DNA from: an uncultured Ilumatobacter sp. | GTDB lineage: Bacteria > Actinomycetota > Acidimicrobiia > Acidimicrobiales > Ilumatobacteraceae | Direction: 5' to 3' | Assembly (NCBI GenBank): GCA_937919625.1 | Contig: CALFRK010000009.1 | Location: 1 to 34,617, forward strand | DNA length: 34,617 nucleotides | Shown: positions 1-34,617 of the stretch, piece by piece | Numbering within the stretch: the first letter of the stretch is position 1 | Layout of the letters: each line of letters opens with the position of its first letter | Notes under the pieces: model-generated | The model's input: the letters and a program-made list of their open reading frames with translations, nothing else | What the model was told of the DNA's origin: nothing | Database searches by the model: none | Translations under genes and position numbers: made by a program

Positions 1-2
1 CT

Positions 3-593
3 GACGAGTTTGAAAAACTTATTCGTGATGCAAAATTAGTTGAAGCTCTTATTTACTTGAATAAAACCTATGGGGTTAAAGTTACACCTCCAGGTATTGC
101 CAGCTTTAGAAATCTTATTGAGAATGGTTATGGAGAAGTGATTCGAAACCTTTTTAAGGATGTGCCTCGGTCAGAATTATTCATCAAGGTTCATAGCTAT
201 GGGCATTTGCAACCAAAACATTGGGTAACTCTAAACTTGAAAGATGAGTCGCTTGCGGCTGTTGGTTTACCAAAAGATGGGGTTATTATCTTGGAAGAAA
301 CAGCTAATACTTTTGTTAGTGAGCACGGATCTCCAAAACCAGGTGTTTATGATGAGCAAGGGGCTGAGTTTTTAAGAGCTGCTATGTACGCCGGAATGCA
401 AGTTAAAATTCCAACATGCCACTTTATGCTTTATCACAAATTTAGTAACTTCAATAATATTAGTGATCCAGTTTATGGGGACCTTAGACGAAGGGAAGCG
501 ATGGGAGTTTTAGAATATGTTAGAGCGACTAACGATATTAATCCTCCGGGATCAACTGACTTAAAGAATCCAATGGGACGAGAATTAGACTAA
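3..593 (+). CDS. Unrecognised protein, 3' part only
   Basis: The reading frame is open from the window edge to a TAA at 591-593, so this is the C-terminal 196 residues of a longer gene; a TTG at 57 could be read as a start but the frame continues upstream without a stop, beginning DEFEKLIRDAKL. The protein is soluble, without membrane segments or a signal. I recognise no family. Visible landmarks are a PKDGVIILEET stretch and a C-terminal PPGSTDLKNPMGRELD tail. Codon use is strongly AT-biased, matching only the IS genes that follow and nothing after about 1231. The gene therefore belongs to the AT-rich source DNA and not to the actinobacterium. No clear terminator follows; the next gene is the IS OrfA 108 bp on. 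Confidence 0.6.
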   Translation, partial: DEFEKLIRDAKLVEALIYLNKTYGVKVTPPGIASFRNLIENGYGEVIRNLFKDVPRSELFIKVHSYGHLQPKHWVTLNLKDESLAAVGLPKDGVIILEETANTFVSEHGSPKPGVYDEQGAEFLRAAMYAGMQVKIPTCHFMLYHKFSNFNNISDPVYGDLRRREAMGVLEYVRATNDINPPGSTDLKNPMGRELD

Positions 594-673
594 TACTTTA
601 AAATTAAAAACTACTAGGAGATTATCAATCTAGACCCTTATATACTCCGGACACATTTGCATGGCTAATCATG

Positions 674-695
674 TATAATATATCGTGTTCAGGAG
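674..695 (+). promoter_or_regulatory. -10 box and ribosome binding site of IS OrfA
   Basis: A perfect TATAAT lies at 674-679 and an AGGAG at 691-695, six bases before the GTG start at 702. No good -35 hexamer sits 16-18 bp upstream of the TATAAT. Such weak half-promoters are common in IS elements, but here the reading is only suggestive. Confidence 0.4.
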
Positions 696-701
696 ATCAT
701 C

Positions 702-968
702 GTGGGAAGAAAAGCATATACAGCTGAGTTTAAAGCTCAAGTTACTAAAGAAGCAATTGAGACTAATAATACAGCTCTCGTTGCTTCAAAGCATGGCCTT
801 GCTCAAAGAACTGTTTACAACTGGTTCACAAAAGAAGTTAACAAAGAATCAATTTTCAAGAAGAAAGATCTCAAGAATATTCAAAAGCAAAATGAAGAAC
901 TTCTTCTGGAGAACCGTATTCTCAAAGAACTTCTAAAAAAAACGACGAATGTCTTAGTCAAAGACTAG
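702..968 (+). CDS. IS3-family transposase OrfA (HTH_Tnp_1)
   Basis: This 88-residue protein is the DNA-binding subunit of an IS3-family transposase, which recognises the element ends. Residues 1-45 form the helix-turn-helix (start MGRKAYTAEFKAQ, recognition part HGLAQRTVYNWF). Residues 55-80 form a heptad leucine zipper (KNIQKQNEELLLENRILKEL) used for dimerisation. Length is normal for an OrfA. The GTG start at 702 is chosen because AGGAG sits six bases upstream and the family motif begins at once. OrfB follows in the -1 frame and overlaps it, with a slippery A run near the 3' end. Composition is AT-rich like the gene to its left. Confidence 0.85.
   Translation: MGRKAYTAEFKAQVTKEAIETNNTALVASKHGLAQRTVYNWFTKEVNKESIFKKKDLKNIQKQNEELLLENRILKELLKKTTNVLVKD
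935..943 (+). other. Probable -1 programmed frameshift site (A8C)
   Basis: Eight A residues at 935-942 followed by C give an A AAA AAA heptamer in the OrfA frame. Slipping back one base places the ribosome in the OrfB frame (AAC GAC GAA ...). This is the known way IS3-family elements make the OrfAB fusion transposase. I did not identify a downstream stimulatory structure. Confidence 0.6.
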
Positions 969-1231
969 AGGTCGCATCTCAATTTATTGAAGAAGGACAC
1001 CCTATCTTTTTCGTTCTAAGAGTATGTAACGTATCGAGCTCGACTTGGTATGATCGCCTTAAGGAAAAGAATGAACCATCAGAAGTTAAGGCCAGAGGAA
1101 GGCCTTGCCCTGGATTCACTATTAATCATGATGGGACAATTATTTTAGATTCCACAATTATTGGAATTTTAAAAGACTATCGCTCTCAAATCGAGTTTAT
1201 CAATGCCGGCGGTTATCAAAAATCCATCGTC
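941..1231 (+). pseudogene. IS3-family transposase OrfB, N-terminal fragment
   Basis: In the -1 frame relative to OrfA, a typical OrfB N-terminus (HTH_21 region) can be read: the segment with VSSSTWYDRL resembles the S.S.YY.W motif, and FINAGGYQK corresponds to the family's YGYRRI region. Similarity stops there; the DDE integrase domain that should follow is absent. The frame continues by chance into GC-rich DNA to a TAG at 1349-1351, producing about 40 residues unrelated to transposases (beginning SIVYDGECDIAW). The gene is therefore truncated at the composition boundary and cannot encode an active transposase. Confidence 0.7.
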
Positions 1232-1240
1232 TACGACGGC
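1223..1240. other. Junction between AT-rich and GC-rich DNA
   Basis: Left of this point codons and intergenic DNA are AT-rich; right of it the sequence is GC-rich to the end of the window. The change occurs within OrfB. The following 244 bases up to the next gene hold no gene I can support, apart from a GC-rich open frame that could be the tail of a broken actinobacterial gene. The junction is either an assembly misjoin at a repeated IS or a real truncated insertion. Confidence 0.7.
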
Positions 1241-1475
1241 GAGTGCGACATCGCCTGGGCCGCCGCAGGCAAGCCGCAGAAGAACGGACAACGCGCGATC
1301 AGCCTCACGCGACTTGGTCAGCTTCAACCGAAGTCGAGCACCGAACCGTAGGACCGAGACTGGCGCGCCCCAGAACGCCGGGAACGTGATGCCTGGATCA
1401 GCTGTTCGGGTCGCCGATTGGGCCTGGTGGGGCGTCGTGTGAGGAGGCTAGGTTGGCCATGAAAGGTGGTGGCTC

Positions 1476-2615
1476 ATGGCCGAGCACGGAGCGCCTATTC
1501 GGTACCCGGTTCTTCTTGAGGTCGATCACGCGCCTCGGCAGTCTCGTTGGAAAGCGGCGCTGCGGCTTCCGCTGAGCCTTCCTGTCCTCGTCTTCTCGTT
1601 GCTGTTGCAGGGCGGAGTCGTGTTCGCGGTATGGGCCGCGATCGTAGTGAGTGGGCGGATCCCAGTTTGGCTGTTCGACTTCGAGATTGCGGTCAACCGC
1701 TGGGTCGCTCGTGCGCTGGGCTACTTCTTGATCCTGACCGACGACTACCCACCCTTTGAGGGGGAGCACTCGATCCGCTACGAGGTCGAGTACCCCGCTC
1801 GGTTGTCTCGATGGAAGGTGTGGTTCTGGAAGCTGATCACCGCCATTCCGCACTTCATTGTGCTCGCGCTGTTGGGCCTCTCTCTGGTTGTGGCGGTCCC
1901 GTTCAGCTGGTTCGCCGTTGTCATCACTGGCCGATACCCAGTTTGGTTGCATGGATATGTCTCTGGGGTCTTGCGATGGGCTGCGAGAGTTCAGGCGTAC
2001 GTGCTGTCCCTTACCGACGAGCTGCCGCCATTCAGCCTGTCCGCCGAGCCTGAGCCCCGTTGGCCCTACACCAACGTCATCGTCCCGGCGATGGGGTTCA
2101 CGCTGGTCGCAGGACTCGTCGGGTACTTCGCCGCGGTGGCGATCCTGAGTCCTGGGAGCATCGTCACCGAAGTGTCCTATGAGCGGCTGCTGGCAGGCAA
2201 CATGGAGCAGGGTGAAGCTCTGGTCCAGGTCGACTCGCGCGAGGACGCTTTTGATTTCAACGACACCGGCACCGTTGAATTGGTGGCCGCCACCGATCCC
2301 GCCGATGGGCTCCTGCCGCTTCTTGTTGGGGCACCCGGTCATCGCCTCGTCGCGTTCGAATTGGAGGTTGCAAATGAGAGCTGGACTGTTCTGGAGATCC
2401 GCGATTCTTACTTCGGGCTCAAAGATCGACAGGGCAACAACAGCGATCGCCTCGTCGTGTTCGCGGATGGGCGGCCACCGCCAACCGAGGTTGACCGAGG
2501 CGAGGTCACCTCTGTCATCGTGTTCTTCGAGATCCCCGACGGTGTCGCTCCCGCTGAACTCCGGTTTGCGATGAATCACCACGTGCACCGAACCCTCACC
2601 TACCAGTTCAACTAG
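1476..2615 (+). CDS. DUF4389-repeat membrane protein
   Basis: A 379-residue membrane protein with two tandem DUF4389 units. Residues about 8-96 and 99-190 each run from a YPV/YPARLSRW start through two hydrophobic helices and a GR-P-WL element to L-DE/DD-PPF. A further membrane helix lies at about 201-223, followed by an extracytoplasmic C-terminal domain of about 150 residues that looks like a DUF4352-type immunoglobulin-like fold. DUF4389 proteins are common in actinobacteria and have no established function. The ATG at 1476 is preceded by AAAGGTGGT. It stands alone, convergent with the TIR operon, with 142 bp between them. This is the first intact gene of the GC-rich part. Confidence 0.75.
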   Translation: MAEHGAPIRYPVLLEVDHAPRQSRWKAALRLPLSLPVLVFSLLLQGGVVFAVWAAIVVSGRIPVWLFDFEIAVNRWVARALGYFLILTDDYPPFEGEHSIRYEVEYPARLSRWKVWFWKLITAIPHFIVLALLGLSLVVAVPFSWFAVVITGRYPVWLHGYVSGVLRWAARVQAYVLSLTDELPPFSLSAEPEPRWPYTNVIVPAMGFTLVAGLVGYFAAVAILSPGSIVTEVSYERLLAGNMEQGEALVQVDSREDAFDFNDTGTVELVAATDPADGLLPLLVGAPGHRLVAFELEVANESWTVLEIRDSYFGLKDRQGNNSDRLVVFADGRPPPTEVDRGEVTSVIVFFEIPDGVAPAELRFAMNHHVHRTLTYQFN

Positions 2616-2757
2616 CTCAGCATCTCATACGACTGCCTGGCTTCGCGGAAACAAGAGTCACACCGGCCAGATCACCCCAAGCCGAACCCACGTATCCCCG
2701 ATCGCCGGTTGCGAGCGTCGTGTCGAATACTGGCGAGCGAGTGCTGATCGGGCATGC

Positions 2758-3543
2758 CTACGGGTCGGCAATCGTTTGGATCGCGGCGTAAAGCTCGCCG
2801 GCGATCTCGTCGAGCGTTTGGGTGGCGGTGTTGAGCGCGAGCCGGTCGGCAAGAGACGGGCTGACGGCGAGGAGTTGGTCCTTGGTGAGGTGGTGCCAGA
2901 TCGGAAGAATCAGTTGCTCGCCGTTCATTTCGCGGGCAACCAAACCGTCGAGCTCATACTGAGTCCATTCCTTGGCAAAAAAGGCCGGCGACATCACAAC
3001 CACGCCGTACCGGCTCGTCGCCACTGCGTGGTCAATGCTGCGGCGCAAGTGTGTGCCGACCTTCATCTTGATCTCATCGAGCCAAACCGTCAGACCGCGC
3101 GCGACGAGCAGATCGTGGAGCGGTCTAGCCACGTCGCCCTTGTCTTCACTGGCGTGCGAGATCATCACATCATGCGTGATCTCGGTCCGTGCGGCGGCGT
3201 GTGCTTGGGCGAGGTTGCGGCCGACGTCTGCGATCGACTCGGTTGCCGATTGGGCGGGTGGCAGGATGCGGCTCGTAGGTCGCTCGACGCTGACCGATGC
3301 TCTGGAGTTCACCGCGTAACCACCGCGGTCGATCGTCACAATCCAGTGGCCGCCGTTCGGGATGACTGCTCGATACGGCGACTTGGAGACGTGGCCACCG
3401 ATTGATCGGTAGCTTCGACCGGCTTTGTAGGCCGCGAGGAACTGTGACTGCATCAGTTGCACGTTGACGCTGTCTCCGGACAGCTCGACGAGCACGACGT
3501 CGCCTCGTTGACGATGACCGAGATCGAATTTTTGGAACTTCAT
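2758..3543 (-). CDS. DUF1883-TIR domain protein
   Basis: A 261-residue soluble protein. Residues 1-85 match DUF1883 (MKFQKFDLG start, RGDVV, then GHWIVTID). Residues 123-225 form a bacterial TIR domain: HDVMISHASEDK, TVWLDE, VVVMSPAFFAKEWTQYEL. Glu197 in WTQYEL occupies the place of the catalytic glutamate of TIR NADases. TIR proteins of bacteria often deplete NAD+ or make signal nucleotides in phage defence; that role is inferred here. A GTG at 3549 would add two residues, but TAGGAG sits five bases before the ATG at 3543, making that the start. The upstream membrane-protein gene ends inside this ribosome site, so the two are probably translationally coupled. N-terminal DUF1883 may be the sensor. 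Confidence 0.85.
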   Translation of the reverse strand: MKFQKFDLGHRQRGDVVLVELSGDSVNVQLMQSQFLAAYKAGRSYRSIGGHVSKSPYRAVIPNGGHWIVTIDRGGYAVNSRASVSVERPTSRILPPAQSATESIADVGRNLAQAHAAARTEITHDVMISHASEDKGDVARPLHDLLVARGLTVWLDEIKMKVGTHLRRSIDHAVATSRYGVVVMSPAFFAKEWTQYELDGLVAREMNGEQLILPIWHHLTKDQLLAVSPSLADRLALNTATQTLDEIAGELYAAIQTIADP

Positions 3544-3551
3544 TTGCACTC

Positions 3552-3827
3552 CTATGGCTCAGTCGTGGGTGGGGTCATGTCGTTAGCGCTGTCTCGAATC
3601 CAGTCGGTTACCAGCGCCTGGAGACCATCGAGTGGTGCCGTGATGACATCCATTGCCTGTTCGGGTGCGTAGGTGAATGCAACCCACATCGACACGGCTG
3701 ATGCGACGGAGAGCAGCATCCGTGTTCGCTTGCCCACGAGCTCGCGAATGATCTCCGCCCACGAGATCAAGAACGCGAACAACGTGACGAAGCCGGAGAT
3801 GATGAACGCCTGCATCCCTCGAAGCAT
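3552..3827 (-). CDS. Small two-helix membrane protein, partner of TIR gene
   Basis: A 91-residue protein with two hydrophobic segments (about residues 6-25 and 37-54), a basic loop between them (GKRTRM) and an acidic, Thr/Pro-rich tail. I recognise no family. Its stop codon TAG is part of the TAGGAG ribosome site of the TIR gene, so both are on one transcript and probably coupled. Many defence operons pair a cytosolic sensor or NADase with a small membrane protein, which gives a possible role, but nothing in the protein itself shows one. A second ATG at codon 5 is possible; the first is kept because GGTGT lies upstream. Confidence 0.55.
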   Translation of the reverse strand: MLRGMQAFIISGFVTLFAFLISWAEIIRELVGKRTRMLLSVASAVSMWVAFTYAPEQAMDVITAPLDGLQALVTDWIRDSANDMTPPTTEP

Positions 3828-4240
3828 GACACCTGGGTGTTACAGCCCGACTCGAGTGCTCGAAGTCAAGTCATCCTACGTGGAGCCGTCTGGACGCAGT
3901 CTCGGAACGCTGGCTGTCGGACCACCGCCCGTGTCTCATCGTTCGACTGACACGATCCGGGCGCTTCCGGCCGAGTGTCATTTCAACGGACCATCAGAAC
4001 GTCAGAGACAAGCACGCTCACAACCTCGGGCAATCCTGCAAGGCGATGTTTGATCGTGGCCGCTGCGCCGGTCTTCGCTCCTGGGGCGATCACCTACTCG
4101 AGGTGTTCGGGCGGCGGATCTGGTGGTGACAAGCCTCGGGCACAGGAGCACGCAGCGGCCGCAACCTCGACATGCTCGATTCGGCATGGAAAACGCGCAA
4201 GAGTAGACCCGTCAGTATTCAGCGGCATCACGGGGGTCTC
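3828..4240. other. Intergenic region, no gene seen
   Basis: This 413-bp stretch lies between the divergent TIR operon and the small Lys/Ala-rich gene and should hold both promoters. Open frames here have arginine- and serine-rich, family-free translations and no ribosome sites. I could not pick convincing -35/-10 pairs. Confidence 0.5.
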
Positions 4241-4492
4241 ATGACAGTGAAGAACGAGCGAACGAGCAAGAAGGCGGCTTCGAGTGCGGGAAAGACGCTC
4301 AGCTCGAAGAGCGGGTCGAAGGCTGCGAAATCAGCGGCGGCCAGCGCGCTCGCGCAGAAGGGCAACGCCAAGGTGACGGGCAAGGCAGCCGCGTCGAAGG
4401 CTGCGAAGACGCTTCAGTCGAAGTCGGCGACGAAACAGGCCAAGTCCGCGGCTGGAAGTGCGCTGACTCAGAAGCCGAAGAAGCGGCGCTGA
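4241..4492 (+). CDS. Small basic Lys/Ala/Ser protein with internal duplication
   Basis: An 83-residue, strongly basic protein made of two similar units: residues about 8-41 (TSKKAASSAGKTL ... SALAQK) and 45-78 (TGKAAASKAAKTL ... SALTQK), with a KPKKRR tail. Short proteins with one such unit (TSKxxAS-A-KxL ... KS-AGSALxQ) are widespread in bacteria and phages and are usually listed as hypothetical; here the unit is doubled. The composition suggests a helical, nucleic-acid-binding or histone-like protein, which is inference. The frame is open 69 bases upstream, but the ATG at 4241, preceded by GGGGG, begins at the family N-terminus (MTVKNERTSKK). Confidence 0.6.
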   Translation: MTVKNERTSKKAASSAGKTLSSKSGSKAAKSAAASALAQKGNAKVTGKAAASKAAKTLQSKSATKQAKSAAGSALTQKPKKRR

Positions 4493-4726
4493 TCCGCCTG
4501 CTTCACCAGATGGCAGGACAGGCTCACAACTGAGCAAGCGGCCTGCAGTCAACGCAACATCCGTTGTGACGCCGTCGACAACCTGACTCGAAGCTACATC
4601 TACCGCTGGCCGATGGCAGCGGTCCTGACGCCTAGGTGCTCTTCCTGCCTATCGCCGTCTATCGGCGTTCGAGGTGGCTCGTGGAACCTCCGATTTCGTG
4701 TCACACGCATGCACTAAAGGTGCGGG

Positions 4727-4768
4727 TCGGCGACTTCGTCGCCGAAAGGGCGTGACCCCACCGGGGTC
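4727..4768. repeat. Two perfect hairpins upstream of relaxase (possible oriT remnant)
   Basis: TCGGCGAC-TTC-GTCGCCGA at 4727-4745 is an 8-bp perfect stem, and GACCCC-ACC-GGGGTC at 4754-4768 is a 6-bp perfect stem. They end about 50 bp before the relaxase start. Transfer origins of MobF systems usually lie beside the relaxase gene and contain inverted repeats, so this may be the old oriT. They could equally be transcription terminators or regulatory structures. Confidence 0.35.
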
Positions 4769-4819
4769 CCGATGACCCGTAGAGGGTATGCAACGCACGC
4801 ACACCGGACGGCTCGGCTG

Positions 4820-5340
4820 ATGGTCGCGTCGGTGGGACGGATCACCGCTGGGCGGGGTTACGACTATCTGACCCGCGACGTGGCTACGTCGAAGCATGAC
4901 TACTACACGGGCCGTGGCGAAGCACCTGGGGTGTGGGCAGGGCGAGGGAGTGCGCTACTTGGACTGTCCGGTCAAGTCGATCCGGAGGATATGGCGGTGC
5001 TGTTTGGGCGGTTTGTGGTGCCTTCGACCGTTGGCGGCGTTCGGTTGCCGTCTGGGCGGTGGCAGCCCGAGCAGGTGCTCGGCCGGGTGGTGTCGACACG
5101 TGTGCGTGCAGACGGCACGATTGCTGAGCCGGTCGCTGCGTTCGATGTCACGTTCTCGCCGGCTAAGAGCGTGTCGTTGCTGTGGGGGTTGACGACCGAC
5201 CCGACGGTCCGTAGGGCGGTGGAGCGTGCGCATGAGGATGCCGTCGCTGCTGGGCTCGACTACTTGGATCGTGTGGCGGGGCACACTCGTGCTGGTGCGG
5301 GTGGGGTTCGCAAGGTGGCGGGGGAGGCCCTGATAGGTGC
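4820..5340 (+). pseudogene. MobF (TrwC/TraI) conjugative relaxase, N-terminal fragment
   Basis: The first 170 or so residues of a TrwC-family relaxase, the enzyme that nicks oriT and stays covalently bound to the transferred strand. MVASVGRITAGRGYDYL is the family N-terminus, with tyrosine pairs at residues 14/16 and 28/29 (KHDYYTG) as candidate catalytic tyrosines; FDVTFSPAKSVSLLWGL is the highly conserved next block. The metal-binding His triad (HTH region), the rest of the relaxase domain and the helicase are missing. Similarity ends at GEALIGAG near 5340, after which the frame reads antisense through a nucleoside phosphorylase fragment to a stop at 5554. The start at 4820 matches the family; an earlier ATG at 4772 is in frame. 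Certainly inactive for transfer. Confidence 0.8.
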
Positions 5341-5524
5341 CGGTCACTGTGACGAACTCGCGGTTGCGGGCGATCTCGTGTGGGTTGTCGAGGTGGTTGG
5401 CGATTCTGGCCACCCGGTCCGGATCGCCTGGCAGGAGCACGTACTTCGCTACGTCACCCTTTGCGACCCGGGTTGCGTACTGTGGTCGGTCGCGGTCTAT
5501 CGCGGACTTGTCGAAGGTCGTCAT
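5330..5524 (-). pseudogene. Nucleoside phosphorylase (Udp/DeoD family), N-terminal fragment
   Basis: On the minus strand an ATG at 5524, preceded by GAGGCGG, opens a reading frame with a clear uridine/purine nucleoside phosphorylase N-terminus: VAKYVLLPGDPDRVARIA (phosphate-binding GDPDR) and REFVTVTGTYQG. After about 65 residues the similarity stops at the point where the relaxase fragment, on the other strand, also stops. The enzyme would be about 250 residues if whole. It diverges from the nucleoside operon and shares its intergenic region, so it was presumably part of the same regulon before being cut. A complete paralogue survives at 17807-18571. Confidence 0.8.
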
Positions 5525-5553
5525 CAGTTCACCGCCTCAACGCGGAGTCGCTG

Positions 5554-5563
5554 AACGATCGTT
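5554..5563. promoter_or_regulatory. AACGATCGTT palindrome, possible operator
   Basis: A perfect 10-bp palindrome lies between the divergent phosphorylase fragment and the transporter gene, 27 bp left of the likely promoter. It is a candidate site for the SorC-type regulator encoded in the operon. CGATCG-containing words are very frequent in this genome, so chance is a real alternative. Confidence 0.25.
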
Positions 5564-5589
5564 AGGAGTTGCACGAATGTCTACTCTAG

Positions 5590-5618
5590 TTGACTATTGC
5601 GCATCTCTGAACTAATGT
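5590..5618 (+). promoter_or_regulatory. Candidate promoter of the nucleoside operon
   Basis: TTGACT (5590-5595) and TAATGT (5613-5618) are 17 bp apart. The -35 box matches the consensus in five of six bases and the -10 box keeps the key first, second and last bases. It lies 32 bp before the first start codon, and AAAGGA/GGAAGAGAG follows as the ribosome site. Confidence 0.45.
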
Positions 5619-5649
5619 CCAAGAATCCAAGTCGAAAGGAAGAGAGCTA

Positions 5650-6744
5650 ATGCTGAAGCAACATCGTGTGTGGATTCCGTTGGTAGTGGGTGTCGCCTTG
5701 ATCGCAGGTGCGTGCGGTGGTGATGACGACACCGCCACCACCACCGAGCCGACCGGCACCGAGCCGACGGGCACCGAGCCGACCGCCACCAGCGGGACGG
5801 ACTCCTCGGAGGATGGCCCGCTGCTGATCTACATGACTCCGAACCCGATCGGTGTTAACGAGTTTCTTACCCTCGGCGAGATCGGCACCGAGGCCGCCGC
5901 AGCGGCACTCGGAGGAACCGCCCAAACGTTCGAAGGCGACGACGCCGCAAGCATGCGCTCGAACGTCGAGGCAGCCCTCGACGCCGATGCCGACGTGATC
6001 GTAATGACAACGTTCAGCATGAAGGAACTCGCAGACGAGTTCTCCAAGGCCAACCCCGACCAGACGTTCGTCCTGATCGACGCCTGCCCCGACGAACCAG
6101 CACCGAACATCTTCTGCGGCGTCTTTCGTGAACACGAGGGCGCGTACCTGCTCGGCATCGAGGCCGGCATGCTCACCGAATCCGGAGTGATCGGCACTGT
6201 CGCTGCACTCGACACCCCGTTTATCCACCGCTGGTCCGACAGCTTCGCCGCCGGCGCCGCATCGGTGCGTGAGGTCGAAGACAACCAGTTGTTTGTCGGT
6301 GGAGACAACCCGTTCGGTGACCCCGCACGAGCCAAAGAGCAGGCGCTCGCAATGGCCTCGCAAGGTGCAGATCATGTACTCGCCGCTGCGGCGGGTGGCA
6401 ACGGTGGAGTGTTCGAAGCGGCCGTCGATCAGGGGTTCTTCGCGTACGGGGTCGATGTGAACCAATGCGGCCTTGCACCTGGATCCGTGATCGACAACAA
6501 CCTCAAGCGCGTCGACGTCGTCGCCCAGACCATGATCGAGAAGGCGCTGGATGGCACGGCCAGCCCGATCACCTCGTTTGGCCTCGCGGAAGGTGGCGTC
6601 GGAGTCGTTGCGCTCGCGGACGACGTCGCCGACAGCGGATGCGTCATCGCCGACCACCCGGACGTGGTTGCTCGGGTCAAGGAAGTTGCGGCACAGATCA
6701 TCGCCGGTGACATCGTCGTCAACGATCCGCTCACCGCAGGCTGA
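5650..6744 (+). CDS. BMP/PnrA-family nucleoside-binding lipoprotein
   Basis: A 364-residue substrate-binding protein of an ABC importer. The N-terminus is a lipoprotein signal with lipobox AGAC, cleaved before Cys22, followed by a low-complexity Thr/Glu/Pro linker (residues about 28-55) that spaces the domain from the membrane. The rest is a Bmp domain (PF02608 type): alternating alpha/beta with conserved stretches such as VIVMTTFSM, GVFREHEGAYLLGIEAGML and YGVDVNQCG. The family binds purine or other nucleosides (PnrA of Treponema, BmpA). It is the first gene of an operon with matching ATPase and permeases, and the mtnA and phosphorylase genes downstream support a nucleoside ligand. A good ribosome site (GGAAGAGAG) precedes the ATG. 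Confidence 0.85.
   Translation: MLKQHRVWIPLVVGVALIAGACGGDDDTATTTEPTGTEPTGTEPTATSGTDSSEDGPLLIYMTPNPIGVNEFLTLGEIGTEAAAAALGGTAQTFEGDDAASMRSNVEAALDADADVIVMTTFSMKELADEFSKANPDQTFVLIDACPDEPAPNIFCGVFREHEGAYLLGIEAGMLTESGVIGTVAALDTPFIHRWSDSFAAGAASVREVEDNQLFVGGDNPFGDPARAKEQALAMASQGADHVLAAAAGGNGGVFEAAVDQGFFAYGVDVNQCGLAPGSVIDNNLKRVDVVAQTMIEKALDGTASPITSFGLAEGGVGVVALADDVADSGCVIADHPDVVARVKEVAAQIIAGDIVVNDPLTAG
5743..5787 (+). repeat. Three 15-bp tandem repeats in the lipoprotein linker
   Basis: Units ACCGAGCCGACCGGC at 5743, 5758 and 5773 (one mismatch each in the later two) encode TEPTG three times. Such repeats are prone to change in number and simply alter linker length. Confidence 0.8.
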
Positions 6745-6750
6745 CACGTC

Positions 6751-8298
6751 GTGGGCGGTCACAGGGATGCGAGCGAAAGTGTTGAACCAGTCCTTCGCCT
6801 GGAAGGGCTGACCAAACGATTCGGCTCTGTGACCGCCAACGACTCGATCGACCTTACGGTCGGACGCCAAGAGATCCATGCCATCGTCGGCGAGAACGGT
6901 GCTGGGAAGTCGACGCTGATGTCGATGCTGTACGGGATCCTGCAACCCGATGCAGGCGAGATTTGGGTGAAGGGGGAGCGACAGCACTTCAAGAACCCGC
7001 TCGATGCGATGGACGTGGGCCTGGGCATGGTGTTCCAAGAGTTCCAGTTGTTCGATTCGCTGTCGGTTGTCGAGAACGTGATCTACCGACGTGAGCCCCG
7101 AAGGTGGGGACCGATCATCGATATCGACGGAGCATGCGCGGAGATCGACGAACTGGCCCGGAACTACGGGTTGTCGGTCGATCCGCTCGCACGCGTCGAG
7201 CAACTCAGCGTCGGTCAACGTCAACGCGTCGAAGTGCTCAAAGCGCTGTACCGCCACGCGGACGTCCTGATCCTCGACGAGCCGACGGCCGTTCTCACGC
7301 CACAGGAGACCTCGGATCTGCTGGGGATGCTGACAAGGCTCCGTGACGGCGGACGAACGATCGTGTTCATCACACACAAACTCAACGAAGTTATGGACGT
7401 CGCCGACCACGCCACCGTCCTCCACCGAGGCAAAGTCGTTGCGTCTCGGCTCGTCGCCGAAACAAGCCCGACGGAACTCTCCGCCGACATGACCGGCCGA
7501 AACATCGTGCCAACCGCCCGAGCAGAACGTCGCCAACCTGGACGCACCGTCCTCAACGTGAGCGAACTCTGCGTCGGACGCACCGACGATGGTGACGGAC
7601 TCGCTACAGATCGGGTCTCCCTCGCGATTGGCGCCGGCGAGATCCTCGGTGTGGCCGCGATCGCCGGCAACGGCCAAGAAGAACTCGTCCGCGCGATCGT
7701 CGGCCTGGCACCGATCGTCAGCGGCACGATCGGGATCGAAGGAACACCGATCCACGGCTTGAGCACACGACAACGACGCGAGCACCTCGCATACGTTCCC
7801 GAAGACCGAAAAGGGATTGGAAGCGCCGGCTCGGCATCGATCCAGGAGAACCTCCTCATGGGATTCCAGCGCGAACCGAGGTTGTGCTCACGCGGCTGGC
7901 TCAACCGGGGAGAGGCGCTGCGTCACGCCAACGACCTGATCGACCGCTACGGAATCGTGACGCAGAGCGCGGCCGCCAAAGCATCGTCGCTGTCGGGTGG
8001 CAACCTTCAGAAGGTTCTGCTCGGCAGAGAACTCGCACGGTCGCTTCCCGTGCTGATCGTCGAACAGCCGACTCGAGGCGTCGACATCGGAGCGATCGAG
8101 TTCATCCATCAGCAACTGCTGCGATATCGCGACGGCGGAGGTGCCGTGTTGCTGGTGTCGGCCGAACTTTCGGAGTTGCTCAAACTGTCGACACGTATCG
8201 CCGTAATGTCGAAAGGCAGACTGGCCGCCGTCGTCGAGCCCGACGCGACCAGCGAAACGGAGTTGGGTCTCTACATGTCCGGGGCAACGACGTCGTGA
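6751..8298 (+). CDS. Double-domain ABC transporter ATPase (nucleoside type)
   Basis: A 515-residue protein with two ABC cassettes, as in sugar and nucleoside importers of the RbsA/NupA type. Domain 1 has Walker A GENGAGKS (residues 47-54), signature LSVGQRQRV and Walker B VLILDEPT. Domain 2 has the degenerate loop AGNGQEE in place of Walker A, signature LSGGNLQKV and Walker B VLIVEQPTRG, so one ATP site is probably the main hydrolytic one, as is usual in this subfamily. The GTG start is six bases after the lipoprotein stop; there is no strong ribosome site, which suggests coupling. The stop overlaps the next start by GTGA. Confidence 0.85.
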   Translation: MGGHRDASESVEPVLRLEGLTKRFGSVTANDSIDLTVGRQEIHAIVGENGAGKSTLMSMLYGILQPDAGEIWVKGERQHFKNPLDAMDVGLGMVFQEFQLFDSLSVVENVIYRREPRRWGPIIDIDGACAEIDELARNYGLSVDPLARVEQLSVGQRQRVEVLKALYRHADVLILDEPTAVLTPQETSDLLGMLTRLRDGGRTIVFITHKLNEVMDVADHATVLHRGKVVASRLVAETSPTELSADMTGRNIVPTARAERRQPGRTVLNVSELCVGRTDDGDGLATDRVSLAIGAGEILGVAAIAGNGQEELVRAIVGLAPIVSGTIGIEGTPIHGLSTRQRREHLAYVPEDRKGIGSAGSASIQENLLMGFQREPRLCSRGWLNRGEALRHANDLIDRYGIVTQSAAAKASSLSGGNLQKVLLGRELARSLPVLIVEQPTRGVDIGAIEFIHQQLLRYRDGGGAVLLVSAELSELLKLSTRIAVMSKGRLAAVVEPDATSETELGLYMSGATTS

Positions 8299-9428
8299 GC
8301 GAGCACACGATCAGCGTGCGCACCACGCAACTCGAACCGGTCTGGGTCCGAATCGTTCGAGTCGTCGGAGGGCGCGTCAGCTCGGCGATTCTCATCTCAC
8401 TCCTGCTGGGCGTCGCCGTTGTGGCGTTCAGCGGAAGCGGGCCAATCGAGGTGTTCAGCGCGTTGTTGACCGGCGCGGTCACCGAGTCCGGGCCCCGAAA
8501 CACGCTGGCACGAGCCGTTCCGATCGGCGGCATGGCGCTCGCCTTCTCGATCCCGTACCGTGCCGGCGTCGTCAACTTGGGCGGCCAAGGTCAGATGGTG
8601 CTCGGCGGACTCGTCGGATCGATCGTCGCGATCTATGCACCTGGACCCGATCCGCTGGTACTCGTTGTTGCCATCGTCGCCGGCGCCGCAACCGGGGCGG
8701 CCTGGGCGGCTCTCGCTGCGCTCGGCCAGTGGAAACTCATGTTGCCAATCCTCATCACGACTCTGCTCAGCAACTACATCGCAGATGCGATCTCCGGCTA
8801 TCTGATCCGATACCACGTCGGAGATCCCGGGGCGTCGGCGATTGCGATGAAGCCGATACCTCTCGACCGGCGCGTGCCGACGCTGCCGATCTTGGGGGGA
8901 GTGACGGTCAGTGTCGTCGTGCTGGTCATCGTGGTGATCGTGATCTCGATCCACGATCGCAGACGCGTCGCGGGGTACGAATCGCTGATGACCGGCTACA
9001 ACCCGTCGTTCGCCTGGTACGGAGGACTCGCCGTGGATCGACAGCGTTCAACGCTCCTGATCGTCGGCGGGGCGATCGGTGGGGCGGTTGGCGCCAACCT
9101 CATCGTCGGACAACTCTTCGTGAACATCCATGGTGACATCACAGGAACGGCGTTCGCATGGACCGGCCTGATGGTCGCACTGATCGCCCCGCGAAACCCG
9201 ATCGCGATCGCGATCGCCGCACTCGGATTCGCCGGCCTACAAGTCGGTGGGCTCGCCATGCAACGAGAGACCGGCGTACCCGGATCGCTCGCACTCGTTC
9301 TGCAAGGAATCATCATCGTCGTATTCATGACGCGACTGGTGTTCGTCCGTTCGACGTGGGCTCCTCGACGCCGAGCGCCGAACGCCGACACGACCCTGGG
9401 AACGATCGGTGGTGGCAAGGATGCTTGA
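8295..9428 (+). CDS. ABC transporter permease 1 (BPD_transp_2)
   Basis: A 377-residue membrane protein of the RbsC/NupP-like permease family with about nine or ten hydrophobic helices and conserved blocks IPYRAGVVNLGGQGQMVLGG and ITTLLSNYIAD. It pairs with the following permease to form the channel of the importer. The reading frame is open far upstream, but that part overlaps the ATPase gene. The GTG at 8295 overlaps the ATPase stop as GTGA and begins directly before the conserved N-terminal helix, so it is the start. The C-terminus is a soluble basic tail overlapping the next gene by 8 bp. Confidence 0.85.
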   Translation: MSEHTISVRTTQLEPVWVRIVRVVGGRVSSAILISLLLGVAVVAFSGSGPIEVFSALLTGAVTESGPRNTLARAVPIGGMALAFSIPYRAGVVNLGGQGQMVLGGLVGSIVAIYAPGPDPLVLVVAIVAGAATGAAWAALAALGQWKLMLPILITTLLSNYIADAISGYLIRYHVGDPGASAIAMKPIPLDRRVPTLPILGGVTVSVVVLVIVVIVISIHDRRRVAGYESLMTGYNPSFAWYGGLAVDRQRSTLLIVGGAIGGAVGANLIVGQLFVNIHGDITGTAFAWTGLMVALIAPRNPIAIAIAALGFAGLQVGGLAMQRETGVPGSLALVLQGIIIVVFMTRLVFVRSTWAPRRRAPNADTTLGTIGGGKDA

Positions 9429-10353
9429 TCAAATTCTGACCGAGGCATTCCTCGAAGCGGTCATCCGAGCGATGATCCCCATTCTCCTCGCTGCGATGGG
9501 TGGTCTCATCGCGGAACGCTCAGGCGTGTTCCAGATCTCCCTCGAGGGCTCGATACTGGCCGGCGCGTTCGGCGCCGTCGCCGCGTCATACGCGACAGGG
9601 AGTTCGTTGGTCGGAGTGCTCGCCGGAGGACTTGCCGGCATTCTCATCTCGCTGATTCTGGCGTTCGGCGCGGTCAGTCGAAAGGCCGATCCGATCGTGC
9701 TGGGAATCGCCATCAACCTGTTCGCATTGGGATTCACCGGATTCCTACTCACCCAGATCTTCGATATCCGCGGTAGTTTTTCGGACCCAGCCATCGTCGG
9801 ATTGCCCGACTGGCGGATCCCTGGCCTCAGCTCGATACCGGGAGTAGGCAGTGCCTTCTTCGAGTTGACCGCCCTCGGGTACATCGCATTTCTGAGCGTG
9901 CCAGTGCTGTGGTTCGTGCTGTTTCGAACCACCGTTGGTCTCCGTCTGCGCGGCGTCGGAGAACACCCCACCGCCGCCCGCACGTTGGGCGTCAGTGTGG
10001 TGCGCTACCGCTACGGCGCGGTCGGATTCTCCGGCCTGATGGCCGGACTCGGCGGCGCCCAACTCTCGTTGAGCAACGTGGTGCTGTTCACAGATGGGAT
10101 GTCGGCCGGTCGAGGATGGATCGCGATCGTCGGCGTAATGCTCGGGCGAGCTCACCCAGTCGCCGTGCTCGGCGTGGTCGGCTTGTTCGGATTCTCCGAG
10201 GCGTACGGTTTCCGACTACAGGGCAACGGGCTTCCATCACAGATCACCGACGCCTTACCGTTTGCTGTCACGATCGTCGCGCTTGCGGTGTCTCGCAAAC
10301 GGTTCGCCAAGCTTCTCAATCTGGCCGCAACGCCACCGGAGGTAGGGGAATGA
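9421..10353 (+). CDS. ABC transporter permease 2 (BPD_transp_2)
   Basis: A 310-residue permease with about eight helices and the family block AERSGVFQISLEGSILAGAF near the N-terminus. Permeases of this second type are shorter and accompany the longer first type in nucleoside importers. The ATG at 9421 has AAGG directly upstream and overlaps the previous gene by 8 bp; a GTG at 9409 is less likely because it lies farther inside that gene. The stop overlaps the regulator start as ATGA. Confidence 0.85.
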   Translation: MLDQILTEAFLEAVIRAMIPILLAAMGGLIAERSGVFQISLEGSILAGAFGAVAASYATGSSLVGVLAGGLAGILISLILAFGAVSRKADPIVLGIAINLFALGFTGFLLTQIFDIRGSFSDPAIVGLPDWRIPGLSSIPGVGSAFFELTALGYIAFLSVPVLWFVLFRTTVGLRLRGVGEHPTAARTLGVSVVRYRYGAVGFSGLMAGLGGAQLSLSNVVLFTDGMSAGRGWIAIVGVMLGRAHPVAVLGVVGLFGFSEAYGFRLQGNGLPSQITDALPFAVTIVALAVSRKRFAKLLNLAATPPEVGE

Positions 10354-11345
10354 CAACGTCGAAACGAGTTGTTGCGTCTGACACGACACCAACGTTGCCA
10401 CGATCGTCTCGCGAGGAGCAGTTGGTGACCGCGGCCTGGCTGTATCACGTCGGGGGTCGCAACCAACAACAGGTAGCAGACCGCTTGGGGGTGTCCCGGG
10501 CGACGGTGGTCCGACTCCTCCAAGACGCCCTCGAGGAGGGCATCGTCGAAGTCCGCGTCACACGACTGCTTCCAGCAGATGTGGCGCTGGGACTCGAACT
10601 CGAAGGGGCCCTGCAGAGGAAGCGTGTCCGCCAGGTCGTGGTATCCGATGGCGAGGGAAAGGAAGCAGTCGCCAGAGCCACGTCGCAATTCCTGACTCGG
10701 ATCCTCAACAGCGACGACATCGTCGGCGTCGGATGGAGCACCACGCTCGCTCTGGTGGATCGCGTTCTCCCTGATGCTCCGCCACACCGGGTCGTCCAAA
10801 TGGTCGGATCCGTCGGACTGGGAGGGCTCGGCGATGGTTACGAGATCGCGGTCCGCCTTGCGCGGGAGTGGAATGCGGCCGTCGCTACGCTCCCTGCGCC
10901 GGTGTTCGTGAGCGACACCATCGTTGCCGCGGCACTTCGCAGCGACCACCACGTCGCAGCTACCATGGGTGAATTCTCATCGGTCACGGTCGCCGTCGTC
11001 GGTGTCGGCACGGTCACCGCCGACTCGACCATGGTTGCAACGGGCTACCTGACCGCAGAAGAGTTGACCCAACTCGCCGAGGACGGCGCCGTGTGTGACG
11101 TGCTCGGCTGCTACCTGGATGAGAACGGTGCGGAGGTCGAGTCCAGGCTGACCGGCGTCCGTATCGGCGCCTCTCTCGAAGATCTGCGTTCACGGCCCAG
11201 CGTTGTCGCCGTGGCCGCCGGCCAGCACAAGCTGGCGGCCGTACTCGGAGCAGTTGAGGCGCGCCTGATCGACACGCTCATCGTGGACCGCGAACTGGCC
11301 CTCGCGCTTCGTGACCACCTACTTAAGGCGAAGCATCAATCGTGA
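10350..11345 (+). CDS. SorC/DeoR-like transcriptional regulator
   Basis: A 331-residue regulator. Residues about 20-65 hold the helix-turn-helix (AAWLYHVGGRNQQQVADRLGVSRATVVRLL), a typical SorC-family DNA reader. Residues about 75-325 form the sugar-phosphate-binding domain (PF04198 type), with VGVGWSTTL and VAVAAGQHK near the ligand pocket as usual. SorC regulators respond to phosphorylated sugars; DeoR of Bacillus, in this family, responds to deoxyribose 5-phosphate. A pentose-phosphate intermediate of the pathway encoded downstream is a likely effector. It lies between importer and catabolic genes, overlapping both neighbours by four bases, so it is co-expressed with its targets. Confidence 0.85.
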   Translation: MTTSKRVVASDTTPTLPRSSREEQLVTAAWLYHVGGRNQQQVADRLGVSRATVVRLLQDALEEGIVEVRVTRLLPADVALGLELEGALQRKRVRQVVVSDGEGKEAVARATSQFLTRILNSDDIVGVGWSTTLALVDRVLPDAPPHRVVQMVGSVGLGGLGDGYEIAVRLAREWNAAVATLPAPVFVSDTIVAAALRSDHHVAATMGEFSSVTVAVVGVGTVTADSTMVATGYLTAEELTQLAEDGAVCDVLGCYLDENGAEVESRLTGVRIGASLEDLRSRPSVVAVAAGQHKLAAVLGAVEARLIDTLIVDRELALALRDHLLKAKHQS

Positions 11346-12388
11346 CGTTTTCCAGCCTGGAATGGTGCCAGCCGGGAACGCTGCGCATCCTCGATCAACA
11401 ACACCTGCCACGCCAACTGGAGTACCGAGACTGCCACACGGTCGCCGACGTCGTGGAGGTCATCACCACGATGGCGGTACGTGGCGCACCGGCGATCGGC
11501 GTCGCAGCGGCGTACGGGATGGTCATCGCCGCCCAGAGCGCCGATGATTCGACCGACGCAATGCGAACTGCGCTCGAGGACGCCGATGCACAACTGCGGG
11601 CGTCGCGTCCCACCGCAGTCAATCTGTTCTGGGCATTGGACCAGATCCGGGCGGTGTGGAGCCCTGAGATCGCCGAGCAGCCTGCCAGCGAGGTTCGAGC
11701 AGCCATCGAACGCGCCGCCGCGAGCCTCTTCGAGGACGACCTGAAAGTCAATCTGGCGATCTCAAAGGCCGGGGCGGAACTGCTCCCGCACGACGCACTC
11801 GTCTTCCACCACTGCAACACGGGCAGCTTGGCGACGACCGGCTACGGGACCGCGTTAGGCATCATCCGCGTCGCTCACGAGAGCGGAAAGGTGATCTCCG
11901 TGCTGGTCGACGAGACGCGGCCCCGGCTCCAAGGTGCCAAGTTGACCGCCTGGGAACTCCAAGAACTCGGGATTCCGTACCGGCTCGTTGTCGACGGAGC
12001 GTCCGGCCACTTCATGCGCACGGAGACGGTGCATGCATGCTTCGTCGGTTGCGATCGCGTCGCTGCCAACGGTGACACCGCCAACAAGATCGGAACGTAC
12101 AACCTGGCGGTCGTGGCCCGACATCACGGAGTTCCGTTCTATGTCGCAGCGCCGTGGAGCAGCATCGACCTCATCACGGCGACCGGCGACCAGATCCCGA
12201 TCGAAGAACGGAGCGCCCGCGAGGTGACCCACATCGAAGACATATCCGTCGCACCAACAGGTGCGATCGTGGCCAACCCGGCCTTCGACATCACGCCCGC
12301 CGAACTGATCACGGCCTTCGTGACCGAACGCGGGCTCGTCTACCCGCCCTTCACCGAGAACCTCGCCAACCAGGCGACGGCGTCCTGA
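11342..12388 (+). CDS. mtnA: Methylthioribose-1-phosphate isomerase family protein
   Basis: A 348-residue MtnA homologue. MtnA converts 5-methylthioribose 1-phosphate to 5-methylthioribulose 1-phosphate in methionine salvage; some relatives act on 5-deoxyribose 1-phosphate or ribose 1,5-bisphosphate. Visible hallmarks are RGAPAIGVAAAYG (residues 47-59), HHCNTGSLATTGYG with Cys158, DETRPRLQGAKLTAWEL, and FVGCDRVAANGDTANKIGTY with Asp238; Cys158 and Asp238 are the catalytic pair. PFYVAAPWSSID near the C-terminus is also typical. The GTG start overlaps the regulator stop as GTGA. The RuBisCO-like gene follows two bases after the stop, a pairing known from methylthioadenosine metabolism. Precise substrate is unproven. 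Confidence 0.88.
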   Translation: MTFSSLEWCQPGTLRILDQQHLPRQLEYRDCHTVADVVEVITTMAVRGAPAIGVAAAYGMVIAAQSADDSTDAMRTALEDADAQLRASRPTAVNLFWALDQIRAVWSPEIAEQPASEVRAAIERAAASLFEDDLKVNLAISKAGAELLPHDALVFHHCNTGSLATTGYGTALGIIRVAHESGKVISVLVDETRPRLQGAKLTAWELQELGIPYRLVVDGASGHFMRTETVHACFVGCDRVAANGDTANKIGTYNLAVVARHHGVPFYVAAPWSSIDLITATGDQIPIEERSAREVTHIEDISVAPTGAIVANPAFDITPAELITAFVTERGLVYPPFTENLANQATAS

Positions 12389-12390
12389 TC

Positions 12391-13545
12391 ATGCAGCCAT
12401 CACCGCTCCAACCGACCACGCTAACGCTGTCAGGCGAGCGGCTCCGCGTCACCTACGAACTCACAGGCGACAGCGATCGCACGACCGCGATCGCCGAACA
12501 ACTCGTCATCGAGCAGACGATCGAGTTCCCACCCGAACTCGTCCCCGACGACGACATCCTCGGCCAGATCCTCGGCCGGATCGAATCGTCGACCACGATC
12601 GACAACGGAATCCGGATTCAAGTGTCCTACGCAGAGGAGATCGTAGGGGGCCAACTTCCCCAGCTGCTCAACGTCCTGTTCGGCAACATGTCGATGGTGC
12701 CAGGCGTCAAGGTGGTCGACGTCGAACTCCCCGACTCGTTGAAACGAGCGTTTCCCGGCCCGCGGCATGGTCTGGCGGGACTCCGCCACCGTTTCGGTGT
12801 CGAATCGGGCCCACTGCTCGCAACGGCGCTCAAACCAATGGGCACACCGATCGACCGCCTCGCATCGCTCGCCGGTCAGATGGCCGTCGGAGGGATCAGC
12901 CTCATCAAGGATGATCACTCGTTCGCCACCCAACCGTTCGCCGACTTTCGCCAACGGGTCGTCGCCATCGCCGACGCCGTCAACAGCGCCGACAGCGGTT
13001 CGATCTATCTGCCCGCCCTCAACGTCCCGATGGACGAACTCCCGGCGGCAGCAACCTTTGCACTCGAAGCAGGAGCCGGTGGACTGCTCGTGTTGCCGGG
13101 AATTTTCGGGTTCGACACGATGCGCTGGCTCTCTCAGCACACACCCGACCACACCGTCATCATGTCGCACCCCGCTCTGCTCGGTTCGTTCGTGGCCTCA
13201 CGCGAATCCGGATTCTCGCACAGCGTGATGTTCGGCCAGATCCCACGACTAGCCGGCGCCGACGTCTCGATCTTCCCGAACTACGGCGGTCGGTTCGCAT
13301 TCCCCCAGGACGACTGTGCCGCGATCGCCCAAGCGTGTACCGCCCCAGACTCGACCATGAGGCCAGCCTGGCCGTGCCCGGCCGGCGGGATGTCCGTCGA
13401 ACGGGTACCCAACATGGTTCGGTTCTACGGCGTCGACACCTGTCTATTGATCGGCGGCGACTTGTATCGCGGCTCGATCGCCGAACAGGCCGAACGGATC
13501 GCCGAGGCGCTACGACACATCGAAACCGAGGAGACGACTGCATGA
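12391..13545 (+). CDS. RuBisCO-like protein (form IV, probably DeepYkr type)
   Basis: A 384-residue protein with an N-terminal alpha/beta domain (to about 130) and a RuBisCO-type barrel. ATALKPMG (Lys148) and LIKDDH (Lys173, Asp174, Asp175, His176) match the active-site lysine and the carbamylation motif, but the last metal-binding Glu of true RuBisCO (KDDE) is His. KDDH with the following QPFADF and the later HPALLGSF, FPNYGGRFAF, PAGGM and YGVDTCLLIGG blocks agree with the Rhodospirillum rubrum-type (DeepYkr) RuBisCO-like proteins. The R. rubrum enzyme isomerises 5-methylthioribulose 1-phosphate to 1-methylthioxylulose 5-phosphate. Its place directly after mtnA supports the same reaction or one on a related 5-deoxy sugar. 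CO2 fixation is very unlikely. Confidence 0.85.
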   Translation: MQPSPLQPTTLTLSGERLRVTYELTGDSDRTTAIAEQLVIEQTIEFPPELVPDDDILGQILGRIESSTTIDNGIRIQVSYAEEIVGGQLPQLLNVLFGNMSMVPGVKVVDVELPDSLKRAFPGPRHGLAGLRHRFGVESGPLLATALKPMGTPIDRLASLAGQMAVGGISLIKDDHSFATQPFADFRQRVVAIADAVNSADSGSIYLPALNVPMDELPAAATFALEAGAGGLLVLPGIFGFDTMRWLSQHTPDHTVIMSHPALLGSFVASRESGFSHSVMFGQIPRLAGADVSIFPNYGGRFAFPQDDCAAIAQACTAPDSTMRPAWPCPAGGMSVERVPNMVRFYGVDTCLLIGGDLYRGSIAEQAERIAEALRHIETEETTA

Positions 13546-14450
13546 ATCACCAACAGATCGACGAGATCGCGTCTGGCATTCGCCGGCGTGTTTTCGAACA
13601 CGTGATGAAGCATGACGGCGGCTATCTCAGCCAGGCACTGTCGTCGGCCGGCATCTTCGCATGCCTGTACGGCGACACGATGAATCTCGAGCCGTTGCCC
13701 GCCCCGCTGGAACCCCGACCATTCGAAGGAGTCCCGGCGAGCAACAACCACGCCTACGAGTCGGGAGATCGCTTCAACGGTGAACACCGCCCAGTTAGCG
13801 ATCGCTTCTTCTTCTCGCCGGCCCACTACGCCCTGGTGCTCTACGCCGCCTTGATCGAGGTCGGACGGCTCGCCCCTGACGCCCTCGATTCGTTCAACGT
13901 GGACGGTTCGACGCTCGAGATGATCGGAGCCGAGCACTCGCCCGGCATCGCCACGACCACCGGCTCGCTGGCACAAGCGCTCAGCCAGGCGAACGGAGTC
14001 GCATTGGCCCGCAAGCTGCGCGGCGAAACGGGTTCGAACTGGGTTTTTATGTCGGACGGAGAGTTCCAAGAGGGCCAGACCTGGGAGGCGCTCGCCTTCG
14101 CGGCCTACCACCGACTCGACCGGCTGTGCATCGTCGTCGATGCGAACGGTCAACAATGCGATGGAGCGATGACGAGCGTGATGGGCATCGAGCCACTGCT
14201 ACCACGCCTCGAAGCGTTCGGCTGGGACGCATACGAAGTCGACGGCCACGACACCCCGGCGCTCACATCGGCGCTCGCATCGGGACGTGACAGCGATCGG
14301 CCCTCGGCTGTGATCGCCAGAACTGACCCTGCCTATCTCGTCGAGCCACTCGCCGCCCGAGCCCCGTTGCTGCACTACCTGAGGTTCAGCTCCGACGACG
14401 AGCGCCGGGTGTTCGCCGACGCCTATCAACGCCTACTGGAGACTGTGTAA
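13542..14450 (+). CDS. Transketolase N-terminal subunit
   Basis: A 302-residue protein with the thiamine-diphosphate-binding half of a split transketolase. The cofactor motif is FMSDGEFQEGQTWEA (SDG in place of the usual GDG, residues 171-173) with the metal ligand region IVVDANGQQCDG (Asp200, Asn202) about 27 residues on. EHSPGIATTTGSLAQALSQANG is the family block before it. Between LYG at residue 44 and the FFFSPAHYALVLYAAL block at about 89 lies an extra loop of some 40 residues that I do not recall in standard subunits; it could reshape the substrate entrance. The gene overlaps both neighbours (ATGA and TAATG). In this operon it probably cleaves the ketose phosphate made by the RuBisCO-like protein. 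Confidence 0.82.
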   Translation: MNHQQIDEIASGIRRRVFEHVMKHDGGYLSQALSSAGIFACLYGDTMNLEPLPAPLEPRPFEGVPASNNHAYESGDRFNGEHRPVSDRFFFSPAHYALVLYAALIEVGRLAPDALDSFNVDGSTLEMIGAEHSPGIATTTGSLAQALSQANGVALARKLRGETGSNWVFMSDGEFQEGQTWEALAFAAYHRLDRLCIVVDANGQQCDGAMTSVMGIEPLLPRLEAFGWDAYEVDGHDTPALTSALASGRDSDRPSAVIARTDPAYLVEPLAARAPLLHYLRFSSDDERRVFADAYQRLLETV

Positions 14451-15457
14451 TGGAGATCGTCACTCGACCCCACGTCGAAAACTTCATCGACTGGTGTAGG
14501 ACACGTCCCGAGGTGCTCGCCCTGTCGGCCGACCTCACCAACTCGTGCGAACTCGGCAAGTGGCGCGACACCTATCCCGATCGGTTCATCACCGCCGGGA
14601 TGGCCGAACAGAACATGCTCGGCGTCGCCGGCGGGCTCGCCAGGGAAGGGTTCGTCCCCTTCATCCATACATTCGCCGTGTTCATCTACCGCCGGGCCTA
14701 CGACCAACTCGCGATGTCGGTCGCCTACCCGAACCTCAAAGTCAGACTTCTCGGATTCCTCCCCGGCATCGTGACGCCGGGCGGGGTCACCCACCAAGCG
14801 ATTGAGGACATCGCGATCATGAGGGCAACCCCGAACATGACCGTTGTCGAGACCGGCGACGCGACCGAAGTGGAATCGGTGCTCGACGCGACCGAGCACA
14901 TCGACGGCCCCGTCTACATTCGGATCCTGCGCGGCGAGGTTCCCAGACTGTTCCCACAGGATTCGCCAATGGTGGTCGGCGAATCGCGAACCCTGAGCTT
15001 AGGCGACGACCTCACGGTGTTGACCGCGGGCATCGCGACCGAGGAGGCTCTGCGCGCCTGCCAGGCACTCGAACGGGCCGGCGTCGGCGTCACCCACATC
15101 CACGTGTCGACCCACAAGCCGTTCGGAGACGCCGCGATCGAAGCGGCGCTCGCCGGTGCCAAGCACGGTGTCATCACGCTGGAGAATCACACCATCATCG
15201 GCGGGCTCGGCAGCGCGGTCGCCGAGTTGATGGCCGAGAAGGGGATCGGTTCCGGGTTGACCCGGCTCGGACTCCGCGACACCTACGCTCACGGGGCGGC
15301 GCAAGCCCACCTCATGCGGGAGTACGGCCTCGATGCCCAAGCGCTGATCGAAGCCGCAGAGCATCGGCTCGGCGAATCGACCGGTGTCTCGGTGGACGAC
15401 CTGTCGCACGCCCGCGTCGCTGCAATCCACAGCGACGCCAAGGCCGAGGCGCTCTGA
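14450..15457 (+). CDS. Transketolase C-terminal subunit
   Basis: A 335-residue protein holding the pyrimidine-binding and C-terminal domains of a split transketolase. Residues 20-170 are the pyrimidine-binding domain: LSADLTNSC, FITAGMAEQNMLGVAGGLA with the conserved Glu that activates thiamine diphosphate, and GIVTPGGVTHQAIEDIAIM. Residues about 185-310 form the C-terminal domain (LTAGIATEEAL, LENHTIIGGLGSAVAE). The partner is the preceding gene and the start overlaps its stop by one base (TAATG). The closest described logic is that of specialised split transketolases such as those of apulose 4-phosphate catabolism, but the neighbours here point to a nucleoside-derived ketose phosphate. Confidence 0.82.
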   Translation: MEIVTRPHVENFIDWCRTRPEVLALSADLTNSCELGKWRDTYPDRFITAGMAEQNMLGVAGGLAREGFVPFIHTFAVFIYRRAYDQLAMSVAYPNLKVRLLGFLPGIVTPGGVTHQAIEDIAIMRATPNMTVVETGDATEVESVLDATEHIDGPVYIRILRGEVPRLFPQDSPMVVGESRTLSLGDDLTVLTAGIATEEALRACQALERAGVGVTHIHVSTHKPFGDAAIEAALAGAKHGVITLENHTIIGGLGSAVAELMAEKGIGSGLTRLGLRDTYAHGAAQAHLMREYGLDAQALIEAAEHRLGESTGVSVDDLSHARVAAIHSDAKAEAL

Positions 15458-15459
15458 GC

Positions 15460-17796
15460 ATGACGACGCAACCGTCGCGTTCGACGATGACCCATTGGGG
15501 TGCGTTCCGTGTGGTTGCCGACGCCAACGGCATCGTCGATGTGAAAGGGGTCGACGGCGACAACGACCCGTCGCCGATCGGGGACCGTCTTCGCGAAGCC
15601 AACGCTCGACGCGTCCCCGCACCGCTGGTGCGGGAATCGTGGCTGACTGACGGAGTCTTCGCCAACCCGCACCGCCGCGGCCTCGACCGGCTGGTGCCCG
15701 TCGAATGGGATCATGCGATCGACCTGGCGGCTGACGCGATCGCGGCGACGATCGCAGAACACGGCAACCAAGCTGTGTACGCCGGATCGTACGGGTGGGC
15801 GTCAGCCGGTCGATTTCATCATGCACAGAGCCAGCTCAAACGTTTCCTGAATCTGATCGGAGGTTTCACCGGCTCGATCGGCACTTACAGTTCCGGTGCG
15901 CTCGAAGTGGTGCTCCCCGAAGTGCTCGGCACCAACGAGATCACCTTCTTCGGATCCGGAGTGCCGTCGCTCGACGAAGTCGCCCACACGACCTCGCTGT
16001 TCGTCAGTTTCGGGGGATTCCCGGCTTTCAACACCCAGGTCAGTCCAGGCGGCGAAGCCCGCCACCTCTACCGTCCCCACATGCGGGCGGCCGCCGCCCG
16101 CGGCTGCGAATTCGTGTCGGTCGGACCAGTTATCGGGGAGTTCGACCGCGAACTCGCGGCCGATTGGCTCCCGATCAGGCCCGGAACCGACGCCGCCGCG
16201 ATGCTCGGCCTCGCCGGCGAACTCGCCCAGCAATTGACGCCAGACGAACTCGCCGGCAATCACATCCTGATGACCCACTGCACGGGTGGCCAACGACTCC
16301 TCGACCTCCTCGGGGGGCGGATCGACGGCACCCGACGCGATGCTGTCTGGGCAGCCGGGATCTGCGACGTTCCCGTCGACCAGCTTCGAGCGCTGGCACA
16401 ACGAATCGCCCAGGCTGAACGTCCGATCGTGAACGCCACCTGGTCGACGCAGCGCACCGAAGGTGGAGAGCAAGCGGTCTGGAGCCTGGTCGCCCTCGCA
16501 GCGATGACGGGCGAGCTCGGAACTGTCGGAGCGGGACTGGCGTTTGGCTATGGATCGATGGGCAACGTTGGTGCCCCGACAGCAGGAACCCGACTTCCGG
16601 CGATCGATCAGGGTTGCAACAAGATCGATACTGCCATCCCCGTGGCGACCCTCGTCGAAGCGCTCGAACGCCCGGGGGAGGAGTACCTGTTCGCAGGACA
16701 ACGACGCCGATACCCCCAGATCGACCTGATCTACTGGTGCGGCGGCAACCCATACCACCATCATCAGGACCTGGGCCGCCTCGAACGCGCCTGGCGAACG
16801 CCCAGAGCCGTCATCGTCAACGACCCGTATCTCACGGCGACGGCCCAACGAGCTGACATCGTCTTTCCGTCCTCGATCGGCCTGGAGCGCCGCGACCTGG
16901 CGGCACTGTCGTCATCCCGGTACCTCGTGTTCATGGACCGCATCCTGGACCCACACGAGCAATCACGTGACGACTTCGAGATCTTCTCGGACCTCGCCGA
17001 CCGATTCGGGTGCCGCGATCGTTTCACCGAAGGCCGCACCGCAGACGAGTGGGTCGAACACCTCTATGCGAGAGCGAAGACCGACGACACGAAACTGCCC
17101 GACTTCGCCGACTTCGTCGTCTCCGGCGAGGCGGAGCGAACCGTCGACGTGCCGGTCAACTTCATCCAGCAATTTCGCGACGAACCAGAACGGCACCCCT
17201 TGGCGACCGAGTCGGGTCGGGTTGAACTCTGGAAACAGAACCCCCCGCCCGGCGTCCCCGAACACCCCGACTGGAAGCCGCCACACGAGTGGCTGGGCGC
17301 TGCCGCCGCCGACCAGTTCCATCTCCTCTCGCCTCAGCCCAGAGGAACACTCCATTCCCAACTCGCAGGAACCGGCTCACCATCGCCGGCACCGGTCGTG
17401 ATCTCGATCGAGGATGCCAGGGATCGAGGATTGTCCGACGGCTGGATCGTGCTCCTGACGAATGAGCGCGGCGGTTGTCTCGCAACCGTGAGCACCAGCG
17501 ACTCGATCCGTCCAGGGGTACTTCTCCTTCACACCGGCGTGTGGTGGGAACCGGCCGAGACACGACTCGGCGTGGTCTGTGCGAACGGCAACCCAAACGC
17601 ATTGACGAACGCCCGAACGACGTCGCAGTGGGCATCGGCAACGGCCGCGCATACGTGTCTCGTCCGTCTCGTCGCCCCCGTGCCCGCCGACGTCTTGGCG
17701 GCGTGCGAGAAGGCGAGACGCCGACACTACAACGATCGCTCCAACGACGGTCCACGCGCTGCCGCGACTCCGACACGGGCCATCGCCCCAGAATGA
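15460..17796 (+). CDS. Cytoplasmic BisC/DMSO-reductase-family molybdoenzyme
   Basis: A 778-residue molybdopterin oxidoreductase. The start (THWGAFRVV) lacks both a twin-arginine signal and an N-terminal [4Fe-4S] cysteine set, as in biotin sulfoxide reductase BisC. Conserved blocks are YAGSYGWASAGRFHHAQSQ (residues 107-125) and TYSSGALEVVLPEVLG, in which Ser144 (or 145) should ligate molybdenum as in DMSO and TMAO reductases; later come WCGGNPYHHHQDL and a C-terminal dinucleotide-binding domain. The family reduces S-oxides and N-oxides. Its place inside a nucleoside catabolic operon is unusual: a sulfoxide (methylthioadenosine S-oxide) or nucleoside N-oxide is a sensible substrate, but that is inference. 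An internal ATG at 15487 is an alternative start. Confidence 0.85.
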   Translation: MTTQPSRSTMTHWGAFRVVADANGIVDVKGVDGDNDPSPIGDRLREANARRVPAPLVRESWLTDGVFANPHRRGLDRLVPVEWDHAIDLAADAIAATIAEHGNQAVYAGSYGWASAGRFHHAQSQLKRFLNLIGGFTGSIGTYSSGALEVVLPEVLGTNEITFFGSGVPSLDEVAHTTSLFVSFGGFPAFNTQVSPGGEARHLYRPHMRAAAARGCEFVSVGPVIGEFDRELAADWLPIRPGTDAAAMLGLAGELAQQLTPDELAGNHILMTHCTGGQRLLDLLGGRIDGTRRDAVWAAGICDVPVDQLRALAQRIAQAERPIVNATWSTQRTEGGEQAVWSLVALAAMTGELGTVGAGLAFGYGSMGNVGAPTAGTRLPAIDQGCNKIDTAIPVATLVEALERPGEEYLFAGQRRRYPQIDLIYWCGGNPYHHHQDLGRLERAWRTPRAVIVNDPYLTATAQRADIVFPSSIGLERRDLAALSSSRYLVFMDRILDPHEQSRDDFEIFSDLADRFGCRDRFTEGRTADEWVEHLYARAKTDDTKLPDFADFVVSGEAERTVDVPVNFIQQFRDEPERHPLATESGRVELWKQNPPPGVPEHPDWKPPHEWLGAAAADQFHLLSPQPRGTLHSQLAGTGSPSPAPVVISIEDARDRGLSDGWIVLLTNERGGCLATVSTSDSIRPGVLLLHTGVWWEPAETRLGVVCANGNPNALTNARTTSQWASATAAHTCLVRLVAPVPADVLAACEKARRRHYNDRSNDGPRAAATPTRAIAPE

Positions 17797-17806
17797 GGAA
17801 CCAACC

Positions 17807-18571
17807 ATGACAACACTTTCAAAAGAACCGCTGCCGGTACTGCGCGTCGCACCCGACGACCTTCCCGAGCGAATCGTCGTCGTCGGCGACCCCGACCGGG
17901 CCGAACGCATCGCTCACACGCTCGACGGATTCGAGGAACTCGGCCGCTACCGCGAATACGTCACGTTCCGAGGGAACCACCGCGGCGTCAACATCGGCGT
18001 CACCTCGCACGGCGTCGGAGCCGGCGGAGCTGCGATCTGCTTCGAAGAACTCTGTCGAGGCGGCGCCCAGGCAATCGTGCGGGTTGGCACCGCAGGAGGA
18101 TTGCAGCCGCATATTCTCGACGGACACCACATCGTGGTCGTTGGAGCGATCCGCGACGACGGCGTCACCGATCGGCTCGTTCCGTTGGGCTTCCCAGCGT
18201 TGGCGGCACGACGCCTGACCGACGCGTTGATGACCGCCGCCGCCGGCTCAGATCACGAAGTTCACGAGGGAATCACGCTGACCGGGGCCGTCATGTACCC
18301 GCTCGCCGTGCTCGGGAGCAACCTGGAACTCTGGCAGCGCGCCGGTGCCGCGTCCGTCGAGCAGGAGTGCGCCCCGCTGTTCGTCATCGCAGCGCTTCAC
18401 GGTATCGAGGCCAGCAGCATTCTTACGATCGACGGGAACCCGCTGCTCGAAAACGACGTCGAAATGTCCGACTACGACCCGCACCGGCAACTCGTCCACG
18501 ATGCAGTCGATGCCGCAGCGCTGATCGCCCTCGATGCCCTGTCCGCACTCGAGGTGCCTCCACGAAACTGA
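17807..18571 (+). CDS. Nucleoside phosphorylase (Udp/DeoD family)
   Basis: A 254-residue member of the PNP/UDP phosphorylase superfamily, which cleaves nucleosides with phosphate to base and (deoxy)ribose 1-phosphate. IVVVGDPDRAERIA (phosphate loop), SHGVGAGGAAICFEEL, AIVRVGTAGGLQ, and VEQECAPLFVIAALHGIEASSILTIDG (ribose-binding Glu region, then Asp in place of the purine-contacting SD motif) are all present. It ends the operon, ten bases after the molybdoenzyme, with GAGGAA as ribosome site. With the importer and mtnA it should provide the sugar 1-phosphate that MtnA uses. Base specificity cannot be read from the sequence. A truncated paralogue diverges from the start of the operon. Confidence 0.85.
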   Translation: MTTLSKEPLPVLRVAPDDLPERIVVVGDPDRAERIAHTLDGFEELGRYREYVTFRGNHRGVNIGVTSHGVGAGGAAICFEELCRGGAQAIVRVGTAGGLQPHILDGHHIVVVGAIRDDGVTDRLVPLGFPALAARRLTDALMTAAAGSDHEVHEGITLTGAVMYPLAVLGSNLELWQRAGAASVEQECAPLFVIAALHGIEASSILTIDGNPLLENDVEMSDYDPHRQLVHDAVDAAALIALDALSALEVPPRN

Positions 18572-19070
18572 GGAGTACGCGGGGTCGGCCGAGTGGCGTG
18601 AGGGCGAGTAATCCATCCAGACGATGATGGTCACCACCGGCTGAGACCGCTGGGGTGCTTCTCGTCGCGCTGGGAAGCGCCACTCCTTGTACCGTCTTTG
18701 TGTCCAAGTTGGCGGCGGCTAGAGCCCCCGGGCGGGGTCCCGCTGCCTGGCCTTCGGGCAGGTGACGCGGTCGATGTGCTCGGCGTGCGTCCCACCTCGG
18801 CTGCGCCTGATGCTGGTGAGTCGGGCGCGTAGGTGCGACGATCCACGAGACGACTGTCTGGCTGGTCGCGGAACGGTCGAGCTTGCCGCGCGCCATCGCC
18901 TCGTCTCTGAAGTCGACGTTAGATTACGCGAGACCCTTTCGGGGACCTTACGCACACACACAATGGTGGACGTCAGTGGACGTGGGTGGAAAGAAGATGG
19001 CACCTGACCTGGACATGCGTGGACGCCGATGCACGGCCATGGGCGATCGGGCCATGTATGGCACGGAAGA
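18572..19070. other. Intergenic region, no gene seen
   Basis: About 500 bp between the last operon gene and the tmRNA fragment. Open frames on both strands translate to Arg/Ser/Pro-rich sequences without family features or ribosome sites. GTGGACG occurs several times between 18960 and 19030. If the tmRNA fragment marks an island end, a recombinase would be expected here, but I find none; only decayed DNA remains. Confidence 0.45.
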
Positions 19071-19101
19071 GGTCAAGGGTTCGATTCCCTTTAGCTCCAC
19101 C
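19071..19101 (+). ncRNA. ssrA: 3' end fragment of tmRNA (ssrA), probable att site
   Basis: AAGGG-TTCGATT-CCCTT (19075-19091) is a perfect T arm and TAGCTCC-ACC (19092-19101) the 3' acceptor strand; AGCTCCACC is the typical tmRNA end. The matching 5' acceptor strand (GGGGCT-like), the tag-peptide reading frame (ending ALAA) and the pseudoknots are not found in the 350 bases upstream. It is therefore only the 3' piece, as left when an element integrates into ssrA. Confidence 0.65.
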
Positions 19102-19107
19102 CCGAAA

Positions 19108-19124
19108 CCAGGTCGGAGACCTGG
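19108..19124 (+). terminator. Terminator hairpin behind the tmRNA fragment
   Basis: CCAGGTC-GGA-GACCTGG is a perfect 7-bp stem with a 3-base loop, followed by AATTTCTTCG. It sits six bases after the tmRNA fragment, where the ssrA terminator is expected. The T run is interrupted. Confidence 0.6.
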
Positions 19125-19276
19125 AATTTCTTCGTTCTCGAAGGCTCGCTCGACGTCGGTGAGTAACGCTTACGGCGCTGGCGGTGCACGTTTGTGCGTG
19201 GTCCAGTCGAGTTGTGCGACGGTTGTTCCAGCTGGCCTGCGCGCATTCGAGGCTCCTCCTTCATTCCAGTGTTCGG

Positions 19277-19488
19277 TTACGGCCCTTGATCTTGGCGCGG
19301 GGCGTTGGCGAGCACGTGCTCCCGGAACTTCTCGACCGCGGGCGGTCTGTGGCGACGCTCGCGCCATGCCAGGGTGAGTTCGGGTCGAATCGCGGGTTCG
19401 ACGGGTCGATACCAGATCGGCGAGGCGGTCTGTTCGACGAAGGCCAGGGGAAGGATCGCGACGCCGAGGCCGTGGAAATCCGATCGGA
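19277..19488 (-). pseudogene. LysR-family regulator, C-terminal fragment
   Basis: The minus strand encodes the last 70 or so residues of a LysR-type regulator: DFHGLGVAILPLAFVEQ, then WYRPVEP, LTLAWRERRHRPPAVEKFREHVL, ending at a TAA at 19277-19279. These are the final strand and helix of the effector-binding domain. The helix-turn-helix and most of the effector domain should lie to the right, but from about 19480 the DNA belongs to an SRPBCC gene on the plus strand. The gene is therefore cut, and no start is possible. Confidence 0.75.
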
Positions 19489-19915
19489 TCGACGATTCAG
19501 GTTCGACGTTGATCGCACCTCGTTGTGGGCGGCCATCACCCGCATCGAGCTATACCGGCAGTGGTGGCCTTGGCTGCACGAATTCGAAGGGTCCGCGTTC
19601 AGCGAGGGGGTGCGCTGGCGTTGTGTGGTCAAGCCGCCTTTGCCATACACGCTGCACATCGATGTCATCTTGATCGAGGTCGACGCCCACAGCCTCGTGC
19701 GAGCACGTGTCGAAGGTGACATCACCGGGTGGGCACAACTCACCGCGATGGATCAGGACTGCGGGTGCGAGGTCCGCCTCATCTCCGAACTCAGCCCGGC
19801 GAGCGATGCACTCCGCCGGATTGCGCTCGTCGTACGACCCGTGGCAACGTTCGGTCACAATTGGGTGCTCGACACAGGTGCACGACAATTCCGAAACGTC
19901 GCGCTCCACCCGTAA
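19472..19915 (+). CDS. SRPBCC-fold protein
   Basis: A 147-residue single-domain protein of the SRPBCC (START/polyketide cyclase-like) superfamily. It opens VEIRSDRRFRFDVDRTSLWAAI, then the typical YRQWWPWLHEFEG, VKPPLPYTLHIDV, and a C-terminal helix GHNWVLDTGARQF. Such proteins bind a hydrophobic ligand; the function is unknown. The GTG at 19472 is the only start that fits the domain, but it lacks a good ribosome site and overlaps the LysR fragment. The natural start and promoter may therefore have been lost at the junction. The domain itself looks complete. A second, unrelated SRPBCC gene lies at 28060. Confidence 0.65.
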   Translation: MEIRSDRRFRFDVDRTSLWAAITRIELYRQWWPWLHEFEGSAFSEGVRWRCVVKPPLPYTLHIDVILIEVDAHSLVRARVEGDITGWAQLTAMDQDCGCEVRLISELSPASDALRRIALVVRPVATFGHNWVLDTGARQFRNVALHP

Positions 19916-20295
19916 GCGCAGAACCGTCAGCGAGGCCGCTGCACGGATCGATCTCAGGCCTGCGATGAGGACGCTAGGAAGCCACTCGGGATCAACTCGT
20001 CGGCGGCACCTCTGGCGTACGTTTACCGATCGCTATCCGGACGCCGCGGTCCTCCCGATCACGAGGTCGGTGGCAGCGAGTGTGTAGACGCAGACTTTGC
20101 CGGTGGTCGTGAGCTTCGTCCTAGCTCGGTCCGAACGCCGTCGCCGCAACGACACGACACGAGCCCGGGCTCTGACCGCATCTCCACCGCGTGGAACCAT
20201 GGTGGCCATCCACCCCGGCGCTCAACCCGAACGGGCGCTGCCGGGCGAGCATCCAGTCGCCTACAATGACGACGGATCGGCTCGGAGGTGCGCTG
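19916..20295. other. Intergenic region, no gene seen
   Basis: 380 bp without a supportable gene. Minus-strand frames are Arg/Ser-rich shadows of the next gene. TACAAT just before 20270, upstream of the LRAT gene, could be a -10 box, but no -35 box is recognisable. Confidence 0.45.
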
Positions 20296-21372
20296 ATGGC
20301 TGCTGGTGATCATGTATTCGTGCGACGGCCCGGGTACACCCATCATGGGGTCGAGGTGAACGACGGGATGGTCGTTCACTTTTCCGGTACGCCAGGCAGC
20401 AAGCGCGGCGCATCGATTCGTCGAGAGCCGTTGGAGACGTTCTCCAAGGATGCCACGGTGCAGGTGACGGATTACGGTGAGCGATTCGATCCCGCCGAGG
20501 TGGTAGAGCGTGCGGAGTCCAAGCTCGGCCAGTCTGGCTACAACCTGTATGGCAACAACTGTGAGCACTTTGCCCGATGGTGCGTGACGGGCGATCATAA
20601 GAGCCGTCAGGTCAACGGGTTCAAGGCGACTGGGGCGGTCGGAGGATCGACTGCCACGGCGGCGGGAGGCGTTGGCGTGGTAAGCGCCGCTGGGGTGACG
20701 ACTGGACTGAGCGGTCCGGGGATCATGTCGGGTCTTGCCGCGAGCGGAGCTGTCGTCGGCAGTGGTGCAGTCGGAGGGCTCGTGGTGCTCGGGCTCGTGC
20801 CGGGGGTTACGAGTGCTTTGGTCATGAACGTTGCTCTTCGAGACGACAAGGCGCTGCCGAGCAGTGAGAGGTCGGCACGTCGAGTTGGCCGCAAGGCTTC
20901 GGTGGCGGGAGTCGCTGGGGGGAGCATGGCAGGTGTGGCGGCTGTCAGTTCTGCTGGCTCGGTCGCTGGATTGAGCGCGGCTGGGATTAGCTCCGGCCTC
21001 GCGACCATCGGAGGAACGATCGGCGGAGGAATGGCGGCTGGCTCGTTCGTCGTGATTGCTGTTCCAGCGGTGGCAGCGGCGGGAGTTGGGTATGGGGCGT
21101 ACAGGTTGACGAGGTTCGTCGCCGCACATCCACCATCCGGTTCGCCGCAAGTATCGAAAGCCGCTACACGCCTCCGTAGATCAGTCGCTGGGAGCGAGGT
21201 AGCGAAGCGGCTGCGGATCAAGGTCACCGATAGCGAACTGACCCACCGGCTCCGAGACTCAGCCGCTGAAGTTCCTCGTCGCATGACCGAGCTGAGATCG
21301 CGCCGCCATGCCGATCCCGATTCAGCTTCAGCGAACGGAACCGACGCTGGAGGGAACGGCGGCCGTCACTGA
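20296..21372 (+). CDS. LRAT-domain protein with glycine-rich hydrophobic region
   Basis: A 358-residue protein. Residues 1-100 form an LRAT domain (NlpC/P60 superfamily): GDHVFVRRPGYTHHGVEV gives the catalytic His (16 or 17), VVHFSG a second His (28), and GNNCEHFARWC the nucleophile Cys89. The family acts as lipid acyltransferase or hydrolase. Residues about 110-290 are long Gly/Ala/Val/Ser-rich hydrophobic stretches with repeated motifs (SAAGVTTGLSG, SAGSVAGLSAAGISSGLA), resembling glycine-zipper membrane insertion segments and apparently duplicated. The tail of about 70 residues is basic. GGAGG seven bases before the ATG at 20296 fixes the start. It may be a membrane-acting toxin or lipid-modifying enzyme; this is inference. 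It converges on the next gene with a 7-bp overlap. Confidence 0.75.
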   Translation: MAAGDHVFVRRPGYTHHGVEVNDGMVVHFSGTPGSKRGASIRREPLETFSKDATVQVTDYGERFDPAEVVERAESKLGQSGYNLYGNNCEHFARWCVTGDHKSRQVNGFKATGAVGGSTATAAGGVGVVSAAGVTTGLSGPGIMSGLAASGAVVGSGAVGGLVVLGLVPGVTSALVMNVALRDDKALPSSERSARRVGRKASVAGVAGGSMAGVAAVSSAGSVAGLSAAGISSGLATIGGTIGGGMAAGSFVVIAVPAVAAAGVGYGAYRLTRFVAAHPPSGSPQVSKAATRLRRSVAGSEVAKRLRIKVTDSELTHRLRDSAAEVPRRMTELRSRRHADPDSASANGTDAGGNGGRH

Positions 21373-22091
21373 ATGCGATCTGAGCCAGGATCGGAACCGT
21401 CAGATCGAGGCTCGGTGGAGCTTCGCCGTCGCTGCCTCCACGTTCGGGTCGCTGTTGCCTTCCGGCGCGCCAGCGACAGGCGTTCGCTCATCGTCCTCCT
21501 ATCTAGGCGCTTCTGATACTTGCTTCGGGCCTTCTCGCCCTTCTTATTGAGAGCGGCGATCTCCAGTTCCGTGAGCTTGACCCGGAACCGCCGGCCGTAC
21601 CTCAACATCCGAGCGTCCCAGGCAATGCAGCGAGCGACCTGTCCCGCCTCCTTATCACCGTACTTGCCTGTGGTGAAACGGATGGCTCTCTCGGTTGTCA
21701 ACTCCACGTCGGACGGCTGGCCGTCGCTGCCGAAGGCCACACCAAGTTGGACGAGCCGCTTCGCCGAGCCGAGGACCGCTCCATGCTTCGGCCGAAGCAT
21801 GAGCACCCAAACCCATATGAGGAAGATCAGCGTTCCCACACCCCATACGGGCGACTCGACGAATGCCGCAACGATGAATACCGCTGAGGTAAACCCGGCT
21901 GAAAGGAGGATGGCGATGGCGATGACGGTGACGATGACGGTGACCGCAAACGCAGGAACTCGCGAACGCCGAATCTTCGACTGCCAGTCCGGGATCAGGG
22001 CCGTCACAAGGAACCCACGTACGCCCATCGTCGGCCCATCCGTTGCCTTTCGGTACAAGGCGACCGGATCGACGCCGAGCCCGAACTCCAT
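21366..22091 (-). CDS. Membrane protein of unknown family
   Basis: A 241-residue protein with two clear hydrophobic helices (about residues 46-64 and 82-100, with a moderately hydrophobic stretch at 67-80 between), a short cytoplasmic N-terminus and a long, highly basic C-terminal region rich in Arg/Lys (KKGEKARSKYQKRL, RRKATATRTWRQRRR). I recognise no family. The basic tail suggests contact with nucleic acid or the membrane surface. The ATG at 22091 is the first in the frame; no strong ribosome site is visible. Its 3' end overlaps the LRAT gene by 7 bp on the other strand, so the two were probably arranged before decay set in around them. Confidence 0.55.
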   Translation of the reverse strand: MEFGLGVDPVALYRKATDGPTMGVRGFLVTALIPDWQSKIRRSRVPAFAVTVIVTVIAIAILLSAGFTSAVFIVAAFVESPVWGVGTLIFLIWVWVLMLRPKHGAVLGSAKRLVQLGVAFGSDGQPSDVELTTERAIRFTTGKYGDKEAGQVARCIAWDARMLRYGRRFRVKLTELEIAALNKKGEKARSKYQKRLDRRTMSERLSLARRKATATRTWRQRRRSSTEPRSDGSDPGSDRIQ

Positions 22092-22339
22092 GCGCCAACA
22101 CTAAACGCCCGTCCCGTTGACTGGCCGACTTTGATACGTCAGCGCCGCAACGATGCCAGTTTCTCGGCACGCGGCCTCCGAGGTCATCGCCCGCGGGTGA
22201 CCGGATGTTCGATCGCCAACCGAACGCCGAGGTCATTGCCCTGGCCCGCCGCTCAGTTGTGAGCGCAGTCATCACGGGGCGGCTCACGTGAGCGTTGGTG
22301 TGGGGCCGTGGGGTTCGGCCTGACGGGAGAGGGGCCAAC

Positions 22340-23050
22340 TCAGCGAAGATCGACTACGACGCCGCTGTGGTCGCTGGTTCGCTCGCCGTCGATGACGTTG
22401 GGCCATGCCGTGACTTCGTGCACGGTGAGGTCCGAGCTGACTGCGATGTGGTCAATGAGTTGGCCAACGGGGTGATCGCCCGCACTCGCGACGTGCAACG
22501 GCCCGAGTGCTGCGTCGAGCGCGACAGCGGCCGCATGAGGTTGACGAGATCTCGGGATTCGTTGATTGAAGTCGCCGGCCACAATCGTTGCGCCCAATCG
22601 AAGCGACTCAGCAACGGCGGGCCCGAGCGCCTCGCAGTAGTCCAAGTGTTCCGCCCAGCGCTCCCGGTCGGCACGACCACCTCTCACATGTGCGTCCTGC
22701 CAGGGGATGCACACAGCGAGTAGTTGGAACGGCATGCCAGCCACGACTGTCGTTCCATGAACGAACCTGCCTCTAGCCGAAGGTGCAGCGAGATGGGTGC
22801 TGCGAACCCACGGTGTGCGAGACCAGGCGACTACTTTTCGGCGTTGGCCTTTGATGGGGTACCCCCAGTCGGGACCACCATCGATTCGGTACGGGTAGTC
22901 GACCCATTCATGCAGCGAATCCTCAGTGGTGACGATGATGTCCGCGTCAAGTCCAACCAGGTGGCCCATCGCTCGTTCATGACGACTGCTACCTGGTGTA
23001 GCCCATTCAAGGTTCCACGTGGCAACTCGCAGAGGTCTGTACATCGCCAT
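22340..23050 (-). CDS. Endonuclease/exonuclease/phosphatase-family protein
   Basis: A 236-residue protein of the EEP fold (DNase I-like). LRVATWNLEWA holds the conserved Asn13 and metal-binding Glu15; VAGDFNQRIP is the central GDFN motif; LIDHIAVS and TSDHSGVVVDL provide the C-terminal catalytic Asp-His. All active-site motifs are intact, so it is probably an active phosphodiesterase or phosphatase. Members act on DNA, inositol phosphates or sphingomyelin; the substrate cannot be told here. ATG codons at 23050 and 23044 are both possible starts; the first is given. It stands alone in the variable zone before tRNA-Pro. Confidence 0.8.
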   Translation of the reverse strand: MAMYRPLRVATWNLEWATPGSSRHERAMGHLVGLDADIIVTTEDSLHEWVDYPYRIDGGPDWGYPIKGQRRKVVAWSRTPWVRSTHLAAPSARGRFVHGTTVVAGMPFQLLAVCIPWQDAHVRGGRADRERWAEHLDYCEALGPAVAESLRLGATIVAGDFNQRIPRSRQPHAAAVALDAALGPLHVASAGDHPVGQLIDHIAVSSDLTVHEVTAWPNVIDGERTSDHSGVVVDLR

Positions 23051-23582
23051 AGGACTAGCACGGTCTCATACGACGACAACACGCGCCGAGTGGATGGAAT
23101 GCGCGGGCGAGGTGCACAAGGTGATTGTCGGCCGCAGCCATGAGCCGTAGCAGGTCACCGTCAGCCATCCGCATGACCATCGCCATCTGAGATGCCTTAC
23201 TCGAGCGGGCGGTTGGCGTCATCAAAGTCTTCTTAGGCGGCACCCGGTAAACGCGCTCCATAATCCGCCGACGGACACAGGGCGACCGCAACAGTCCGGC
23301 CCCAGTGCAGTGCTCGATATTCGCGACCCCACGACGGCATGCACAGTTCAGGATCCGGCAGACCAGAGCATCTGGAGATAGGCCGCGCGATGGTCTAGTC
23401 GTCGTCGGGCGTTCCACAACGACGGTCGAGACGGCGCCTTGCGGTCCAGGTCGTGCGTTGATCCCTCGTGACTGATCAGTACGGGTCGGTCGCCGATTCT
23501 GCGCCGTTCGTGTTCCCCCGCACATTCCCCCGCACAGCGGTTGTTGGTTCCGGTCGGACTAGAAAACACCTCGTAGATATAG
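23051..23582. other. Intergenic region, no gene seen
   Basis: About 530 bp between the EEP gene and the 3' end of tRNA-Pro. The minus-strand frame at 23055-23525 contains stretches such as PPKKTLMTPTARSSKASQ without a recognisable family. GTGCGGGGGAA occurs twice in a row on the minus strand near 23520. The space next to a tRNA 3' end is a common integration site, so this may be a decayed remnant. Confidence 0.4.
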
Positions 23583-23656
23583 TCGGGATGGGGAGATTCG
23601 AACTCCCGACCCCCTGCTCCCAAAGCAGGTGCGCTACCAGGCTGCGCCACATCCCG
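23583..23656 (-). tRNA. tRNA-Pro (TGG)
   Basis: On the minus strand a complete cloverleaf can be drawn: acceptor CGGGATG/CATCCCG, D arm GCGCAGCCTGGTAGCGC, anticodon loop TTTGGGA with anticodon TGG between CTGC and GCAG arms, T arm GGGAG-TTCGAAT-CTCCC, discriminator A. CCA is not encoded. Two open frames crossing it are only translations of the tRNA. Confidence 0.93.
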
Positions 23657-23738
23657 TGTAAGTCGATTGCCTATGGTACCGGGATCATGATCGGCTCAGC
23701 CCGCCGCCGGTAGCATCAACGAAATCGACCGTCGACTT

Positions 23739-25013
23739 GTGATTCTTGGGCCGCTCGTTGCCCTGACGGCCCTGCTGGTCGTGGTTGCCTTCAAGCAAGA
23801 CGGCAAGGCCGAACCCTCCGCACTGCAGTCCGTCGACCTGTCGCAAGCCAATTCATCGGCTGCCGACAGCATGCCGCCAGCGGCCGAAGGTGCCGTCGAA
23901 CAGCCGGTGACGCCCGCCGAATCGGCGCTGACGGCGACCACCATCACGACTGTCGCACCGACAACCACGATCCCGGTCGTGCTGGCACCCGATGACGGCA
24001 AGTCCTCCGACGAGCGTTTGCTCGTCGATGCCTTCATCGTGGAAGACGCCGATCTACAACCCAAGAGCATCGTGTCGTCGGGCGACGGCCTGTTCTTCGC
24101 CCAGAACATGATGTACCGGCACAACGTGGCGATCTACGACCGCGCTGGCAATCAGCTCGCCACGATTCCCGACGAAGTTGATCTCGCAGCATTCGGTATC
24201 AGCGGTGGTTCGGTCGTGCAAGGTTCGCCGGTCGAGGCGGCCTTCACGCCCGACGGCCGGTTCGTGTACGTCTCGAACTACAAGATGTTCGGCACCGGCT
24301 TCAACCCTGTCGCTGACGACGACTGCGATCGTGGCAGTTGGGACGACAGCTACGTCTACAAGATCGACGTCGCCACGTTCGAGATCGTTGCCGTGGTCCC
24401 GACCGGAGCAGTTCCGAAGTTCATGGCGATCTCGCCGGACGGTTCGACGCTCGTCGTGTCGAACTGGTGCGGATTTGACGTGTCGTTCATCGAAACCGCG
24501 ACTGACACCGAGGTTGCCCGCGTCGACGTCGGCCGTCATCCGCGCGGCTTGGCGATCGACAAGGACAGCCAGGTCGTCTACGTAACCGTGATGGGCGAGC
24601 ATCGCATCGACATGCTCGGTCTGCAGTCGCATCAGGTGCTTCGTTCGTACGCCACGAGCGTGTCGGGAACGACGCCCCGCCACATCTTGTTGTCCGACGA
24701 CGATCGCTACCTTTACGTGTCGAACCACAAGATGAACATGGTCCGCAAGATCGACCTGAGTTCCGGGTCGGTTGTGGGTACGGCGACCACGGGGACGGAG
24801 ACTCGCACGATGGCGATCTCCGACGACGGTGAGAGCCTCTACGTCGTGAACTACCAGGACGGCACGGTCAGCAAGGTCCGCACCAGCGACATGGAGATCC
24901 TGCAGACCGTCTATTCGGGAACCCACCCGGTCGGCATCACCTATGACCCCGACACCCGGCAGGTCTGGGTTGCCAACTACGCCGGCAGCCTGCGGGTCTT
25001 CCTCGATCGGTGA
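23739..25013 (+). CDS. YVTN beta-propeller repeat protein, membrane-anchored
   Basis: A 424-residue protein. An N-terminal hydrophobic helix (ILGPLVALTALLVVVAF) anchors it, followed by a Ser/Thr/Ala-rich linker to about residue 95 and then a seven-bladed beta-propeller. Repeats are seen as FTPDGRFVYVSN, ISPDGSTLVVSN, YVTVMGEHRIDMLG, YLYVSNHKMNMVRKIDL and SLYVVNYQDGTVSKV. YVTN proteins are extracytoplasmic and mostly bind proteins or ligands. The GTG at 23739 is the only standard start between an upstream stop at 23688 and the helix, although it leaves almost no N-terminal charge. A perfect hairpin follows the gene. Confidence 0.8.
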   Translation: MILGPLVALTALLVVVAFKQDGKAEPSALQSVDLSQANSSAADSMPPAAEGAVEQPVTPAESALTATTITTVAPTTTIPVVLAPDDGKSSDERLLVDAFIVEDADLQPKSIVSSGDGLFFAQNMMYRHNVAIYDRAGNQLATIPDEVDLAAFGISGGSVVQGSPVEAAFTPDGRFVYVSNYKMFGTGFNPVADDDCDRGSWDDSYVYKIDVATFEIVAVVPTGAVPKFMAISPDGSTLVVSNWCGFDVSFIETATDTEVARVDVGRHPRGLAIDKDSQVVYVTVMGEHRIDMLGLQSHQVLRSYATSVSGTTPRHILLSDDDRYLYVSNHKMNMVRKIDLSSGSVVGTATTGTETRTMAISDDGESLYVVNYQDGTVSKVRTSDMEILQTVYSGTHPVGITYDPDTRQVWVANYAGSLRVFLDR

Positions 25014-25021
25014 GTCGGGCA

Positions 25022-25048
25022 GCCAGGTTGTGTTTCACACAACCTGGC
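25022..25048 (+). terminator. Perfect 12-bp hairpin after the propeller gene
   Basis: GCCAGGTTGTGT-TTC-ACACAACCTGGC starts nine bases after the stop codon. No T run follows, so it is either a terminator of the non-classical kind found in actinobacteria or an RNA-stabilising 3' structure. Confidence 0.6.
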
Positions 25049-25099
25049 GCAGGCGCTCTCTGTGAGTGAGCTGTAACACCCCTTTGTCACGATGAGCAC

Positions 25100-25321
25100 A
25101 TGACTGAGACACCCGATCGCGACCTGTCGATCTCATGCGACGACTGCGCAATGCAGTGCACCTCCGCATGCAGCGACTGTGTCGTCACGTTTCTCTTGAG
25201 TGACAACGCCGTCGAGGTCGAACACGACACCCTCGTGCTCAACCTCGAGCAGGCACGAGTCGTCAGATTGTTCAGCAGCGCCGGTCTGGTTCCCGAGCTC
25301 AAGTACCAGGTCGCCGGCTGA
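25100..25321 (+). CDS. Small Cys-rich protein near queG
   Basis: A 73-residue protein with five cysteines in the first third (SCDDCAMQCTSACSDC) followed by VVTFLL and a C-terminal helix ending GLVPELKY. The C-x2-C / C-x3-C-x2-C spacing looks like a small metal or iron-sulfur site. I have the impression that similar short genes are conserved in Acidimicrobiia, but I know no function. It is 50 bp upstream of queG on the same strand and may be co-transcribed. Short length and real codon bias, plus clear conservation-like motifs, support it being a gene. Confidence 0.6.
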   Translation: MTETPDRDLSISCDDCAMQCTSACSDCVVTFLLSDNAVEVEHDTLVLNLEQARVVRLFSSAGLVPELKYQVAG

Positions 25322-25371
25322 GGCCCCGTCGCGTGCACGATGCACTCGCCATGTAGTCGTACGCTGGTCCG

Positions 25372-26436
25372 ATGCGACGCCCCCTTTCGCTGCCGACGTG
25401 GAACGAGGTCATCGACCTCGCTGGCCAACACGGCATCGAACACCTGGGTGTCGCCCCGGCTTCTGTACTCGATCGTGCACGAACGGCGCTGAACGAACGT
25501 AAAGCCGCCGGGTTGCACGCCGGGATGGGGTTCACATACCGCAATCCTGAGCGCTCGACCGACCCATTGCGGGCGGTGGCGAACGCAAAATCGATCATCG
25601 TCGCTGCCCGCCCGTATCGCGCCGACGAAGAGCCCGAGCGACCGGCAGGGGTGCAGGCCCGCATCGGCCGCTACGCCTGGATCGACCACTACGCCCCACT
25701 TCGAACAGGTCTGCGGGCGATCGCACACCGCATCCGTGGCGCCGATCACCGTGCCGTCGCATTTGCCGACGACAACTCGATCGTCGATCGCGAAGTCGCC
25801 TACCTTGGCGGGCTCGGATGGTTCGGCAAGAACGCCAACATCCTGATCCCCAGTGCAGGCAGCTTCTTTGTGCTCGGCTCGGTCGTCACGACGGCGATCT
25901 ATCCGGTCAGCGAGCCGGTCGGCGACGGCTGCGGCGCCTGTCGCAGATGTATCGACGGGTGCCCGACCGGGGCGATCATCGCGCCCGGCGTCGTCGACGC
26001 CAACCGGTGCCTGGCGTGGCTGGTGCAACAGCCGGGAACGTTTCCGGTCGAGTTTCGCGAGGCGCTCGACGACCGGCTGTACGGATGCGACGACTGCCAG
26101 GAGGTCTGTCCGCCGTCGGTGCGGCTGGGTGACAAACACCGCATCCGACTTGCCGACCTGCCAGGCGATCAGCGAGTAGAGGCGTGGGTCGACGTGCTCG
26201 ATCTGCTCGAAGCGACAGATCAGCAGTTGATCGAACGGCACGGCCGCTGGTACCTGGCCAACCGAGAGCCCGTGTGGTGGCGTCGCAACGCCCTGATCGT
26301 GCTCGGCAACCGGGGCGACCTCGCTGATCCGCGCACACGCGCCGTGCTCGACCGTTACCGTGCGGATCCCGACCGGATCCTGCGCGAACACGCCGATTGG
26401 GCTGCCGAACGCCTCACGAGGGCAGGGGTTCGATGA
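25372..26436 (+). CDS. queG: Epoxyqueuosine reductase
   Basis: A 354-residue QueG: the cobalamin- and iron-sulfur-dependent enzyme that makes queuosine in tRNA from epoxyqueuosine. VDREVAYLGGLGWFGKNANILIP is the hallmark active-site block, with the Asp of VDR as the likely general acid. Two [4Fe-4S] sets follow: CGACRRCIDGCPTGAI with the later Cys of YGCDDCQEVCPP. The remaining C-terminal HEAT-like part (WWRRNALIVLGN) helps bind tRNA. Length and start (MRRPLSLPTW) are normal. The stop overlaps the next gene by ATGA, so it is in an operon with the glycosyltransferase. Confidence 0.92.
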   Translation: MRRPLSLPTWNEVIDLAGQHGIEHLGVAPASVLDRARTALNERKAAGLHAGMGFTYRNPERSTDPLRAVANAKSIIVAARPYRADEEPERPAGVQARIGRYAWIDHYAPLRTGLRAIAHRIRGADHRAVAFADDNSIVDREVAYLGGLGWFGKNANILIPSAGSFFVLGSVVTTAIYPVSEPVGDGCGACRRCIDGCPTGAIIAPGVVDANRCLAWLVQQPGTFPVEFREALDDRLYGCDDCQEVCPPSVRLGDKHRIRLADLPGDQRVEAWVDVLDLLEATDQQLIERHGRWYLANREPVWWRRNALIVLGNRGDLADPRTRAVLDRYRADPDRILREHADWAAERLTRAGVR

Positions 26437-27566
26437 AACACCTGCTCGTCACCAACGACTTCCCGCCCAAGATCGGCGGCATCCAGTCGCTGCTGTGGGA
26501 GTGGTGGCGCCGGCTGCCTCACGATCAGTTCGCCGTGCTCACCAGTCCGTATGCCGGTGCCGCCGAGTTCGATTCACAGCAGCCCTTTCGGATCGAACGT
26601 GTACGCCAGCCCGTGCTGTTGCCACATCCGATGATGGTCCGCCGGATTAATCAAATGGCGGCCGATTTTGGTGCCGAACTGATCGTGCTCGACCCGGCCG
26701 TACCGCTCGGCCTGGTCGGCCCGTCGCTCGATCTTCCCTACGCCGTCGTGCTGCACGGCGCCGAGGTCACGGTTCCGGGCCGGCTTCCCCTCAGCAAACA
26801 GGGTTTGGCGTACGTGCTCCGCGGTGCTCGACATGTGATTGCGGCCGGCCGTTACCCGGCCACAGAGGCCAACCGTGCCGCTGGCCGCGAGCTGCCGACA
26901 ACCGTCGTGCCGCCAGGGGTCGATATCTCCCGATTCTGCCCGATCGATGACAACGAACGCCGCCGGACCCGCGCCGACTTCGGTCTGCCGGTCGCGGGAC
27001 ACGTGATCCTCGGGGTGTCGCGGTTGGTGCCGCGCAAGGGTTTCGACACGGCGATCAGGGCGGTTGCCAAGATGACCAACAGTGATCCTGACCTGGTGCT
27101 TGCCATCGCCGGTACTGGACGCGACAACGAGCGGTTGCGAAAACTGGCGGCCGAACTGGGGGCGCCGGTGCGCTTTCTCGGACGGGTCCCACACGACGAC
27201 CTGCCGCGTCTGTACGGATGCGCCGATGTCTTCACGATGTTGTGTCGAAACCGTTGGGGCGGACTCGAACAGGAGGGTTTCGGGATCGTGTTCGTCGAAG
27301 CAGCCGCCTGTGGAGTACCGCAGGTGGCTGGAGACAGCGGGGGCGCCGCGGAGGCGGTCGAAGACGGCGAAACCGGCATCGTGATCGGGCGTCCCGACCA
27401 GCAGCCATCAGCAGTGCGCAACACGGTCGCCGCATTCACGCGCCTGCTCGACGACCCGGATCTGCGTCACCGCATGTCGATCGCTTCTCGCCAACGCGCC
27501 GAGGTCGAGTTCTCCTACGACGTGCTGGCGGCCCGCCTCGGCGCGGCGCTCGAAATCAGCACGTAA
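26433..27566 (+). CDS. GT4-family glycosyltransferase, PimB-like
   Basis: A 377-residue GT-B glycosyltransferase. The N-terminal domain opens TNDFPPKIGGIQSLL (glycine-rich acceptor loop); the C-terminal domain carries VSRLVPRKGFDTAI, FLGRVPHDDLPRLY and the donor-sugar motif EGFGIVFVEAAACGVP (E-x7-E). Similarity is strongest to actinobacterial mannosyltransferases such as PimB of phosphatidylinositol mannoside synthesis, but neither donor nor acceptor can be fixed from the sequence. The ATG at 26433 overlaps the queG stop; an in-frame start 36 bases earlier lies inside queG and is less likely. Confidence 0.85.
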   Translation: MKHLLVTNDFPPKIGGIQSLLWEWWRRLPHDQFAVLTSPYAGAAEFDSQQPFRIERVRQPVLLPHPMMVRRINQMAADFGAELIVLDPAVPLGLVGPSLDLPYAVVLHGAEVTVPGRLPLSKQGLAYVLRGARHVIAAGRYPATEANRAAGRELPTTVVPPGVDISRFCPIDDNERRRTRADFGLPVAGHVILGVSRLVPRKGFDTAIRAVAKMTNSDPDLVLAIAGTGRDNERLRKLAAELGAPVRFLGRVPHDDLPRLYGCADVFTMLCRNRWGGLEQEGFGIVFVEAAACGVPQVAGDSGGAAEAVEDGETGIVIGRPDQQPSAVRNTVAAFTRLLDDPDLRHRMSIASRQRAEVEFSYDVLAARLGAALEIST

Positions 27567-27575
27567 CCTGATGCC

Positions 27576-28067
27576 GTGACCGCACGCGACGCGATCGTCC
27601 GGGTAAACCTCGTGTTCACGGCCGTCTTCGCGGCCACTGCTGCGTACGCCGCAACTGCCTTCACCACCGGAGCACAGTGGATCGGGGCAGTGACGGCAAT
27701 GGCGCTGTTCGCGATCGGCGTGTTCGCCTTCCTGTGGTCATACTGGAATGCCGTTCAGCGCAGTCGCTCCGACGAAATCGCAGTGACGCAGCTGTACCTG
27801 CTGATGGGCAACGCGATTCCTGGCCCGGTGCGGCGCACGATGAATCTCACTCTGCTCGTGCAGTTTGTGGTGGCGATCGCCACCACCCTGGCTCGCCCCA
27901 ACGGCCCCGACGGCAACCCCGGTTCGTCACTCGCAGTCGGATTCTTGGTGCCGATGCTCGGGTTCGGGCTGAACGGTCTCTGGGCCGTGTACCACGGCAA
28001 CTTCGCCACTCGCCCAGACGTCCCCACTTCACGCCAGCAAATCAGGCAGAATGCAGACCATGGCTGA
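27576..28067 (+). CDS. Four-helix membrane protein
   Basis: A 163-residue protein with hydrophobic helices at about 9-31, 34-56, 87-106 and 118-139 and a short cytoplasmic loop (NAVQRSRSDEIAV) between the second and third. Similar proteins occur next to this glycosyltransferase in related actinobacteria, to my recollection; no function is known. The GTG start at 27576 lies nine bases after the glycosyltransferase stop and the 3' end overlaps the next gene, so it belongs to the same operon. Confidence 0.7.
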   Translation: MTARDAIVRVNLVFTAVFAATAAYAATAFTTGAQWIGAVTAMALFAIGVFAFLWSYWNAVQRSRSDEIAVTQLYLLMGNAIPGPVRRTMNLTLLVQFVVAIATTLARPNGPDGNPGSSLAVGFLVPMLGFGLNGLWAVYHGNFATRPDVPTSRQQIRQNADHG

Positions 28068-28494
28068 GACCGCGACTGAGACCATCACCATTGCGGCACC
28101 GCTCGAGCAGGTGTGGGCAATCGCAACCGACCTCGAGAAGTATCCCGTGTGGACACACGACGTCAAAGACGTCGTGATCTCCAGTCGCGACGAGCACGGT
28201 CGTCCCAGTCACGTCGAGTTCCGAACTTCTGCGCTCGGGCGAAGCACCCACTACACGCTCTCGTACGACTATGCCGGGGCGCCCAACGTGCTGGCGTGGA
28301 CGATGATCAGGGGCGATATCCAGCGCTCGATCGACGGGGCCTTCAAGTTCCAGGCCACACCGGAGGGTGACACCCACGTGCAATACGACCTGGCGATCGA
28401 GCTCGTCGTGCCGCTGCCCGGATTCGTCAAGCGCCGAGCCGAGCGTCGAATCCTCAACGCCATAAAGGAACTGAAAGCGTTCGCCGAGACGTGA
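28060..28494 (+). CDS. SRPBCC-family protein
   Basis: A 144-residue SRPBCC (polyketide cyclase/dehydrase-like) protein: ITIAAPLEQVWAIATDLEKYPVWTHDVKDV is the standard N-terminus and LPGFVKRRAERRILNAIKELKAFAE the C-terminal helix that closes the ligand pocket. Such proteins are common in actinobacterial operons and usually lack a known ligand. An ATG at 28051 would add MQT; the ATG at 28060 fits the family better. It overlaps the genes on both sides (8 bp and 4 bp). Confidence 0.82.
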   Translation: MAETATETITIAAPLEQVWAIATDLEKYPVWTHDVKDVVISSRDEHGRPSHVEFRTSALGRSTHYTLSYDYAGAPNVLAWTMIRGDIQRSIDGAFKFQATPEGDTHVQYDLAIELVVPLPGFVKRRAERRILNAIKELKAFAET

Positions 28495-29453
28495 ACGTCA
28501 CGCCTGTTCGCACCGTCGGCGTCGATGTCGGGGGCACGAAATGTTTGGGCGTCGCACTTGATCAAGACGGCAAGATCGTCGCCGAGCAACGTCGCCCTAC
28601 CCCCCGTGGGCCCGGCAGTTTGCCACAGCTGATCGACACCCTGGCTGCGTTGATAGGCGCCCTCGGCCCCTACCAGCAGGTCGGTGTTGGAGTTCCTGGG
28701 CTGGTCAACCGTGAGGGTGTGCTGAGGTCGGCGCCGAATCTCGATGGCGTCGCCGACTTCGATGTCGCCGGTCTGTTGGGCGAGCGACTCGGCCACGAGG
28801 TGGACGTCGACAACGACGCCACCTGCGCTGCTGCCGCCGAATGGCTGCTGGGGGCGGGGGTTGGATGCACCGACATGGTGTTGGTCACGCTCGGCACCGG
28901 CATCGGCGGAGGCCTCGTCAGCGGTGGGCGTCTCCAGCGTGGCACACACGGATTTGCCGGCGAGTACGGGCACATGGTCGTCGATCCCGCTGGGCCGCCG
29001 TGCCCGTGTGGCCGGCGTGGATGCTGGGAGCGCTACGCATCGGGATCCGGGCTGGCGAGACTCGCCCGCGAGGCGGCGATCGGGCGGCGCGCCGACCGTG
29101 TGATCGAGATCGCTGGAGGCGATCCTGAGGCCGTACGCGGCGAGATGGTGCAACAAGCGGCCCGCGAGGGCGACGCTGACGCGCTGGCCGTGATCGACGA
29201 GTTCGGGCGTTGGGTTGCCCTGGGCCTTGTCAATCTCACGAACGTGCTTGATCCAGAACGCTTTGTGCTGGGCGGCGGGCTGGCGGCAGGTGCCGACCTG
29301 TATCTCGACCCGATCAGGGCGTGGTTTCGCGAGCTGATCTATCAGCCAGAACTGCGACCCTTGCCGGCAATCGCCTTTGCCAAGTGGAACGAACGTGCCG
29401 GAGCCGTGGGGGCAGCCCTGCTGCACTCAGCTCACGAAGGAGCCGAGCCGTAG
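28491..29453 (+). CDS. ROK-family glucokinase
   Basis: A 320-residue ROK kinase. VGVDVGGTKCLGVALD is the N-terminal ATP site, GVGVPGLV and VDNDATCAAAAEW the sugar-binding region with catalytic Asp, and GEYGHMVVDPAGPPCPCGRRGCWERYAS the ROK zinc site (CxCGxxGCxE) with the zinc-binding His. Actinobacterial relatives are ATP glucokinases. The GTG start overlaps the previous stop as GTGA. It closes the operon that begins with the small Cys-rich gene or queG. Confidence 0.85.
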   Translation: MNVTPVRTVGVDVGGTKCLGVALDQDGKIVAEQRRPTPRGPGSLPQLIDTLAALIGALGPYQQVGVGVPGLVNREGVLRSAPNLDGVADFDVAGLLGERLGHEVDVDNDATCAAAAEWLLGAGVGCTDMVLVTLGTGIGGGLVSGGRLQRGTHGFAGEYGHMVVDPAGPPCPCGRRGCWERYASGSGLARLAREAAIGRRADRVIEIAGGDPEAVRGEMVQQAAREGDADALAVIDEFGRWVALGLVNLTNVLDPERFVLGGGLAAGADLYLDPIRAWFRELIYQPELRPLPAIAFAKWNERAGAVGAALLHSAHEGAEP

Positions 29454-29571
29454 GCGAGGCTGCAAGTCATCACGCTGCCAGTTCCGGCGAGGCATCCGTG
29501 TCGGGCTCTTTGTTGAGGGCGGCATCGATCCACACCAGTCGACGGAGCCGCGGCCGATAGCGTCCTGGGGC

Positions 29572-30777
29572 ATGGAGTTCCGGCGCATCGAAAACCTGCC
29601 CCCGTACGTGTTCACGATCATCAACAATCTCAAGATCGAGGCACGTCGCAATGGTGCAGATGTGGTCGACCTGGGCTTCGGCAACCCCGATATCCCGTCG
29701 CCCGACATCGCAGTACAGAAGTTGGCGGAGGCCGCTCAGAACCCTCGCAACCACCGTTATTCGCTGAGCCGTGGTATTCCCAAACTGCGCGAGGCGATCG
29801 CCGGCTACTACAAGAAAACCTGGGACGTCGATCTTGATCCCGAGTTCGAGATTACGAACACGATCGGTTCAAAAGAGGGCTTCAGCCACCTGATGTGGGT
29901 GCTGCTCGAGCACGGCGACGCCGCCATCGTGCCAACGCCCAGTTATCCGATCCACATGTACGGACCGCTGTTCGCCGGTGCCGATCTGCGTCAGGTCCCG
30001 ATCAGGGGCCTCAGCCACCCGGAGGCACGCGAGAACTTCGCGGAGGACTTCTTCGAGAGTCTGCACACCGCCTACGACATCGGTTGGCCCAAGCCGCGTG
30101 TGTTGGTGATCTCGTTCCCTCACAACCCCACTGGTGCCAGCGTCGACTTGGCCTTCATGCAGCGTGTGGTCGATTTCTGTCGCGAGCGGGAGATGATCGT
30201 GGTGCACGACTTCGCCTACGCCGACGTCGGCTTCAACGGCGTGCAGCCGCCCAGCATTCTGCAGGCCGAGGGCGCCAAAGAGGTCGCCGTCGAACAATAT
30301 TCGATGACCAAGAGCTTCTCGATGGCCGGCTGGCGGTGCGCCTTCATGCTCGGCAACGCCGAGGTCGTGCAGGCGCTGGTCAAGCTCAAGAGCTATCTCG
30401 ACTACGGCATGTTTCAGCCGGTGCAGATCGCCGCAACGGTCGCGCTCAACGACGCTTCCGATTTCCCGAAGGAGATCTGCGCGACCTACGAGAGCCGTTG
30501 TGACGCACTGATCGAGGGGCTGGCACGGATCGGTTGGGAGGTCCCCAAGCCGGGCGGCACCATGTTCGTATGGGCGCCAATTCCAGAGGCCTACTCCGAG
30601 ATGGGTTCGGTCGAGTTCTGCTCGATGGTGATCAACGAGTGCGACGTGGCGTTGTCGCCTGGCCTCGGCTTCGGCCCGGGTGGCGAGGGATATGCCCGCT
30701 TCGCCTTGATCGAGAACGAGAAGCGAATCCAGCAAGCGGTCCGCAACCTACGTCGCGGTCTGACCAAGCTCGGCTGA
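29572..30777 (+). CDS. Class I/II aminotransferase, AlaC-like
   Basis: A 401-residue PLP enzyme of fold type I. MEFRRIENLPPYVFTIINNLK is the typical start; LGFGNPDIPSP, HRYSLSRGIPKLREAI, SFPHNPTGA and VHDFAYAD are the cofactor-site blocks, and the Schiff-base Lys lies in SMTKSFSMAGWR. The set matches the glutamate-pyruvate aminotransferase AlaC group, so alanine formation is the most likely role. The frame is open further upstream, but that part overlaps the ROK gene; CTGGGG precedes the ATG at 29572. Confidence 0.85.
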   Translation: MEFRRIENLPPYVFTIINNLKIEARRNGADVVDLGFGNPDIPSPDIAVQKLAEAAQNPRNHRYSLSRGIPKLREAIAGYYKKTWDVDLDPEFEITNTIGSKEGFSHLMWVLLEHGDAAIVPTPSYPIHMYGPLFAGADLRQVPIRGLSHPEARENFAEDFFESLHTAYDIGWPKPRVLVISFPHNPTGASVDLAFMQRVVDFCREREMIVVHDFAYADVGFNGVQPPSILQAEGAKEVAVEQYSMTKSFSMAGWRCAFMLGNAEVVQALVKLKSYLDYGMFQPVQIAATVALNDASDFPKEICATYESRCDALIEGLARIGWEVPKPGGTMFVWAPIPEAYSEMGSVEFCSMVINECDVALSPGLGFGPGGEGYARFALIENEKRIQQAVRNLRRGLTKLG

Positions 30778-30819
30778 CGATCAGTCGTCCATCCACTCGA
30801 AACGCGACCGCAACAACTC

Positions 30820-31452
30820 ATGTCTCACCTCGAACCCGTGCACACCGTGATCGTCCGCGTCTGGCTTCCCGATCGCCCCGGCGCCCTCGGGCAAGTCGCC
30901 AGTAGGATCGGTTCGGTCAGAGGAGATGTGCTCGGTATCGAGATCCTCGAGGCTGGTGGCGGCCGTGTGATCGACGAACTGGTCGTCGCCTTGCCGAACG
31001 AGGAACTGGTCGACCTGATGGTCAACGAGGTGCACGCCATCGACGGTGTGTCGGTCGAGTACGTCCGTCCGATCGGCGGTGATCACTCCGACGGCGGGAT
31101 GCTGGCATTGTCGCTGGCAGCGGAGGTCGCCGAGTCCGGCGATAACGAACGGCTCCAAGCGTTGGCCGACGGTGTGCAACGGCTCACCGAATCGGATTGG
31201 TCGATCGTGGTCCGCGACGGAGCTGCTGTCGCATCGTGTGGCGATACACCGAGCGCCGACTGGATCGCCTCGTTGTTGGCCGGCAGTAGCCACCTCGATA
31301 TCCAACACGCGGCGGCCGGCGACATGTTCTGGGCGGATCTCCCGGTCGCCGGCATATGGGTCGCTGCAGGGCGCGACGGGCGACCGGTGCACGAGCGTGA
31401 ACGTGTTCGGCTCGATCTGTTCGTCCGGATCGCCGACGCCCTGTTCGGCTGA
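30820..31452 (+). CDS. ACT-domain protein
   Basis: A 210-residue protein. Residues 7-82 are an ACT domain: TVIVRVWLPDRPGALGQVASRIGSVRGDVLGIEI is the standard ligand-binding first half. The rest (to 210) is a second alpha/beta domain, perhaps GAF-like, with no motif I can name. ACT proteins sense amino acids; its place 42 bp behind an AlaC-like aminotransferase suggests a role in amino-acid regulation. It converges on the GNAT gene with only 11 bp between the stops. Confidence 0.75.
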   Translation: MSHLEPVHTVIVRVWLPDRPGALGQVASRIGSVRGDVLGIEILEAGGGRVIDELVVALPNEELVDLMVNEVHAIDGVSVEYVRPIGGDHSDGGMLALSLAAEVAESGDNERLQALADGVQRLTESDWSIVVRDGAAVASCGDTPSADWIASLLAGSSHLDIQHAAAGDMFWADLPVAGIWVAAGRDGRPVHERERVRLDLFVRIADALFG

Positions 31453-31463
31453 AGGCGGCTCGC

Positions 31464-32006
31464 TCAGCCGGGCGTCTTGACGTACTCCCAGAAGTCGATC
31501 TGTTGCCCGGTTGACGTCATATGTTGCACAGTGGGGCCACGGATGAAGCCGGCCTCCTCGGCGACGCCGAGGGCGATGTCGTCATCGGTGCGGAGATGCA
31601 TGACGACGGTGTCGGCGCCCATCGCCCGGAGTCGGTCGTCGACGGCGCGCACGATCTCGCTGCCATACATTTCGGCACCCGGCTCGAGCCACCAACCGAT
31701 CCGTGGCGTGTCGCCGGCATGCGTGTCGACCTCGGTGAGTACGACGCCGCCGACGATGCGAACCGAGCCCTTCTCGCACACCGCCCGGGTCGCCGACCAC
31801 ACGGGCACCGCCGCCAGCCCGGAATCGAACCGGCGCGCGCCATCGACCGTACGCGCCCCGGCAGCCAAATCGGTCGCATCCATCGAGCGCTCGAGCGCTC
31901 GAGCGTCGGCTCGTGCCGCCTCTCGGATGATGAGCCGTTCGGTGATGATCGGGGCGCGGAACAGCTCCGAGGCCTTCAGCTGCGATTTGTCACGTCGGGA
32001 ACCCAT
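31464..32006 (-). CDS. GNAT-family N-acetyltransferase
   Basis: A 180-residue GNAT protein: TERLIIREAARADARALERS is the first strand and helix of the RimJ/GNAT type; RIGWWLEPGAEMYGSEIVRAVDDRLRAMGADTVVMHL covers the acetyl-CoA-binding region and TDDDIALGVAEEAGFI the C-terminal part. The central acetyl-CoA loop is less canonical than Q/RxxGxG/A, so activity is likely but not certain. The ATG at 32006 lies five bases after the glpK stop; longer frames overlap glpK. Last gene of the minus-strand operon. Confidence 0.75.
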   Translation of the reverse strand: MGSRRDKSQLKASELFRAPIITERLIIREAARADARALERSMDATDLAAGARTVDGARRFDSGLAAVPVWSATRAVCEKGSVRIVGGVVLTEVDTHAGDTPRIGWWLEPGAEMYGSEIVRAVDDRLRAMGADTVVMHLRTDDDIALGVAEEAGFIRGPTVQHMTSTGQQIDFWEYVKTPG

Positions 32007-32011
32007 GTCGC

Positions 32012-33499
32012 TCAGTGCTCGATCCAGCCGCGGCTGCGCTCTACTGCCCGCAACCATTGGGTGTGGCCAAGATCGGTGAACGTTCGGTCGGGTTCGGGCT
32101 CGAATGTGGCCTCGAGTTGCCAGGTGGCTTTGATCGCGTCGAGGTCGGGCCACACACCCTCTGCCAACCCCGCCAGGAAAGCGGCACCGAGTGACGTGGT
32201 CTCCTGATCGACCGGGCGCCGAACCGTAGCGCCGAGCTGGTCGGCCTGCATCTGCAACATGAAGTCCATGACCGAGGCGCCGCCGTCGACACGAAGGTCG
32301 GTGATCGGGGTGCCGCTGGCAGCCACCATCGCATCGATCACGTCGCGTGTCTGGTAGGTCATCGCCTCGACAACAGCTCTGGTGATGTGTGCCCGCGTGG
32401 TACCGCGAGTGATGCCGACGATCGTGCCGCGGGCGTAGGGGTCCCACCACGGAGATCCCAGTCCGGCGAAAGCGGGCACGACATAGACACCGCCACTGTC
32501 GGGAACGCTCGCTGCGAGCGGGCCAGTATCGGCTGCGTCGTCGATGATGCTGATCCCGTCACGCAGCCACTGGATCGCTGCCCCGGTGACAAAGATCGCA
32601 CCCTCGAGCGCGTAGGCGATGGTGCCGTCAACCAGTTCCCATGCGATCGTGGTCAGCATGCCCTCGGTTGGTGGGGGACATGTTGTCCCGACATTGAGCA
32701 GGATGAAACTGCCTGTGCCGTAGGTGTTCTTGGCCATGCCCGGCTCGAAGCAAGCCTGTCCGAACAGCGCGGCCTGCTGGTCGCCCGCCACGCCGCTGAT
32801 GGGGATGCCGGCTGCGACGCCACACGCTTCGGAGGTGACACCGAAACGGCCGCTGGACGGCCGCACCTGGGGGAGCGCTGCCAATGGCACATTCAGCATG
32901 TCGCATAGATCGGTACTCCACCGGCGCTCGACGATGTCGTACAGCATTGTGCGACTGGCGTTGGTGACGTCGGTGGCGTGCACCTGGCCACCCGTCAGGT
33001 TCCAGATCAGCCAGGTGTCGATCGTGCCGAGCGCCAGATCAGCGTCGACTGGGATCTCGCGGTGCTGCAACAGCCATTCAAACTTCGTGCCGCTGAAGTA
33101 GGGATCGAGCACGAGCCCGGTTTGCCGACGGACCAGGTCGAGATTGCCGTCGGCCGCGAGCTGATCGCAGCGTGCCGCCGTTCGGCGGTCCTGCCACACG
33201 ATCGCATTGCCGTACGGTTTGCCGGTCGACCGGCTCCAGGCCACGACAGTTTCGCGTTGATTGGTGATGCCGATGGCGGCGACGGAGGAGCGCCCGACCT
33301 CGTTGATCACATGCCTCAAAGTGTCGGTGACGGCAGCCCAAATCTCTCGCGCATCATGCTCGACCCAACCCGGTTGTGGATAGTGCTGAGTGAACTCTTG
33401 GTATGCGGCCACCGCTGGTCGACGGTCGACGAAGACGGCCCGGCTGCGCACGCCAGTTGTGCCGGCGTCAATGGCGATGACACAGGTGTCGTTGATCAC
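32012..33499 (-). CDS. glpK: Glycerol kinase
   Basis: A 495-residue FGGY kinase with normal glycerol-kinase length. Markers are AIDAGTTGVRSRAVFVD (ATP site), GWVEHDAREIW, ITNQRETVVAW, YFSGTKFEWLL, GVAGDQQAALFGQ with the catalytic Asp, YGTGSFILLN, and RVDGGASVMDFMLQMQAD. It phosphorylates glycerol to sn-glycerol 3-phosphate. It is the middle gene of a minus-strand operon, 25 bp after a small membrane protein gene and 5 bp before the GNAT gene. No glpF or glpD is near. Confidence 0.92.
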   Translation of the reverse strand: MINDTCVIAIDAGTTGVRSRAVFVDRRPAVAAYQEFTQHYPQPGWVEHDAREIWAAVTDTLRHVINEVGRSSVAAIGITNQRETVVAWSRSTGKPYGNAIVWQDRRTAARCDQLAADGNLDLVRRQTGLVLDPYFSGTKFEWLLQHREIPVDADLALGTIDTWLIWNLTGGQVHATDVTNASRTMLYDIVERRWSTDLCDMLNVPLAALPQVRPSSGRFGVTSEACGVAAGIPISGVAGDQQAALFGQACFEPGMAKNTYGTGSFILLNVGTTCPPPTEGMLTTIAWELVDGTIAYALEGAIFVTGAAIQWLRDGISIIDDAADTGPLAASVPDSGGVYVVPAFAGLGSPWWDPYARGTIVGITRGTTRAHITRAVVEAMTYQTRDVIDAMVAASGTPITDLRVDGGASVMDFMLQMQADQLGATVRRPVDQETTSLGAAFLAGLAEGVWPDLDAIKATWQLEATFEPEPDRTFTDLGHTQWLRAVERSRGWIEH

Positions 33500-33524
33500 G
33501 ATCGCGACCGTATCCGACGACTTC

Positions 33525-33884
33525 TCAGCGGCGCCGCTTGGCGTTGCTTTTCGTCGGGGCCCCGCCGGTTCGGCTGGTCGGTGCCGGCTTGGGTCGCGGC
33601 TTGTTGGCGTCGACGGTGTCGCTGCCGCCGGATGAACGTTTTGAGCCCCGAACCGGCGCTTCGGTGCGGAGCTGTTTGAGTGACTTGCGTTGGTATCCGA
33701 ACTTGGCTAGCACGGCGCCGAACGCCAGATATAGCGGCCCGCTGACGAGCAGTCCGGCGATGACCCCGATCAGGCCGGTGTCGCGGAAGAGCAGCACGAA
33801 CAGAACGCTCATGATGCCCACGTACAACAACCATTCGCGGATCAATCGTTGCCACGGCACCGGTCGTGAAGAATCCCAAGCCAC
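33525..33884 (-). CDS. Small membrane protein, DUF4229-like
   Basis: A 119-residue protein with two hydrophobic helices (about residues 17-34 and 37-58) and a long Lys/Arg/Pro-rich cytoplasmic tail ([15 protein letters not shown]-like). The layout and the first helix resemble actinobacterial DUF4229 proteins, but I cannot confirm it. It is first in the operon before glpK. The promoter should lie in the 96 bp between it and the divergent phosphofructokinase pseudogene. Confidence 0.55.
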
Positions 33885-33980
33885 GGCTCAGTTCATAGCA
33901 GTTCAGACCTTGGATACAGAAGTGCTCAGGCGTCCCAGCAATGGTTGCGCCGTATGTTACGGCTCATAGGATCCGACGTC

Positions 33981-34213
33981 GTGCGTGTCGGAGTATTGAC
34001 TGGCGGAGGAGACTGCCCAGGACTGAACGCTGTGCTGCGCGCCGTTGTGCGATAGGGCGAGCGTTCGGATGGCGACGAGATCGTCGGATTTCTGGACGCC
34101 TGGGACGACGTGTTGGAACGCCGCACCGTTCCGCTGACGATCGAGACGATGCGTGCAACGCTGCCGCGCGGTGGCACCGTGCTCGGCGCCCGGCGGGGCA
34201 GCCCATACAATTC
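33981..34213 (+). pseudogene. pfkA: 6-phosphofructokinase, N-terminal fragment with nonsense codon
   Basis: From the GTG at 33981 the frame reads [24 protein letters not shown], the ATP-site start of phosphofructokinase, then a TAG at 34053-34055 where the family has Lys (AAG to TAG needs one base change), then GERSDGDEIVGFLDAWDDVLERR, LTIETMRATLPRGGTVLGARRGSPY, again clear phosphofructokinase. After about 78 codons similarity stops at the end of the convergent GerMN gene. The enzyme (normally about 340 residues or more) is destroyed twice over: by the stop and by loss of its 3' three quarters. Confidence 0.8.
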
Positions 34214-34215
34214 GG

Positions 34216-34617
34216 TCAGATTCCGACCGGCACGGCCGGATAGGCCGGCTGTGCGGTTTGCACAAAACCGGGGTAGTCGTAAATGCGCAAGGGGTCTTTG
34301 GTGGTGTCGCCGTTCGTCGTCGGCCAGGCCACTTCGGCACCATTTACCTTCAGCTGCACTGCCTTGATGCCGTCGATCTCAGTGGCGGTGTAGACGATCT
34401 GGGCGATCGCCTGCGACAGGCTTTGTCCGGTGAGTTCGGAGATCTCGCTGGTGAGATCGAGGATCAGGATCTGTCCATTCGAGCGTGCTGACAACAGTTC
34501 GGTGGCGGGAGGGATGAACGAGCTGAATTGATCCTCGATCTCTTCAGGGTTGGGGCCGAGCAGAAGGATCTTGATCAAGTCCTCGCGAAGCGCTGCATCT
34601 CGCGGCACCGACCGCAG
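34216..34617 (-). CDS. GerMN-domain lipoprotein, C-terminal part
   Basis: The frame runs in from the window edge (LRSVPRDAALRED) and stops at 34216, giving 133 residues of a GerMN (PF10646-type) domain: IKILLLGPNPEE, FIPPATELLS, ILILDLTSEI, LSQAIAQIVYTATEIDGIKAVQLKVNG, and a Pro-rich tail YDYPGF. The start and the expected lipoprotein signal lie beyond the window. In actinobacteria such proteins are usually LpqB-like or free-standing lipoproteins at the cell envelope; the role here is unknown. It ends next to the truncated phosphofructokinase. Confidence 0.75.
   Translation of the reverse strand: MRSVPRDAALREDLIKILLLGPNPEEIEDQFSSFIPPATELLSARSNGQILILDLTSEISELTGQSLSQAIAQIVYTATEIDGIKAVQLKVNGAEVAWPTTNGDTTKDPLRIYDYPGFVQTAQPAYPAVPVGI

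What the first reader, a model, noticed from the sequence alone, without database searches (positions are those of the whole stretch)
15460..17796. BisC-type molybdoenzyme inside a nucleoside operon
The protein lacks a Tat signal and iron-sulfur cysteines and has the Ser ligand of S-/N-oxide reductases, so it should reduce an oxide in the cytoplasm. No such enzyme is known to me in methylthioadenosine or nucleoside catabolism. Oxidised methylthioadenosine is plausible in oxic waters and would need reduction before phosphorolysis; adenosine N-oxide is another candidate.
Basis: inference. Interest (0 to 1): 0.65.

Follow-up and report, generated by a model that had tools for sequence, protein, structure and literature searches.

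The report
Molybdenum enzyme in methylthio-sugar salvage operon
A molybdenum enzyme of the sulfoxide-reductase type sits inside an unusual bacterial operon that looks built to import and break down nucleosides such as methylthioadenosine, and the same combination recurs in an unrelated marine bacterium, so it may reduce the oxidised (sulfoxide) form of the food molecule so that it can be used.

Summary
The gene is real: 778 codons in a tight 11-gene operon (transporter, regulator, MtnA, RuBisCO-like protein, split transketolase, BisC-type enzyme, phosphorylase). It keeps the S-oxide-reductase residues (Ser144, Tyr111, Trp113), has no Tat or Fe-S motif, and lies outside the E. coli BisC branch.

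An equivalent operon lies on a Ponticoccus plasmid (Alphaproteobacteria; the window's genome looks actinobacterial). The tree puts the two BisC-type genes in different clades, so recruitment looks independent.

Of 26 RuBisCO-like loci tabulated, 16 have this transketolase and 8 the MTA-isoprenoid-shunt cupin; none has both. Nine of nine aligned transketolases lack the TktA His100. I infer that the transketolase replaces the cupin.

BisC-type genes occur in 4 of 26 transketolase loci: 2 of 2 with nucleoside entry, 2 of 2 with an NMT1-type transporter, 0 of 12 with methylthioribose kinase. The enzyme thus tracks the entry route.

Best reading: a cytoplasmic reductase that turns an imported methylsulfinyl nucleoside or sugar (e.g. 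MTA sulfoxide) into the thioether. Purine N-oxide is less likely: two clusters show no purine gene. Against: from the BisC side the link is rare (1 of 96 loci has MtnA or methylthioinosine phosphorylase). No substrate was tested.

The parts
5650..6744 (+). BMP/PnrA-type nucleoside-binding lipoprotein of an ABC transporter
   Evidence: Pfam Bmp 1.3e-31; 48% identical to the Ponticoccus operon binding protein
6751..8298 (+). ABC transporter ATPase (double nucleotide-binding, sugar/nucleoside type)
   Evidence: Pfam ABC_tran, NCBIfam ABC_ATP_B6 9.5e-125, under its cut-off
8295..9428 (+). ABC permease 1 (GTG start overlapping the previous stop, my choice of start)
   Evidence: BPD_transp_2 3.1e-20; junction read
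9421..10353 (+). ABC permease 2 (ATG at 9421, my choice; the ORF listing gives GTG 9409)
   Evidence: BPD_transp_2 4.8e-32; junction read
10350..11345 (+). SorC/DeoR-type sugar-binding transcriptional regulator
   Evidence: Sugar-bind 1.3e-49; NCBIfam DeoR 2.9e-50, under its cut-off
11342..12388 (+). MtnA, 5-methylthioribose-1-phosphate isomerase
   Evidence: TIGR00512 420.9 bits, cut-off 279; 55% identical to Ponticoccus MtnA
12391..13545 (+). RuBisCO-like protein, close to but apart from the cupin-linked RLPs; likely 5-methylthioribulose-1-P 1,3-isomerase (inferred)
   Evidence: RuBisCO_large 1.2e-16; IKDDH motif and tree
13542..14450 (+). split transketolase, N-terminal (ThDP) subunit; the TktA His100 position is Ile
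   Evidence: Transketolase_N 1.8e-21; alignment
14450..15457 (+). split transketolase, C-terminal subunit, catalytic Glu kept (GMAEQNM)
   Evidence: Transket_pyr, Transketolase_C; 56% to Ponticoccus, 75-77% to G119, G253, G373
15460..17796 (+). BisC-type Mo-bisPGD S-/N-oxide reductase, cytoplasmic, Ser144 ligand, Tyr111, Trp113
17807..18571 (+). PNP_UDP_1 nucleoside phosphorylase (uridine-phosphorylase-like)
   Evidence: PNP_UDP_1 1.9e-30; TIGR01718 141 bits, cut-off 280

Best explanation
The gene encodes a single-subunit, cytoplasmic Mo-bis-molybdopterin-guanine-dinucleotide S-oxide reductase that serves a catabolic operon. The operon imports a nucleoside (BMP-type ABC transporter), splits it (phosphorylase), isomerises the sugar phosphate (MtnA) and moves its carbonyl (RuBisCO-like protein) to give a 1-methylthio-xylulose-5-phosphate-like ketose, which a dedicated split transketolase then cleaves in place of the cupin of the MTA-isoprenoid shunt. 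The molybdoenzyme reduces the S-oxidised form of the imported compound (MTA sulfoxide, or its methylsulfinyl-ribose derivatives) to the thioether so that it can enter. Shown here: gene, predicted fold, ligand residues, operon, recurrence, cupin/transketolase exclusivity in the loci tabulated. Inferred: substrate, order of steps, transketolase reaction, electron donor (no partner subunit in the operon; direct NADPH use by Rhodobacter BisC is recalled, from no call).
For: Active-site residues of S-oxide reductases kept, TorA lacks the Tyr (PMC5122715 passage). Best fold match is MtsZ, a methionine sulfoxide reductase. Equivalent operon in Ponticoccus. A third cluster, L102, has a BisC-type gene, an MtnA-like gene and a phosphorylase above the NCBIfam cut-off for S-methyl-5'-thioinosine phosphorylase, 333.8 against 223. 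BisC-type genes in 4 of 26 transketolase loci, split by entry route: 2 of 2 nucleoside; 2 of 2 NMT1-type ABC with xylulokinase-like kinase; 0 of 12 MtnK; 0 of 3 other sugar-type ABC with FGGY kinase; 0 of 1 Vibrio; 0 of 6 others. The tree places window and Ponticoccus enzymes in different clades. RLP partners: 16 transketolase, 8 cupin, 2 neither, 0 both. No such cupin in the own genome (best E 0.042). MTA sulfoxide is a real excreted metabolite, quantified in human cell-culture supernatants (PMC2219991 passages).
Against: No substrate tested. From the BisC side the association is rare: MtnA or methylthioinosine phosphorylase near 1 of 96 BisC-type loci, a transketolase near 5 of 96. The window enzyme's nearest relative (51-52% over residues 7-543, G092) is not in such an operon. 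The window and Ponticoccus enzymes (41%) are no more alike than the window enzyme and 19 other family members (39-44%). The BisC-bearing clusters are few (4). The window phosphorylase scores as uridine-phosphorylase-like and under the cut-off, so the nucleoside need not be MTA. MTA sulfoxide in the habitat of these bacteria was not shown.
Confidence: 0.5

Rival explanations
1. The molybdoenzyme acts on a pathway intermediate and belongs to the carbon-sulfur cleavage itself, for example it oxidises or reduces the sulfur of the ketose phosphate or of the C2 fragment left by the transketolase.
For: BisC-type genes also sit beside the transketolase where no nucleoside gene is annotated (Marinovum, P. 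seriniphilus), and within 10 kb of a second, more distant split transketolase in 5 of 96 BisC loci, four of them shown to have a TRAP transporter between.
Against: 22 of 26 transketolase loci lack it, including 12 with a full MtnK-MtnA-transketolase-RLP set; a core step should not be missing there.
Confidence: 0.17
2. Housekeeping biotin or free-methionine sulfoxide reductase that happens to lie in the operon.
For: The family is widespread in many contexts; E. coli BisC is known as the cytoplasmic biotin sulfoxide reductase (PMC12096835 passages).
Against: Tight operon position, recurrence with the same kinds of neighbours in Ponticoccus, distribution by entry route.
Confidence: 0.13
3. Reductase of a purine or nucleoside N-oxide such as adenosine N1-oxide.
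For: Nucleoside transporter and phosphorylase; another BisC-type gene, in G081, lies beside a uracil phosphoribosyltransferase and a BMP transporter; the related DmsABC reduces pyrimidine and nicotinamide N-oxides (PMC12096835).
Against: Two of four BisC/transketolase clusters show no base- or nucleoside-handling gene within the stretch read; the Tyr that TorA lacks is kept.
Confidence: 0.08
4. Reductase of another hetero-oxide on a 5-deoxy-pentose, such as a selenoxide or a dimethylarsinoyl riboside of algal origin.
For: Same pathway logic with another heteroatom; nothing in the operon fixes sulfur.
Against: No arsenic or selenium gene among the family hits of the operon; the L102 phosphorylase scores as methylthioinosine type.
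Confidence: 0.04

Closest known systems
E. coli BisC / TorZ and Haemophilus MtsZ (S-/N-oxide reductases of the DMSO reductase family)
   Same: Fold, single catalytic subunit, Ser ligand, active-site Tyr and Trp, no Fe-S motif; like BisC no Tat signal
   Different: 33% identical to E. coli BisC and TorZ, outside their branch, below the NCBIfam bisC_fam cut-off, and encoded in a catabolic nucleoside operon
MTA-isoprenoid shunt (Rhodospirillum rubrum, Rhodopseudomonas palustris)
   Same: MtnA and a RuBisCO-like protein; the routes are described in PMC5893883 and PMC4958253 (passages)
   Different: Cupin-type methylsulfurylase not found; a split transketolase stands next to the RLP; uptake transporter and molybdoenzyme added
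Methylthioribose clusters of Hyphomicrobiales plasmids (MtnK-MtnA-transketolase-RLP)
   Same: Same transketolase subfamily, MtnA, RLP; sugar-binding regulator in several
   Different: Kinase entry with a sugar-type ABC transporter; no BisC-type gene in 12 of 12 loci
DHAP shunt for 5-deoxyribose / MTR
   Same: Starts from the same 5-deoxy nucleosides or sugars (PMC6079011: start of abstract in a listing; PMC10986504: start of abstract and a term search)
   Different: Phosphorylation, isomerisation and aldol cleavage; no RLP or molybdoenzyme in what I saw of these papers

Membership tests
BisC-type S-/N-oxide reductase (DMSO reductase family) | Ser ligand to Mo, bis-MGD fold | tested here: met
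   Ser144 aligned in 134 of 134; predicted fold matches MtsZ/DMSOR, TM 0.86-0.88
BisC-type S-/N-oxide reductase (DMSO reductase family) | Tyr114/Trp116 equivalents of S-oxide reductases | tested here: met
   Tyr111, Trp113; rule from PMC5122715
BisC-type S-/N-oxide reductase (DMSO reductase family) | curated bisC_fam score (TIGR00509) | tested here: not met
   646.3 bits, cut-off 1017.55
E. coli BisC orthologue (biotin sulfoxide reductase) | groups with E. coli BisC/TorZ | tested here: not met
   outside that branch, 33.5% identity
E. coli BisC orthologue (biotin sulfoxide reductase) | reduces biotin or methionine sulfoxide | not testable with these tools
   needs enzyme assay
MTA-isoprenoid shunt | MtnA | tested here: met
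   TIGR00512 420.9 bits, over the cut-off
MTA-isoprenoid shunt | DeepYkr-type RLP (1,3-isomerase) | tested here: inconclusive
   next to the clade of cupin-linked RLPs, Lys-Asp-Asp motif kept; not compared with reference DeepYkr sequences, activity unknown
MTA-isoprenoid shunt | cupin-type MTXu-5P methylsulfurylase | tested here: not met
   none in the operon; best match in the own genome (98.7% complete) E 0.042 with one cupin query
Transketolase | ThDP/Mg motif and catalytic Glu | tested here: met
   SDGE...N and GMAEQNM
Transketolase | His that meets the donor C1-hydroxyl (TktA His100; role recalled) | tested here: not met
   Ile in 9 of 9 aligned members of this subfamily, Ser in 3 of 3 aligned TRAP-linked ones

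The most novel reading that the evidence does not exclude
An undescribed branch of 5'-methylthio-nucleoside salvage: a molybdenum S-oxide reductase first repairs the oxidised nucleoside, then MtnA and a RuBisCO-like protein feed a specialised transketolase that cleaves 1-methylthio-xylulose-5-phosphate into glyceraldehyde-3-phosphate and a two-carbon methylthio unit (methylthioacetaldehyde, or acetyl phosphate plus methanethiol), replacing the cupin, so that carbon goes to central metabolism rather than to isoprenoids.
Probability: 0.4. Interest if true: 0.82.

Novelty: new variant of a known kind. Interest (0 to 1): 0.67.

Why it matters
Methylthioadenosine is a widespread by-product of metabolism and its oxidised form is measurable, but no enzyme is known to me that brings the sulfoxide back into salvage. 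If true, this gives molybdenum S-oxide reductases a carbon- and sulfur-acquisition role, adds a second exit (transketolase) to the RuBisCO-like-protein route of methionine salvage, and offers a possible source of volatile sulfur. The exclusion between cupin and transketolase beside the RLP makes the transketolase prediction testable with one substrate.

Tried and rejected
Search for close orthologues: the genome-contig scan gave 148 relatives, the best 80 kept, none above 43% (its patterns are short peptides, so orthologues can be missed); order 37 of 397 genomes and phylum 16 of 396 at E 1e-60, own genome counted, best 52% over part of the protein. Around the genome BisC-type loci that I fetched at length (17 stretches of 15 genomes, several on short contigs) none held MtnA, RLP or this transketolase; G081 has upp and a BMP transporter beside it (contig end), judged suggestive only. 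Co-occurrence across the order is not informative: of 37 genomes with the BisC type and 8 with the transketolase at 46% or more, two are shared, the own one and G092, where the genes lie on different contigs. A BMP binding-protein search in plasmids found no other record above 45%. The Ponticoccus enzyme's nearest plasmid relatives (58-60%) include Phaeobacter, where the gene lies beside AMP-binding, enoyl-CoA hydratase and TRAP genes. Placement of the window enzyme in the tree is unsure (branch 1.2, nearby nodes 0.197-0.957). A loose Tat motif flagged TorZ, TorA, DmsA and three loci among 134 sequences; the three were not followed up.

Papers: no described MtnA/RLP/transketolase or molybdoenzyme cluster was seen (all hits listed), or (20 of 56 listed; 15 of 40; 12 of 34); methylthioadenosine sulfoxide is in 4 papers. 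In the main texts of PMC6302742, PMC5893883 and PMC10986504 neither transketolase nor sulfoxide occurs; in PMC4958253 transketolase does not occur and sulfoxide only as methionine sulfoxide transport.

Rows left out: the tree keeps 134 sequences; those from loci had to start before query residue 70, end after 690 and score over 200 bits; shorter, duplicate and two-frame ones, G092 among them, were dropped. Of 24 plasmid records with the transketolase at 50% or more, 16 were read; the 8 others are strains of, or close to, read ones. Of other genomes, 7 of 9 and 2 of 57 were fetched at length. Of 50 RLP genomes, the own one, the eight at 38-48% and one outgroup (G001, L146, left out of the RLP count) were used; 40 weaker ones were not. 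The loci are not independent: many are from Hyphomicrobiales plasmids or from one order.
Full report
The gene. The reading frame 15460-17796 (+) has an ATG start and 778 codons. NCBIfam places it in the bisC family of molybdopterin S-/N-oxide reductases with E 6.9e-194, but at 646.3 bits it stays below the curated cut-off of 1017.55; Pfam finds the molybdopterin domain, the dinucleotide-binding domain and the N-terminal domain of this group. The nearest solved chains by sequence are the DMSO reductases of Rhodobacter and MtsZ of Haemophilus. An AlphaFold2 model (pLDDT 83.1, pTM 0.86) matches MtsZ (7l5s, TM 0.87) and DMSO reductase (1eu1, TM 0.88) among the first three. Residues 112-117 beside the active site and the last 21 are of low confidence, so I draw nothing from the pocket.

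There is no twin-arginine motif in the first 80 residues and no CxxC anywhere. The molybdenum ligand Ser is residue 144; Tyr111 and Trp113 match the Tyr114 and Trp116 of DMSO reductase. In 134 aligned sequences Ser144 is invariant and Tyr111 is present in 132; E. coli TorA has a gap there. PMC5122715 states, in the passage read, that all S-oxide reductases of its alignment keep both residues and that TorA lacks the Tyr.

The operon. Eleven genes run from 5650 to 18571: BMP-type binding protein, ABC ATPase, two permeases, SorC/DeoR-type regulator, MtnA, RuBisCO-like protein, transketolase N and C subunits, the BisC-type gene, and a PNP_UDP_1 phosphorylase. Junctions overlap or lie up to 10 bases apart; the BisC-type gene begins 2 bases after the transketolase stop and the phosphorylase 10 bases after the BisC stop. 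MtnA is over its curated cut-off, the phosphorylase is not over any in NCBIfam. It holds six WhiB genes over the Pfam cut-off, a family that rings in only one of 14 control genomes, Corynebacterium, so I take it as actinobacterial.

The same set in another group. A tblastn search of 72,556 plasmids with the window protein found 241 records. One, plasmid p-SCP4 of Ponticoccus alexandrii (Alphaproteobacteria), has the BisC-type gene between mtnA and the transketolase N subunit, followed by the C subunit and a RuBisCO-like protein; upstream lie a purine-nucleoside phosphorylase, an amidohydrolase and, divergent, a BMP-type transporter and a sugar-binding regulator. Window and Ponticoccus proteins are 56% (TKC), 55% (MtnA), 50% (TKN), 48% (binding protein), 41% (BisC type) and 37% (RLP) identical; the two phosphorylases do not match each other at E 1e-3.

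Comparison of operons. The Ponticoccus transketolase C subunit finds 24 plasmid records at 50% or more, then a gap to 43% and below. A tblastn table over these, the window and the RLP loci (recounted) gives 26 transketolase loci, of which 4 carry a BisC-type gene: the window and Ponticoccus (both with BMP-type transporter and phosphorylase) and Marinovum and Paracoccus seriniphilus (both with an NMT1-type ABC transporter, a xylulokinase-like kinase, a zinc alcohol dehydrogenase and a class II aldolase). It is absent from 12 of 12 with methylthioribose kinase and a sugar-type ABC transporter, from 3 of 3 with a sugar-type ABC transporter (type judged by eye), FGGY kinase, dehydrogenase and aldolase, from the Vibrio locus, and from six others, some cut short by contig ends. 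The molybdoenzyme therefore goes with how the compound enters, not with the shared core. That is what one expects if it corrects the oxidation state of the imported compound. Four positive loci are few.

Transketolase in place of the cupin. In the MTA-isoprenoid shunt the RLP product 1-methylthio-xylulose-5-phosphate is cleaved by a cupin-type methylsulfurylase (PMC5893883 and PMC4958253, passages). Of 26 RLP loci in the table, 16 have the transketolase pair and no cupin, 8 have the cupin and no transketolase, 2 have neither, none has both. Part of these loci were found through the transketolase; the searches that started from the RLP say the same: of 24 plasmid records, 22 are in the transketolase list, one has a cupin and one neither; of the eight near RLPs in the window's order, seven have a cupin and one neither. 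The cupin-linked RLPs form one clade (0.956); the window's RLP groups with two transketolase-linked ones and one with neither partner (0.994). A query cupin finds nothing convincing in the own genome (best E 0.042). The transketolase pair keeps the ThDP/Mg motif and the catalytic Glu, but the position of E. coli TktA His100 is Ile in 9 of 9 members aligned. I recall that the yeast equivalent of this His meets the donor's C1 hydroxyl; its loss would suit a donor with a C1 methylthio group or none. The alternative entry by dehydrogenase and xylulokinase-like kinase would reach the same kind of ketose 5-phosphate. These are inferences; the reaction was not tested.

Independent recruitment. In a tree of 134 BisC-type proteins the Ponticoccus enzyme lies in a clade of 11 with support 0.999, without the window enzyme, which is a long branch (1.2) joined to a clade of 41 (0.957). 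E. coli BisC, TorZ and TorA lie outside both; Marinovum and P. seriniphilus lie in a clade of four (1.0) whose place near the window enzyme is unresolved. If the tree is right, BisC-type enzymes joined this pathway at least twice, which speaks for function. The long branch makes the window's exact place unsure.

Further links and their limits. In L102 (a Rhodobacteraceae MAG) a BisC-type gene is followed by an MtnA-like gene and a phosphorylase over the NCBIfam cut-off for S-methyl-5'-thioinosine phosphorylase (333.8 against 223), without this transketolase or RLP. The MtnA-like genes there miss the salvage_mtnA cut-off. Five other loci have the BisC-type gene near a more distant split transketolase; in four of them the TRAP transporter between was confirmed by Pfam, the fifth, L064, was not looked at further. 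Against this, 96 BisC-type loci scanned for MtnA, RLP, transketolase and these phosphorylases show MtnA or methylthioinosine phosphorylase only in L102 and a transketolase only in those five. The family is used in many pathways, and its presence alone says little. The window enzyme's nearest relative, in G092 and there split over two frames, is not in such an operon.

Substrate. Two of the four clusters show no gene for bases or nucleosides in the stretch read, so a purine N-oxide does not explain all four; an oxide on the 5-deoxy-sugar part does. MTA sulfoxide was identified and quantified in human cell-culture supernatants (PMC2219991, passages), so the compound exists; its presence around these bacteria was not shown. 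I therefore favour a methylsulfinyl nucleoside or sugar, at about one in two.

In print. Library searches for the shunt with transketolase, for RuBisCO-like protein with transketolase and methylthioribose, for mtnK/mtnA with transketolase, for methylthioxylulose, for biotin sulfoxide reductase with transketolase, for methylthioribose with sulfoxide, and for molybdenum with methylthioadenosine and sulfoxide reductase showed no description of this cluster (searches list only part of their hits). I saw listings and, of nine papers, passages; no paper was read whole. Subscription papers are mostly not held, so this is weak evidence of novelty.

Noticed in passing
window 13542-15457: The split transketolase is a distinct subfamily with the TktA His100 position changed to Ile and an EMIGAEHSPG loop (9 of 9 aligned); 21 of 26 loci pair it with RLP/MtnA or with dehydrogenase, FGGY kinase and class II aldolase, the other five being more distant members at 43-52%.
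   Followed up: yes
window 4772-5554 (+): A TrwC relaxase N-terminal fragment (Pfam 2.4e-30, positions 1-142 of 286) lies just upstream of the operon, which hints at a mobile or plasmid origin.
   Followed up: no
window 2758-3549 (-): DUF1883 followed by a TIR domain in one frame, a possible defence protein.
   Followed up: no
window 20191-21372 (+): LRAT-domain (lecithin retinol acyltransferase-like) protein with a long Gly/Ala-rich tail (by eye).
   Followed up: no
L058, L048, L053, L061 (and L064, less examined): Alphaproteobacterial loci with a BisC-type gene, divergent TRAP transporter, split transketolase (Ser at the TktA His100 position in the three aligned) and SDR, with IclR regulator and PCC-domain protein in some (IclR and SDR by eye; PCC by Pfam in L058); substrate unknown.
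   Followed up: partly
L197 (G081) 5159-12419: Another BisC-type gene beside uracil phosphoribosyltransferase and a BMP-type transporter.
   Followed up: partly
L102 4483-14247: BisC-type gene with two MtnA-like genes, a methylthioinosine phosphorylase, a ThDP enzyme and CoA-transferase-like genes; possibly another methylthio-nucleoside route (ThDP and CoA-transferase names by eye).
   Followed up: partly
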